Source: a bacterium | Lineage (GTDB): Bacteria; UBP6; UBA1177 | Length of the DNA: 52,961 nucleotides | Assembly: GCA_017538365.1 (NCBI GenBank) | Contig: JAFYIZ010000028.1 | Coordinates: 1 to 52,961, forward strand | Direction of reading: 5' to 3' | Shown here: positions 1 to 52,961 of the stretch, one piece after another | Layout: each line of letters starts with the position of its first letter | How positions within the stretch are numbered: position 1 is the stretch's first letter | Made by a program: the position numbers and the translations under genes | The notes under the pieces: model-generated | The model's input: only the letters and a program-made list of their open reading frames with translations | Databases searched by the model: none | Told to the model about the DNA's origin: nothing

Positions 1-171
1 AACGATTTGCAGAAATATAGAGACGAAAATAAATGGCGTAAATTTATAATGTTGGATAAAAAGAGAAAATTGGACAAAATTTCGATGGTTTACCTGAAAA
101 AAACGGGGGTTCCCGGAATAATTTACAGGAATTCTAATGACATATTGAAAGATTTGGAGGAATTAAGATGA
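1..171 (+). CDS. C-terminal end of an unidentified protein (5' truncated by the window edge)
   Basis: An open frame enters at base 1 and ends at the TGA at 169-171, giving 56 residues that end in DILKDLEELR. The stop overlaps the ATG of the next gene (ATGA at 168-171), which implies translational coupling and a shared operon. The piece contains a GVPGIIYR segment that could be the cis-Pro strand of a thioredoxin-like fold, but this is a weak resemblance and no CXXC is in view. No function is assigned. Confidence 0.6.
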   Translation, partial: NDLQKYRDENKWRKFIMLDKKRKLDKISMVYLKKTGVPGIIYRNSNDILKDLEELR

Positions 172-1187
172 GAAAGTTTTTCATTCTTACCCTGATGGTT
201 GCTTGTTTAATGATGGTTTCATGCGTTGAAAGGCGTAACAGAGTCATCCTTGACAAATTTATTCCGATTCCGGACAATTGCGAAATCAAACCCGGCGGTG
301 ACACTTATTACACCGAAGGCAAGATAGACCTCGCATTTACGTTCGATTACAAACTTGCTTTTCAGCTTACGAACTACATTCCGTCAAGTGACGGCGGAAA
401 TTCCGAGCTGACTACCGCGGAAGCCAATTATTTCTATGCCGAAAAGGTAGAAATAGAGTACGAATGGTATCCTTATAAGCAGGAGACGACCGGAGCTCAA
501 CTTAAACTTAACCAGAAACTTTGGAATAAAAAGACAAGAAATACTGAACATCGTATCGTTGTAGGTCCCGACGGAGGTCAGGCGGCAGGCTGGGTTCATA
601 TTTTTGAAGAAGCTCAGATACTAAATCTTCTCGAAAATGATGTTAATAATTACGATTGGATTGCAAACCCGCTTATCATAAAAGTCAGAGTCATCGGTGA
701 ACTTGCTGACGGTACGACTGTCAAGACGAACAAGATGAATTTCAACATCATCCCGACTTTCGGAACCACGATTCAGCAGGGATCAACATATTATATTCCG
801 GAAGGCGGTTTTCAGGCAGAGACGGATGAAAACGGCAAAGAGACAAAGTCGGCTGAAAAAGTTGAGTATGAGACAATAAAGGGTATGTGTGCTTTCAGTG
901 ATCCTATTCTTGGCGGATGTCTCTACGGTCAGGATGATGCGATGGTCAACTGCTATGCAGGTGATACGGCTTGGGAACAGTATATCGTCGAATCGAACGG
1001 CTGGACCTACATTCCTGGGTATGCAGCTTACGGCGTAGTCGAAATGATCTACAATACCTACAAAAAACCTGCCAATGACAACGGTTATTACGCATGCTGT
1101 CCTTCACAGGAGCCTCCTGAGCCAGAGGATAAAGAAGATGATGACGCTTCCAACGCTGCTAATGGTGGTGCTACAGGCGGAGAATAA
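168..1187 (+). CDS. Predicted outer-membrane lipoprotein of unknown function
   Basis: A 339-residue protein. Residues 1-19 form a lipoprotein signal peptide with lipobox MVSC, so Cys19 should be lipidated. GGAGG at 155-159 precedes the ATG with a good spacing. The body is rich in aromatic and acidic residues and looks like a beta-rich secreted domain, with no recognised catalytic motif. The C-terminal 30 residues are a low-complexity Pro/Glu/Asp/Gly tail. Several Cys residues (CAF, GGC, VNC, ACC) lie in the last 80 residues before this tail and may form disulfides. The start overlaps the preceding gene by four bases. Family not recognised. Confidence 0.8.
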   Translation: MRKFFILTLMVACLMMVSCVERRNRVILDKFIPIPDNCEIKPGGDTYYTEGKIDLAFTFDYKLAFQLTNYIPSSDGGNSELTTAEANYFYAEKVEIEYEWYPYKQETTGAQLKLNQKLWNKKTRNTEHRIVVGPDGGQAAGWVHIFEEAQILNLLENDVNNYDWIANPLIIKVRVIGELADGTTVKTNKMNFNIIPTFGTTIQQGSTYYIPEGGFQAETDENGKETKSAEKVEYETIKGMCAFSDPILGGCLYGQDDAMVNCYAGDTAWEQYIVESNGWTYIPGYAAYGVVEMIYNTYKKPANDNGYYACCPSQEPPEPEDKEDDDASNAANGGATGGE

Positions 1188-1324
1188 AATTCTTCTGAGT
1201 CAATCCTTTTTGCATTTCTCTTTTTTTTCCTGAATTTCAAAAAAATCTTCTTAAAAAGTGATTTTTAAATATTTTTCCTTATTATGTACCGTTTTTTTGT
1301 TTCGTTTTTTATTTTGGAGGAAAA

Positions 1325-2125
1325 ATGAGACTTGTCCATCTGAAAGATGTCGTAACTTTGGGAAATGTTGCTATCGGTTTTCTTTCCGCTGTTTTGGCGA
1401 TAGAGGGTGATGTCCAGCAGGCATGCTACTTGATAATGGTTGCTTTCGTTCTCGATTTTTGCGACGGTATCGTTGCGAGACTTACGAAAATGAGCAACGA
1501 ATTCGGAAAAGAACTCGATCTTATTGCAGATCATGTGACTTACGCCGTATGTCCGGCATTTGTGCTCTACGCTTTTTTCAGGATCGAAAACGGCGGCTTT
1601 GTCAATGCTCTGGTTGCGTACTGCATGGGAATGGTTCCTCTTGTTTTCGGCTGTGTCAGACATGCGAGAAACGAGGTCTATGACATTGATTTTCCGCGTT
1701 TCTTCCTCGGGACTCCGCGCCCTGTTTCGGCTTTTTATCTGGTGAGCCTTATCGGTGTCGGAACGCACCTCAGCGAATTTGTTCCGAAAGAGTATCTTCC
1801 GTACTACAAGTATTTTCTTATTCCTGTTTTCATCTGGATAGGCTGGAACAACCTCTCTTTCAGGCCGTTCCTCAGCCATCATGGACGTAAATTCAATAAA
1901 AAACTTAAATTCTTTATGAGTGCCGCTGTCGTTCTGCTTGTTTTGAGCGGTATAGCCACATCTTTAACCAACAAACCGTGGCTTCTTGACTGTCTGTTTT
2001 TTGAGATGCTCGTCTACACTTTCCTGACGCCTCTATGCTTCGATAAAGGCGATCTTGACGGATACAAGGAGTATGTCGCGGCTAAAAAGGCTGAAATCGC
2101 TGAAGATATGAAACCAAAAGGTTAG
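1325..2125 (+). CDS. pssA: CDP-diacylglycerol-serine O-phosphatidyltransferase
   Basis: A 266-residue integral membrane enzyme of the CDP-alcohol phosphatidyltransferase family. It should make phosphatidylserine from CDP-diacylglycerol and serine in the inner membrane. The signature D-G-x2-A-R-x8-G-x3-D-x3-D is complete: Asp44, Asp47-Gly48, Ala51-Arg52, Gly61, Asp65 and Asp69. Several hydrophobic segments follow (about residues 75-100, 135-155, 165-180, 195-215 and 225-245). GGAGG at 1316-1320 sets the ATG. The serine specificity comes from overall resemblance to PssA (opening RLVHLKDVVTLGN); another alcohol cannot be excluded. The next gene, eight bases downstream, is a sugar/alcohol-phosphate nucleotidyltransferase, which fits a phospholipid head-group locus. 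Confidence 0.87.
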   Translation: MRLVHLKDVVTLGNVAIGFLSAVLAIEGDVQQACYLIMVAFVLDFCDGIVARLTKMSNEFGKELDLIADHVTYAVCPAFVLYAFFRIENGGFVNALVAYCMGMVPLVFGCVRHARNEVYDIDFPRFFLGTPRPVSAFYLVSLIGVGTHLSEFVPKEYLPYYKYFLIPVFIWIGWNNLSFRPFLSHHGRKFNKKLKFFMSAAVVLLVLSGIATSLTNKPWLLDCLFFEMLVYTFLTPLCFDKGDLDGYKEYVAAKKAEIAEDMKPKG

Positions 2126-2133
2126 AGGAAAAT

Positions 2134-3450
2134 ATGATAAGACAAGGCGTTATCCTTGCAAGCGGGCTTGGCAGCAGGCTCAACAGTGAAGGAAGAAATG
2201 AACCAAAACCGCTTATGCCAGTAGGCGGTATGGCTTTGATTGAGCGCGTGATCACACTCATGCAGTCGGTTGGTATTGAAAAAATCGTCGTTGTTGTCGG
2301 TTACCGCGGCGATCAGATCAAAGAATACATAGCAAAAAACAATATTCAGGGCGTTGTTTTTGCTGAGAATACCGAATACAACAAGAAAAACGGCATTTCG
2401 CTGCTTCGTGCCCGGGAGTTTCTGGATGAAGCTCCGTTTATGCTTTCTATGTCCGATCACATTTTTTCAAATGATTTTTTTGCCGATTTCCTGGAAAAGG
2501 CTGAGCCGAAACTGGAAAAATACGATGTTGTTCTTTCTGTCGACAGAAATATCGAAGGGGTTTTTGACCTCGACGATGCGACGAAAGTCGTTACCGAAGA
2601 CGGTGAAATAACGACGATAGGCAAGGAACTTCCTTCGTATGACGCAGTTGATACCGGGCTTTTCCTCTGCAAACCGGCTGTATTTCCGAGACTTCAGGAT
2701 ATTTATGACACGAAAGGCGATGTTTCCATTTCGGATGTCATGGGAATGGAGGCTCTTGAGAGAAAGTTCGCATGTGCAGAAATGACGGGACATCTCTGGC
2801 AGGATGTCGACACTCCTTCGATGAAAAACGAAGCCGAGGAACGCCTGATAGACAACTATCTTGAAAAGGATGATTCCTTTGGATTTTTTTCGAATAAACT
2901 GTTTGCCAAAAGCGCGAAAGAACTTGCTCTTATGCTTTTCGGGCATGAGCATTTCGACTGGAATCTGCTTAGTACCGTAGTTTTTATAGTTGTTCTTCTG
3001 TTTACGGCAGTCGCTCTTTTTGCCGGTGTTCCGCAGCTTTCCGCTGTTCCGCTTCTGCTTGCTACATTCGTTTTTTATCTCGGCAAAATCAGAAACAACG
3101 TGAGAACGGTTCCTCTGAAAAACGAAAATTTCATTTTTTCATGGAAATTCAACTTCATACTTGCGACTTTGCCGGCTGTTTTGGAGACATGCGGAACGCT
3201 TTTTGTCGGTCTGCCGCTTGTTGTCGTGATGTTTGCCGTTTCTCTGGCCGAAGCTCTTAAACTCGGAAATGTTCTGCAGCGTCTCGAACTGCCTCAGATT
3301 TCCGACAGTGTGGCGGACACTTATCTTTCACCCTCTCTTTTCTGGATCGTTTATGTCGTTTGCATGGTGATTCTGCCTGAATGGTTTGTCGGGTTTGTTC
3401 CTTTTGCATACTTTATATTTTTGCCTTTTTCCGGTGAGAAGAGGAGTTGA
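2134..3450 (+). CDS. NTP-transferase (sugar/alcohol-phosphate nucleotidyltransferase) fused to a multi-pass membrane domain
   Basis: A 438-residue two-part protein. Residues 1-240 are a nucleotidyltransferase: GVILASGLGSRL opens the fold, the lysine of EPKPLMPVGG binds the nucleotide phosphates, and MSMSDH-type residues around 107-112 include a metal-binding Asp. This half resembles inositol-1-phosphate or phosphocholine cytidylyltransferases. Residues 270-438 hold about five or six hydrophobic helices and end near the membrane. Archaeal and bacterial IPCT-DIPPS fusions carry a CDP-alcohol transferase in this place, but the D-G-x2-A-R motif is absent here, so the second half is a different membrane domain. 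Its position next to pssA suggests activation of a head group for a membrane lipid; the substrate is unknown. Confidence 0.75.
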   Translation: MIRQGVILASGLGSRLNSEGRNEPKPLMPVGGMALIERVITLMQSVGIEKIVVVVGYRGDQIKEYIAKNNIQGVVFAENTEYNKKNGISLLRAREFLDEAPFMLSMSDHIFSNDFFADFLEKAEPKLEKYDVVLSVDRNIEGVFDLDDATKVVTEDGEITTIGKELPSYDAVDTGLFLCKPAVFPRLQDIYDTKGDVSISDVMGMEALERKFACAEMTGHLWQDVDTPSMKNEAEERLIDNYLEKDDSFGFFSNKLFAKSAKELALMLFGHEHFDWNLLSTVVFIVVLLFTAVALFAGVPQLSAVPLLLATFVFYLGKIRNNVRTVPLKNENFIFSWKFNFILATLPAVLETCGTLFVGLPLVVVMFAVSLAEALKLGNVLQRLELPQISDSVADTYLSPSLFWIVYVVCMVILPEWFVGFVPFAYFIFLPFSGEKRS

Positions 3451-3860
3451 TGGAACTTAAAAAACGTGTCGGTAAAGATTTTTCGATCGATATAAGTTCT
3501 CTTGTCGACGTTCTTTTCACGCTTCTCATTTTCTTTTCTCTTACGAGCACTTTCGTAAAGGAGTCCGGGCTTAAAGTCGATCTTCCTAAAGCAAGTTCCG
3601 ATACACCGCTCGTTTCGGCTGAAAAGTTTGAAATCGCGATAAGCGCCGACGGCAGGGTCGCTTTGGGCGGAACAGAGGTTTCGTCGGTTGAAGAGATAAA
3701 AGAATTCCTATCAAAATTTGACACGGATATGCGTTTAAAATATGTTATGGTCATCAAAGCCGACGTTACAACTCAGCACGGCAGGGTAACGGAAGTTCTT
3801 GATATACTGAAATCTTTGAAATTTGAAAATATAGCAGTGGCAACGAGGTCAAAAGAATGA
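3450..3860 (+). CDS. ExbD/TolR-family biopolymer transport protein
   Basis: A 136-residue protein with one N-terminal membrane helix (about residues 15-38) and a periplasmic C-terminal domain, the ExbD/TolR layout. The helix contains the key Asp in DISSLVDVLFTLLIFF, which in the family carries protons together with an ExbB/TolQ partner. No ExbB/TolQ gene is adjacent, so the partner must be elsewhere. The ATG at 3450 overlaps the stop of the preceding gene by one base and follows GAGGAG at 3441-3446. A TTG at 3447 is too close to that site to be the start. Its load (TonB-, Tol- or Agl/Glt-like) cannot be told from sequence. Confidence 0.85.
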   Translation: MELKKRVGKDFSIDISSLVDVLFTLLIFFSLTSTFVKESGLKVDLPKASSDTPLVSAEKFEIAISADGRVALGGTEVSSVEEIKEFLSKFDTDMRLKYVMVIKADVTTQHGRVTEVLDILKSLKFENIAVATRSKE

Positions 3861-4141
3861 AAAAAAACCAAAAATTTTTCATTATCGGTTTTTTATTTTT
3901 GGTATTTTCAGCTGTTTGTATCTACGACATTCTTTCCTCTTACGGCGAATTCAACCGCAACAGGGACAAAATCAAAGTGATAGAAGAAAAACAGTATGTC
4001 ATAAGCCGCGAAAAAGATATTTTGAATTGGAAAATAGAACGTTTTTCCAAAAATCCTAAGGCTGCCGAGGAAATTCTCAGGCAGAAATACAAAATGATTC
4101 GCTCAGATCAATACAAATACAGATATACGCCCGAAAAATGA
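3857..4141 (+). CDS. FtsB/DivIC-like septum formation initiator
   Basis: A 94-residue bitopic protein: a short basic N terminus, one membrane helix (about residues 7-27), then a helical periplasmic segment likely to form a coiled coil (about 33-65). It ends in a FtsB-like region with the pattern NPKAAEEILRQKYKMI. Proteins of this family form a complex with FtsL and FtsQ and help activate septal cell-wall synthesis. The ATG overlaps the stop of the ExbD/TolR gene by four bases and the stop overlaps the next gene in the same way, so all three are probably translated from one message. Size and layout match the family; identity at sequence level is weak, as is usual for FtsB. Confidence 0.75.
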   Translation: MKKNQKFFIIGFLFLVFSAVCIYDILSSYGEFNRNRDKIKVIEEKQYVISREKDILNWKIERFSKNPKAAEEILRQKYKMIRSDQYKYRYTPEK

Positions 4142-6150
4142 CAGCTTTACTTGAATTCCGTTTTTTTGGTCACATCGTGACCCTTTTGTTTTCTATCCTT
4201 TCAATTTATTTCAAGGAAAGTATTCCGATCCTCATCATACTTTGGAGTATTTTCGTTTTTTTGGTAATCTATCTCCGTCTCGTTGAAAAGAAGAGAATCC
4301 CCGTACAGCTTTTTCTGCTCCCTCTATTCATAGTTTCCGGCGGAGTTGCCGGGAGTCCTGTTCTTCCGCTCCTTTTTCTTGCTCTGCCGCTGACTTTGCA
4401 GAAAAGCGACGACAGTTCATACATCGGATTTGCTGTAACAGCGTTCATTCTGATGCTGTGCAGCGGCAATATTTCCGATTATTCCGATTTTATCATTTAT
4501 GTTTTATTCGTTTTTTCAGCGATAGGCGTCTGGTTTTTCATGAGGAAGGGTTTTTCGTTTCTGCTGGCTCAAGCGCCTGCCGCTCCGATTGCAATGAAAT
4601 CCAAAGTCAGCGCTCCGCTTGTCAAGGATCCTTTCAGACCGCTGAAAAAGTATCTTGTCCGCACCAAGAATTTCAACAACAAACCTGTTTATCTGCGTTT
4701 GGTCGTACTTCTGCCTGGCGGAATGGCGAAAATATACGAATCCGATACAGAATTTGCGTTAAAAGGTCTTCTGTTCAGGGCAGTCCACGATAAAACCGAG
4801 GTTGCAACCAATGTTCTTCTGGATGACGACAGGGAAAATATTCCGATGATGCCCGAATACAACTTCAGAATATACTATCCCGTTTCTCTGGTCGATTCTG
4901 ACGATGTAACCCTTTTTGAGCCTGAATATGTCGTTGTTGTCGACACCAACATTAAAGGGAAAATCGACAAGGAAGAACTCATTCAGAAGTTCTCCGAGAT
5001 AAAGGACGACGTTCTGGAACAGCTCAGACAGTCAGAAACTTTCAGTCATATTTCAGTTGAAAAACAGCGTAATGCCACGCTTTATCAGGAGACTTCGAAT
5101 ATTGTCGATGCTTTTGACCACGACGAACTTCTCAAAGCCGCAGCGCTTGCGATATTCAATCTCGCTCCGGAAGCGAGCGGCGTATTTGTTGCAACAAAAG
5201 GCGAAGAAAACACTTTCTCAGGTTACTCTTTTACAGTCAAAGAGCTTTCCAAAGGGAAGGTAAAACTTGAAATGTCCGATATAAACGATCCCGTTACCGC
5301 TGAAATGAAGGATTCACAGTCGATTCATGCCATGATGGTAAACGGAAAAATTGACGATTACTACGAGGCCACAGATGTAAACAAACGGAAGTCAAATCCT
5401 CTGTTTCCGTCGGAATTCGATGATCTTAACAAAAAAAGCTGCATCATGATCCGCTGTATGACCTTTAAAAACGATGTCAAAGGAACAATTTCGGTTCTTA
5501 CCGACACGATAAATGATTTTGAAGAGCTCAAAAAGCATTCCGCATCGGTCAGGATGATTTCCAAAGTTGTTACATCGGCACTCAACAACATCGAAATGTT
5601 CCAGAAGATGGAGGAACTTTCAAACATCGACGGTTTGACAGGGCTTTACAACAGGCGCTGTTTCAACAATATGATCGAACAGAAAATCAGCGAAGCGGGC
5701 AGGAGTAAGGTTCAGCTTTCTATGATCATGCTTGACATCGACTTTTTCAAGAAAGTCAACGATACCTACGGTCACAAAGCTGGAGACGATGTTATCCGCT
5801 TTATTTCGGCAACGATAAAGAAATCAATCCGAAAAGTCGATTTTGCGGCGCGTTACGGCGGAGAGGAATTCGTGATTCTGCTTTACAATACATCTATTGC
5901 CGCGGCGGCCAATATTGCGGACAAAATCAGGAATATCGTCCGCGATTCAACGGTCAATGCCGATGGATCACCTCTGAATATAACAATCTCGCTGGGTGTT
6001 TCGTCTTTCCCGATGCCTTCGATGAATGCAGACAGTCTTGTTAAAAACGCTGATACCGCTCTTTACTACTCAAAAGAACACGGCCGCGACCAAGTTTCTG
6101 TTTTTAACAGCAGTATGGAAGAAAGAGACGAAGAAGAAGAGGAAAAATAA
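4138..6150 (+). CDS. Membrane-bound diguanylate cyclase (GGDEF) with a GAF-like sensor region
   Basis: A 670-residue protein expected to make cyclic di-GMP. Residues 1-145 contain about five membrane helices. Residues 150-300 form a cytoplasmic region of unknown fold, 310-490 looks like a GAF-type domain, and 495-660 is a GGDEF domain. The active-site motif is GGEEF at 574-578, and the inhibitory I-site RxxD (RKVD) lies exactly five residues before it, so product inhibition is expected. SNIDGLTGLYNRR marks the start of the cyclase domain. The start overlaps the preceding gene (ATGA). The C terminus is an acidic run of Glu. It converges with the RNase G gene across only 11 bases. Confidence 0.9.
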   Translation: MTALLEFRFFGHIVTLLFSILSIYFKESIPILIILWSIFVFLVIYLRLVEKKRIPVQLFLLPLFIVSGGVAGSPVLPLLFLALPLTLQKSDDSSYIGFAVTAFILMLCSGNISDYSDFIIYVLFVFSAIGVWFFMRKGFSFLLAQAPAAPIAMKSKVSAPLVKDPFRPLKKYLVRTKNFNNKPVYLRLVVLLPGGMAKIYESDTEFALKGLLFRAVHDKTEVATNVLLDDDRENIPMMPEYNFRIYYPVSLVDSDDVTLFEPEYVVVVDTNIKGKIDKEELIQKFSEIKDDVLEQLRQSETFSHISVEKQRNATLYQETSNIVDAFDHDELLKAAALAIFNLAPEASGVFVATKGEENTFSGYSFTVKELSKGKVKLEMSDINDPVTAEMKDSQSIHAMMVNGKIDDYYEATDVNKRKSNPLFPSEFDDLNKKSCIMIRCMTFKNDVKGTISVLTDTINDFEELKKHSASVRMISKVVTSALNNIEMFQKMEELSNIDGLTGLYNRRCFNNMIEQKISEAGRSKVQLSMIMLDIDFFKKVNDTYGHKAGDDVIRFISATIKKSIRKVDFAARYGGEEFVILLYNTSIAAAANIADKIRNIVRDSTVNADGSPLNITISLGVSSFPMPSMNADSLVKNADTALYYSKEHGRDQVSVFNSSMEERDEEEEEK

Positions 6151-6161
6151 ATTTTTCCCGA

Positions 6162-7691
6162 TTATTTTCCGTCAACAGTGAATGATTCTCTGTGGAGTGA
6201 ATTGTCCGATTCGGTGTTTACCGAAATTCTGAGTTCTTTTTTGAGTTTGTCGAGTTCGTCAGAGTATTTCTGTTCAAGCGCGAAAATCGTTTCAGGATGC
6301 GCTTTTACGGTGATAACCCGGCTTCCGTAAAGTTTTACGTGTTTTTTTATTTCGCGGAAAATCTGGAAAGTTACGGTTTCTCTTGAGCGGATTATGCCGT
6401 TTCCGCTGCAGTACGGGCACGGTTCGGTGAGAGACGAGATGTTGCTTTCGGTCGTTCTTTTGCGCGTTATCTGGATTAGTCCGAGGCGCGTGAAGTAGAA
6501 AACTGTACACTTCGCCGGATCTTTTTCAAGCTCATGCTCGAGTTTTGCGATAACTTTTTTCTTGTTTGCCTGATTGCGCATGTCTATGAAGTCAACGACG
6601 ATGATTCCCGCTAAATTCCTGAGTCTCAGGTGGTATGCGATTTCCTCGGCAGCTTCGCAGTTCGTTTTGACGACTGTGCTTTCGAGGTCGCCTTTCCCGA
6701 CAAATTTGCCGGTGTTGACGTCAATGACTGTGAGAGCTTCGGTCTGTTCGATGATAAGGAAACCTCCGCTTTTGAGCCAGATTTTTTTCTTTACCAGTTT
6801 GGTGACTTCCGGCTCGATCGAATAGTAGTCGAAAATCGGGTAGGGCAGATCGTAGAATTTCACTTTGTCGTCGGGATTCTCACCGTAGAAAGCGAAGTAG
6901 TCACGTACTGCTTTTTCATCGTTTTTGTTGTCGACGACGATTTCGGAAAGTTCGCTCATTCCGGTGTTCTGAACGAAATCGAGCATCGGGTCGAGTGCTG
7001 GTTCGATAAGTGCCGTTCCTTTGCCTTTCTGGAAAGTATTCTGGATAGAAAGCCATTTTTTTATGAGGAAAACGACCTCTTTTTCGATTGTTTTGAGGTC
7101 TGTTTCAGCCGCCAGAGTCCTGAGAATTATGCCGTAGCCTTTCTTTAAAACTTTCTGACCGAACTCTTTGAGCTCTTCGCGTTTTTCGCGGTCGCTGATT
7201 TTGCGGCTTACGCCGATGTGGTTGATTGTCGGCAGCAGAACGCAGTATCTTCCGGCAAGCGAAATGTGTGTCGTGAGTTTCGCACCTTTCTGTCCGATCG
7301 GCTCTTTTACGACCTGAACAAGGATTCTGTTTCCCTCTTTCGCGTATTCGGTGATGTCTGTGAATCTGCGCGGTTCGTTCTGAGTTTCCTGTACTTGATC
7401 CTCGCTGTTTACATCATCGTCGTCGTCGCTTTCGAGGTTTTTCTGATACTCTTCATAAGTTATGTTCAGTTTCAGGTCGTTTGCGTGGATGAATCCCGTC
7501 CTTGTGCCGCCGAATTCGACAAATGCCGACTGCATTCCCGGCAGAACGCGGCGGATTATGCCTGAATATATGTTTGAAAGACAGCTTCCTTCCTCCGAGT
7601 GCATGACGTGGAGTTCGACTAGTTTTCTGTCTTCAAGTATGGCTATTCGTTTTTCGCCGTATGTGTTGTTTACGATTATCTGTCTGTTCAT
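6162..7691 (-). CDS. rng: Ribonuclease G/E family endoribonuclease
   Basis: A 509-residue RNase G-type enzyme for rRNA maturation and mRNA decay. An S1 RNA-binding domain occupies about residues 38-130, with an acidic Asp-rich insertion at 88-98. The catalytic Mg2+ ligands are visible as Asp324 in TVIDVNTGKF and Asp367 in IIVVDFIDMR, matching D303 and D346 of Escherichia coli RNase E. The Zn-link cysteines are in CPYC (425-428). It lacks the long C-terminal scaffold of RNase E, so RNase G is the better name. It follows the phosphodiesterase gene by six bases and is probably cotranscribed with it. Confidence 0.93.
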   Translation of the reverse strand: MNRQIIVNNTYGEKRIAILEDRKLVELHVMHSEEGSCLSNIYSGIIRRVLPGMQSAFVEFGGTRTGFIHANDLKLNITYEEYQKNLESDDDDDVNSEDQVQETQNEPRRFTDITEYAKEGNRILVQVVKEPIGQKGAKLTTHISLAGRYCVLLPTINHIGVSRKISDREKREELKEFGQKVLKKGYGIILRTLAAETDLKTIEKEVVFLIKKWLSIQNTFQKGKGTALIEPALDPMLDFVQNTGMSELSEIVVDNKNDEKAVRDYFAFYGENPDDKVKFYDLPYPIFDYYSIEPEVTKLVKKKIWLKSGGFLIIEQTEALTVIDVNTGKFVGKGDLESTVVKTNCEAAEEIAYHLRLRNLAGIIVVDFIDMRNQANKKKVIAKLEHELEKDPAKCTVFYFTRLGLIQITRKRTTESNISSLTEPCPYCSGNGIIRSRETVTFQIFREIKKHVKLYGSRVITVKAHPETIFALEQKYSDELDKLKKELRISVNTESDNSLHRESFTVDGK

Positions 7692-7697
7692 TGTTTT

Positions 7698-8468
7698 TTA
7701 AGATACTGTTATCGGACGTTTCTGCTTCATCGGGGTGATTTTCATCGGGCTTTTGATGCTCTTTATGTCGGCGATGATCTCGTCTTCCAAATTGGGTTTC
7801 AGGTGGAAAGTGTGGATTTCGCAGTGCCTGTTGATTTTTGCGAGTTCACCCGCAAGCTGTGAAGGTGTCAGGTGTTTCGACGCCGTCGCCAGTTTTTCAA
7901 GCCTGTTGGGAAAAGAAGTTTCCCAGCAAATTGTTTTTATTGAAGGATCGTTGTTTATATGATCCACAAAATTCTGACATATTCCTGTGTCGCCTGAGTA
8001 GGCTATCGATTCACCGTCCTTTTTGATGATGAACCCGAGCGATTCAACGACGTGGTTCACTTCGATCGGCAGGAATTCGATCCCTTCGATCGAAAAAGGT
8101 TCGTCGAATTTTATCGGCTGAAACTTTATCGTCGGATTCCTTCTGGTCGGAAGTTTCGTGAAATCAGGCCAGACAAGATCGTTGAATATGTTGCCCATTA
8201 TCTGCGCCATGATGTTTTCAGTCGTGTAAACCGTGAACGAATGATTTCCGAGTGAAAGCATGAAATCGGCGAAAATCGGCAGATTTTTGATGTGATCGAA
8301 GTGACAGTGGGTTATGATGACGTGTTTTATTGCAAGGAGCTGGTTCGTATCGAGAGATGACATGATCGAACCGGTGTCAATTACTGTCGTAGGTGTAACG
8401 AGCATGGAGATACACTTTTTATTTTCAAGATCGCTGCCGTAGCAGCCAAGCGGAACTATGGAAAGCAT
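7698..8468 (-). CDS. Class II 3',5'-cyclic-nucleotide phosphodiesterase (metallo-beta-lactamase fold)
   Basis: A 256-residue protein with a metallo-beta-lactamase fold. The metal-binding motif HCHFDH at 54-59 matches the HxHxDH of class II cAMP phosphodiesterases (yeast PDE1, Vibrio CpdP). Further ligands are likely His in VNHV, Asp in YSGDTG and His in IHTFHLKP. The opening IVPLGCYGSD is also typical. Predicted role: hydrolysis of cAMP or cGMP. A general MBL hydrolase role cannot be excluded. GGAGG lies about six bases before the ATG at 8468. The gene sits between nfu and rng in one orientation. Confidence 0.75.
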   Translation of the reverse strand: MLSIVPLGCYGSDLENKKCISMLVTPTTVIDTGSIMSSLDTNQLLAIKHVIITHCHFDHIKNLPIFADFMLSLGNHSFTVYTTENIMAQIMGNIFNDLVWPDFTKLPTRRNPTIKFQPIKFDEPFSIEGIEFLPIEVNHVVESLGFIIKKDGESIAYSGDTGICQNFVDHINNDPSIKTICWETSFPNRLEKLATASKHLTPSQLAGELAKINRHCEIHTFHLKPNLEDEIIADIKSIKSPMKITPMKQKRPITVS

Positions 8469-8520
8469 TTCATCCTCCGAATACCGAAGCCTGACTCAGT
8501 GAGCCGGTTTTTGAAGAATT

Positions 8521-8757
8521 TTAGACGTTTATAACTTCTTTTACTTCCGGAACGAGTCTCTTGAGGTGCTGTTCGATTCCCATTTTGAGAGTCATCTGAC
8601 TCATCGGACATCCTGCGCAGTGACCCTGAAGAGCGACTTTTACAGTGCCGTCATCGGTGATTTCTATAATCTGGACATCGCCGCCGTCTCTCTGAAGCGC
8701 GGGACGGACGTCTTCAAGAACTTCTTTAACCTTTTCTTTCCAATCGTTTGCAGCCAT
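8521..8757 (-). CDS. NifU C-terminal (Nfu) domain iron-sulfur scaffold protein
   Basis: A 78-residue stand-alone Nfu domain. The cluster-binding CXXC is Cys47-Ala-Gly-Cys50, followed by PMSQMTLKMGIE, a very typical Nfu sequence. Such proteins bind a 4Fe-4S cluster between two subunits and pass it to client proteins. The LQRDGGDVQI segment is also diagnostic. The start is preceded by AGGGAG, and a strong sigma-70-type promoter lies upstream at 8801-8828, so this is probably the first gene of an nfu-phosphodiesterase-rng unit. Confidence 0.92.
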   Translation of the reverse strand: MAANDWKEKVKEVLEDVRPALQRDGGDVQIIEITDDGTVKVALQGHCAGCPMSQMTLKMGIEQHLKRLVPEVKEVINV

Positions 8758-8800
8758 TGTAATCTCCCTAAAAATTCAGTAAAAAAACAAAAAACGGCGA

Positions 8801-8828
8801 ATTATAGGGGCTAAACTGTGCAAGTCAA
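8801..8828 (-). promoter_or_regulatory. Sigma-70-type promoter for nfu
   Basis: Read on the minus strand: -35 TTGACT (8823-8828), 16-bp spacer, -10 TATAAT (8801-8806). The leader to the ATG at 8757 is about 35 bases and contains AGGGAG. A second TTGACT overlaps five bases further upstream. Confidence 0.75.
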
Positions 8829-8859
8829 GTCAAAAGGTGAGAGATTTTTGCAAATCGGC

Positions 8860-9789
8860 TTAAACTACTTTGAAGGCGAGAAGAGCAGAGTAGACGATGT
8901 AAATCGCAACAAGCAGAACACCGGAAACGCGGTCTATCTTTCTTCTGATTCCGAAAATGAAAAGAAAAAGCGTTACTATTGCTGTTGCCGGCAGGTCTCT
9001 CGTGAGGATTTTCGGATCGACAGTTATCGGAGTGATCGAACCTGCGATACCGACTACGCACATCGTGTTGAAGAGGTTGGAGCCGACGACGTTGCCGAAT
9101 GCGACTCCGTGTTCGTTCTTTCGTGCTGCGGAAACTGATGCTGCAAGCTCAGGAAGCGAAGTTCCGAGTGCGACGATCGTGAGCCCGATGATGAGCTCGC
9201 TGACACCGAGTGCGATAGCGATGTCTTTTGCCGCCCAGACAAGGGCCCGCGAGCTGCCGACGAGAAGCGCCAAACCGAAAATAATCCAGAAAATCGATTT
9301 CAGCAGAGACTCTTTTTTACCTGAATCTTCTTCGCCAGTCTCCTCTTTTTTGCCGAGAGAGGAGATAACCATTATCGGGATGAATAGAACGAGCATTGTT
9401 ATTGCGTTGATGCGCGAAATAAAGCCGTCAAGAATGAGGACAAGCGTGAGGACAAGCGTGCCTGCAAGGAATGGAAGCTCCTTTTTTACGACCGAAAAAT
9501 CGACTTCTATCGGGTTTACGATAGCTGCCACACCAAGAATCAGAAGGACATTCGTGATGTTCGAGCCGTAAGCGTTGCCGAGCGCGATGTCGGGGCTTCC
9601 TTCGAATGCAGAAACTGCCGAAACGAGCATTTCCGGAGCCGACGTGCCGAAACCGACAATCAGCATGCCGATTAAAAACGGAGAAACGCCCAGAACCCGC
9701 GCCAGACCGCATGATCCGTCAACGAATCTGTCGGCGCTCCACGCCAAAACTAAAAGCGAAACTATCAAAACGATGCCTTGAAGCCACAT
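8860..9789 (-). CDS. Ca2+/Na+ antiporter of the CaCA family (YrbG-like)
   Basis: A 309-residue inner-membrane exchanger with about ten helices. Both copies of the alpha-repeat are clear: GFGTSAPEMLVSAVSA with GNAYGSNITN in the first half, and ALGTSLPELAASVSA with GNVVGSNLFNT in the second. The Glu and Asn residues in these repeats bind the cation. The frame is open further upstream (to 9915), but the ATG at 9789 is chosen because a membrane helix follows directly, GCGGGG precedes it, and the extension would run through the promoter and into the divergent gspC control region. Confidence 0.9.
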   Translation of the reverse strand: MWLQGIVLIVSLLVLAWSADRFVDGSCGLARVLGVSPFLIGMLIVGFGTSAPEMLVSAVSAFEGSPDIALGNAYGSNITNVLLILGVAAIVNPIEVDFSVVKKELPFLAGTLVLTLVLILDGFISRINAITMLVLFIPIMVISSLGKKEETGEEDSGKKESLLKSIFWIIFGLALLVGSSRALVWAAKDIAIALGVSELIIGLTIVALGTSLPELAASVSAARKNEHGVAFGNVVGSNLFNTMCVVGIAGSITPITVDPKILTRDLPATAIVTLFLFIFGIRRKIDRVSGVLLVAIYIVYSALLAFKVV

Positions 9790-9820
9790 TTTTAACCCCG
9801 CAAAAAAGAAAAACTGCCGG

Positions 9821-9849
9821 ATTATGATTAAACCCTGACAAAATGTCAA
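9821..9849 (-). promoter_or_regulatory. Sigma-70-type promoter for the CaCA exchanger gene
   Basis: On the minus strand: -35 TTGACA (9844-9849, perfect), 17-bp spacer, -10 CATAAT (9821-9826). It lies about 32 bases before the chosen ATG at 9789 and supports that start. Confidence 0.65.
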
Positions 9850-9909
9850 ATTGCCGAATTGGCATTTTGTATTGTTTTGCAACTTGCTGATTTTGTTGGT
9901 GAATTTTTT

Positions 9910-9925
9910 TGGCACTTGAGTTGCT
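9910..9925 (+). promoter_or_regulatory. Sigma-54 (RpoN) promoter for the gspCDEF operon
   Basis: TGGCAC (9910-9915), five bases, then TTGCT (9921-9925). The -24 GG (9911-9912) and -12 GC (9923-9924) are spaced exactly as RpoN requires, and all conserved bases of the core TGGCAC-N5-TTGCW are present. It ends 35 bases before the gspC start, in an intergenic region and in the right orientation. A PilR-like sigma-54 activator is encoded in the same window at 21402-22829. Confidence 0.8.
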
Positions 9926-9960
9926 TAAATAATCGGTTTTTGTTTTTTGCGAGGTGCGCT

Positions 9961-10935
9961 TTGAAAAGCAGAACGGTTTTAAATATAGCTTTGTTCATCG
10001 CGATTGCGGCAGCGGTGCTTTCGTTTATAGGTTTCCTGCTCGCTTTCGTTGTTAAGGGTGAACAGGTTTATGTACCGATAGGCAAAAATTATTATAAAAC
10101 GCTTGAAGGAACTGCAACGGAAGAAAAAAAAGAGAATTTTTATTTCGGCAAAAATCCCAACAATATGAGTGCTGCGAATATTTTTGATTCTTCGTCGCGC
10201 ATGATAGCTCTCACCGAGCAGCATAGTGCTGATACGGTTGAAGAGGGCGAGATTGTTCCCGAAATGAGCAAGGAAGATATTTATTTTTATCTCGAAAATC
10301 CTGACAAATGTGTGCTTCTGCCGGGTTACGAGCTTACCGGAACCATCGTTGCGAAGGACAACGACTTCTCGTTCGCAATTCTCAAAGGCGGCAAAGGAAG
10401 TACCGGCGGAGCGGTCACGAGAACCGGCACGGAAGTTCAGGATGGTGTAATTCTTGCTTTTGTCTGGAGAAATATTGCGATTTTCAGAACGACAAGCGGT
10501 ATAAAGTGCATCGGTGAAGGTGTAGGAGAGGGAAAACCTGTGTCTGTTCCGGAAGCGCCTAAAGTTGCAGGCGAACCCCAGCAGCCGAGAGGTGACGACG
10601 ATTTCGACATCAGAAGTGTCGGACCTAACCAGTATGTCGTAAAACGTGCCGATCTTAACAAGGCGACGGGAAATCTGGGTGCTCTGGCTAGTCAGGCCCG
10701 TATCGTTCCTTCTGCAAAAGACAACGGATTCAAGATTTTTTCGATAGCGAAAGACAGTCTTTACACAAAGATAGGAATACAGAACGGCGATGTTCTCAAG
10801 TCGATAAACGGCATCGAACTTTCAAGCCCAGACAAGGCACTCGAGGCTTATTCGAGGCTGCAGAGCGCGTCCAAACTCTCGCTTGACATCGTCAGAAAAG
10901 GGCAGAATGAAACATTGGAATATACGATAGAATAG
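9961..10935 (+). CDS. gspC: Type II secretion protein GspC (inner-membrane, PDZ domain)
   Basis: A 324-residue protein with an N-terminal membrane helix (about residues 6-28), a periplasmic homology region (about 100-170, including LTGTIVAKDNDFSFAILK) and a C-terminal PDZ domain (about 240-324, with YTKIGIQNGDVLKSINGIEL). In T2SS, GspC links the inner-membrane platform to the secretin GspD, whose gene follows by nine bases. The frame is open back to 9859, but TTG at 9961 is chosen: GAGGTG lies at 9951-9956, the helix starts right after it, and the longer form would overlap the sigma-54 promoter. GspC is poorly conserved; PDZ plus context carry the call. Confidence 0.85.
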   Translation: MKSRTVLNIALFIAIAAAVLSFIGFLLAFVVKGEQVYVPIGKNYYKTLEGTATEEKKENFYFGKNPNNMSAANIFDSSSRMIALTEQHSADTVEEGEIVPEMSKEDIYFYLENPDKCVLLPGYELTGTIVAKDNDFSFAILKGGKGSTGGAVTRTGTEVQDGVILAFVWRNIAIFRTTSGIKCIGEGVGEGKPVSVPEAPKVAGEPQQPRGDDDFDIRSVGPNQYVVKRADLNKATGNLGALASQARIVPSAKDNGFKIFSIAKDSLYTKIGIQNGDVLKSINGIELSSPDKALEAYSRLQSASKLSLDIVRKGQNETLEYTIE

Positions 10936-10944
10936 GAGGGCAGA

Positions 10945-13548
10945 ATGTTGCTGAAATCGAAAAAGATAATTTTTCTGACAGCTCTGATCGCTTTTTCGTT
11001 TGTTTATCTTCCTGCTGAGGAAGTGGCGGAAGCTGATAATGTAAAAGTTCCGATCAATCTCAACAGCAAATTTAAACCGATAAATTCAGGCAAAAAGTTT
11101 AACAACAATTTAAAGCTCGGCAGGCCTGTTGCAGCGGAAAAGAAGGCTGATGAAGAGAATAAGGATGAAAACAAGGACGGAAAGCAGGATGAGAACAAGC
11201 CGGCAGAAAATGCGGCTCAGCCGAAAAACAACAGCAATAACGGCGATGTAAGAACGGTCACGCCTCCGCAGCCGAAGACAATTCTCAACAAAGAACAGCC
11301 GAAAACTCCGGAAGACAACAAACTTCTGGATGCCGTAAAAGTCGAAATCAACGAACCGAAAGCGGCTAATATGGATCTTAAAATCAGGCTCGACTTCAAA
11401 GACGAAGAGCTTATGAACGTCGTCAAACTGTTCTCTGATCTGCTCCAGAAAAATTTTATAATTCCTGAAAACTTGGGTAAGGCTAAAATCAACCTTCTTT
11501 CTCCGCAGAAAGTTACTGTCAGAGAGGCTTACAAAACGTTCCTCACCCTTCTTGCAGTCAACGATTTCAGCGTTTCGGAAGACGGTTCATACACGATAAT
11601 CACGAAGGAAAAGAACATTCCGGAGATGAAAATCCCTTTTTACAAGGGAACTGAAGTGCCAGATCTTTTCAAGATGGTTGCCACCATTATGAAGTTCGAA
11701 TACGTCACGGCAGCCGACATTGACAAGGTTTTGAAGCTTTTCAGGGACAAAGGTGCGACATCGGTCGTTTTTGACGACAAAACTTTGATTGTTGTCGATT
11801 ACGCGGCTAACATCAGAAAAATCATGACTTTGGTTAAAGAACTCGACCAGCCTTCCGAATCGGACAAGGCTGAGCTTTACTTTATCAAACTCAACCATGT
11901 TCTTGCAGCTGATGCCCGCAAAATCATTGAAGATATTTTCAAGGATTTCTCCAAAAAAGGAACCAAGAAAGGGAAAAACAATGACAATACTCCTTCTTTG
12001 GGCGGTGTCGGAAAACAGTCGGACAGCAACAACTCCGGCAAATTCCCGCCGCGACCGCCGTTTCCTCCGGCATGGGGCAATCAGGATGAAGGCGAGGGTT
12101 TAAGTGAAACATACATCCACATCGTTGCCGACGAAAGAAGCCAGCAGATAATCGTTCTGTGCAACAAGGCGACTTACAATCTGATTCTTCAGGTCGTTCA
12201 GAATATCGACCGGGAAGTGGAAGGTGAGGGTGAAATCCATGTCGTAAAACTTCAGAACGCAAAAGCTGAAGATATGCTTAAGACCTTGAATTCACTGTCA
12301 AAAAACAAAAAAGCGTCAGGCTCTTCCAAAAGCGGAAATAAAGGAACTGACGTTTTTGAAGGCGATGTCCAGATCTCGGCGAACGAATCGACGAACTCCA
12401 TCGTTGTCGTCTCTTCGCTTCAGGATTTCAGAAACCTCAAAAAAGTTGTCGAAAAACTCGATGTAAAGCGCAAACAGGTATTTGTTGAAGCGGCGATCCT
12501 TGAAGTCAGCATCGACAACAATCTTGAATACGGCAACGCTTATGCTGCAATGGGCTACGAAGTTACGATCGCGGGCGAGAAAGTTCCTCTTTTCTTCGGA
12601 AAGGCTCTTTCTTCGCCGACTCCCGGACTTGTTGCCGGAATGGTCGGTGCTTCGGTTGACGGAACTGCAGGAATGCCCGGACTTTCACTTATCGACGGAG
12701 TTCCTTCGATCGGACTCATTTTGAACGCGGCGCAGAACGATTCGACGGTAAACGTAGTTTCGACTCCGCACCTTCTCACGACCGACAACGAAGAGGCAGA
12801 GATCACAGTCGGTGAAACGGTTCCGTTCCCGTCAGGAAACATTCTTACCAGCACGACAGGAAGCACGATAACCTATACCCGTGAAGATGTTGCGCTCAAA
12901 CTCAAAATAAAACCGCAGATCAACGAATCGGGTTACATGACGCTTGAAATCAACCAGGAAATGACGGAACTCGGAGCGCAGACCGATTACGGTTACAAAA
13001 CGACGAAAAGACAGGCTAAAACCAAAATCAACGCTGAAAACGAACAGACGATAGTCATCGGCGGACTTATGAAGGATACTGTCACCGAAGGCGAGAACAA
13101 AATCCCGATTCTGGGTGATATTCCGGTTATCGGCAACCTTTTCAAGTATAAGAAAGTCAACAAAGCCAAAGTAAACCTTCTTCTTATCCTCACTCCGCAC
13201 GTTGTTGACAGCAAAGAGGATTTCGAGCGTATTCTCCGTAAGAAAATGGAGGAACGTGACGAGTTTGCTAGAAAGTATTACGGCGGCGATACCACATTCG
13301 AAGAGACGGTTTACCTCGACAAAAGACGCGGAGCGCTTCTTTCGGTCGTAAATGCTGTCAACAACCAGCATGCGTCTGAAAAAGAGGAGCTGAAAAGGAT
13401 CGAAGCGGCCAACAAGAAGGAAAATTCGATAATGGTTACTCCTGACGGCGAAGAAAAACTCATAGAAAATTCTGACGAACCTTCCAAAAAAGGGAAATCG
13501 AAAGACGCTGAAGACGAACTTGTTCCCGATATTGATGAAGAGGATTAG
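10945..13548 (+). CDS. gspD: Type II secretion outer-membrane secretin GspD
   Basis: An 867-residue secretin precursor that forms the outer-membrane channel of the T2SS. Residues 1-25 are a signal peptide; 45-115 is a Lys/Asn/Glu-rich low-complexity linker. N0 to N3 domains follow (about 120-540), with Gly/Pro/Asn-rich linkers near 345-385. The beta-barrel secretin domain covers about 540-765, ending in the hallmark [15 protein letters not shown]-type sequence and [12 protein letters not shown] hydrophilic tail of about 100 residues (770-867), acidic at the very end, follows the barrel and could be the S-domain that binds a pilotin, although none is seen nearby. GGAGG precedes the ATG. Confidence 0.94.
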
Positions 13549-13550
13549 TC

Positions 13551-15245
13551 ATGGCAGCAAGGCGCAAAATAGGTGAACTTCTCGTCGAAAAAGGGTATGT
13601 CGACGAGGCTACGCTTTCCGAAGCCCTTGCAGCGCAGCACGCAGACAGACAGGGAACCGGCAAAATCGGTCAGCTTCTCGTTTCCGAGGGCAAAGTAACC
13701 GCTGAACAGGTGACGGAAGTCTTTTCGGAACAGAGCGGGATAAAACTCGTTACCGATGAAGACCTGAAAAAGCTCGATCCTGCAGTGCTGGGCGAATTTC
13801 CTATAGCTCTGGCGAAAAAATTCAAAGCGCTTCCGCTTTATGCAGACACAGACCTTCATGTCGTCATCACCGATATCGACATGCTCCTTTTCAACCAGCT
13901 TTTCATGATTTACCGCAAAAACGTCGTTTCGCTTCTGGTAACACCGACGAAAATAAACGACATGATAAATCAGGCTTACAGCAGCGTTGACAACAAGGAG
14001 GAAGCTCTCAACGCCGAGGAGTTCGGCAAAATGGCGGACGAGGACGACACGATTCCCGATCTTATCGACTCCAATGACGATGCGCCTATCATCAAGTTCG
14101 TGAACAACACGATTGCGAAGGCGGTAAAGGAAAAAGCCAGCGATATCCACTTTGAATCCTACGAAGACGAAGTTATCGTCCGCTTCAGAAAAGACGGCAA
14201 ACTTTCAGTCGTTCAGCGCGTTCCGAAGGCTGCTCAGGCAGGTCTCATCACGAGAATCAAGATTATGAGCCGTCTCAACATTTCTGAAAAAAGGCTTCCT
14301 CAGGACGGAAACATCAAGGTCAAAATCGCCGGAAACGATATCGACTTCCGTGTTTCGACTCTTCCGAGCGTCCACGGTGAATCGATAGTTCTCCGTATTC
14401 TGGATAAAAGATCGCAGAAACTTTCTCTCGACGAAAGCGGTTTTACCAAACGCGACCTTGAAATGATGAGAAAGATAATCCACATGAAGCACGGAATTTT
14501 CCTAGTCACGGGACCTACCGGAAGCGGTAAAACGACGACGCTTTATTCAGCTCTGACAGAGATAAATTCACCCGATGTCAAGATAATCACGGTTGAAGAC
14601 CCGGTCGAGTATCAGATCAAAGGTGTAAACCAGATCCACATCAATTCAAAAATCGGTCTTACTTTCGCAAGCGGTCTGCGTTCAATTCTGCGTCAGGACC
14701 CCGACATCATCATGGTCGGTGAAATCCGTGATAAAGAGACGGCAGACATTGCGATTAACGCCTCTCTTACCGGTCACCTTGTTTTCTCAACGCTCCACAC
14801 GAACGATGCTCCGACGGCATTCACCCGTTTGATTGATATGGGAATCGAGCCTTTCCTCATTTCTTCAACTGTTGTCGGCGTTCTGGCACAGAGACTTGTA
14901 AGAAAGCTCTGTCCTGCATGCAAAGAGGCTTACTATCCTCCGGCGGCGATACTTGAAGAGCTCGGGCTTGACCCGAAAGAATACGCAAATCATCCGTTCT
15001 ACAAGGCTGTAGGATGCCCGGAATGCGGATATTCAGGATATAAAGGAAGAAGCGGTATCTTCGAGCTTCTTATGATCGATGAAGAGCTCAGACGTGCAGT
15101 AGTTGCGCGTCAGGATGCAAGCGACATCCGCAAAATCGCAGCTTCAAACGGAATGCTCAATCTCCGCGAAGACGGTGCGCTCAAGGCGATAAAAGGAATA
15201 ACCTCGCCCGAAGAAGTTCTTCTCAGAACGCAGGAGGATAAATAA
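13551..15245 (+). CDS. gspE: Type II secretion ATPase GspE
   Basis: A 564-residue cytoplasmic ATPase that powers T2SS pseudopilus assembly. An N1E-type domain (about residues 1-140) is followed by the N2E and catalytic domains. Walker A is GPTGSGKTT (321-329), the Asp box includes ITVEDPVEY, Walker B is [11 protein letters not shown], and the His box is STLHTNDAP. The tetracysteine zinc site is Cys454, Cys457, Cys489 and Cys492. It starts two bases after gspD and its stop overlaps the gspF start. It is distinguished from the pilus ATPase at 26703-28448 by its neighbours gspD and gspF. Confidence 0.93.
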
Positions 15246-16474
15246 TGCCGCTTTTTGCCTACAAAATAGTCGATGCAAACGGCAAAGAGAAGAAAGGGAC
15301 GATCGAAAGTCCCAACAGGGCGGCAGTCAAAACGAAATTCCTTTCGGAAGGCTACTACATAACAGAAATCAGTGAAAAATCGCAGGCGCAGGGGTTCAGT
15401 CTCGATTTTTTGCGGAAAATGTTCTCTTTCGGCGCGAAAAAAGTTCCTCTTGATGAAGTTGCCTCTATGACAAGGCTTCTTGCCACGCTGCAGAAGGCGA
15501 AAATTCCTCTTGTTGAAGCAATTGACGCAGTCGCTCAGCAGCAGGAAAACCCGATTATGAAAGATGCCCTCATAATCATAAAAGGAAAGATGAACGAAGG
15601 TTACAGTTTTAGTAAAAGTGCACGTGAATTTCCCAATATTTTCGATGACTTATTCTGCAACATGATTGCAGCGGGAGAGGAGTCTGGCGCGACTGACAAA
15701 GTTTTAATGAGACTTGCCGGATTTATGGAATCGCAGGTTGACCTCAAAAACAAAGTCAAAAGCGCGATGACTTATCCTATCGTCCTCATGATCGTTGCAA
15801 TTCTGGTCGTCGGCGTCCTTTTCACGGTCGTAATCCCGAAACTTTCCAAAATGTTCGAAGATGTCAAGATGTCTCTGCCGATACAAACGAAGATACTTCT
15901 CTGGCTTTCGGGCTTCATTGGAAGCTGGTGGTGGCTCATCGCGCTCATGATTTTCGGCGGAGTAGTCGCTTTCAATAAGTACGTTAAAACTCCGAAAGGG
16001 GAAATCTGGTGGAGCAGAGTGAAAATCAACGCTCCTGTTCTGGGAAGAGTCAACAGACAGGTTGCAATCAGCCGTTTTGCACAGACTTTATCAACTCTTC
16101 TTCATTCAGGTGTTCCGATTCTTAACGCTCTCGACATTGTTAAGAAAATCATTGACAACAAGATCCTTGAAAATGCCGTCGGAGTTGCCCGCGAAAACAT
16201 CAAAGAGGGTGAATCGATAGCCGTTCCGCTCAAAAGAAGCGGTGAATTCCCGCCTATCGTCATTCAGATGATTGCAATCGGCGAGCAGAGCGGCGAACTT
16301 GAGGAAATGCTTGAAACTCTGGCTTCATCCTACGAAAAGGAAGTTACCTACACGATGGAAAAACTCACTTCGATGCTTGAACCGATGATGATTGTTGCAC
16401 TTGCAGGAGTCATCGGATTTATCGTTTTCTCGGTCGTCATGCCGATTCTGCAGCTCAACGACGCAGTCGGATAA
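15245..16474 (+). CDS. gspF: Type II secretion inner-membrane platform protein GspF
   Basis: A 409-residue platform protein with two repeated GspF domains (about residues 70-195 and 275-400), each followed by a membrane helix pair. The N terminus PLFAYKIVDANGKEKKGTIE is the standard opening of the family, and the repeat motifs MIAAGEESG and MIAIGEQSG are plain. It contacts GspE in the cytoplasm. The start overlaps the gspE stop by one base. No pseudopilin gene (gspG-K) or gspL/M follows; the next gene is smpB behind its own promoter, so the rest of the T2SS set lies elsewhere. Confidence 0.93.
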   Translation: MPLFAYKIVDANGKEKKGTIESPNRAAVKTKFLSEGYYITEISEKSQAQGFSLDFLRKMFSFGAKKVPLDEVASMTRLLATLQKAKIPLVEAIDAVAQQQENPIMKDALIIIKGKMNEGYSFSKSAREFPNIFDDLFCNMIAAGEESGATDKVLMRLAGFMESQVDLKNKVKSAMTYPIVLMIVAILVVGVLFTVVIPKLSKMFEDVKMSLPIQTKILLWLSGFIGSWWWLIALMIFGGVVAFNKYVKTPKGEIWWSRVKINAPVLGRVNRQVAISRFAQTLSTLLHSGVPILNALDIVKKIIDNKILENAVGVARENIKEGESIAVPLKRSGEFPPIVIQMIAIGEQSGELEEMLETLASSYEKEVTYTMEKLTSMLEPMMIVALAGVIGFIVFSVVMPILQLNDAVG

Positions 16475-16499
16475 AAAGACTTTTTCAACTGATAAACAC

Positions 16500-16527
16500 T
16501 TGCCTTTTTCAGGTTTTTCCCTAAAAT
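16500..16527 (+). promoter_or_regulatory. Sigma-70-type promoter for smpB
   Basis: TTGCCT (16500-16505), 16-bp spacer, TAAAAT (16522-16527), about 30 bases before the smpB ATG. The segment CCTAAAATA followed by GCGTTTTT recurs in nearly the same form at 43189-43207 before another gene, which supports a shared core-promoter style. Confidence 0.55.
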
Positions 16528-16556
16528 AATGCGTTTTTGATTTTTGGGTATTTGTA

Positions 16557-17012
16557 ATGGACAGAATAAAGTCGGTCTCAACAAACAAAAAGGCTTTCAG
16601 AGCTTACGAGATCCTCGATAAATTGGAAGCTGGAATAGTTCTTCAGGGAACGGAAATAAAGTCGATCAGAGAGGGCAATGTTTCATTCAGAGACAGCTTT
16701 ATCGACATCATAAACGGTGAAATGTGGCTTGTAGGCTTTTACATTGCGCCGTACAATGCAGGAAGCATCTGGAATCATGCATCCGACAGGCGCAGAAAGC
16801 TGCTTCTCAACAAAAGAGAAATCAGAAAATGGGACGCCAAAGTGCGCGAAAAAGGCTTCACTGTCGTGCCTATTGAGCTTTATTTCAAAAACGGCAGGGC
16901 GAAAATGATGATCGGACTTGCTCGAGGAAAGACCTCGTTTGACAGAAAGGACGATCTGAAAGAGCGCGAAATCAAAAAGGATAACGAAAGATTTACCGAG
17001 AAATACAGATGA
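16557..17012 (+). CDS. smpB: SsrA-binding protein SmpB
   Basis: A 151-residue SmpB, which binds tmRNA and brings it to stalled ribosomes for trans-translation. Typical blocks are visible: KKAFRAYEILDKLEAGIVLQGTEIKSIREG, GFYIAPYNAG and RRRKLLLNKREI, and the basic C-terminal tail with GLARGK and a Lys/Arg-rich end. Length is normal for the family. The stop overlaps the start of the yraN-type gene by four bases. The tmRNA gene itself was not found in the window. Confidence 0.96.
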   Translation: MDRIKSVSTNKKAFRAYEILDKLEAGIVLQGTEIKSIREGNVSFRDSFIDIINGEMWLVGFYIAPYNAGSIWNHASDRRRKLLLNKREIRKWDAKVREKGFTVVPIELYFKNGRAKMMIGLARGKTSFDRKDDLKEREIKKDNERFTEKYR

Positions 17013-17389
17013 ACACTCGCGAATCAGGGGCTGAAGCAGAATCTTTTACGGCGGACTGGCTTATGAAACAGGGTTGGGAAATTCTCGACAGAAACTTTTT
17101 CATGAAAGGGGGAGAGCTCGATATCGTTGCGAAAAAGGGCGATACCCTCGCTTTTGTCGAAGTCAGAAGCTGGGATCATCAGTTCTGGGACGGCGGAACG
17201 CCGCTTGAAACGATTCACCCTGCAAAAATAAAACACTTAATAAAAACAGCACTTTACTATATGAAAATTAAAAAAATCAGAATGCAGGATTTCAATATCC
17301 GTTTCGATGTTGCCGGACTAATAAAGAAGGATGACGGCACTTTCGATATCGACTATATTGAAGCGGCTTTTGACGCAACGGGGTACTAG
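17009..17389 (+). CDS. YraN/UPF0102 family nuclease-like protein
   Basis: A 126-residue member of the UPF0102 family, which has a PD-(D/E)XK endonuclease-like fold. Visible motif: GELDIVAKKGDTLAFVEVR, with Asp and Glu in the positions expected for metal binding. The final Lys of ExK is replaced by Arg, which is common in this family. A conserved C-terminal helix region KIKHLIKTALYYM follows. The role is unclear; the family is often found beside rnhB, rsmI or smpB, as here. The start overlaps smpB by four bases and rsmI begins two bases after its stop. Confidence 0.88.
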   Translation: MNTRESGAEAESFTADWLMKQGWEILDRNFFMKGGELDIVAKKGDTLAFVEVRSWDHQFWDGGTPLETIHPAKIKHLIKTALYYMKIKKIRMQDFNIRFDVAGLIKKDDGTFDIDYIEAAFDATGY

Positions 17390-17390
17390 C

Positions 17391-18185
17391 ATGGCGGGAA
17401 CTCTTTTCGTAACGGCAACACCGATCGGAAACATGGGAGACATCACGGCGAGAGCTGTTTCGGTGCTTGAAAGCTGCGACATCGTGCTTGCCGAGGACAG
17501 CCGCGTTTCGGGAAACATGCTGAGCCGTTTAGGTATAAAAAAGCCGATTTTTTCTTATCACAAATTTACAGAAAAAAAGTTTCTGGATCAGCATATTGAA
17601 GAGCTGAAAAGCGGCAAAAACATAGCTCTCATCAGCGATGCGGGAACTCCGGCTGTAAGTGATCCGGGAAAATTTTTAGTTAGAGCCGCCCTTGACGAAA
17701 ACATTCCGGTAGTTCCAGTTCCCGGTGCAAGTGCCGCGGTTTCGGCCTTTTCGTGCTGCGGATCACTCGAAAATTCATTCATTTTTGCAGGATTCCTTCC
17801 GTCAAAAGGAGCTGAAAGAGTTGCGGAATGTGAAAAATTCCTCTCTTTCGGGTTTCCGGTAGTTTTTTACGAAGCTCCGACAAGAATAAAAGATCTGCTT
17901 GAAATGATTAAGGAAAAATGCGGAAGAATCGTTGTCGGACGTGAACTTACGAAGCAGTTTGAAGAGATTTTCGTCTATACCGGCGGCGAAGTTAAGGAGA
18001 AAGGTGAGTTCACGGTAGTCGCGGAACCTATCAAAAAAGAAGAAAAAGTTGCAGAAATTGATGAAGAACTCGTCAATTTGATTGCAAAATCGGGAATTTC
18101 GGCTAAAACTGCCTGCGAGATTGCGGCGAAGATTTGGCCGGATGTTAAGAAAAATGATTTGAAGAAGTTTTTTATGAATAAGTAA
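17391..18185 (+). CDS. rsmI: 16S rRNA (cytidine-1402-2'-O)-methyltransferase RsmI
   Basis: A 264-residue SAM-dependent methyltransferase of the tetrapyrrole-methylase fold. It opens with GTLFVTATPIGNMGDIT, followed by AEDSRVSGNMLSRLGI, the SYHKF block and ALISDAGTPAVSDPG, all diagnostic of RsmI. It modifies C1402 in the decoding centre of 16S rRNA. The frame is open to 17331, but the ATG at 17391 lies directly after the yraN stop and starts at the family's usual first residues. The C-terminal domain is short but present. Confidence 0.95.
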   Translation: MAGTLFVTATPIGNMGDITARAVSVLESCDIVLAEDSRVSGNMLSRLGIKKPIFSYHKFTEKKFLDQHIEELKSGKNIALISDAGTPAVSDPGKFLVRAALDENIPVVPVPGASAAVSAFSCCGSLENSFIFAGFLPSKGAERVAECEKFLSFGFPVVFYEAPTRIKDLLEMIKEKCGRIVVGRELTKQFEEIFVYTGGEVKEKGEFTVVAEPIKKEEKVAEIDEELVNLIAKSGISAKTACEIAAKIWPDVKKNDLKKFFMNK

Positions 18186-18210
18186 CTTTTTGATATAATT
18201 GGAGTTTCAA

Positions 18211-19245
18211 TTGGAAGTCGTTCGCAGATTCAGGAATCACTACCTTCTTTACTATTACCTGCTTTTCCTCTGCATTTTAGGTTCGTGCAACCTTAAAAAT
18301 TCGTCTCAGGAACCTGTTGACAGAGAGCCTGTCGAGGATATTGACGAGGATTTTGACAAAGATGATGAAGATATTGCCGGATTTGACACGGAAAATTCGG
18401 ATAACGATGCCGTTTTTGATGAAAAAAGCGATATGGAAATCGAAGACGTTGATATACTTGCAGATGACGATCAAGTTTTTGATAGCGATGTTTTGAATGA
18501 CGATGATTATGAGAGGGATTTTCCCGACATGACGGGAACTTGGGCTAATCTTACAGTTTTCAAAGGCTTGGCGAAAGTTCCTTATATCGGTCAAACCCTG
18601 CCGGCATGGGCGATAATGGTTTCAAAAGTTGACATTTTTTCTCAGGAAGAAGGCATTTTGAGTGCACATACGGAAATGTGCCGCCTCAAAACGGGTGTCG
18701 GAACCTCTCTGATTTCTGCCGAAGTTCCTGACAGTTTTGCCGAAAGTCTGGGAAATGTCGATAAAACCTTCTATCTTTCGTATGGGGAAAACGGAGAGAT
18801 CAGATTTCATCAGGATAAACTTTGGGAAGTACGTTCCTGCACGCTCGATGATCCTGAAAATGAGCCGCTTCCGAGTGATATCAACGACCCGAGAGTCTTT
18901 GATGCCGACAATACTGGAATCAACGGACTTAGAATCAGGACAAAAAAAGCATTGGATGCCGAAGCTGAGATCCTGCAGAAAGTGAGCACGATCCTTGACG
19001 GTGTCATTGATGAAAACGGCGAAGTCAGCGGTATTACGACCTGGTATGAAGCCCAGAGCGTAATGTGGTACAGCAACATAGCTTTGAAAAACGGTGCGCC
19101 GACTTCTCCTGTCGGAGCTGATCCGAATGAAAGCATTTTTATTTTTAAGCGTATAGATCCATCGTGGGATTGTTTGACAGTTAAAGAAAAAAGTGCCGAA
19201 CTTTTCCCCGAGCAGGCTGAGCTTTATCCGAAAGAATTTCAATAG
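18211..19245 (+). CDS. Predicted lipoprotein with acidic linker, unknown function
   Basis: A 344-residue protein starting at a TTG codon preceded by GGAG (18201-18204) at six bases. Its signal peptide is rich in Tyr and Leu and ends in lipobox LGSC, giving Cys26 as the lipidated residue. Residues 30-105 are an extreme Asp/Glu-rich linker with few other residue types. A folded domain of about 230 residues follows, beginning near MTGTWANLTVFKGLAKVPYI. No family was recognised. Another TTG at 18199 lies upstream of the ribosome-binding site and was not chosen. It probably sits on the outer membrane with the acidic stretch as a spacer. Confidence 0.75.
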   Translation: MEVVRRFRNHYLLYYYLLFLCILGSCNLKNSSQEPVDREPVEDIDEDFDKDDEDIAGFDTENSDNDAVFDEKSDMEIEDVDILADDDQVFDSDVLNDDDYERDFPDMTGTWANLTVFKGLAKVPYIGQTLPAWAIMVSKVDIFSQEEGILSAHTEMCRLKTGVGTSLISAEVPDSFAESLGNVDKTFYLSYGENGEIRFHQDKLWEVRSCTLDDPENEPLPSDINDPRVFDADNTGINGLRIRTKKALDAEAEILQKVSTILDGVIDENGEVSGITTWYEAQSVMWYSNIALKNGAPTSPVGADPNESIFIFKRIDPSWDCLTVKEKSAELFPEQAELYPKEFQ

Positions 19246-19254
19246 GAGGAAAAA

Positions 19255-20292
19255 ATGAGAGTTCTTATCACAGGCGGCGCAGGTTTTTTCGCGCTTCACA
19301 TGACAAAAAAATGCGTTGAAATGGGTTGTGACGTAACACTTCTCGACATTGCCGAATACCATGCGGAAGACTACGACAAATCGGTCAAACTTGTAAACGG
19401 AGATGTCCGCGACGAAAAGAAAATGGACGAGCTCATTTCGCAGACAGACTGGGTAATACATGCTGCTGCGGCTCTTCCGCTTGCAACAAGGGAAGAGATC
19501 TTCTCGACAAACGTTGACGGCAGCAGAACCGTTCTTTCTCTCTGCTACAAACACAAAGTCAAAAGAGTTGCCGTAATCTCGTCTACCGCGGTTTACGGCG
19601 TTCCAGATCATCATCCGCTTTTCGAAACCGACAAACTCGAAGGTGTCGGCAACTACGGCGAAAGCAAAGTCGCACTTGAGGGAATCTGCAACGAATACCG
19701 CGAAAAAGGGCTCTACATTTCGACAATCAGACCGAAAACCTTCATCGGAACATACCGCCTCGGCGTTTTCCAGATCCTTTACAACTGGGTCGAAGAAGGT
19801 CACAAGATCCCGCTTATAGGCAACGGAAAGAACAGATACCAGCTTCTTGAAGTTGACGATCTCTGCGATGCAGTATATCTCGCACTGTCGCACGAAGGCG
19901 ATGACGCAAACGACATTTTCAATATCGGCGCAGTCAGCACGCTCACAGAAAACGAGTATGTCGGCGCACTCTGCGAATACGCAAAAAGCGGTTCAAGAGT
20001 AATGCACACGCCGGTATGGCTTGTAATTCCGGCACTTACGATCTTTGAAAAACTTCACCTTTCGCCGCTTTACAAGTGGGTTTACGGCACAGCGCACACT
20101 GACAGTTTCGTTTCTGTCGACAAGGCGAGAAAAGTTCTCGGCTGGGAACCGAAATATGACGAGTCCCAGGCTTTGATCAGAAGCTATCAGTGGTATATCG
20201 ACAACAAGGATTCGATTGCTAAAGGAACGGGAACGACCCACAGAATCGCATGGGCACAGGGTATTCTTGCACTTTTCAAAAAATTCCTCTGA
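19255..20292 (+). CDS. NAD(P)-dependent epimerase/dehydratase (extended SDR)
   Basis: A 345-residue extended short-chain dehydrogenase/reductase. The nucleotide-binding motif is TGGAGFFALH (residues 6-15), with Ala in place of the last Gly of GxxGxxG. The catalytic Tyr134-x3-Lys138 occurs in NYGESKVA and Ser/Thr at 110-111. The fold resembles UDP-sugar epimerases and 3-beta-hydroxysteroid dehydrogenase-like proteins. The C terminus includes RIAWAQGILALFKKFL, an amphipathic or membrane-associated helix. AGGAGG precedes the ATG. Substrate unknown; it stands between a lipoprotein and tsaD, with no sugar-biosynthesis neighbours. Confidence 0.85.
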   Translation: MRVLITGGAGFFALHMTKKCVEMGCDVTLLDIAEYHAEDYDKSVKLVNGDVRDEKKMDELISQTDWVIHAAAALPLATREEIFSTNVDGSRTVLSLCYKHKVKRVAVISSTAVYGVPDHHPLFETDKLEGVGNYGESKVALEGICNEYREKGLYISTIRPKTFIGTYRLGVFQILYNWVEEGHKIPLIGNGKNRYQLLEVDDLCDAVYLALSHEGDDANDIFNIGAVSTLTENEYVGALCEYAKSGSRVMHTPVWLVIPALTIFEKLHLSPLYKWVYGTAHTDSFVSVDKARKVLGWEPKYDESQALIRSYQWYIDNKDSIAKGTGTTHRIAWAQGILALFKKFL

Positions 20293-20304
20293 TTTTGGCT
20301 TGAA

Positions 20305-21321
20305 ATGAGTGAAAACTATATTCTCGGCATAGAAAGCAGCTGCGATGACACTTCGGTCGCGGTCGTTTCGTCAGATTTTCACGTCCTTTCGGTAAAAACT
20401 GTCTCGCAGACGAGCGTTCACAGACTTTTCGGCGGCGTTATTCCCGAAATCGCCTCACGAAATCACTTGGCTTGGGTGATTCCGGCAGTCAATGCGGCTT
20501 TGCAGGATTCCGGCAAAACTAAAGATGACATTTCTGCGATCGCAGTCACAAACTATCCTGGACTTACCGGTAGCCTTCTTATCGGCGTAAGTGCGGCAAA
20601 AGGGCTTGCATTGGGCTGGAAAAAGCCGATAATCGCGGTAAACCACTTGAATGCCCACATCGCTTCTGCCTTTTTAGAAAGGGAGAAAAGGCCTGAGTTT
20701 CCGTATCTTGCCCTCGTCGTTTCGGGCGGTCACACATCGCTCATAGACATTTCCGAAAACGAAAGAACTGTTCTCGGCGAAACGATGGATGATGCGGCGG
20801 GAGAGGCTTTCGACAAAATCGCGAAAATGGCCGATCTCGGTTATCCCGGTGGTCCGATAATCGACAAAATGGCGGCAGCGGGAGATGCGAAAAAGTACAA
20901 TCTGCCGTATCTGCTAAAGAACAACAACAAATATGCCGATGATATCGTCTTTTCATTCAGCGGAATAAAATCTGCTGTAAAGCGTTTCTTGGACGAAGGA
21001 GAGGTTGATATGCCGTCTCTCATGGCTTCATTCCAAAACAGGATCGTCGAACTTATCGAAAGGAAGGTCAAACTCGCTTTAAGCAGGAAAAAATATACCG
21101 CTTTCGTTGTTTCCGGCGGTGTCAGCGCAAATAGCGCGGTTCGTAAAATGGCAGAAAATATCGCTGCAAAATACGGGCTTGCGCTCTATATGCCGGAACT
21201 CAAATACTGCCAGGACAACGGTGCCATGGTTGCAGCAGCGGCAATGCCCGACTTCTTCTCAGGCCGTTTTTCGGCTCTAGATTTTGATGTTTCTCCGACT
21301 GTAAGACCGAAAATCCACTGA
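20305..21321 (+). CDS. tsaD: tRNA N6-adenosine threonylcarbamoyltransferase TsaD
   Basis: A 338-residue TsaD/Kae1 protein, which transfers threonylcarbamoyl to A37 of ANN-decoding tRNAs together with TsaB and TsaE. The N-terminal ILGIESSCDDTSVAVV, the metal-binding HLNAH, the nucleotide-binding VVSGGHTSLI and GEAFDKIAKM, and the C-terminal CQDNGAMVA are all intact. Length is normal. It starts 12 bases after the epimerase gene, with only a weak ribosome-binding site (TTGGCTTGAA), and converges with the PilR-like gene. Confidence 0.96.
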   Translation: MSENYILGIESSCDDTSVAVVSSDFHVLSVKTVSQTSVHRLFGGVIPEIASRNHLAWVIPAVNAALQDSGKTKDDISAIAVTNYPGLTGSLLIGVSAAKGLALGWKKPIIAVNHLNAHIASAFLEREKRPEFPYLALVVSGGHTSLIDISENERTVLGETMDDAAGEAFDKIAKMADLGYPGGPIIDKMAAAGDAKKYNLPYLLKNNNKYADDIVFSFSGIKSAVKRFLDEGEVDMPSLMASFQNRIVELIERKVKLALSRKKYTAFVVSGGVSANSAVRKMAENIAAKYGLALYMPELKYCQDNGAMVAAAAMPDFFSGRFSALDFDVSPTVRPKIH

Positions 21322-21325
21322 ATGT

Positions 21326-21395
21326 CGTGATCACGGCATCCCTGTATCTTGTAATCTCGGCTTTTCGGGATCTCGGTATCCCGATATCGCGGGAT
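21326..21395. repeat. Palindromes and ATCCCG/CGGGAT repeats in a convergent spacer
   Basis: The 80-bp spacer between tsaD and the PilR-like gene holds the perfect palindrome CGTGATCACG (21326-21335). It also holds three alternating blocks: CGGGAT (21366-21371), ATCCCG (21378-21383) and CGGGAT (21390-21395), each separated by six bases. The middle block can pair with either neighbour, giving two mutually exclusive hairpins. It may act as a two-way terminator, though no T-run follows. Related words recur at 48726-48786. Confidence 0.6.
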
Positions 21396-21401
21396 TCCGG
21401 T

Positions 21402-22829
21402 TTATTCCTTATCGTCTTTTATTCCGAGTTTGCTCATGCGGTATCTGAGCATTCTTTCTGTGAGATTGAGCAGAACACAAGTGTCGTGGCGGTTGTAATT
21501 CGTCTTTTTAAGTGCTTGAATTATATAACGTTTTTCGATGTCTGCCAAAATTTCGTCAAGGTCTACGTTGTGAGAGAGGTCAACTTCGAAAGGATTGGAT
21601 TTAGCGGTTTGCGGTTGAGCCATTGAAGGCATCGTCTTTTCGAAGTGAGTTTCGGTGACAAGCCCGTCATGAGCGAAAATCGTGCCGCGTTCGACGATGT
21701 TTTTGAGTTCCCTGACATTTCCGGGGAAGGTGTAGTGATTCAAGAAGTTGAGAGTTTCTTCTGAAAATCTGAAATTTGTTCCCGTTTTCTTTGAAAACTG
21801 TTCCAAAAACATATTGGCAAGCGGCATTATGTCGGCGCGTCTTTCGGCAAGCGGCGGAATGTAAAGCTCGATTACATTAAGGCGGAAATATAAGTCTTCA
21901 CGGAACTTTCCTTTTTTGATCTGCTCCTGAAGGTTCTTGTTTGTTGCCGCGATAAGGCGTACACCGGTCGGTATTTTTTCGGTTCCGCCGACACGTGTGA
22001 AAACGCGCTCCTGAAGAACACGAAGCAGTTTAACCTGCATGTTTTCGCCGAGTTCGCCGATTTCATCCAGGAAAAGCGTGCCGTTTCCTGCAACTTCGAA
22101 GTAACCTTTTTTTGTCTGGTATGCGCCGGTGAAAGAGCCTTTTTCGTGACCGAAAAGTTCGCTTTCGAGAAGGTTTTCAGGGATTGCGCCGCAGTTTATC
22201 GGATACCACGGAAGATCGCCTCTGCCGCTGTGTTTGTGGATGAAGTTTGCCAGAACCTCCTTTCCGGTTCCGCTGTCTCCGGTGATGAGAACCGTGCTGT
22301 CGGTAGGAGCAATGCGGAGCGCCAGTTCGAGGATTTTTTTCATCTGCGGGCTCTGAGCCACGATTCCAGTTTCTTCGGGAATATTCTGAAAATCGGTGTC
22401 GGTTCGCTTTGTCTGCACGGTTTTTGCAGGTTCGCTGTTTTTCTGCGCCTGTGCAGAGGCAACGCACTTTTTAACGATGTCGCGTATTTCGGCGACGTTG
22501 AAAGGCTTGCTGACATAGTCGACGGCTCCCAGTTCTATCGCCTTTATGGCCTGTTCGGTCGAAGCGTATGCCGTGATTACGATCACCTGAGATTTCGGGC
22601 TTGTGTGAAGCAGTTCATTCAGAAGATCTATGCCGTCTATAGCTTCAGGCATATTGTAATCCATTAAAATTACTGTAAATTTTTCTTCTTTAAGCTTTTT
22701 TAGCGCGATTTCTCCGTTTTCTGCCGTAGTAACGTCGTAGCCGTCTTTTTTCAGCAGAATCTGCAGAAACTGACGCATACTGAGTTCGTCGTCAACAACT
22801 AAAATTTTAACTTTTTCGGATATGTCCAT
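21402..22829 (-). CDS. pilR: NtrC-family sigma-54 response regulator, PilR-like
   Basis: A 475-residue transcription activator with three domains. Receiver: residues 8-120, phospho-acceptor Asp57 in LMDYNMP and Lys108. AAA+: about 150-385, Walker A GDSGTGKE (184-191), the sigma-54 contact loop ESELFGHEKGSFTGA with GSFTGA instead of GAFTGA. Fis-type helix-turn-helix: about 430-472, including TNYNRHDTCVLLNLTERMLR. The partner kinase gene overlaps its start by one base, and both follow pilB-pilT-pilC, the place of pilS-pilR in pilus clusters. In those systems PilR drives pilin genes with RpoN; here the gspC promoter at 9910-9925 is another candidate target. Confidence 0.85.
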   Translation of the reverse strand: MDISEKVKILVVDDELSMRQFLQILLKKDGYDVTTAENGEIALKKLKEEKFTVILMDYNMPEAIDGIDLLNELLHTSPKSQVIVITAYASTEQAIKAIELGAVDYVSKPFNVAEIRDIVKKCVASAQAQKNSEPAKTVQTKRTDTDFQNIPEETGIVAQSPQMKKILELALRIAPTDSTVLITGDSGTGKEVLANFIHKHSGRGDLPWYPINCGAIPENLLESELFGHEKGSFTGAYQTKKGYFEVAGNGTLFLDEIGELGENMQVKLLRVLQERVFTRVGGTEKIPTGVRLIAATNKNLQEQIKKGKFREDLYFRLNVIELYIPPLAERRADIMPLANMFLEQFSKKTGTNFRFSEETLNFLNHYTFPGNVRELKNIVERGTIFAHDGLVTETHFEKTMPSMAQPQTAKSNPFEVDLSHNVDLDEILADIEKRYIIQALKKTNYNRHDTCVLLNLTERMLRYRMSKLGIKDDKE

Positions 22830-24400
22830 TATTGTGCCTTGGTTTTAAAATCAATAATAATTCTCGCACCTTTGTCGGTGTTGACGGCTTTTACCGTGCC
22901 TCCGTGTTTGGTAACTATTCTGTAAACGAGAGCGAGTCCTAAGCCGGTTCCCCGCTTTTTGGTTGAGAAAAACGGGTCGAAAATCTTGTCGATATTTTTT
23001 TCATTGAAACCTGAACCTGTGTCGTCGAAGTAAAGCTTGAAAGAGTTGTCTGAAATTTCGGAAAATATGTCTATTTCACCCTCATCGTTCATTTCTTCCG
23101 CGCTGTTTGTCATTATGTTCCAGAAAACCTGTTTCAGCTTTTCGGCATCTCCCAGAACTGAAAACTCGTCTACTTTGCAGGTGATTTTGACTTTCGGATG
23201 ACCGAGTCTGAAAAGTGTTACGACGTCACGTAGAATCGAGCTCGGAACGCATTCCATCAAGGTGTAGGAAGTCTCTTCAGTGTACCTGAAAAGAGAGTCG
23301 AGCAGGGTTTTGACGCGCGTTCCTTCACGCCTGATGATGTCAATGAGTTCGGTCGTGTCAGATTCGGGCTGGATTTCCTGTATTTCGGAAAACATGAGTT
23401 CACTCGCTCCAATGAGGCTTGTGAGCGGATTTTTTATCTCATGGGCGATAGTTGCCGTGAGTTTTCCGATTGTCGCCAGCTTTTCCTGAAGTTCGAAACT
23501 TTCCTCCTGTTTCCTGATAGCCGTAAGATCAGAAAATATAACGACTTTCTGGTTTTCGATGTACGGCATTACCGTGTAGGAAAGCCATATTCCGTCAATT
23601 TTTTTCTCCGACCACGCGCCGTTTGAAGCGGTGTCTTTCGTTGCTTCGGCTAAGAATTTATCGAGAATGTTTTCAAATTGTTCCGCATATCTGTTTACGT
23701 AAAATTTTGTCGTTTCATCAAAAATAACGATACCGATGTTTATCTGCGAAAATATTGCGAAAAAGTGCTTTTCCATCTCTTTGTTTCTGCGCGTTGATTC
23801 GATCAGCGAACTGTTAGCCTGTCGGAAACTTTTCGTGATCCTGCTTGCTACGAAACCTGTGAAAGAGAAAAAGAGAAGATAGGTGAAAAGACGCGAAAAG
23901 TACGATTCCCACGAAGCGGAGTAGGTTTTCACAAGTTCTGAAGTTATTAGAGGAAGAAAGGAAAACTTAACGGAAACGCCTTGCAGAAGCAGAAGAAAGA
24001 AAGCGTAAAGCGTCGTGATTATAGCACCTTTTTCACGCATCAGAATGCCGGCATAAATGATGTTTATGATTATTACATAAAGGTATGGAGAACTTATGCC
24101 GCCGCTTATGTACGAAACCAGAACCCAGAACGTAATTTCTACGACGAACTGCAAATGCGCGAAAAGAGTCAGATATTTTTCACGAACGAATCGGCTGAAG
24201 ATTAGTGAAACGATGTTGAAAACGAGTAGAAAAAATGCCGAAAGGAGAAAAAGTTTGTTCGCAAAGGAAAAAATATCTGTGTTTTCACGAACGAAAGGAA
24301 AAAGGAAAAATGAAAATATAACAGTGAAAATGAAGAAAAAACGAATTATCAGATAGTAGTTCAGGTGATTGCGGAATTCGTCCGCCGAGAGAAGGTTCAT
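22829..24400 (-). CDS. pilS: Membrane sensor histidine kinase, PilS-like
   Basis: A 523-residue kinase. About six membrane helices occupy residues 15-190, the PilS layout without a large periplasmic domain. A PAS-like segment (about 205-295, with IGIVIFDETTKFYVN) follows. The HisKA phospho-acceptor is His320 in ATIAHEIKNPL. The ATP-binding boxes are N (Asn428 in WNIMTNSAEE), G1 (DDTGSGF), F (FDPFFSTK) and G2 (GTGLGLALVYRIV). It overlaps pilC by four bases and the regulator gene by one base, so the two-component pair is cotranscribed with the pilus motor genes. Confidence 0.88.
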   Translation of the reverse strand: MNLLSADEFRNHLNYYLIIRFFFIFTVIFSFFLFPFVRENTDIFSFANKLFLLSAFFLLVFNIVSLIFSRFVREKYLTLFAHLQFVVEITFWVLVSYISGGISSPYLYVIIINIIYAGILMREKGAIITTLYAFFLLLLQGVSVKFSFLPLITSELVKTYSASWESYFSRLFTYLLFFSFTGFVASRITKSFRQANSSLIESTRRNKEMEKHFFAIFSQINIGIVIFDETTKFYVNRYAEQFENILDKFLAEATKDTASNGAWSEKKIDGIWLSYTVMPYIENQKVVIFSDLTAIRKQEESFELQEKLATIGKLTATIAHEIKNPLTSLIGASELMFSEIQEIQPESDTTELIDIIRREGTRVKTLLDSLFRYTEETSYTLMECVPSSILRDVVTLFRLGHPKVKITCKVDEFSVLGDAEKLKQVFWNIMTNSAEEMNDEGEIDIFSEISDNSFKLYFDDTGSGFNEKNIDKIFDPFFSTKKRGTGLGLALVYRIVTKHGGTVKAVNTDKGARIIIDFKTKAQ

Positions 24401-25590
24401 CCGACAGCTTTACCCATGCTGAACATCGGCAGGTACATAGCGACCATCATCGTTCCGACGATGCCGCCGATTACGACCATGAGGATAGGCTCGATCATGC
24501 TGGTGAGACCGTCGACTGCGACATCGACTTCCTCTTCGTAGAAGTCTGCAATTTTATTGAGCATTGTATCCATAGCACCGGTTGCTTCACCGACACCGAT
24601 CATCTGAACGACCATCGATGGGAAAACTTTGGCTTCGGTAAGCGGGGTCGTCATGTCGCTTCCTTCGATAACTTTCTGTCTGACGAACATGATTGCCTTT
24701 TCAATCATCATGTTTCCTGAAGTTCTTGAAACAACTTCAAGACCGTCAACAAGCGGAACACCTGAACTTACGAGGGTTCCCAAAGTTCTCGTGAATCTTG
24801 CAACGGCAGATTTTCTGATGAGGTCGCCGACTACCGGAGCGTTGAGGGCGTATCTGTGGACGCCGAAACGGAATTTCGGGTTTTTCATTGCCGTTCTGAA
24901 TGCAATAACGATACCGACAAGTCCGCCGATTACGAAAAGGATGTTTGCCTGCATCCATTCACTCATATCAACGATAACCTGTGTTAGACCCGGTAGTTGC
25001 TGACCGTTGCTCATAAAGAGCTGTGCAAACGTAGGAACAACGTAGTAGAGAAGAACGATAGTGATTGCAATTGTTGCTGTGAGGACGATTGCAGGATATT
25101 TCATGGCACTTTTGATTTTCGCTGTTGTTGCAGCGTTTTTTTCAAGGAATATCGCAAGACGGTCAAGAATCGTATCCAGGATACCGCCGACTTCGCCTGC
25201 CGCGACGAGGTTGACGTAAAGGTCAGTAAAAACTTTGTGGTCTTTCAGTGAATCACTAAGCGATTTACCTTCTTCGACCGAGTTTTTGACCTTTCTCAAA
25301 ATGCTGCGGAAATAAGGCGTTTCCGACTGAGCGGCAAGGATTTCCAAGCCTTGGATAATCGAAAGACCGGCGTTGATCATGGTTGCGAACTGACGTGTAA
25401 AGATAACAAGCTCTTTCGGCTTCATTCCGCCGCCGCCGAGCTCTATTTTTGTCCAGTCCTTTTTCAGCGAGTCAATTCTGACACCTTGAGCCAATAAGGC
25501 TTGTCTTGCTCCTTTTTCATCATCGGCATCTATTGAGCCTCTGACTGTTTCGCCCTTTTTGTTGACACCGGCATACTTGTAAAAAGGCAT
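24397..25590 (-). CDS. pilC: Type IV pilus inner-membrane platform protein PilC
   Basis: A 397-residue protein of the GspF/PilC family with two repeated cytoplasmic domains (about residues 65-190 and 270-390) and membrane helices after each. Repeat motifs LVAAGEVGG and MIGVGEATG mark the two halves. It recruits the PilB and PilT motors. Assignment to the pilus rather than T2SS rests on the neighbours pilT and pilB and on the segment ELVIFTRQFATMINAGLSI, common in PilC. The ribosome-binding site GAGGAGG lies in the end of pilT, three bases away. Confidence 0.92.
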   Translation of the reverse strand: MPFYKYAGVNKKGETVRGSIDADDEKGARQALLAQGVRIDSLKKDWTKIELGGGGMKPKELVIFTRQFATMINAGLSIIQGLEILAAQSETPYFRSILRKVKNSVEEGKSLSDSLKDHKVFTDLYVNLVAAGEVGGILDTILDRLAIFLEKNAATTAKIKSAMKYPAIVLTATIAITIVLLYYVVPTFAQLFMSNGQQLPGLTQVIVDMSEWMQANILFVIGGLVGIVIAFRTAMKNPKFRFGVHRYALNAPVVGDLIRKSAVARFTRTLGTLVSSGVPLVDGLEVVSRTSGNMMIEKAIMFVRQKVIEGSDMTTPLTEAKVFPSMVVQMIGVGEATGAMDTMLNKIADFYEEEVDVAVDGLTSMIEPILMVVIGGIVGTMMVAMYLPMFSMGKAVG

Positions 25591-25593
25591 TTT

Positions 25594-26691
25594 TTACCTC
25601 CTCGTTTGGTTTGTTCTTGCGAGAATAGCCTGGAATTCGTCCAGATGCGGAACTAATGTCAAAGCATCTTCCATGCTGATGACATCGTTACGAACCAGTC
25701 TGGCGAGATCCTGCGTCATAGTCTGCATTCCGCTGTCGTTCTGGCCCGACTGCATGCTGGAATATATCTGCTGAAGCTTTTCTTCACGGATGAGGTTTCT
25801 GATAGCTGCGTTCGGAACCATGACTTCGCAGGCAATAACACGGCCTCCGCCGTATTTCTTCGGAATAAGCGTCTGTGCGACGATGCCCTGAAGAACGAAG
25901 CTGAGCTGTGCTCTGACCTGATTCTGCTGGTTTACGGGGAACATATCGATGATTCTGTTTATCGTTTCGATCGTGCTGTTCGTATGGAGCGTAGCAAGTG
26001 CAAGGTGACCTGTTTCAGAAACGCTGAGAGCAGTCGACATGGTCTCGATATCACGGATTTCACCGATGAGGACGATATCGGGGTCCTGCCTCAAAACAAC
26101 GCGGAGAGCCGATGCGAAAGAACCTGTATCGGCGCCGACTTCACGCTGGTTGACGATGCAGTTTTTATGCGAATGGATGAACTCGATAGGATCTTCGATC
26201 GTTACTATGTGTCCGTGACGGTTACGGTTGATGTAGTCGACCATCGAAGCAAGCGTTGTTGATTTTCCGCTTCCCGTCGGTCCTGTGACGAGAATAAGGC
26301 CTTTTGGTTTCTTTGCGAGTTCTTCAACTATCGGCGGAAGACCGAGCTGTCTGAAATCAAGGATTTTGTAGGGAATGACACGGATCGCGGCACTGACTGC
26401 GCCTCTCTGCATGAAGACGTTAGCTCTGAAACGGCTCAGATTTTTGACACCGAAGCTGAGGTCGAGTTCGTTCTTTTCCTCAAAAACCTTTTTCTGCTTT
26501 TCTGTCAGAATGCTGTATGCCAGCTTTTTTGTGTCTACCGGAGAGAGCGGCGGCACGTTTACCGGTCTCAGATTTCCGTCGATTCTGAGCTGAGGCGGTG
26601 AACCGCTGGTAATGTGAAGGTCGGATGCTCCCTGTTCAATCATCAGAGAGAGCAGATCCTGCAGAGAAACTGTAGCATTGGGATTTTCCAT
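25594..26691 (-). CDS. pilT: Type IV pilus retraction ATPase PilT
   Basis: A 365-residue ATPase that depolymerises pili for twitching. It starts with SLQDLLSLMIEQGASDLHITSGSPP, a classical PilT N terminus. Walker A is GPTGSGKSTT, Walker B DPDIVLIGEIRD, and the His box is LALATLHTNS. The C-terminal AIRNLIREEK, required for retraction in known PilT proteins, is intact, followed by IYSSMQSGQNDSGMQTM. It follows pilB by 11 bases. The zinc tetracysteine of PilB/GspE is absent, as expected. Confidence 0.95.
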   Translation of the reverse strand: MENPNATVSLQDLLSLMIEQGASDLHITSGSPPQLRIDGNLRPVNVPPLSPVDTKKLAYSILTEKQKKVFEEKNELDLSFGVKNLSRFRANVFMQRGAVSAAIRVIPYKILDFRQLGLPPIVEELAKKPKGLILVTGPTGSGKSTTLASMVDYINRNRHGHIVTIEDPIEFIHSHKNCIVNQREVGADTGSFASALRVVLRQDPDIVLIGEIRDIETMSTALSVSETGHLALATLHTNSTIETINRIIDMFPVNQQNQVRAQLSFVLQGIVAQTLIPKKYGGGRVIACEVMVPNAAIRNLIREEKLQQIYSSMQSGQNDSGMQTMTQDLARLVRNDVISMEDALTLVPHLDEFQAILARTNQTRR

Positions 26692-26702
26692 TTTTATACC
26701 TC

Positions 26703-28448
26703 TTATGCGTTTTCATCCGGTGCCGTGTTTCTTAAAACTTCGGCTATACTTGTCGTTCCTTCGAGAAGCCTCAAATTCGCACTCATTCTCATGGTTTTCA
26801 TACCGAGCTTTATAGCGAGCTCTTTGAGTTCCATCGAACTTGCGCCGTTAAGTATTGCGTCTTTCAAAGGATCGGTCATTTTCATAACTTCGTAAAAAGC
26901 GATACGGCCTTTGTAACCAGTACCGTTGCAGACTTCGCAGCCTTTACCCTGATAAATCTGGTAGCCGTCAGCAATCTGTTCTTCCTTGATTCCGAGTTTG
27001 AGCAGTTCCGATTTCGGCACATCAATCGGCTCTTTGCAGTTGTAGCATATCTTTCTGCCGAGTCTCTGCGCCATGATGCAGTTGACTGAAGAAGTGACAA
27101 GGAAACTTTCAACACCCATGTTGATAAGACGGGTGATAGTCGAAGGTGCGTCGTTTGTGTGGAGCGTACTCAAAACCATGTGACCCGTGATAGCAGCTTT
27201 TACCGCGATGTCGGCAGTTTCGAAGTCACGGATCTCACCGACCATCATGATATCGGGGTCCTGACGAAGGAATGAACGGAGCGCCGAAGCGAAGGTAAGA
27301 CCTACCTGCTCACGGATCGCAACCTGGTTGATACCTTCGAGGTTGAACTCGACAGGGTCTTCAGCCGTCGAAATGTTGACGTCCTCTTTGTTGAGGTCGG
27401 AAAGGGCAGAGTAAAGTGTCGTCGTTTTTCCCGAACCGGTAGGTCCCGTAACGAGCATCATTCCATAAGGTTTGTATATCGCTTCTTTGAAAATTTCGAG
27501 CTGATCGGGGAAGAAACCGAGCTTGGTCATATCGAGCTGAAGGTTGCTCTTATCGAGAAGTCGGAGAACGACTTTTTCACCGAAAATTACGGGGCAGACC
27601 GAAACACGGAAGTCCATGTCCTCGCCCTGACCGATTTTGATTTTAATACGACCGTCCTGAGGAATACGTTTTTCCGCGATATCGAGGTTCGCCATGACTT
27701 TGAGTCTGGCGACTATCGCATCCATCGTATTTCTCGGCGGATGAACGACGTCGTACAGGACACCATCCATTCTGAGACGGATTCTGAAGCTTTTTTCGTA
27801 AGGCTCAACGTGAATATCGGATGCTTTCTTCTTGATCGCGTCAAGCAGGACCATGTTGACGAAACGGATGACCGGCGCTTCTTCCGAGTTGCGGATCATG
27901 TCTTCGAGAGAAGTGCTTTCATCGAAATTGGTTTCACTCAGTTTGACGTCATCGGCTTCACTGAGAAGGGTTTCCATGTCAAAACTGATGTCGCCGTATT
28001 TTCTCTCTTCTTTTTTAGCCTGATCGCCGTAGTATTTTGTGATCGCCGCTTCGATATCGGTTGCCGAAGCGATTACGACTTCGACATTGTAGTCTGTCAG
28101 AAACTTGATGTCGTCCTGCGCGTTCATGTTCGAAGGATCGGCCATTGCGACAGTGAGAGTATTGCCTATTCTCGAAATCGGGATGACGTTGTAGCGCGTT
28201 ACTATCTGCTCATTGAGCAGGGCAATGACTTCAGGCTGAATTTCAAGCTCCGAAAGGTCTATCTTCGGAACGTTGTACTGCTCGCTGAGAATGTCGACAA
28301 GCTGATTTTCATTGAGTCTGTTTTCTTTGAAAAGTATGTCTTTTATGCTTTCTCCCGATTCAATCGAGAGTTCTTCGAGAGATTTCAGTTCCGGCAGGGA
28401 AATGATTCCTCTCTTTATCAGCATTCCTGTTAACTGTCTGTTGTTCAA
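26703..28448 (-). CDS. pilB: Type IV pilus assembly ATPase PilB
   Basis: A 581-residue extension motor. The N-terminal domain (about residues 1-150) opens with RQLTGMLIKRGIISLPELKSL. The catalytic half has Walker [11 protein letters not shown], Asp box STAEDPVEF, Walker B DPDIMMVGEIRD and His box [10 protein letters not shown]. Zinc cysteines are in CYNCKE and CEVCNGTGYKGR. The start is uncertain: GTG at 28460 has no ribosome-binding site, while TTG at 28448 lies six bases after GGAG, so the shorter form is given. A strong promoter lies at 28485-28512, making this the first gene of pilB-pilT-pilC-pilS-pilR. Confidence 0.92.
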   Translation of the reverse strand: MNNRQLTGMLIKRGIISLPELKSLEELSIESGESIKDILFKENRLNENQLVDILSEQYNVPKIDLSELEIQPEVIALLNEQIVTRYNVIPISRIGNTLTVAMADPSNMNAQDDIKFLTDYNVEVVIASATDIEAAITKYYGDQAKKEERKYGDISFDMETLLSEADDVKLSETNFDESTSLEDMIRNSEEAPVIRFVNMVLLDAIKKKASDIHVEPYEKSFRIRLRMDGVLYDVVHPPRNTMDAIVARLKVMANLDIAEKRIPQDGRIKIKIGQGEDMDFRVSVCPVIFGEKVVLRLLDKSNLQLDMTKLGFFPDQLEIFKEAIYKPYGMMLVTGPTGSGKTTTLYSALSDLNKEDVNISTAEDPVEFNLEGINQVAIREQVGLTFASALRSFLRQDPDIMMVGEIRDFETADIAVKAAITGHMVLSTLHTNDAPSTITRLINMGVESFLVTSSVNCIMAQRLGRKICYNCKEPIDVPKSELLKLGIKEEQIADGYQIYQGKGCEVCNGTGYKGRIAFYEVMKMTDPLKDAILNGASSMELKELAIKLGMKTMRMSANLRLLEGTTSIAEVLRNTAPDENA

Positions 28449-28484
28449 AAGCAACTCCACAAGCGGTTGTCATTCACCCGCGGC

Positions 28485-28512
28485 ATTATATTTTTATAAT
28501 TTGTAACGTCAA
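28485..28512 (-). promoter_or_regulatory. Sigma-70-type promoter for the pilBTC operon
   Basis: On the minus strand: -35 TTGACG (28507-28512), 16-bp AT-rich spacer, -10 TATAAT (28485-28490), about 30-40 bases before the pilB start codons. Confidence 0.72.
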
Positions 28513-28546
28513 GAAATGCGTGTATTTTAATGAAAAAATCTTTTTA

Positions 28547-28575
28547 TTGATTCTGTTGAAAAAAAACTTTAAAGT
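28547..28575 (+). promoter_or_regulatory. Possible promoter for the first large surface-protein gene
   Basis: TTGATT (28547-28552), 17-bp spacer, TAAAGT (28570-28575), 35 bases before the ATG at 28610. The -10 is imperfect. Spacing and position are good, and the pilB promoter is on the other strand 40 bases away. Confidence 0.4.
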
Positions 28576-28609
28576 ATTTTGTTTTTTCTTTGAACTTACG
28601 GAGGATTCT

Positions 28610-31600
28610 ATGAAAAAGTTTTTATCACTTTTGATTTTCCTGTTTCCCGTATTCCTTTTTGCCGTGATCGGTCAGAACGGTATTTCCATTGCTCCTGACG
28701 GCACTCTACTGAAATGGGATGAAGGAGCATGGGACTTCTTCATTATGCACAAATCTGTGCTGGAAAGAAGCTCTGAACACATTGCAGAAATAGATAACAA
28801 CGGAAACATAATTGATGACACTGCCAATCCGCAGGCAGACACTCTGGTTGACCCGACTATCGGTACAACTTATACGCTCACCTCAAAACATATTCCGCCT
28901 GATGCCGATGTTTCCAGAGCTTTTCTCATCTGGCTTGCTGATGTTGACCCGTACAAACTTGACGATCCGACAAAAAATTCGGTAACACTCACTTTCACGA
29001 ATGCGACAGATCCTACTATTACACTTTCTCAGGAAGTTAAGGCCAATATCCAGGGAGACCTTTCGAAAGACAATAAAGGCATGTTTGAATACGAAGCAGT
29101 TCGTGTTTCTGTTGAAGACGGTTATAAAGGGAATAACTTTTGTCCTAATGATACAGCTAATTATACCGGCGTTTACACCTATAGAGTCGAAGTTTCCGAC
29201 TTTATGAAAAAGATCATCCAGATGGGCGAAGAAAGAAACATGCAGCCAGGAGAAGCCCTTTACGGCGATTACAACGTCAAAGGGATCGAATCTTCCAACC
29301 ACTGCTACTACATGAAACAAAGCTCGATGGTAGGAGGCTGGGTGCTTCCTTTTGTTTATACTTCGTCGAATATCCGCGCTAAAAAAATTTATTTCTACCA
29401 CGGACTTGAAGCATATCAGCACAAAAACGCTTTAATAGCTGTCAACGGTTTCGAACTTCCAGATGAAGCGATAATCAGACTCGGTCTGGTCGATTTTGAA
29501 GGTGACCCCGGCAGAGCCAGAATGAGCAACGGTATTGCTACACTTCCTCCGGAAGGTCTTTCCATCAGCGGTTTTTCTGCTCCGAATGACTATAAGATTC
29601 TTTTCAACAATTGTAATCCGCCGAAAACCAAAGACAGTTCAGGTAACAATTTCAACTATACCGAAATTTACAACTCGATATCGTCAATCTTCGGCTGGCA
29701 GGATGAAACGGAAACATGCATCGGCAACCCTGACAATCCGCTTGATCCGGAAAAGCCGATAGAATACGCGATCGATGCTGATACTTTTGTCGTTGATTCA
29801 AGATTTCCGCCTTTCGACACGATGTTCCGTAAAGGCGACATGCAGTTCGGTCTCAAAATCGGCGCCAACCAGGATCAGATCTTCACGAATTTCCTCGTTG
29901 TCAGCGTTGACACGAGACCTCCGCAGTTTGATATTCCCGAAAACAGATTCACACCTAACGGAAGGGAAAAAGACTCTTGTTCCTGCGCAAAGGAAGCCGA
30001 CACGGTATGCATGGACAGACCTTTTTACTACACAATCAAAGTTCAGAACTGGGGTGAAGATACGGCTACCGGTGTAATGCTTCAGGACAAACTTCCTCCG
30101 CAAGTCGACTATGTTCCGGGAAGCACCGAAATCGCAACGAAAATCAACGAAGAAGGGCTTGGTACCGACTGGGAAACTGTTCCCGATGTTAACGGAAAAT
30201 TCCCGTTTGAAGAACCGAGAGTCGTCGCAGACATGCTTGAACACTGCAGACAAAGCGACTCGGTATGCGAACAGAGCGCATGGATAAGGTTTGTAGTAAG
30301 ACCGAAAGAAAACCTCGCGAAAAACGAAGTTATTAAAAATATGGCTTTTATCTCTTCAAATGAAACTGCCGGAGCTGTTTTCAACACGAACAGCAGTATT
30401 CCGCTCAGACTCAAAGGCGGTACGTGTCCGGCGATTTCCGAGTGCGAACTTCCGCCGAAAATGGAGTGCGGCGGCGTAAAAGTCGAAGGCAACGACAACT
30501 ACTGCACCAAAGATGAAGAGTGCGGAAACGGCAAAAAATGTATCGACAACGAATGTAAAGAAGATAGCTCGGCTAACCTTTCGAAAGGAGTCGAAGTAAC
30601 TTTCGGCGAAGGGGTAAACTCTCCTTCCAACGACGGTTCGGCGATACTTATTGATTCTGGCGAAGGAGTAGTTTTGGGTCAGTTCTACCTCGCAGCAGAC
30701 GGCAGCGAAGGCAAATTCTACAAATTCAACAAACTTATGGTCAAATTCAAAGCTGACAGCGACATCGAAGCTAAAAATTTCAAACTTTACAAGGATAACA
30801 ACAGCGACGGTAAGGTGAACGACGGCGACACGGAGATCTCTACGGCTGACTCGATAGCAGGTTCTTATGTAACCTTCAATGTCGGTGAAGCAAACAGACT
30901 TCTTTCGGCAAAAGGCAAAGTCAACTTCATCGTTACTACCGACGCATCAACGAATTCAGATTCACATCCCGGCAAATTCAGCATGACCATCGAAGGATCC
31001 GATTCATTCGAACTTGCAGATTCCGAAAAAATCGAAGCAAAAGGAAACTCGATACTCTTTGTTGAATATATGTTTGAACCGAAAGAAGGTTTCATAATCA
31101 CGAAAGGTTCCAACACTCCGGAAGTTCCCGCATACAAAGATTTCAACGGTGAACACGAAATGCTTCAGGTCAGAACCAAGTCGAAAGGAGCTGCAGACGC
31201 TGTAAATTCGATAACGCTCAAAACCCCGAATAACTATGTGAAATTCGGCGACGGAATCAAATCGGTTTCGGTTATTATCGACAAAGACAAGAACGGACGT
31301 CACTCGAACGGCGACGAAGTTATTGCGCAAATCAGCGATTTTGACGGATCGTCAACACTTGTCATCGATAACCTCGGCGATCTTCTCAAATACGAAAAGG
31401 ATGAGGAAAAATTCCTCGTCTTCAAAGTCGAATTCAAAATGTCGGTAGGCGAGAAGGCGAAGATCCAGGTTTCAGGCGTAAAAGTAAAGAGCGGCAATCC
31501 TGTAGTCGAACTTCCCGTATCGTCCAACGAATTCGCTTACGAATGCGACAGCTCTGACCCGAATATGTGTGCTGAAGACGACAGTGACGGCTGTGCTATA

Positions 31601-31705
31601 TCGGAACTCCCTGAAGACAACAGCTCGGTGCTTTATGTAGTTCTTGCAGCTTTGGTATCGCTCATCGCATTCGCTTTCGTAAAAGTTTACGGATTCAAAA
31701 AGTAA
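28610..31705 (+). CDS. Large secreted surface protein with DUF11-like domain and Gly-Cys/membrane-helix C-terminal tail (paralogue 1)
   Basis: A 1031-residue protein. The frame is open from 28520, but the ATG at 28610 has GGAGG before it and starts a clean signal peptide (MKKFLSLLIFLFPVFLFA). Residues 20-430 resemble the N-terminal region of DUF11-type surface proteins (GGWVLPFVYTSSN, KKIYFYHGLEAY). A DUF11-like repeat is near 460-530 (FYYTIKVQNWGEDTATGVML). A short Cys module (YCTKDEECGNGKKC) follows, then a region with Ca-loop-like DNNSDGKVNDGD and DKDKNGRHSNGDE. The C terminus is DGCAIS, a linker, one membrane helix and GFKK. Such a tail resembles MYXO-CTERM sorting signals. Function probably adhesion or surface coating; paralogue at 32010-35030. 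Confidence 0.85.
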   Translation: MKKFLSLLIFLFPVFLFAVIGQNGISIAPDGTLLKWDEGAWDFFIMHKSVLERSSEHIAEIDNNGNIIDDTANPQADTLVDPTIGTTYTLTSKHIPPDADVSRAFLIWLADVDPYKLDDPTKNSVTLTFTNATDPTITLSQEVKANIQGDLSKDNKGMFEYEAVRVSVEDGYKGNNFCPNDTANYTGVYTYRVEVSDFMKKIIQMGEERNMQPGEALYGDYNVKGIESSNHCYYMKQSSMVGGWVLPFVYTSSNIRAKKIYFYHGLEAYQHKNALIAVNGFELPDEAIIRLGLVDFEGDPGRARMSNGIATLPPEGLSISGFSAPNDYKILFNNCNPPKTKDSSGNNFNYTEIYNSISSIFGWQDETETCIGNPDNPLDPEKPIEYAIDADTFVVDSRFPPFDTMFRKGDMQFGLKIGANQDQIFTNFLVVSVDTRPPQFDIPENRFTPNGREKDSCSCAKEADTVCMDRPFYYTIKVQNWGEDTATGVMLQDKLPPQVDYVPGSTEIATKINEEGLGTDWETVPDVNGKFPFEEPRVVADMLEHCRQSDSVCEQSAWIRFVVRPKENLAKNEVIKNMAFISSNETAGAVFNTNSSIPLRLKGGTCPAISECELPPKMECGGVKVEGNDNYCTKDEECGNGKKCIDNECKEDSSANLSKGVEVTFGEGVNSPSNDGSAILIDSGEGVVLGQFYLAADGSEGKFYKFNKLMVKFKADSDIEAKNFKLYKDNNSDGKVNDGDTEISTADSIAGSYVTFNVGEANRLLSAKGKVNFIVTTDASTNSDSHPGKFSMTIEGSDSFELADSEKIEAKGNSILFVEYMFEPKEGFIITKGSNTPEVPAYKDFNGEHEMLQVRTKSKGAADAVNSITLKTPNNYVKFGDGIKSVSVIIDKDKNGRHSNGDEVIAQISDFDGSSTLVIDNLGDLLKYEKDEEKFLVFKVEFKMSVGEKAKIQVSGVKVKSGNPVVELPVSSNEFAYECDSSDPNMCAEDDSDGCAISELPEDNSSVLYVVLAALVSLIAFAFVKVYGFKK

Positions 31706-31748
31706 TCACGAAATAATCTTCAATTTCACAATCTCTAAATCTACAAAT

Positions 31749-31795
31749 CCCTAAACACCCTAAGCTCCCTAAGCTCCTTCAGCTCCCTAATAGCT
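31749..31795. repeat. Degenerate 9-bp tandem repeat
   Basis: Units CCCTAAACA, CCCTAAGCT, CCCTAAGCT, CCTTCAGCT and CCCTAATAGCT follow each other directly. The second and third are identical. A similar CTCTAAAT word lies just before the array. Confidence 0.7.
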
Positions 31796-31821
31796 GACAG
31801 GGTGCTCCAGTCAATTTTCAG

Positions 31822-31852
31822 GGCAGGCTAGAAGCCTCCTGAAAAGCCTGCC
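31822..31852. repeat. Inverted repeat, possible terminator stem
   Basis: GGCAGGCT (31822-31829) pairs perfectly with AGCCTGCC (31845-31852) around a 15-base loop. No U-tract follows on either strand, so a rho-independent terminator is possible but not typical. Confidence 0.45.
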
Positions 31853-31893
31853 TGCAGAAACTCTGTGGAGCTGGATCAATGGATCGGAATCAG

Positions 31894-31965
31894 ATGTCTG
31901 ATTGGATAGTGATGTCTGATTGGATAGTGATGCCTGATTGGATAGTGATGCCTGAATGGTGACGA
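31894..31965 (+). repeat. 18-bp tandem repeat, three full units and one partial
   Basis: Units start at 31894, 31912 and 31930 with the sequence ATG(T/C)CTGATTGGATAGTG; a diverged fourth begins at 31948. Units 1 and 2 are identical and unit 3 differs by one base. Because 18 is a multiple of three, the array is open in one frame, encoding repeats of MSDWIV inside a 27-codon frame (31879-31962) that has GGAG eight bases before its ATG. Confidence 0.85.
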
Positions 31966-32009
31966 TTTTGATTAGTTGGAAAATTTATGATTGGAAAAGA
32001 GTTGGGAAA

Positions 32010-35000
32010 TTATTTTTTGGAAGTGAAAACTTTGACGCCTGCAAGAGCAAGAAGTGCTGCGAATGCTGCGAAAACAAGGTAGAGCATGTTGTTGCTTTCT
32101 TCAACTGCTGAAATTGCACAGCCGCTGCCTTCATCATCGCCTGAACCGCATGAATTCGGATCGGTCGGGTCGCATTCATAAGCGAATTCCTTCGAAGAAA
32201 CAGGCGTTCCTACAGCCTTTCCGGAACCTACTTTTACATCTTGAACAGTGATTTTTGCTTTTTCGCCGTCAGACATCTTGAACTCAACTTTGAAAAGCAG
32301 GAATTTTTCTTCGTTTTCAGCGTATTGAAGCAGATCGTCAAGATTTTCGAAGGTCATCGAAGTGGTGCTTTCGAAAGTGTCAACCTTTTGAAGTACAGTG
32401 TCTCCTGCCGACTGGATACCGTCGCCGTCTCTGTCGAGAATGAGGGAGATGGATTTGATGCCTTCGCCGAATTTTGCATAACTGCTGGAGATTTTGACTT
32501 TGATTGTTTTGATCTTGTCTGCAGCGCCTTTTGATTTTGTTCTAGCCTGAAGGATTTCGTGTTCGCCGTTGAAATTTTTGTATGAGGGAACCGGAGGATC
32601 CATCTGTCCTTTTGTGAAAATGAAGCCCTCAAGAGGTTCGAATCTGAATGTCGCGAAGTCGATTCTCTTGCCGTTTACGGTGATATTTCCGCCTGCTTTG
32701 AGAGTGAATGCTTCAGGGCTCTCTATAATCAGGTTAAATTTTCCGGGCTGACCGGTTGTTGTCGTCGTTTCAACATCGGCTGTTACTATGAAGTAGTTCT
32801 TGTCAGCAGTCGTAATGGCTCTGTTAGCCTCGTCCATAGTGGAGAATACGATGAAAGATGAGTTCTGGAGAGAATCTGCAGAAGATACTACCACGTCGCC
32901 TTCATCGACTTTGCCGTTTCCGTTGTTGTCTCTGTAAAGTTTGAAGTTCGCCGCTTTGACATCATTGTCTTTGTAAAGTTTGAACTGAGCTTTGAGCAAA
33001 TCGTAGGTTTTACCTTTATCTCCGTCGGAAAGAAGGTAGAACTGACCGAGAACGAGATCGGTTTTCGGAGATTCGATAAGTATTTCGTTCGAGTCGCCGC
33101 TTCCCGGGCTGTCTTTGCCCATATCGTAAGAAACGTTCAAATCCTGAGTCGTCTGATTGTTGCCGCCTTCAAGAACGCATTCGTTGTTTACGCATTTTTT
33201 GCCGTCTTTGCAGTCTTTGTCTTCTGCACAGTAGCTGTCGTTGCCTTCGATTCTTACACCGCCGCACTGAGCTTTCGGAGGAAGTTCACATTCAGCTATA
33301 GTCGGGCATTTTCCGAGTTTGAGTCTGAGCGGAATGTTGCTGTTCGAATTGTACGGCATATTGTCGCCGGTGATTACGGCCGTATTTCTGATAACTTCGT
33401 TCTTCGAAAGGTTTGCTTTCGGTTTGACTTGGAATCTTACCCAGAAACCTTCGCTGCAGTAATCAGGCTCGTTGAGTTTGTCGCAGTGCTGCGTCATAAC
33501 ATCGGTAAGCATCTGTGCGGTAGCATACGGGAATCCGCCGTTGATATCTTCAACTTTTGTCCAGTCTGTTCCTAAGCCGTTTGCATCGAATTTTGTTGCG
33601 ATTTCAGTTGATCCCGGAACATAGTCGACCTGAGCCGGAAGTGTATCCTGAAGCATTACGTTACCGGCCTGGTTTTCACCCCAGTTCTGGATTTTGATTG
33701 TGTAGTAGAAAGGTCTGTCTGCACAAACTGCATCTGCATCAGTCGAGCATGAGCAGTAATCTTTTTCTCTGCCGTTCAGGGTTTTCGGGTTTTCCGGAAT
33801 ATCGAATTTCGGAGCTTTCGTATCAACGCTGACGATAAGAATGTTGGTGTAAACCTGATCCTGGTTTGCGCCGATCTGAAGATTGATCGCGGTATCGCCT
33901 TTGTTGAATTGTCCATAGAAAGGACCGGTAGGACCTGAGTCGACAAGAAGAATATCTGAATCAATACCGTATTCAAGCGGACTCGACGGATCAGCCAGAT
34001 TGTTCGGGTTGCCGACGCACCAGTAATTTTCGCTGTCTTCCCAACCGAAAACCGATGAAATCGAGTTGTACATTTCGGTGTAAGAACCCATATTGGGATT
34101 GCAGTTGTTGAAAAGAGGTGCAAAATTGTTGGGATTAAGCTGACTGCTTATTGCAAGACCTTCCATGTGAGAGAAGAGCATCGAATACAATCCCGGGTCG
34201 CCTTCAAAAACAACGAGACCGAGTTTGATGACTGCTTCAGCCGGAAGTTCAAAACCTGAAACCGTGATAAGCTGCGAAGCGTCTCTGTATGCAGCAAGAC
34301 CGTTGTAGAAGTAGATTTTCTTCGGGTTGATGTGTGCCGAAGTGTAGACAAAAGGCATAAACCAGCCGCCTACAAGACCGCTTGTCGTAAGGTAGTTCTG
34401 GTGGTTCGAGCACTCCATACCTTTTACATTGTAGTTACCGTAAAGAGCTTCGCCGGAGTTCATACCCTCAGCTTCACCCATTCTGATGATTTCTTTCATG
34501 AAGTCGGAAACTTCGACTCTGTATGTGAAAACGCCGGTGTTTCCTGTCTGCGTATCAGGCATATTGAGAGCTTCGTATTCAAAGTTGCCGATAGTGGTCG
34601 TTGCAAGGTTGCCCTGAAATGAAGCGGTGATTTCTCTTGAAAGAGTGATATTCGGATTTGCCGCGTTTGTGAAAGTAAGCGTTACCGAGTTGTCCGTCGG
34701 ACCGTTCAGATTGTCCGGATCCTGAGTCGAAAGCCATACGAGGAAAGCTCTGTCAATGTCGGCATCCGGCGGAATGTGTTTCATTTCAAGTGTATAAGTT
34801 GAACCGATTTCCTGTTCAATGCAGGTATCTGCCTGCGGGTTGCCGGCTGTTGTGCTGGCTTCTCCGGTTACCTGTTTAATTAAGGATTTGTGCATGATAA
34901 AGAAGTCCCACGCACCTTCCTCCCATTTGAGTATAGTGCCGTCAGGAGCTTGTGAAATACCGTTTTCACCGAGTGCTGCGAAGAGCATTACCGGAACAAA

Positions 35001-35030
35001 AACCATAAAAACGAGTAAGAATTTTTTCAT
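32010..35030 (-). CDS. Large secreted surface protein with DUF11-like domain and Gly-Cys/membrane-helix C-terminal tail (paralogue 2)
   Basis: A 1006-residue paralogue of the protein at 28610-31705 with the same domain order. The N-terminal sequences are almost alike (GENGISQAPDGTILKWEEGA against GQNGISIAPDGTLLKWDEGA). Signal peptide 1-19 is followed by the DUF11-type N-terminal region, a DUF11-like repeat (FYYTIKIQNWGENQAGNVML), the Cys module (YCAEDKDCKDGKKC), EF-hand-like DNNGNGKVDEGD and DRDGDGIQSAGD, and the tail SGCAIS, linker, membrane helix, TSKK. The ATG at 35030 follows GGAGG by five bases; the GTG two codons upstream overlaps that site. Strong promoter at 35065-35092. Confidence 0.87.
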   Translation of the reverse strand: MKKFLLVFMVFVPVMLFAALGENGISQAPDGTILKWEEGAWDFFIMHKSLIKQVTGEASTTAGNPQADTCIEQEIGSTYTLEMKHIPPDADIDRAFLVWLSTQDPDNLNGPTDNSVTLTFTNAANPNITLSREITASFQGNLATTTIGNFEYEALNMPDTQTGNTGVFTYRVEVSDFMKEIIRMGEAEGMNSGEALYGNYNVKGMECSNHQNYLTTSGLVGGWFMPFVYTSAHINPKKIYFYNGLAAYRDASQLITVSGFELPAEAVIKLGLVVFEGDPGLYSMLFSHMEGLAISSQLNPNNFAPLFNNCNPNMGSYTEMYNSISSVFGWEDSENYWCVGNPNNLADPSSPLEYGIDSDILLVDSGPTGPFYGQFNKGDTAINLQIGANQDQVYTNILIVSVDTKAPKFDIPENPKTLNGREKDYCSCSTDADAVCADRPFYYTIKIQNWGENQAGNVMLQDTLPAQVDYVPGSTEIATKFDANGLGTDWTKVEDINGGFPYATAQMLTDVMTQHCDKLNEPDYCSEGFWVRFQVKPKANLSKNEVIRNTAVITGDNMPYNSNSNIPLRLKLGKCPTIAECELPPKAQCGGVRIEGNDSYCAEDKDCKDGKKCVNNECVLEGGNNQTTQDLNVSYDMGKDSPGSGDSNEILIESPKTDLVLGQFYLLSDGDKGKTYDLLKAQFKLYKDNDVKAANFKLYRDNNGNGKVDEGDVVVSSADSLQNSSFIVFSTMDEANRAITTADKNYFIVTADVETTTTTGQPGKFNLIIESPEAFTLKAGGNITVNGKRIDFATFRFEPLEGFIFTKGQMDPPVPSYKNFNGEHEILQARTKSKGAADKIKTIKVKISSSYAKFGEGIKSISLILDRDGDGIQSAGDTVLQKVDTFESTTSMTFENLDDLLQYAENEEKFLLFKVEFKMSDGEKAKITVQDVKVGSGKAVGTPVSSKEFAYECDPTDPNSCGSGDDEGSGCAISAVEESNNMLYLVFAAFAALLALAGVKVFTSKK

Positions 35031-35064
35031 TGTCACCTCCGAAGTTTAACAAAAAAAACGTCGG

Positions 35065-35092
35065 ATTATAAGACTTTTGAAAATTGAGTCAA
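35065..35092 (-). promoter_or_regulatory. Sigma-70-type promoter for surface-protein paralogue 2
   Basis: On the minus strand: -35 TTGACT (35087-35092), 16-bp spacer, -10 TATAAT (35065-35070), about 28 bases before the transcript's GGAGG and ATG. It separates this gene from the upstream protease gene. Confidence 0.75.
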
Positions 35093-35118
35093 CTGTTAAA
35101 GGAAATTAAGCGATAAAG

Positions 35119-37686
35119 TTAATCGACCGTGATAAGCGAACAGCCGCTGCTGTCTTTTTTCAACGGTCTTATGCAGGTGTTTTCCGTGCCGCATATCAGT
35201 CCGGCATTGCAGGTGTGGTCGGGATAGCATTCACCGTTGTATTCGCCTTGATTTTTCCCTGAACCGGTATTGTCGGAATCATCAGATTTTTTGTAAACAC
35301 AAGTGTGGTTCTCGCAGACAAGACCTTCGTCACAGGTATTGTCAGGATAACACGGACCGTTGTATTCGCCGGGCTGGATGTCGCTGCCGTATTCAATGTC
35401 GTCATCGGGATTTTCATCGGAATCATCATTGTCATTTTCTCCGCCGCCGGCGCAGGTGCTTGTGTCGTAGCCTGTGCAGTCGTAGTTGCAGAAGGCTGTT
35501 CCGTTCGTGAAGCTGTCGTCGATTTCGGTGCACGGTTTGTAATCGCCGTCGCACTCTTCGCCTTCTTCCTTTACATCATTTCCGCAGCTTGGATCGGTGT
35601 CGGTTCCTTTCGGAAGGATTTTGTCGTCAATGCATGCGTAACCTTCGCGGATTTCGTTGTAATCGCATTTCGCGATGCACTGTCCTTCGTAGCATTCAAC
35701 TTTGCTGTTTCCGTTGTAGCAGTCTTTGTTTTTCGTGCATGCTGCCGTGCAGTATCCTCCTTTCCAACCTGTGATACATTCAGGATTTGCCGCAGTGTTT
35801 ATGCACTCGGAAACAGTTGAACATGCGTCTCCCGCTTTTCCGGTTCCGCCGTTTTCACAGTTGTTGTCTACGATTCCGTCACAGTCGTCATCTCTGTCGT
35901 AGTAATTACCGAAGCAGCCGTCAACCGGAGCTGTTGCTATACATTCAGGGCATGTTCCGTCTTTGGCAGCACTTACCATTGCGTTTGCGTCAACGATACC
36001 GAATCCGAAGCAGGGTGAGTGTTCTTTCGATCCGCTTGCGAGCCATTCGTCGCTCTGTGTTGCCCAGGAGCCTTCGGAACAGTTTTCTGAAGGTTTGCGG
36101 GCCTGGGATTTTACGCAGTTCATCGCTCCGGAAAATACGAAATTCGGATTTGCTGCAAGCATGAGTGCTACAGTCCCCGCAGCAACCGGTGTCGCCGCGC
36201 TGGTTCCGCTCATTCCGCTTGTGTAGTCGCCTTTGCTGTCAAGACTGCCGTAAAGGTTGTTTCCGTAGCCTTTGTAGGCATATCCGTACTGGGTTCCCTG
36301 AATGTCGGTCGTGCTGTTTCCCGCACCGGCAGAGATATCGATTTCTGCACCGTAATTGGAGTAGCCTTCCATAGTGTCGTCATCTCCGAGTGCGCTTACG
36401 GTGAGAAAATCGTTGTCTTTGAGGAAACCGTTCAGGCTTGTGTCGCAGTGAGAGTTTCCTGCAGCCCAGAGGAAAATCGTTCCTTTGCCGTTTCTGCCGT
36501 TTTTTCTGCCGAAATCGACAGCTTGAGAAGTGCTGTTGTCGGCAGGAGTTTCAATGCAGTTGTAGTTGTCGTCCACATCTTCGGCTCCCCAGCTGTTGCT
36601 TACAACCCATGCACCGTTGTCTACGGCATATTTGATTGCGTTATATGTGGAATTGATGTTCAACATCTGACTTTCATCCTCGTAGTCATCCGGAATAACT
36701 CTTATCGGAATAATCGGGCATCCCCAGCATGTCGCCGCGACGCCGGCACCGTTGTTGGTTTTTGCCGCAGCCAGGCCTGCACATGCCGTCCCGTGCGGAA
36801 CTCCGTAACGGTCGTCGCCGTTTTTTTGGGTGTTCGGTGCACCGCCCAAATTACCGCCGATGAAGTCTTCGCCGAGATCGGTCAGGATGTTGAGATCAGG
36901 GTGGGTGAGATCGACGCCCGTATCGACGATTGCTATTCTGACGTCTTTGCCGCTGGCGGTTTCGATATCCCACGCTTCAGGTGCGTTGATCTGAGTTAAA
37001 TGCCACTGATCTTCAAAATAAGGGTCATTCGGAGTCGTTGACATTGGAACAAAGTGCCATAGCCAGTTCGGCTGTGCCCAGCGGACATACTGCCTTTCAA
37101 AAAGTGAATTGGCTATTGCGAAAGGATCAGAGCCTGCCGGAAGCGAAACTGTGTAGAAATTATTCTCTTCGTCAACGATTTCAACAACTTTAAGTCCGTA
37201 AATATTCAGAATTCTTTCCTGCTCGTCTTTGTCTGTGTGTTTCGAAAAAACGAGGTTTATCGTTCCGTCCAGAACTACGGGCGAGTTTTTCGCGTGGTAG
37301 GTGAGTACCGGCCATGCTTCTATGCCGTTTTTCGCAAGAATGTTGCGCACCTGAATCCAGTTTTTGCGGTCGGATTTGTCAAGATTGATTTTGAAAGCCC
37401 TGAAATTCTGAGCATCGAAGGTAACATGCGAAATCATATCGGAAAATTTGATTCCGTTGAACCTGATGTCCCGCAGACTATTCAGATTCGCCGAATGCGG
37501 AATCGCGATTTCGTCGTATTTCTGCAGCAGATACTGCGGTTCCCCGTCCATGTGATAGTAAAAAGTGTCGTAAAGCCTGCTGTTTCTTTCTATGAGTTTG
37601 CCTAAAACCGGTTTTTGAAGGTGTGATTCCTCCGCAAATAAAACAAATGAAAAACAGAGCAGAAAAGGAATCAGGACTTTTTTCAT
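35119..37686 (-). CDS. Secreted subtilisin-like (S8) serine protease with Cys-rich C-terminal modules
   Basis: An 855-residue precursor. Signal peptide 1-18, then a propeptide-like region to about 215. The S8 catalytic domain spans about 230-560, with Asp255 (AIVDTGVDL), His298 (HGTACAGLAA), oxyanion Asn411 (WAAGNSH) and Ser496 (MSGTSAATP), so it should be active. The rest is Cys-rich: a MopE-like DRDDDCDGIVDNNC segment, modules such as NKDCYNGNSKVEC, and two direct copies of an EYNG-x-CYPD-x-TC-x-GL-x-C unit near the end. It stops at SGCSLITVD, without a membrane helix. The ATG at 37686 has GAGAGGAAA before it; the frame is open 29 codons upstream into the preceding gene. Confidence 0.92.
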   Translation of the reverse strand: MKKVLIPFLLCFSFVLFAEESHLQKPVLGKLIERNSRLYDTFYYHMDGEPQYLLQKYDEIAIPHSANLNSLRDIRFNGIKFSDMISHVTFDAQNFRAFKINLDKSDRKNWIQVRNILAKNGIEAWPVLTYHAKNSPVVLDGTINLVFSKHTDKDEQERILNIYGLKVVEIVDEENNFYTVSLPAGSDPFAIANSLFERQYVRWAQPNWLWHFVPMSTTPNDPYFEDQWHLTQINAPEAWDIETASGKDVRIAIVDTGVDLTHPDLNILTDLGEDFIGGNLGGAPNTQKNGDDRYGVPHGTACAGLAAAKTNNGAGVAATCWGCPIIPIRVIPDDYEDESQMLNINSTYNAIKYAVDNGAWVVSNSWGAEDVDDNYNCIETPADNSTSQAVDFGRKNGRNGKGTIFLWAAGNSHCDTSLNGFLKDNDFLTVSALGDDDTMEGYSNYGAEIDISAGAGNSTTDIQGTQYGYAYKGYGNNLYGSLDSKGDYTSGMSGTSAATPVAAGTVALMLAANPNFVFSGAMNCVKSQARKPSENCSEGSWATQSDEWLASGSKEHSPCFGFGIVDANAMVSAAKDGTCPECIATAPVDGCFGNYYDRDDDCDGIVDNNCENGGTGKAGDACSTVSECINTAANPECITGWKGGYCTAACTKNKDCYNGNSKVECYEGQCIAKCDYNEIREGYACIDDKILPKGTDTDPSCGNDVKEEGEECDGDYKPCTEIDDSFTNGTAFCNYDCTGYDTSTCAGGGENDNDDSDENPDDDIEYGSDIQPGEYNGPCYPDNTCDEGLVCENHTCVYKKSDDSDNTGSGKNQGEYNGECYPDHTCNAGLICGTENTCIRPLKKDSSGCSLITVD

Positions 37687-37696
37687 TGTTTCCTCT

Positions 37697-39280
37697 CTAT
37701 TGACTTTGGATGTTGTACTTTTCAATAATGCAGTTGTGAACTTTTGTATCTTTGTCGTAATTGACTCCGACAAGAAGCAGGTTGTCCAGATAATTTTCGA
37801 AAACTTTCGGATAATTTTTGTTTTTGATCTGCTTTATTGCCGTGTCTGCATCATGATTGCATTTTAGCTCGATAATCATTGCAGGATCTTTTTTGTCGAG
37901 CGGAATGAAACCGATATCTGCAAAACCGTAACCTGACGGAAGTTCCTGAATTATCGTGTATTTTGTGCGTGCTGTGTAAAATGCCAGCATAATCGCAGCT
38001 TGCAGCGATGCCTCGCGGTTATAATTTTTAAGGCTTGAAACTTCAGAATGGGCACTATCCAGAGCAGCCGCAACTTCATCAGCCGCACCATCCTGCACAA
38101 GTCTGAGTAATTCTTCTGAATCCTTAATCATTTCAGCTATTTTTGAGAAATTTTCCGCCACTTTTATAGCTTTTTCCCACTCTTGCCTGATTTCTTTATT
38201 CGGAATACGGCAGGTTCTATTGTCGGAATTATAATTCAGATAGCCGAGATGAATAAGGTATGCAAGAACGTTGTCTTTAGTATTTATTTTATCCAATGAG
38301 TTTTCAAAATCTTCAACATCAGCTCTGATTTCTCTTCCGGCAAGCATGTCGGCAATCGCGCTTTTCGTGCCGTCGAAATCTAATCTGATATAATCTGAAA
38401 CAACTTCATAAGAGCCGGTTGCATTCCAATAGTTCGCATATCTTCTCCGCATCATAGCTTCGACAACGGAATTAGGGTTGTAAATATCAAATTCACCGAT
38501 TTCGTAACCGTCGTACCAGTTTTCACACTCTTCAAAACTCATGCTGTATTTGTTGCAGAGAGATTCCGTTTCTTCTTTCGTGAATCCGAAAAATTCGGCA
38601 CTCCAAGCAGGCGCAAGCATTGTATATTCTTTAAAATTGTTGAGTTTAGACTGCACTCTGTCCCGCTGAATCGGAAGAATGCCGGTGAGATATGCAAGGG
38701 CGATTGCAGGAGAAAGTTCGTTGTTCTTAAACAGGGAATTTAAGAAGGAACGGTATTCTTCAAGAAGGGCATCATTCTGGCGTTCTCTAATCAAAGTGTC
38801 ATATTCATCAATGATTATAATGAATTGAGTTTTTGTCTGTTTGAAAACTTTTATTATCAGATCTGCAACGGAATCTTTTTCTGAAAATTTTATGTCAGGA
38901 AATTCATCTTTGAAATCTTCAATAAATTTGTCTCTAAGATTTTTCAAGACATTGTTTCTGTTTTCCGTCATATTGAAAATAGCACCGAAATCGACAGTCA
39001 GAACATTGAATTTGTTAAGATTTTCTTCAAAACACGGATCGTTGGCGATTTTCAGATTTGAAAACATTTCCCTGGAATCGCAGCCTTTTGAAAAATAGGC
39101 TTTCATCATATTGCCGATCATTGATTTCCCGAAACGGCGCGGTCTCGAAACGCACATAAAACATTGCTCTGTGTTCAACAACCTGCTGATTCTGCTGATA
39201 AACATTGATTTATCAACGAAAATTTCAGAGTTGACAGCCTTTTTAAAATTCTCATTTCCAGGATTAATGTAAATTCCCAT
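37697..39280 (-). CDS. AAA-ATPase-like protein with C-terminal PD-(D/E)XK nuclease domain (DUF1703 type)
   Basis: A 527-residue protein of the family with an N-terminal AAA-ATPase-like domain and a C-terminal PD-(D/E)XK nuclease-like domain. The N terminus shows FVDKSMFISRI and the P-loop-like SRPRRFGKSMIGNMM (about residues 44-58). Walker B-like IIIIDEYDTLI is near 155-165. The nuclease part has ADIGFIPLDKKDPAMIIELK, with Asp and E-x-K in place, about residues 450-475. These genes are often multicopy in gut Bacteroidetes, spirochaetes and fibrobacters; their role is unknown, with mobile-element or defence functions suggested. GGAGG precedes the ATG. The protease gene begins 11 bases after its stop. 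Confidence 0.88.
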   Translation of the reverse strand: MGIYINPGNENFKKAVNSEIFVDKSMFISRISRLLNTEQCFMCVSRPRRFGKSMIGNMMKAYFSKGCDSREMFSNLKIANDPCFEENLNKFNVLTVDFGAIFNMTENRNNVLKNLRDKFIEDFKDEFPDIKFSEKDSVADLIIKVFKQTKTQFIIIIDEYDTLIRERQNDALLEEYRSFLNSLFKNNELSPAIALAYLTGILPIQRDRVQSKLNNFKEYTMLAPAWSAEFFGFTKEETESLCNKYSMSFEECENWYDGYEIGEFDIYNPNSVVEAMMRRRYANYWNATGSYEVVSDYIRLDFDGTKSAIADMLAGREIRADVEDFENSLDKINTKDNVLAYLIHLGYLNYNSDNRTCRIPNKEIRQEWEKAIKVAENFSKIAEMIKDSEELLRLVQDGAADEVAAALDSAHSEVSSLKNYNREASLQAAIMLAFYTARTKYTIIQELPSGYGFADIGFIPLDKKDPAMIIELKCNHDADTAIKQIKNKNYPKVFENYLDNLLLVGVNYDKDTKVHNCIIEKYNIQSQ

Positions 39281-39291
39281 GTTACCTCCAC

Positions 39292-39314
39292 GCGGTCAAA
39301 ACCGCCATATTATA
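39292..39314 (-). promoter_or_regulatory. -10 element and operator-like dyad before the AAA/nuclease gene
   Basis: A perfect -10 TATAAT (minus strand, 39309-39314) is followed at the expected transcription start by the dyad GCGGT-TTTG-ACCGC (39292-39305). The -35 region is poor. The dyad could be an operator or a 5' stem in the leader. Confidence 0.4.
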
Positions 39315-39346
39315 CTCAATTTTTTATAAAATGCGAGTCGTTTTCC

Positions 39347-39374
39347 TTGCTAAAACAAATTCATGTCTTATACT
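39347..39374 (+). promoter_or_regulatory. Probable promoter for pta
   Basis: TTGCTA (39347-39352), 16-bp spacer, TATACT (39369-39374), giving a leader of about 65 bases before the pta ATG. A second candidate, TTGACT near 39402 with TAATAA 15 bases on, is closer to the gene. Confidence 0.45.
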
Positions 39375-39446
39375 CGCCGCAAAAATAAGTTCTTTTACTT
39401 TTGACTGTTTGCTATCTTTTTAATAACTTTTTTAAAGGAGAAAAAA

Positions 39447-40442
39447 ATGAATTTTATTGAATCCTTGCGTGAAAAGGCAATCAAAGTACAGAAAACGATA
39501 GTTCTTCCGGAAGGAACCGAACCGAGAACTCTCAAGGCGACACAGATCATTCTTGAGCAGAAGATCGCGAAACCGATCCTCATCGGCAACCCCGAAAAGA
39601 TCAACGCAGCTGCAAAGGAACTCGGCGTAAAAATCGACGGTGCAAGAATAGTTGATCCGGTAAACAGCGAATATTACGAAGATTTCGTCAACACTTTCTA
39701 TGAAATGAGAAAGGCGAAAGGCGTTGATATGGACAAAGCTCGCAAAATGATGGCTGACGAAGTTTACTTCGCAACGATGATGGTCAAAAAAGACGTTGCT
39801 GACGGTCTCGTAAGCGGTGCCATCCATTCAACAGGCGACACGATCCGTCCGGCACTCCAGATCATCAAGACGAAACCCGGAATCAAATCGGTCTCCAGCG
39901 CATTCGTTATGATAGTTCCCAACTGCGAGCTCGGCAGCAACGGAATGTTCCTTTTCGGTGACTGTGCAGTCAACCCGAATCCGACATCAGCTGAACTTGC
40001 AGAGAGCGCGATCCTTACCGCTCAGACGGCAAAATCATTCTGCGACATGGATCCGAAAGTCGCTCTTCTCAGCTTCTCGACCTACGGCAGCGCAAAACAC
40101 GAATTCGTAGACAAAGTAGTCGAAGCAGTAAAAATCGTTCACGAAACAGCTCCCGACCTCAAGGCTGACGGCGAGATCCAGGCTGATGCAGCTATGGTTG
40201 CAAGCGTAGGCAAGACAAAATGTCCCAACAGCCCGATCGCAGGACAGGCAAACGTCATGATCTTCCCCGACCTTCAGAGCGGAAACATCGGCTACAAACT
40301 CGTTCAGAGACTTGCGAAAGCAGAAGCAGTCGGTCCTTTCCTTCAGGGCATCGCGAAACCTGTCAACGACCTCTCGAGAGGCTGCTCGGTAGATGATATC
40401 GTAAACGTAGTCGCTGCAACTGCGATCCAGGCTGCAAACTAA
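39447..40442 (+). CDS. pta: Phosphate acetyltransferase
   Basis: A 331-residue enzyme of the PTA/PTB family, converting acetyl-CoA and phosphate to acetyl phosphate. It has IVLPEGTEPRTLKATQIIL, ADGLVSGAIHSTGDTIRPALQ, the substrate-binding GNAFVMIVPNC-like block and CPNSPIAGQANVMIFPDLQSGNIGYKL, all typical of Pta rather than phosphate butyryltransferase. Length equals the short single-domain Pta. AAGGAG lies before the ATG. No ackA is adjacent; the next gene is murJ. Codon choice is strongly biased (AAC, ATC, GGC), suggesting high expression. Confidence 0.94.
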   Translation: MNFIESLREKAIKVQKTIVLPEGTEPRTLKATQIILEQKIAKPILIGNPEKINAAAKELGVKIDGARIVDPVNSEYYEDFVNTFYEMRKAKGVDMDKARKMMADEVYFATMMVKKDVADGLVSGAIHSTGDTIRPALQIIKTKPGIKSVSSAFVMIVPNCELGSNGMFLFGDCAVNPNPTSAELAESAILTAQTAKSFCDMDPKVALLSFSTYGSAKHEFVDKVVEAVKIVHETAPDLKADGEIQADAAMVASVGKTKCPNSPIAGQANVMIFPDLQSGNIGYKLVQRLAKAEAVGPFLQGIAKPVNDLSRGCSVDDIVNVVAATAIQAAN

Positions 40443-40449
40443 GTCTTTT

Positions 40450-42024
40450 ATGACTCAAAAAACTCCTTCCATATTCAAAAAAAGTTCTGGTTTAGCGATT
40501 CTTACAGTAATTTCGCGTGTTTTAGGTTTGGTGCGAGAATCTGTCACGGCAGCTTTTTTAGGGACGGGGGCTCTGGCTGACGCTTTTGCTGTCGCTTTCA
40601 CAATCCCAAATGTTGTGCGGAGGCTTTTCGCCGACGGAGTCATTTCATCGGCTTTCATTCCGCGCTTCAAAGGGCTTCTCGCCGAAAATAAAAGGGGTGA
40701 GGCTGCCGAATTTCTGAGTGCGCTTTTCACGCTTGCGAGCCTTGTTTCGTTTGTTTTTGTCACGCTTGCATTCGTTTTTTCGGGCGGCATAACGGCGGTT
40801 TTAGCCCCTACGCTTGAAGAAAACGCGGCGGCAGAGGCTGCGCTTCTTGCGAAAATAATGTTTCCTTACGTTTTTTTCATTTCGCTTGCAGCTCTCACGC
40901 AGAGTGTCCTCAACAGTTCAGGTATCTTCAGACCGAGCGGGGCTTCTCCGATAGTTTTCAATATCGTATTTATCACGCTTGCATTTCTCCTTGCGCCTCT
41001 TACCGAAAATCCGGCACGTGCACTTGCTGCTGGAGTTTTTGCAGGGGGATTTTTGCAGCTTGTGATACAGCTTCCTTTCATGGCGAAAACACTTTTCCGC
41101 TTCACTTTTACGAACCTGAAAAAAGCGTTCGCGAACCCGAATATCGCAAAATCGGGAAAGATGATTTTAGCGACTCTTTTCGGAACGGGTGCCTACCAGA
41201 TAAACATTCTTCTAACCACCAATTTTGCAAGCAAAGCGGGCGTCGGAGTAGTCAGCAGTCTCCGTTTTTCGGCGCGAATCGAAGAGCTTATCCTCGGAAT
41301 TTTCGTCGTTTCGCTGAGCACGGTGATTCTTCCCGAACTTGTTGAAAACGCGAAGAGCCAAAACAATACTGCTCTGGAAAAAAATCTCTCGTCGGCTTTG
41401 AATTTTGTCGCATTCGTCTCGATCCCGGCTGTTCTTTTCACTATTTTCAATTCCGATGAAATGGTGAAACTCCTTTTCGGTTTCGGAAAATTCGACGGAA
41501 CATCTGTCTCGCTTACTTCCGATGCGCTGAGGTTCCGCATTGCAGGGCTCTTTTTCATTGCAATTTCAAGAATCATGATTTCGCTTTTTTACGCATTGGA
41601 AAATACGGTTGTTCCGATTGTTGCAGGTCTTACCTCAATCGTCGTTAATTTTGCGGCGGCATACTTTTTAGTCGGTTCTCTTGCAGGCGGCGGTATAGCA
41701 CTCGCTTCGGCAATAGCTGCTTTTTCATGTGCTGCAATACTTTTCGGCAGCTACTTTTTCTTTTTAAAAGGAAACCTGAAACTCGGGAAAGTTTTTGTTT
41801 ATTTTTTTAAAATTTCAATAATTTCAGCGATTTCTGTTTTACCTTTGTTCTTTTTAAAAAATCATATTTACGCTTTTTTTGACACAGTTTTCAAAACCGG
41901 CAAAATAAGCGAAATGTGTTCTTTTTCAGTAACGGCAGTTGTTTTTATGATGATTTTTGCCGGAATATCGGCAGGTTTGAAAGATGAAACGATTGAAACT
42001 ATCAAGGGAATATTCAGAAAATAG
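40450..42024 (+). CDS. murJ: Lipid II flippase MurJ
   Basis: A 524-residue membrane protein of the MOP superfamily with about 14 helices, which flips lipid II across the inner membrane for peptidoglycan synthesis. The N-terminal TVISRVLGLVRESVTAAFLG, FAVAFTIPNVVRRLFADG and SSAFIPRF are hallmark MurJ sequence, including the Arg residues needed in the central cavity. It starts seven bases after pta without a strong ribosome-binding site. Its last bases reach within ten bases of the next gene. Confidence 0.95.
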   Translation: MTQKTPSIFKKSSGLAILTVISRVLGLVRESVTAAFLGTGALADAFAVAFTIPNVVRRLFADGVISSAFIPRFKGLLAENKRGEAAEFLSALFTLASLVSFVFVTLAFVFSGGITAVLAPTLEENAAAEAALLAKIMFPYVFFISLAALTQSVLNSSGIFRPSGASPIVFNIVFITLAFLLAPLTENPARALAAGVFAGGFLQLVIQLPFMAKTLFRFTFTNLKKAFANPNIAKSGKMILATLFGTGAYQINILLTTNFASKAGVGVVSSLRFSARIEELILGIFVVSLSTVILPELVENAKSQNNTALEKNLSSALNFVAFVSIPAVLFTIFNSDEMVKLLFGFGKFDGTSVSLTSDALRFRIAGLFFIAISRIMISLFYALENTVVPIVAGLTSIVVNFAAAYFLVGSLAGGGIALASAIAAFSCAAILFGSYFFFLKGNLKLGKVFVYFFKISIISAISVLPLFFLKNHIYAFFDTVFKTGKISEMCSFSVTAVVFMMIFAGISAGLKDETIETIKGIFRK

Positions 42025-42034
42025 AGGTGAAATC

Positions 42035-43144
42035 ATGAAAAAAAGTCTGTTTTTGGTTCTGTTGAGTGCGGCATTTTTGACGGCGGCGCTTTTTGCTGAT
42101 GATGAAGCAGCTCAAACTGCTCCGCAGAATGAAGAAGCTCCTTCGGAAGAGGTGAAAGCTGAATCTCAGAATGAACCGGCAGCAGTTGAAGCTGCGCCTC
42201 AAGAGGCAAAAGTGGAAGAAAATGCTGAGCCTCAGAGTGAATCCGCACCTGCAAAAGATAATGAACTCGAAGCCGGGGAAGCTGCTGCAATACAGAGTGG
42301 ATCCTCATCAGAGGTCGTAGAAATCGAAGTTGTCGAGAATGAGGGAAAGTTTATCTTTTCGGCCCGTTCTTTGGACAAAATGACTTGGAGCGAAGCTCAG
42401 GATTACTGCAAAAAACTCGATTCGTGGGGTGAAACGTGGCGTCTTCCGAATATTGACGAACTCAGAGAGCTTGTCCGCAACTGTCCTGCGACTGAATCTG
42501 GAGGGAGCTGCCGCGTGAGTGAGGAAGGTAACTGTATTGCTGGAAACTGCTCAAGTCCCAAAAATTCATGTACTTGCGAGAGAAAACCGAAAAACAGGGG
42601 TTTTTACAGCATGTTCGGAGATGCGGATTACATCGGACTCTGGTCCGGAACAACGCTTTCAGATGACGATAAAAAGGCATGGGGAACAGTTTTTTACAGC
42701 GGAATGATCGGAAGCGTCGGAAAAGAGGCGAAACTCTATGCAAGATGCGTTGCAAGGTCGGATCAGAATTTTTTAACGGAAGAGAAGGATAAAAACAAAA
42801 CTGACAAAAAGGATGAAAAAGCTGACAAAAAACTCGAATCCGGACTCAGTGACAAAGATATAAATGAGCAGTTTGACAAAAAGATGAAAGATTTTTCCCT
42901 CTGCATTTACAAGGGAAGTCGCGAAGACAAGGATATGACACACGGAAGAGTCACTATCGACTACATAATTTCTCCGACGGGTGAGGTTATATATTCCGGT
43001 GTGCAGATGAGCACTTTCGGCAATCTGACTGTTGAAAACTGCGTCGCGAACATGGTAAAAGAGATGAAATTTCCCGCTCCGAAGCACGGTGCAACGGTTA
43101 GTGCAGCTCATTCGATCCTTTTCTTTGTAAAAAGAAATAAATAG
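42035..43144 (+). CDS. Secreted DUF1566 protein with AgmX/PglI-type C-terminal domain
   Basis: A 369-residue protein. The frame is open from 41984 inside murJ, but the ATG at 42035 follows GAGGTG and starts a signal peptide (MKKSLFLVLLSAAFLTAALFA). Residues 22-105 are a low-complexity Glu/Ala/Pro linker. A DUF1566 (Lcl-like) domain spans about 110-250, with MTWSEAQDYCKKL, WRLPNIDELRELV and CVARS. A Lys/Asp-rich linker follows. Residues 285-369 look like the AgmX/PglI domain (GRVTIDYIISPTGEVIYSGV, ENCVANMVKEMKFPAP). This domain is typical of Myxococcota gliding and motility-linked proteins. The next gene carries the same C-terminal domain. Function unknown. Confidence 0.8.
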   Translation: MKKSLFLVLLSAAFLTAALFADDEAAQTAPQNEEAPSEEVKAESQNEPAAVEAAPQEAKVEENAEPQSESAPAKDNELEAGEAAAIQSGSSSEVVEIEVVENEGKFIFSARSLDKMTWSEAQDYCKKLDSWGETWRLPNIDELRELVRNCPATESGGSCRVSEEGNCIAGNCSSPKNSCTCERKPKNRGFYSMFGDADYIGLWSGTTLSDDDKKAWGTVFYSGMIGSVGKEAKLYARCVARSDQNFLTEEKDKNKTDKKDEKADKKLESGLSDKDINEQFDKKMKDFSLCIYKGSREDKDMTHGRVTIDYIISPTGEVIYSGVQMSTFGNLTVENCVANMVKEMKFPAPKHGATVSAAHSILFFVKRNK

Positions 43145-43238
43145 CATCATTAGGTCTTACGATTTTTCTGGAAATTTCCGGCGATATTCCTAAAATAGCG
43201 CGTTTTTTTTGATTAAGGTCTTTATTAAAGAGGTAAAA

Positions 43239-43967
43239 ATGAAAAAAGTTCTCGTTATTGTTACTGTAATTGTAATAATCGCACTCTTTGCATCCTACAA
43301 ATGCAGCAGAAGCAGAGGTGCTGAAAATGTTGAAACGACGCCGGCAACTGTTGCAGAACCTGAACCGGCTCCGGCAGTTGAAGAGGCTCCTGCTCAGAAT
43401 GAAGAGCCGTCTGAAGAAGTAAAGGAAGAACCGGCTCCGGCTAAGAATGAAGAACCTGCCGCAGCTCCCGAAAAAGAACCTAAAAAAGAAGTCAGAAAGG
43501 CAAAACCGGCTGCGGAAAAGGCTGAGAAAGCAGAAAAAATGGAAAAACCTGCCGCTGAAAAAGAAACTCCGAAGGCTCAGCCCGTTGAAAAGAAACCGGT
43601 CGAGAGAGAGGAAAAACCTGTTCCGGGAAGTCCGTCACCGGCTTTGAACAATAATCGTGAACCGGCAGATGCAAACATTGATTCAGCAGGCGTAATGAAA
43701 GTTATAAGCGTAAGCCGTGCTGCCATCAAAAGATGCTACGACAAGGCTTTGATATCAAATCCGCAGCTTAAAGGAAAAATGTCTGTAAAAATTGTGATCA
43801 ACCAGCAGGGAAGAGTTGACAAAACCGAAATCGTCGATGACACGCTGCATGATGCCGAAGTTGCAAAGTGCGTTAAAGGCGTTATCGGCAGACTCCGCTT
43901 CCCGAAACCGGCAGAAGGCTCGGCTACAGTTACTTTCCCGTTCTCTTTCGATCCGAAAAATCAATAA
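43239..43967 (+). CDS. Membrane-anchored AgmX/PglI-domain protein (TonB-like layout)
   Basis: A 242-residue protein with the layout of TonB: one N-terminal membrane helix (about residues 3-18), a Pro/Glu/Ala/Lys-rich periplasmic stretch (25-150), and a C-terminal domain (about 155-242) with ISVSRAAIKRCYDKALISNP, LKGKMSVKIVINQQGRV and RLRFPKPAEGSATVTFPFSF, which fits the AgmX/PglI C-terminal family. The ATG at 43239 has GAGG seven bases before; an upstream ATG at 43209 lacks such a site. It might bridge an inner-membrane motor (an ExbD/TolR protein is encoded at 3450-3860) to the outer membrane, but this is inference. Confidence 0.8.
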   Translation: MKKVLVIVTVIVIIALFASYKCSRSRGAENVETTPATVAEPEPAPAVEEAPAQNEEPSEEVKEEPAPAKNEEPAAAPEKEPKKEVRKAKPAAEKAEKAEKMEKPAAEKETPKAQPVEKKPVEREEKPVPGSPSPALNNNREPADANIDSAGVMKVISVSRAAIKRCYDKALISNPQLKGKMSVKIVINQQGRVDKTEIVDDTLHDAEVAKCVKGVIGRLRFPKPAEGSATVTFPFSFDPKNQ

Positions 43968-44001
43968 ATCAGCGTAAATATTCCCAATTACAAAAAATCG
44001 G

Positions 44002-44029
44002 TTGATAATATTCCGAAAAGATTTAAAAT
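44002..44029 (+). promoter_or_regulatory. Sigma-70-type promoter for the jelly-roll lipoprotein gene
   Basis: TTGATA (44002-44007), 16-bp spacer, TAAAAT (44024-44029), about 37 bases before the ATG at 44067. Confidence 0.6.
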
Positions 44030-44066
44030 AGAAAGGTTGTTTTGTGTTTTTTTGCGGAGAATGAAA

Positions 44067-45113
44067 ATGCGTAAATTCTTCTTTTTATTTTTGGTCTTAA
44101 TGTTGGTTTCATGCACAGGCGTTGCTGTGCAGCGGCTGATTCCGGTCGCTGATGAAACTCCTGATGAAGGTGTCGCTGAAAACGACAGCCCCGAAATTCA
44201 GGATTCCGATCCGGCAGAACCGACGGAAAATGTTCCCGACGATACTGAAAATCCGATAGTTGACGATAACAATCCTACCGAACCGGCAGACGAAGATCAT
44301 GAGGTTTCGCCTGACGCAGAGCCTGCTGACGATGAGCCGGCTGAAAACGATATTGAAAATCCGATTCCTGACGAAGAGCCGGATGAAGAACCGCCTGTCT
44401 GCGGCGAAATTTTCAACGGATCAAACTGCTTCAGGGCATCATGCGAGACTGATGCCGACTGCTGCGAAGCCGATCTTTGTGTCGCAACTGACGGCTGTGG
44501 TGGCGCGAAAGTTTGCAGAAACGCATTCTTTAAAGAAAATTTTGATTCATATATTGCCGGAAGTTTCCCAACAGAAGGTCCTTGGACTTTGAAGTATTAC
44601 GGTGCCGGAGACAACTATCAGATAGTTACCTCCGAAAAATCCGTATCACCTGAAAACAGTATGCGTCTTCTTGGCAATAAGATGAAGAACTTTTCTGCGA
44701 TTATGGCAGCTGATTTGCCGCAGGTTCCAGATGTAATCAATGTCGAGTTGAAAATGAACGCTGAAGGCGATGATGTTTCTTTTGCCCTTTGTTCATTTGC
44801 ACATGCAGATAATAAGACAAACTGGGGTGATATGTACTTGAAAGTCGAGTTCGCTGACGGAAAAATCCGTTATCAGATTCCGGAATGGACAGTTTACGAT
44901 GTCGCGCCTTCTTATGAACCGAACCAGTGGTACAAACTCCGCGTGAAAATGAATCAGCCGGCGAAAACAGTTTCTGTCTGGGTCGATGACGAGCTGAAAG
45001 TCAGCAATCAGGCATTCAATCTTGATTCGTGGTCACTTGACAATATCTGTCTTGCGTCGAACAAAAATTATAAGAAAGTGTGGTTCGACGATATCTTTGT
45101 CTGGGCTGAATAA
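44067..45113 (+). CDS. Lipoprotein with acidic linker, Cys module and jelly-roll (LamG-like) domain
   Basis: A 348-residue protein. Signal peptide with lipobox LVSC, lipidated Cys16. Residues 25-115 are a Pro/Asp/Glu/Asn-rich acidic linker with repeated short units (ENPI, EPADD). A Cys module follows (SCETDADCCEADLCV, about 125-150). Residues 160-348 resemble a concanavalin/LamG-like jelly roll (FKENFDSYIAGSFP, LRVKMNQPAKTVSVWVDDEL, VWFDDIFVWAE), which usually binds sugars or proteins. The ATG at 44067 lies seven bases after GGAGA; upstream starts at 44037 and 44061 fit that site less well. It likely displays a binding domain on the outer membrane. Confidence 0.78.
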   Translation: MRKFFFLFLVLMLVSCTGVAVQRLIPVADETPDEGVAENDSPEIQDSDPAEPTENVPDDTENPIVDDNNPTEPADEDHEVSPDAEPADDEPAENDIENPIPDEEPDEEPPVCGEIFNGSNCFRASCETDADCCEADLCVATDGCGGAKVCRNAFFKENFDSYIAGSFPTEGPWTLKYYGAGDNYQIVTSEKSVSPENSMRLLGNKMKNFSAIMAADLPQVPDVINVELKMNAEGDDVSFALCSFAHADNKTNWGDMYLKVEFADGKIRYQIPEWTVYDVAPSYEPNQWYKLRVKMNQPAKTVSVWVDDELKVSNQAFNLDSWSLDNICLASNKNYKKVWFDDIFVWAE

Positions 45114-45122
45114 TATATTTCT

Positions 45123-46013
45123 TTAATATTTTTCCGCTTTTATCTTTTCAGACAGCGCATTGATGTGAAAAGGCGTTGTTCCGCAGCAGCCGCCGACGAT
45201 CTTAGGGTCATATTTTCTGATTATTTCACTCATTTTTGCAGCAAATTCGTTAGGATTTATTTTGTAGAGAGATTTTCCATCTGTTTTTCCCGGAAGTTCG
45301 GGATTCGGCATGACGATAAGCGGAAGATCTGATATTTTTTTGATGATCTCGATGTCTTCTGAAATAGATACCAGATCTTCGCAGTTGAGCCCGAAAGCAA
45401 AAATATCGTGTTTTGACATTTCGCGGACGATCTCTTCAAACGGTGTTCCTGTGTGTGTAATTCCGTTTTTCCCTGAAATTGAAACTATTGCCGGAATATC
45501 TTTCCTGATTTTTTCTGCTGCCGCAAGTGCCAAATTTAATTGAATAACGTCCAGCATCGTCTCGAAAATGAGCAAGTCGGCCCCTCCTTCTAAAAGAGCT
45601 GATATCTGAAGTGAAAATGCTTCAAAAAGAAGAGTTTTCTTCTGTAATAAGCCCCTTTTATTGAAGATCGGACCTATTGAACCAGCAACGAAGCGAGGTC
45701 TTTCATCTGTTGAAAATCTACTAGCCGCTTTTTTTGCGATCTTAGCCGCTTTTTTTGCACATTTAAAAGCGCTTTCCTCTATTCCGAAATTTTCAACAAA
45801 AGAGATCTGATTAGAGTTGAAAGAGTTCGTTTCGATGACATCGCATCCCGCTTTAAGATAGGCTTCATGCAGCGATTCAACAAGTTTAGGACGTTCTAGT
45901 GAAAGCAGATCTGGCAGGTAAGCGAAAGAATCCTCTGAAAGCAAAATCGAGCCCATTGCTCCGTCAAAAAGGATCGTTTTTTTTGTGTTGAAAAATTCTT
46001 TAAATGAGATCAT
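45123..46013 (-). CDS. Homocysteine S-methyltransferase family protein (MetH N-domain/BHMT type)
   Basis: A 296-residue single-domain protein. The barrel starts with ILFDGAMGSILL and has ETNSFNSNQ, and the zinc cysteines lie in GLNCED and GGCCGTTP near the C terminus. These ligands activate homocysteine thiolate. The methyl donor may be a cobalamin protein, S-methylmethionine or betaine; sequence alone does not decide. The other modules of MetH (folate, cobalamin, reactivation) are absent here. Its ATG overlaps the stop of the ThyX-like gene (ATGA), so both are coupled, tying methionine and thymidylate one-carbon metabolism. Confidence 0.85.
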   Translation of the reverse strand: MISFKEFFNTKKTILFDGAMGSILLSEDSFAYLPDLLSLERPKLVESLHEAYLKAGCDVIETNSFNSNQISFVENFGIEESAFKCAKKAAKIAKKAASRFSTDERPRFVAGSIGPIFNKRGLLQKKTLLFEAFSLQISALLEGGADLLIFETMLDVIQLNLALAAAEKIRKDIPAIVSISGKNGITHTGTPFEEIVREMSKHDIFAFGLNCEDLVSISEDIEIIKKISDLPLIVMPNPELPGKTDGKSLYKINPNEFAAKMSEIIRKYDPKIVGGCCGTTPFHINALSEKIKAEKY

Positions 46014-47464
46014 TTTTCAGGAAAAATTTTTGAAAACTGGTCGCGGTAGCTGCTTTTGCCGCACATAAGCATCGAAGTGAGTGGGTGTTTCTGCTTGACG
46101 AAATCGGCTGCGGCGCGCGCGCTCATCCTGATATCCCACTGGGCGTGTTCGTCGTCACGCAGCGAAATGAAGTGGTAAAGCTCTCTCGCATTGAGTTTGA
46201 GCAGAACTCTTCTTCTGTGGGCATTTGAAAGGATATAGTTTTTCGAATTCGGAAAAGTTTTTGCAAAATCGTAATAAAAATCGTTGATTTTAATAATGAT
46301 TTCGTTAAAGAAACTTTCTTTTCCGATCGCTTTTATAGATTCGGGAACTGTGCAGCCGAGCTGTGGATCGTAATCCTGAACGAGCTGGGTTGTCATTCTG
46401 TGGCGCTTGAGCTGAGCGTAATTTGTAGCACTTACAACGAGTTCAAAGGTGTAGTCTATGTTTTCAAAGGCTCTGTCCACCTTTTCAAAGCTCTCTTTTG
46501 AAGCAAGCGCCTGCTTTATGAGGTCTTCCTTTTCAGCAAAACTCAACTTTTCCGCGTAGGCAAGGCAGCTTTCAAAATCCTGATTCGAATATGCGTAAAC
46601 AAGTGATGCAACAAGTATTTTGTCTGCGTCTTCAGTGCATGAAAGCGCTTTAAAAGTTGAATTATTGGTATTTGCACTCTTAAAAAATGCTGCCGCATTC
46701 TCAAGGGCGCTTCTTTTTGCCGCTTCGTGCTTTGTAGGCTCGACATACTTGATGAGTGACGGAGCCAGCGTTTTGACTTTTTCAAAAAGCGTTGCCGAAA
46801 GTTCTCTCACTTCCGCAAGATGCGACGAATTTAACTGACGCAGTATATTTTCAAGTGAGCGGGCGTTGACAGTCATTCCGAACTGCGATTTTGTAGCGAG
46901 TGCAACGATATATCTCGCATCTTCTTTCGCCTTGGTTTCAAGGTCGATTTTATCGCGTTTGGTCTTTATTTTGTCTGCATTTTTCGCGAAAAGATCTTCT
47001 TTTAAAGCCTCAAAAAGGGTGAAGTAGGCATCATTCTGAAGTTTTATGATATTTGCGAATTTTTCCGCAAAAGGAGTGTTTTTTATCTCTTCCGGCATGA
47101 CGAAATCGCCGTCCAAAGTGATATATCGCTGGCTCTTTTCTGTGAATGAGACAAGTCTGAATTTCTGAACTTCTTCGACTGCAAGCCTGGATAAACCGAC
47201 GATATCGAAGTTGAAAACTGCGTGTTCGGCGACACTCGAGTGACCCAGACCGAAAATTATCGTTTCATTCGATTTTCTCGATTTTGCGACTTCGGTGCGT
47301 GAAATTTTTCTGAGTTCTCCGATATCGGCGGGGTCTCTTGAAATGCGGGCGTAAGCTGCACTCAGAGTTTCAGGCGTGACGTTGTCTTCCGTCCAGCCTG
47401 CGCGGTTTTTGAGTTCTTCGATTATTGAACTGTCGATGTTGTATCCGGCCAAAGTTACGTTCAT
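46010..47464 (-). CDS. thyX: Tandem-domain FAD-dependent thymidylate synthase (ThyX) homologue
   Basis: A 484-residue protein, about twice a normal ThyX, with two ThyX-like domains. Domain 1 (about residues 45-230) has GHSSVAEHAVFNFDI and the ThyX motif in the form KFRLVSFTEKSQRY (canonical RHRxxSxNxxSxRY). Domain 2 (about 275-475) keeps RHR in QLKRHRMTTQL but has lost the SxRY part; it carries the C-terminal NARELYHFISLRDDEHAQWDIR block needed for dUMP and flavin contacts. ThyX normally makes dTMP from dUMP with methylene-folate, NADPH and FAD. The ATG at 47464 follows GGAGAG; the frame extends to 47500 without a better site. Confidence 0.82.
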   Translation of the reverse strand: MNVTLAGYNIDSSIIEELKNRAGWTEDNVTPETLSAAYARISRDPADIGELRKISRTEVAKSRKSNETIIFGLGHSSVAEHAVFNFDIVGLSRLAVEEVQKFRLVSFTEKSQRYITLDGDFVMPEEIKNTPFAEKFANIIKLQNDAYFTLFEALKEDLFAKNADKIKTKRDKIDLETKAKEDARYIVALATKSQFGMTVNARSLENILRQLNSSHLAEVRELSATLFEKVKTLAPSLIKYVEPTKHEAAKRSALENAAAFFKSANTNNSTFKALSCTEDADKILVASLVYAYSNQDFESCLAYAEKLSFAEKEDLIKQALASKESFEKVDRAFENIDYTFELVVSATNYAQLKRHRMTTQLVQDYDPQLGCTVPESIKAIGKESFFNEIIIKINDFYYDFAKTFPNSKNYILSNAHRRRVLLKLNARELYHFISLRDDEHAQWDIRMSARAAADFVKQKHPLTSMLMCGKSSYRDQFSKIFPEK

Positions 47465-47505
47465 TTTTCTCTCCACAAAAAAGTCGTATGTCTTTACCAT
47501 AATTT

Positions 47506-47533
47506 TTGAAGCATGAGAATTTTTTGTTATAAT
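47506..47533 (+). promoter_or_regulatory. Sigma-70-type promoter before the ankyrin gene
   Basis: TTGAAG (47506-47511), 16-bp spacer, TATAAT (47528-47533). Transcription would start near 47540, right at AGGAGG (47540-47545), leaving a very short leader of about 17 bases. Confidence 0.5.
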
Positions 47534-47556
47534 GATGCTAGGAGGCTTTGAAAAAT

Positions 47557-48678
47557 ATGAAGATCTTTTCCGTGCTTTTTTCGATATTTTTTCTTTTTCC
47601 CGTTTTTGCCGATGAGCTGAACGAATCCTTTTCCGCAGCTGTTCAGGCAGGAAATGTCAAGGCAGCGGCAGATTTTTTTGCAAAAGGTGCAGACATAAAT
47701 TTTGTTGATGAAGAGTGGCCGCTTTTTGTTACTGCTGTGACCTCGAACGATGTAAAAATGGCCGAGTTTTTCATAAAAAACGGTGTTAATCTCGAGCTTA
47801 AAGGACCTGACGGCAAAACGGCGCTTCTTCACGCGATTTCTCTGAAGAATACGCAGCTTGTTTCGATGCTTATAACGGCTGGGGCAGACCTTAAAGCCGA
47901 AGATTTAAACGGCAAAAACGCGCTGATGTATGCGGCTGAAGCCAACAACGCTGAACTAATGAACAAACTTTTAAAATCGGGTTTCAGCGAAAAGACAAAA
48001 TCAAAGGTCGGAAAAACGGCTCTCGACTATGCGATTGACGCAAGAGCGCAGGAAACTTACAGGATTTTGAGCAAGAAAAATACTCTCCCGATGGATTTTA
48101 TAAACGCGGTGGAGAAGGGTGATGCAAAAGCGGTAAAGACCTTAATTTCGGAAGGTGCTGACGTCAACACAAAAGACAAAAACGGCAAAGCCGCGGTTGT
48201 TATCGCCACTGAAAAAGGGTACGCCGAAGTTCTGAAACTTATCCTTGAAAACGGTGCAGACCCGAACGGAAAATATTTCAAAAATCCGAAGGCGAATCTG
48301 TTTGTTTTGTCTATGCACAATAATCATTTCGATGCCGCGCTCGTGCTTTTGAAATCAGGCGCTGCTGCCGATTTCAACCACAAATTCCAAGGCGGGAGAA
48401 CGGCGCTTATGATTGCGATCGAAACAGGTAAAAACGATCTTACGACATATCTTCTTTTGAAAAAATTCAATGTCGATGCGACTGATGATTTCGGAAACAC
48501 AGCTTTGATCTATGCGGTTAAACACGACCTTTTTTCAGTTGCAAAAAAACTGCTTGAACTCGGTGCAGACCCGACTTTGAGGCAGGTCGACGGCAAAACG
48601 GCTCTCGATATTGCAAAATCGGAAAATAAATCATCAATGGTGAGAATCCTCACGGAAGCTGAGAAAAACTGGAAATAA
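47557..48678 (+). CDS. Secreted ankyrin-repeat protein
   Basis: A 373-residue protein: signal peptide (MKIFSVLFSIFFLFPVFA) and then about nine or ten ankyrin repeats to the end. Repeats show the usual pattern, e.g. DGKTALLHAISLKNTQLVSMLITAGADLK, with GKNALMYAAE, GKTALDYAID, GGRTALMIAIE, GNTALIYAVK and GKTALDIAKS as repeat openings. It probably works in the periplasm or outside as a protein-binding scaffold. AGGAGG at 47540-47545 precedes a TTG (47548, too close) and this ATG (11 bases away), and the ATG also starts the signal peptide cleanly. It converges with ftsK. Confidence 0.88.
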   Translation: MKIFSVLFSIFFLFPVFADELNESFSAAVQAGNVKAAADFFAKGADINFVDEEWPLFVTAVTSNDVKMAEFFIKNGVNLELKGPDGKTALLHAISLKNTQLVSMLITAGADLKAEDLNGKNALMYAAEANNAELMNKLLKSGFSEKTKSKVGKTALDYAIDARAQETYRILSKKNTLPMDFINAVEKGDAKAVKTLISEGADVNTKDKNGKAAVVIATEKGYAEVLKLILENGADPNGKYFKNPKANLFVLSMHNNHFDAALVLLKSGAAADFNHKFQGGRTALMIAIETGKNDLTTYLLLKKFNVDATDDFGNTALIYAVKHDLFSVAKKLLELGADPTLRQVDGKTALDIAKSENKSSMVRILTEAEKNWK

Positions 48679-48682
48679 TTTT

Positions 48683-48804
48683 TAGCCGCCGCAATTGTTG
48701 TCGGTATCCAGAGATTCCGTAATCCCGAGATCTCGATTTTTCGCCGCCTTCGGAATCCCGTGATCCCGTGATCTCGTTATCCCGGCAGGAGTTGGCGGCG
48801 GCTA
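48683..48804. repeat. Repeat-rich convergent spacer with 10-bp inverted ends
   Basis: The spacer between the ankyrin gene and ftsK is bounded by a perfect 10-bp inverted repeat, TAGCCGCCGC (48683-48692) and GCGGCGGCTA (48795-48804); the right copy covers the ftsK stop codon. Inside are the palindrome CGAGATCTCG (48726-48735) and four degenerate 8-bp units (ATCCCGTG, ATCCCGTG, ATCTCGTT, ATCCCGGC; 48755-48786). The ends could pair as a long stem in RNA. The ATCCCG words match those at 21366-21395. Confidence 0.65.
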
Positions 48805-51273
48805 TTGTTCCTTTTTATAGATTACTTTTCTCGGTTTTGAGCCGTCAGCCGGAGTGACGATCCCTTCATCCTCGAATCTGTCAACGATCCTGGCTGCGCG
48901 GTTGTAACCCAGTTTGAATTTGCGCTGAAGCATGCTTGCGCTGCATTCACCTGTATTCATGATGTAGGCAAGGATTTCGTCGTAAAGCGGTTCATCGTCG
49001 TTCGAACTGCCCGAAGAATCACCAGACGCTCCGCCGTTTTTGCCGCCTTCGCTCTGGAAGTTTTCGAGAATGTCTTCGGGATGGTAGTCGCCGCCTGCTT
49101 CCTGCTTGATGAAGTCGATGACCGCTTCCATTTCGGGCGTGCTGACGAAAGCTCCGTGGATTCGCATCGGAATCGATGTGCCGGGCGCGATATAGAGCAT
49201 ATCTCCGTTTCCGAGCAGGGCGTCTGCGCCGTTCGTATCGAGAATGACTCTCGAATCCATAGCCGATGCGACTTTGAACGCGATTCTGACGGGAAGGTTA
49301 CTTTTGATAAGTCCCGTGACGACATCCCTCGTCGGTTTCTGCGTCGCGATGATCAGATGGATGCCGACAGCTCTTGCTTTCTGCGCGATTCTGGCAACTG
49401 CGATTTCGACTTCTTTGCCTGCAACCATCATAAGGTCGGCAAACTCGTCTATTACGACAACGATAAACGGCATTTTTTTGAGATGGCTCTCTTCAGCAGC
49501 CAGATTTTTATTGATTTCGTTAATTTTCTGGTTGTATTCACCGATATCCTTGACTTTGTTTTCAGCCAGCGTTCTGAAGCGGTTGTCCATTTCCATGACT
49601 GCCCACTGGAGTGCTTTTGCCGCTTTTTTGCTGTCGACAACGACCGGAAGAAGCATGTGCGGGATTCCTTCGTACATGTTGAACTCGTTTCCTTTAGGGT
49701 CAATCATGATGAATTTGACCTCGTCCGGCGTGAGAGTGTAGAGAAGAGAGATAATGAAACTGTTTATACCGACCGATTTTCCGCTTCCCGTCGTTCCTGC
49801 TACAAGAACGTGCGGCATTTTGTTGAGGTTTGCGGCACACGGTTTGCCGGCTACATCAAGTCCCAAAGCTATCGGCAGACCTTTGGTCGAAGCGGTTTTG
49901 AAAACCGGACTTTCGATAATCGATTTGAGTCTGATCGTGAGTCTTTCTTCGTTCGGAATTTCGATTCCGATGTAAGGTTTGCCGGGAATGAAGCCGACGA
50001 CGCGCACTTCTTTTCCGCTGACAGCGACGGTGAGATCCTTCGCCATTCCTTCGACCTGGCTTACTTTGACGCCTTCGCCGAGTTCGATTTCGTACATCGT
50101 GACGACAGGGCCTATAGTTGCGCCGTGTACTTTGACCTTTATTTTGTGCTCAAGGAGCTTTCTTTCGATGATAAGTCCGGTGTTACTGACTTCCTGTTCT
50201 CTTTTATCGGAAGTTTCCAGGTCTTCACCTGGAACTAAAAGCGATACATCGGGAAGATGATAATCCTTGAGTTTCCTCAAAACAGATGTCGTCGCTATCG
50301 TCTGATTGAGCTCGCTCGTGACGACTTCTATCTGCTCGCGAGGCTCTTCGGCGGCTTCTTCTTTTTGAGGAGTTTCTTCAATATTTTCAGGCTCTTTTTC
50401 TTCAGGAATATATTCTTTGATTTCTTCTTTGATCTCTTCCGGTTCTTCTTCCGGAATATTGTTTAAATCGCTCATGCTGCTGATTTTGATTCTCGGCGGT
50501 TCAGGTTCATCATCGTTAAGAGAAACAATGTTGGGGCCGTAGTTGTCGCTCTCGATTTCGTCTTCGATTTCTTCCATCGATTTGCCTGAATTTATGCTGA
50601 CATAATTCTCATTGTCATTTTTCTCTTTCTTTTCTTCAGGCTCATTTTTATTTTCTTCAATAGTGTCGTCAGCAGGCCTGTTGTCGGTAAAAAATTCTTT
50701 CAGAAGAAGACCAATTTTTGCACAGAATTTGAAGAAACTTACGTGGAAGGTAAGGATCATAAAAAGTATCGCCCAGCAGACGAAAATAAGGATAAAACCG
50801 GTTCTTCCGATATATATCTCAAAAAATTTCTGGTATAGAAAATGCCCTGCGTAATTTGCCTTGCTCGAAGAAAAAGTGTCTGTTATCATTGATAAAAACG
50901 GAAGCAGAATGACGAAGTTCACGAGGTTCAGCAGAATATGTTTCCAAAGTTTCTTTTTGAGTAAAAAAATCGTAACGAAGGCGATGATTCCGAGCGGAAT
51001 ATAGAAAGAAACGATGCCGAAAAGGTTGTCAAGAAGGTGCGCGCAGTCGTAACCGAGCGAACCCGTGAAAAAGTTTTCCTGAATCATTGTGCGCCCGGAA
51101 GCCTTTGCGGAATAGTAGGAAACGAGCGAAATCAGCGTGAAAATCGTCGGAACCGCTAAAATGCAGGTCACGATTTCGCCGGTGTATGAATTTTTTTCGA
51201 CGGTTTTAATCTCTTTTGTATCTTTGGTTTTTTTCGGTTTCTGTGTTTCTGTAGTTTTATTTTTCTGCGACAC
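48802..51273 (-). CDS. ftsK: DNA translocase FtsK/SpoIIIE
   Basis: An 823-residue septal DNA pump for chromosome segregation and dimer resolution. The N-terminal part has four membrane helices (about residues 33-185). An acidic Glu/Pro linker (200-315) follows, then the alpha and beta motor domains (330-740). Walker A is GTTGSGKS at 493-500 and Walker B VVVIDEFADLM. The C-terminal winged helix (about 755-820, MLQRKFKLGYNRAARIVDRFEDEGIV) is the gamma domain that reads polar KOPS-type DNA sites. The start overlaps the end of the upstream lipoprotein gene by 17 bases. Confidence 0.95.
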   Translation of the reverse strand: MSQKNKTTETQKPKKTKDTKEIKTVEKNSYTGEIVTCILAVPTIFTLISLVSYYSAKASGRTMIQENFFTGSLGYDCAHLLDNLFGIVSFYIPLGIIAFVTIFLLKKKLWKHILLNLVNFVILLPFLSMITDTFSSSKANYAGHFLYQKFFEIYIGRTGFILIFVCWAILFMILTFHVSFFKFCAKIGLLLKEFFTDNRPADDTIEENKNEPEEKKEKNDNENYVSINSGKSMEEIEDEIESDNYGPNIVSLNDDEPEPPRIKISSMSDLNNIPEEEPEEIKEEIKEYIPEEKEPENIEETPQKEEAAEEPREQIEVVTSELNQTIATTSVLRKLKDYHLPDVSLLVPGEDLETSDKREQEVSNTGLIIERKLLEHKIKVKVHGATIGPVVTMYEIELGEGVKVSQVEGMAKDLTVAVSGKEVRVVGFIPGKPYIGIEIPNEERLTIRLKSIIESPVFKTASTKGLPIALGLDVAGKPCAANLNKMPHVLVAGTTGSGKSVGINSFIISLLYTLTPDEVKFIMIDPKGNEFNMYEGIPHMLLPVVVDSKKAAKALQWAVMEMDNRFRTLAENKVKDIGEYNQKINEINKNLAAEESHLKKMPFIVVVIDEFADLMMVAGKEVEIAVARIAQKARAVGIHLIIATQKPTRDVVTGLIKSNLPVRIAFKVASAMDSRVILDTNGADALLGNGDMLYIAPGTSIPMRIHGAFVSTPEMEAVIDFIKQEAGGDYHPEDILENFQSEGGKNGGASGDSSGSSNDDEPLYDEILAYIMNTGECSASMLQRKFKLGYNRAARIVDRFEDEGIVTPADGSKPRKVIYKKEQ

Positions 51274-52828
51274 GGTAAACTCCGATTGAAAGTGTTTTGT
51301 CCAATGTTTTATATTCTTTGTCGTAAAGCGACATCAGTCTGCTTTCGTTGGAAATTGCGGTTTTGACCGATAGCGATCCCCAGCTGTCGCCTTCGCCGAT
51401 TTTTTCAAGCATTCTGTGGATAGGCTCAAAACCTTTTCCGGCAAGCGATTTTTCGATTTTTTCAAGTATTCCGGCTGCATTTTCGCTGCGGAGAACGAAC
51501 GTAACGATTGATGTGTCGTTTATTTCGGGATCGCCGAAAAGCGCCTTAAAACCTGAAACTTCCGAAATATCTGCGACAGAAGTCGATTCCTTTATTGTTC
51601 CGCCTGAAAAAAGGTAGAGATTTCCCGGCATTTCACCGGAAATAAGGACATTTCCGGAACTGAAAAACGAATCTCTGACAGCTTCAAAATCGACGAACTG
51701 CTTTTTGTTTTCGAGGTCTTTCCCGCCTAAAAAAGTTTTGTCTGCGAAAACCAGTTTTTTTGCGATTTTGAGTGAAAGAAGGTTTGCGTACATAGTGTCG
51801 GGATAGGTTTCAAGCTGCCTTTCGGAAGAAATCACCCACAAGAAAATCGATTCGGAATCAAGTGCCGGAGCCGAAAACGCAAGCTCTCCTGAAAAAAGAT
51901 AAAGCTGAGGGATTACCGAAGAAGCTGCAAAATTGGGAGAATAAAAAGAGCCGCTTTCAAAAGGAAGTTTGTGGCTCTGAGCAAGAGAGTAGAGGTATTT
52001 CAGTGCGGCTTCTTCAGAAACTGCAAGATTTGAAGCTCCCGATTTGAAAATTATTGCATTCCTGCCGTTTTCGAGATCGTTTTTTTCTATTTTGGTTTTG
52101 TTCCAGCCGCTTTTTTTCACGCTGATTTCAGCTTTTTCGTTACTGCACAAAGTTAAAAGCGCAAAATCGCCGGGAAGCGGTTTGACTGTGTTTTCAAAGT
52201 CAATTGACGAGTAGAGGAAAAGGGCGATTTTCCATCTTCCATGAAGGTCTGCCGGAATGTTGAGAATGATTCCGTTTCCGCTATCGGTGCCGAAAGAGTG
52301 CTTTACTCCGATATTTTCAAGATAGTGCGAAAGGTAGAGCATCTTTGAATTCCAGCCTTTGAATGAAAGCCCTTCTTTAAAAGTTTCAGCTGCGGGAAGT
52401 TTATCTGTAAAGCGCGTTTCGTCGTAGATTTTCCTTATTATTTTTCCCGAATTTTTTATTCCGTAAAGAGAGGCGCTTTCTTTCTTGAAAAACGCTTTCA
52501 AAAGATAGTTTGCAACTTCATTCTGCCTGTTTTCAGCGGAATTTTCCGAAAATTCAGGCTCTTTATCCAGAAACCAGCAGCTTTTTGAAAGCGCCTGTTT
52601 TCTGCTCAAAACATTGATACCGCTTTTGGAAAAAGTCTGCGAATAACTTTCTGCCGCGGTTTCGATGTCGTTCAAAACGGTGTTTGACGGCAGTTTTGAA
52701 AAGTAGAAGCAGAGTTCGTAAAAATCGGGAGAGTCTTCTTTTTCCACTTTTTCATTTTTGTTGCAGCAGACAAAAAAAATCGTCGTCAGAAAAAGAAAAA
52801 GCAAAATTCTTTTGATTAGTAGTTCCAT
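51257..52828 (-). CDS. Predicted membrane-anchored or lipoprotein of unknown function upstream of ftsK
   Basis: A 523-residue protein with an N-terminal hydrophobic signal (residues 5-20) ending FFVCC; Cys21 or Cys22 may be lipidated, although the lipobox is not canonical. The remainder is a large hydrophilic periplasmic or surface domain with no motif recognised; it contains segments such as VLNDIETAAESYSQTFSKSG and ends RVAEK. Length and composition suggest a multi-domain secreted protein. It overlaps ftsK by 17 bases and its own start overlaps the upstream gene's stop by 13 bases, so the three genes are probably cotranscribed. Not identified. Confidence 0.7.
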   Translation of the reverse strand: MELLIKRILLFLFLTTIFFVCCNKNEKVEKEDSPDFYELCFYFSKLPSNTVLNDIETAAESYSQTFSKSGINVLSRKQALSKSCWFLDKEPEFSENSAENRQNEVANYLLKAFFKKESASLYGIKNSGKIIRKIYDETRFTDKLPAAETFKEGLSFKGWNSKMLYLSHYLENIGVKHSFGTDSGNGIILNIPADLHGRWKIALFLYSSIDFENTVKPLPGDFALLTLCSNEKAEISVKKSGWNKTKIEKNDLENGRNAIIFKSGASNLAVSEEAALKYLYSLAQSHKLPFESGSFYSPNFAASSVIPQLYLFSGELAFSAPALDSESIFLWVISSERQLETYPDTMYANLLSLKIAKKLVFADKTFLGGKDLENKKQFVDFEAVRDSFFSSGNVLISGEMPGNLYLFSGGTIKESTSVADISEVSGFKALFGDPEINDTSIVTFVLRSENAAGILEKIEKSLAGKGFEPIHRMLEKIGEGDSWGSLSVKTAISNESRLMSLYDKEYKTLDKTLSIGVYRVAEK

Positions 52829-52961
52829 TCTTTCTTGAATATATTCGGGTATTTATCAACCATGCAGCGTTTGAGGAGGTCTATTACTTCCTCTCTGTCT
52901 TTAGCCGCCATCATAAGCGAAAGAATCTCCTCGCCTTCACGCAGATAGCCGCATTTTATAA
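52816..52961 (-). CDS. C-terminal end of an unidentified protein (5' truncated by the window edge)
   Basis: An open frame enters from the right end on the minus strand and stops at TAA (52816-52818), giving at least 47 residues ending FKKEWNY. It includes YLREGEEILSLMMAAKDREE, a helical segment. The stop lies inside the start region of the next gene. No family recognised. Confidence 0.6.
   Translation of the reverse strand, partial: IKCGYLREGEEILSLMMAAKDREEVIDLLKRCMVDKYPNIFKKEWNY

Follow-up and report, generated by a model that had tools for sequence, protein, structure and literature searches.

What kind of C-terminal signal ends the two large exported proteins that lie tail to tail in this UBP6 contig, and which enzyme might process it? 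Within the window, the whole 52,961-nucleotide stretch of DNA that was analyzed, putative surface protein A (1031 aa; 28610..31705, forward strand, ATG at 28610) and its paralogue, putative surface protein B (1006 aa; 32010..35030, reverse strand, ATG at 35030), are encoded by convergent genes whose C-terminal ends are ~300 bp apart, and share 56% identity over their length. Both have a signal peptide and end with GCAIS, a short linker, a single hydrophobic helix, and KK (protein A tail, GCAISELPEDNSSVLYVVLAALVSLIAFAFVKVYGFKK, 31589..31702, forward strand; protein B tail, GCAISAVEESNNMLYLVFAAFAALLALAGVKVFTSKK, 32013..32123, reverse strand), in agreement with the arrangement described in the initial annotation. 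In protein A, the signal peptide is of the SPI type, the ectodomain is beta-rich with a DUF11-type repeat, and the Cys-helix-basic tail is at the C-terminus, where AlphaFold predicts a helix spanning residues 1006–1027 and disorder in the rest of the tail. Gly994 and Cys995 of the tail are invariant across 17 homologues and their flanking residues are variable. A structure search with protein A returned only low-score beta-sandwich matches, for example to integrins and Gram-positive adhesins.

Searching the genome with a profile of the tail recovered six helix tails at E ≤ 1.7 × 10−12 and no other match below E = 0.08, which indicates that the helix tail is not a product of chance; with six carriers, it is also not confined to A and B. 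Helix tails number 0–8 per genome across the order, and the cysteine is invariant in 20 aligned examples. A, B, and their close relatives have KK or RK as the basic end, and RR occurs only in some distant members. The MYXO-CTERM tail model (TIGR03901) had zero matches genome-wide at E ≤ 10, A and B included, and none of the NCBIfam sorting-tail models matched A or B. Identity with MYXO-CTERM as defined by the curated model was therefore rejected, and the suggestion of a variant Cys-helix-basic tail class lacking the Arg cluster is supported.

The gene adjoining protein B revealed a second tail format. It encodes a subtilase (Peptidase_S8; 35119..37686 within 35119..37773, reverse strand) with a signal peptide, two Cys-rich modules, and the same Gly-Cys motif as A and B, here without a helix: the protein ends GCSLITVD and the stop codon follows (35119..35145, reverse strand). 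We rejected the possibility that this end is a frameshifted or truncated helix tail, since no frame downstream encodes a helix and different species retain the short end; both the position of the subtilase and its tail are kept in L011, L012, and L022. Twelve further short-tailed genes likewise have no helix in any downstream frame. We defined the short-tail pattern as G-C-[SA] plus four, sometimes five, mostly hydrophobic residues at the C-terminus, so that five or sometimes six residues follow the cysteine. Across 25 genomes of the order, this pattern was matched 299 times and a reversed-pattern control 5 times (14 against 0 in the studied genome); in 365 genomes from elsewhere, the pattern was no more frequent than chance would give. 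These counts rule out chance as the source of the short tails and restrict them to this lineage. Pattern counts combined with targeted stretches of the genome placed short tails on at least 18 exported proteins of the 2.3 Mb genome. The carriers include subtilases, gingipain-type C25 peptidases, amidases, and other families. Most tailed proteins thus lack a membrane helix and end five or six residues past the cysteine, a helix-free majority that the initial annotation had overlooked. Its reading is otherwise supported in part: the two refuting conditions that it named and that computation could address, carriage of the tail by A and B only and lack of a co-occurring candidate enzyme, did not refute it.

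The two formats replace one another at the same place in tandem paralogues. On contig 25 of another genome (G017), one of two such paralogues ends in ...TSSSTGCSMTEADDDHGWIAAAFAMIAVLAAAVIKFARR and the other in ...AAANSGCSLTIL, one of each format, and a short-tailed protein whose end reads GCSALLF shares 57% identity with protein A in the N-domain. Directly after Gly-Cys, both formats have the same first residues. These exchanges bear on an alternative in which anchoring or targeting is the role of both tails and processing by the protease described below is limited to the helix tails, the short tail being a separate signal whose Gly-Cys is shared by coincidence or ancestry. One form of such a signal would be a C-terminal ligand for the PDZ domain of GspC or of a periplasmic protease: the hydrophobic last residue stands at a fixed distance, as in PDZ ligands, and the GspC encoded in the window has a PDZ-like C-terminal region. 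Separate signals would also fit the f3 family of the order, which has many short tails and few or no detected helix tails. However, the last residue of some short tails is Asp or Glu, some extend eleven residues past the cysteine, and a PDZ ligand would leave both the invariant cysteine and the exclusion of lipoboxes (see below) unexplained. Given the format exchanges and the common residues after Gly-Cys, we consider a separate short-tail signal unlikely.

Of the short-tailed proteins, 63 had a visible N-terminus; 62 of these began with an ordinary signal peptide, and not one of those 62 had a lipobox; among the untailed open reading frames used for comparison there were 47 lipoproteins and 157 SPI proteins (Fisher p = 1.6 × 10−6). 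The short tail and the N-terminal lipidation signal are therefore mutually exclusive. The Cys-rich module lies 31–75 residues from the start in N-terminal lipoproteins and 37–48 residues from the end in tailed proteins. Without counting the tail cysteine, 43 of the 62 short-tailed proteins contain an even number of cysteines (p = 0.003, a value inflated by kinship among the proteins), as do 29 of 43 lipoproteins when the lipidated cysteine is left out, so the tail cysteine seems to be the odd one out. This parity argues against a further explanation, that the tail cysteine forms a disulfide within the protein or with a partner, making the tail a structural end cap and the helix of the long form a plain membrane anchor. 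Many tailed proteins are indeed rich in cysteine, often with a Cys-rich module ahead of the tail; nevertheless, a disulfide would account for neither the hydrophobic end, nor the fixed length, nor the exclusion of lipoboxes, and we regard it as decidedly improbable.

The search for a processing enzyme, which the initial annotation had anticipated, led to a CPBP/Rce1-like protease of 214 aa encoded on contig 35 of the studied genome (G000), the sole CPBP protein of that genome. It scored 52.2 bits against PF02517 (gathering score 22.4), and among NCBIfam models it matched myxosortases best (MrtP, 1.8 × 10−23; MrtC, 1.4 × 10−22; Mrt_core, 5.7 × 10−22). Its score against Mrt_core (NF040914), 77.8 bits, lies under the curated cut-off of 100, and it falls under the cut-off of every curated myxosortase model, MrtJ and MrtS among them; all 12 aligned homologues match NF040914 at E ≤ 0.001. 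The motifs EExxxRG, FxxxH, and HxxxN are intact in all 12, with E123, E124, R128, F158, H162, H199, and N203 invariant. The structural model has seven helices (pLDDT 90), and MrtX has been reported to be a seven-helix protein (PMC11980579). A structure search of the PDB with the protease gave no meaningful match and recovered no Rce1 structure, and its sequence profile had zero matches among PDB chains. The gene is not adjacent to the tail genes.

Exosortase and rhombosortase, also named at the outset as possible processing enzymes, were rejected: exosortase (PF09721) had no match in the 28 genomes of the phylum, and the only rhomboid of the studied genome scored 23.2 bits, far under the rhombosortase cut-off of 84 (TIGR03902). 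At least one rhomboid is nevertheless encoded in 26 of the 28 genomes, and a generic rhomboid or some other protease might cleave the tails, with the Rce1-like protein serving an unrelated role, as other CPBP proteins do. The sister order (f4) could be taken to favor that view: it has a similar EEFFYRG protease, and neither the pattern, nor the profile, nor a ~240 kb sample of one of its genomes revealed any tails. Enzyme and tails thus do not strictly co-occur, contrary to the matching distribution that had been expected, and strict co-occurrence fails as proof of their pairing. Against an unrelated role, the Rce1-like protein most resembles proteases that are paired with Cys-containing tails, and the low rhomboid score and the missing exosortase leave little for the alternative, which we judge quite unlikely. 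It is likely that the single conserved Rce1-like protease handles both tail formats.

A candidate exporter of the tailed proteins, a type II secretion operon, is encoded in the window. It comprises gspC, gspD, gspE, and gspF (9970..16474, forward strand); GspC_delta and GspD exceed their curated cut-offs, and the best matches for GspE and GspF are just under theirs. In Myxococcus, the tail cysteines are required for cleavage by MrtX and export proceeds via the type II system (PMC11980579).

We propose, with a probability of roughly 0.6, that a myxosortase-type pathway, peculiar to one UBP6 order and open to two substrate formats, uses the tails as C-terminal anchoring signals. Judging from their sequences, tailed proteins would leave the cytoplasm by Sec, directed by an ordinary signal peptide. 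Recognition of the Gly-Cys-[Ser/Ala]-hydrophobic motif would follow on the periplasmic side of the inner membrane. Where a helix and basic end come next, they would keep the motif there; helix-free tails, the larger group, would have just four or five mostly hydrophobic residues for this. The tail cysteine would be lipidated, and the Rce1-like protease may cut after it, freeing the short peptide or the helix in the way that Rce1 acts on -aaX. The folded protein could then pass the outer membrane via the type II system, the lipid keeping it attached. Weighing against this reading, a helix-free tail offers no evident route to an intramembrane protease. The format swaps isolate a common Gly-Cys-Ser/Ala-hydrophobic core, and questions about myxosortases therefore become testable on very small substrates, among them which agent modifies the cysteine and whether an unmodified one can be cleaved. 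The tails also offer a means of interpreting the surface proteome, including proteases, amidases, and adhesin-like proteins, of an uncultured rumen UBP6 lineage.

Among known systems, the closest comparison is with MYXO-CTERM and the myxosortases MrtX, MrtC, and MrtP, which share the invariant-Cys motif, helix, and basic end, the SPI signal peptide, and the type II system (Guo, Haft and Wall 2025, PMC11980579). The UBP6 genome likewise encodes a CPBP protease in which the myxosortase core motifs are present; however, its tails are not TIGR03901, end mostly in Lys rather than Arg, and belong to a phylum other than Myxococcota, its protease is under the curated cut-offs, and most of its tailed proteins are helix-free. 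Haft (2024) is said to be the founding paper on myxosortases. Synerg-CTERM/MrtS, JDVT-CTERM/MrtJ, and CGP-CTERM/MrtA are also Cys-containing C-terminal tails, each with its own CPBP protease; all three have a transmembrane helix, unlike the UBP6 short tails, and their tail models had no match on the UBP6 proteins scanned. GlyGly-CTERM, processed by rhombosortase, is similarly a tripartite C-terminal signal tied to surface retention via the type II system, but its Gly/Ser motif has no invariant cysteine and the UBP6 genome has no rhombosortase. Prokaryotic C-terminal sorting signals are defined as a motif, a helix, and a basic end, and to our knowledge every one described so far requires the transmembrane helix; a lineage-wide set of helix-free exported proteins, if true, would mean that the helix is dispensable for C-terminal sorting. 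The helix-free format recalls the eukaryotic CaaX box, in which the cysteine stands three residues before the C-terminus and Rce1 removes -aaX. Both systems combine a cysteine and a few aliphatic residues with an Rce1-like glutamate protease, although the UBP6 cysteine has five or six residues after it and the proteins are exported. We put at slightly less than even odds the possibility that Gly-Cys-Ser/Ala plus four mostly hydrophobic residues is an extracytoplasmic CaaX-like signal, its cysteine lipidated and an Rce1 homologue trimming both formats. If so, the substrates of Rce1-type proteases would extend to short CaaX-like boxes on the membrane's outer face.

The window, contig 27 of a 2.32-Mb genome (97.6% complete; hereafter, G000), encodes two paralogous proteins of ~1000 residues, protein A (28610–31705, forward strand) and protein B (32010–35030, reverse strand), each with a signal peptide and a C-terminal helix tail. 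The genes are convergent and their products 56% identical, in agreement with the tail-to-tail pair of the initial annotation, and the C-terminal order it described, Gly-Cys-Ala-Ile-Ser, a short linker, a single helix and Lys-Lys, was found on both. Homologues were found in metagenome assemblies, from the ruminant gut and elsewhere. The ectodomains are rich in beta structure and include a DUF11-type repeat; since a fold search gave weak beta-sandwich matches and nothing stronger, "adhesin-like surface protein" is a putative label. Directly upstream of A lie the type IV pilus genes pilB, pilT and pilC (24397–28460, reverse strand), a second paralogue set besides the type II secretion system (T2SS) gspE/gspF (13551–16474).

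Of greater interest is a helix-free, CaaX-like class of tail, first seen in the subtilase adjoining B (35119–37686, reverse strand, ATG at 37686), which stops at ...SSGCSLITVD with no helix downstream of the stop in any frame. Equivalent subtilase genes with nearly identical ends occur in three other stretches (L011, L012 and L022), and short tails in related species include GCSALLF, GCSALIF, GCSALVL and GCSVSTF. By combining a DNA pattern (Gly-Cys-[Ser/Ala], then an early stop) with reading of stretches, we found at least 18 full-length exported short-tailed proteins in G000, with ends such as GCSMLFI, GCSVTVF, GCSVVVM, GCALTLI, GCSLIVL and GCSITTL. A stricter pattern gave 14 matches in G000 against none for a reversed control; for 25 genomes in the order (tabulated counts added by hand) the figures were 299 and 5, respectively. 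The three sister-order genomes had 0–1 pattern matches each, and the 365 genomes outside the order, among 386 sampled across Bacteria, never exceeded five, near the control level. Given these control counts and outside genomes, the short-tail signal is real and limited to one order in the genomes sampled. Also beside the subtilase is a 527-residue protein (37697–39280, reverse strand) with no NCBIfam match, which on visual inspection looks like an AAA-ATPase whose C terminus is of the PD-(D/E)XK type.

Orphan short-tail coding ends in no open frame (e.g., SKSDGCSMLFV, then a stop) were seen on G000 contigs 3, 35 and 40 (L077, L078, L115 and L118); these are remnants of a gene family, decayed or recombining, that encodes small secreted proteins and in which intact members end in GCSMLFI.

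Among the 63 short-tailed proteins with the N terminus in view, a simple rule found an SPI-type signal peptide in 62 and a lipobox in none, compared to 47 lipoproteins and 157 SPI proteins among untailed open reading frames of the same stretches (P = 1.6 × 10−6; P values are indicative, because the background includes some spurious frames and the proteins compared are related to one another). Beyond the tail these proteins share no relation, and they include subtilases, C25 peptidases, amidases, a metallophosphatase-like protein and small Pfam-less proteins. In many N-terminal lipoproteins a Cys-rich module, GEL..ECYPD.TC..GL.C (G000 L055–L064; 35119–35400 in the window), adjoins the lipidated lipobox cysteine; in tailed proteins it adjoins the Gly-Cys, a placement that would suit a stalk next to the membrane, at the N or the C terminus depending on which is anchored. 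With the tail cysteine left aside, 43 of 62 short-tailed proteins have an even cysteine count; these include eleven, apparently one family, that all have 22.

In 75 distinct tails ending five residues past the cysteine, the next residue is Ser (62) or Ala (13), followed in order by Leu/Val/Met/Ile, Leu/Thr/Val/Ile, Val/Phe/Leu/Ile and Ile/Leu/Phe; part of this composition is a selection effect, because the pattern required Ser/Ala and limited second codon bases, and the unbiased statement is the match count against the control. The stretch N-terminal of Gly-Cys is acidic and lysine/serine-rich. Some tails run to six residues with an acidic end (SLITVD, SVLTVE, SALMID), and one family extends eleven residues past the cysteine.

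The helix tail is likewise a class not confined to A and B: a profile of 20 tails from G000 and its relatives found six in the genome, on A, B, three others of ~1000 residues and a 410-residue collagen-like DUF7151 protein. Across 28 genomes of the phylum, members of the genus had 3–8, the rest of the order 0–4 and the sister order none, although low counts in distant families may reflect under-detection, because the profile was drawn mainly from one family. The observation in the initial annotation holds and its interpretation is right in part: a variant Cys-helix-basic class with a candidate protease stands. The MYXO-CTERM model TIGR03901 had no match at E ≤ 10 in the whole G000 genome. Two ~1000-residue helix-tailed homologues (G011 contig 68, L205; G010 contig 187) are broken by a single TGA, as pseudogenes, assembly errors or recoding.

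The two formats, which have Gly-Cys-[Ser/Ala]-hydrophobic in common, are exchangeable. Tandem collagen-like DUF7151 paralogues in genome G017 end in a helix tail (...TSSSTGCSMTEADDDHGWIAAAFAMIAVLAAAVIKFARR) and a short tail (...AAANSGCSLTIL), and the G000 counterpart aligns with the short-tailed paralogue through ...TGCSLNTV. The N-domain of A and that of a protein ending GCSALLF share 57% identity, and the C-terminal half of A is homologous to a G000 protein ending GCSLLFVD.

The search for a processing enzyme yielded one candidate in G000, a single CPBP/Rce1-like protein of 214 residues (contig 35, L001:1174–1818), modelled with seven helices (pLDDT 90), and the window carries T2SS genes gspC–F (9970–16474). 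All catalytic motifs are invariant in an alignment of 12 homologues, and the best NCBIfam matches, for this protein and for 12 of 12 homologues, are myxosortases; we call it myxosortase-like because it scores under the curated cut-offs. In families f1 and f2 of the order, all the other genomes likewise have exactly one; those of family f3 carry this type together with another, different CPBP, apart from G005 (65% complete), where the second type alone was found. That second CPBP is unrelated, with the atypical motif SCP(A/S)QEFLYRG (L208–L211, L165). Exosortases were absent from the 28-genome phylum set, and the single rhomboid of G000 was ruled out as a rhombosortase by cut-off.

Cleavage by the myxosortase MrtX needs the tail cysteines, and export needs a T2SS (PMC11980579). 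By analogy, we propose that the candidate protease acts on the tails. Processing is most likely C-terminal to the cysteine, which would then carry a lipid, and the short tail would represent a substrate reduced to the minimum, akin to a CaaX box. The main weakness of this mechanism is the sister order (G001–G003; L177, L178 and L207), which has a myxosortase-like EEFFYRG protease but no detected Gly-Cys tail, so that the distributions of enzyme and tails do not match throughout. Compared with MYXO-CTERM and MrtX, the tails described here belong to the candidate phylum UBP6 rather than Myxococcota, and the short tail, CaaX-like in form, is like the CaaX box also helix-free.
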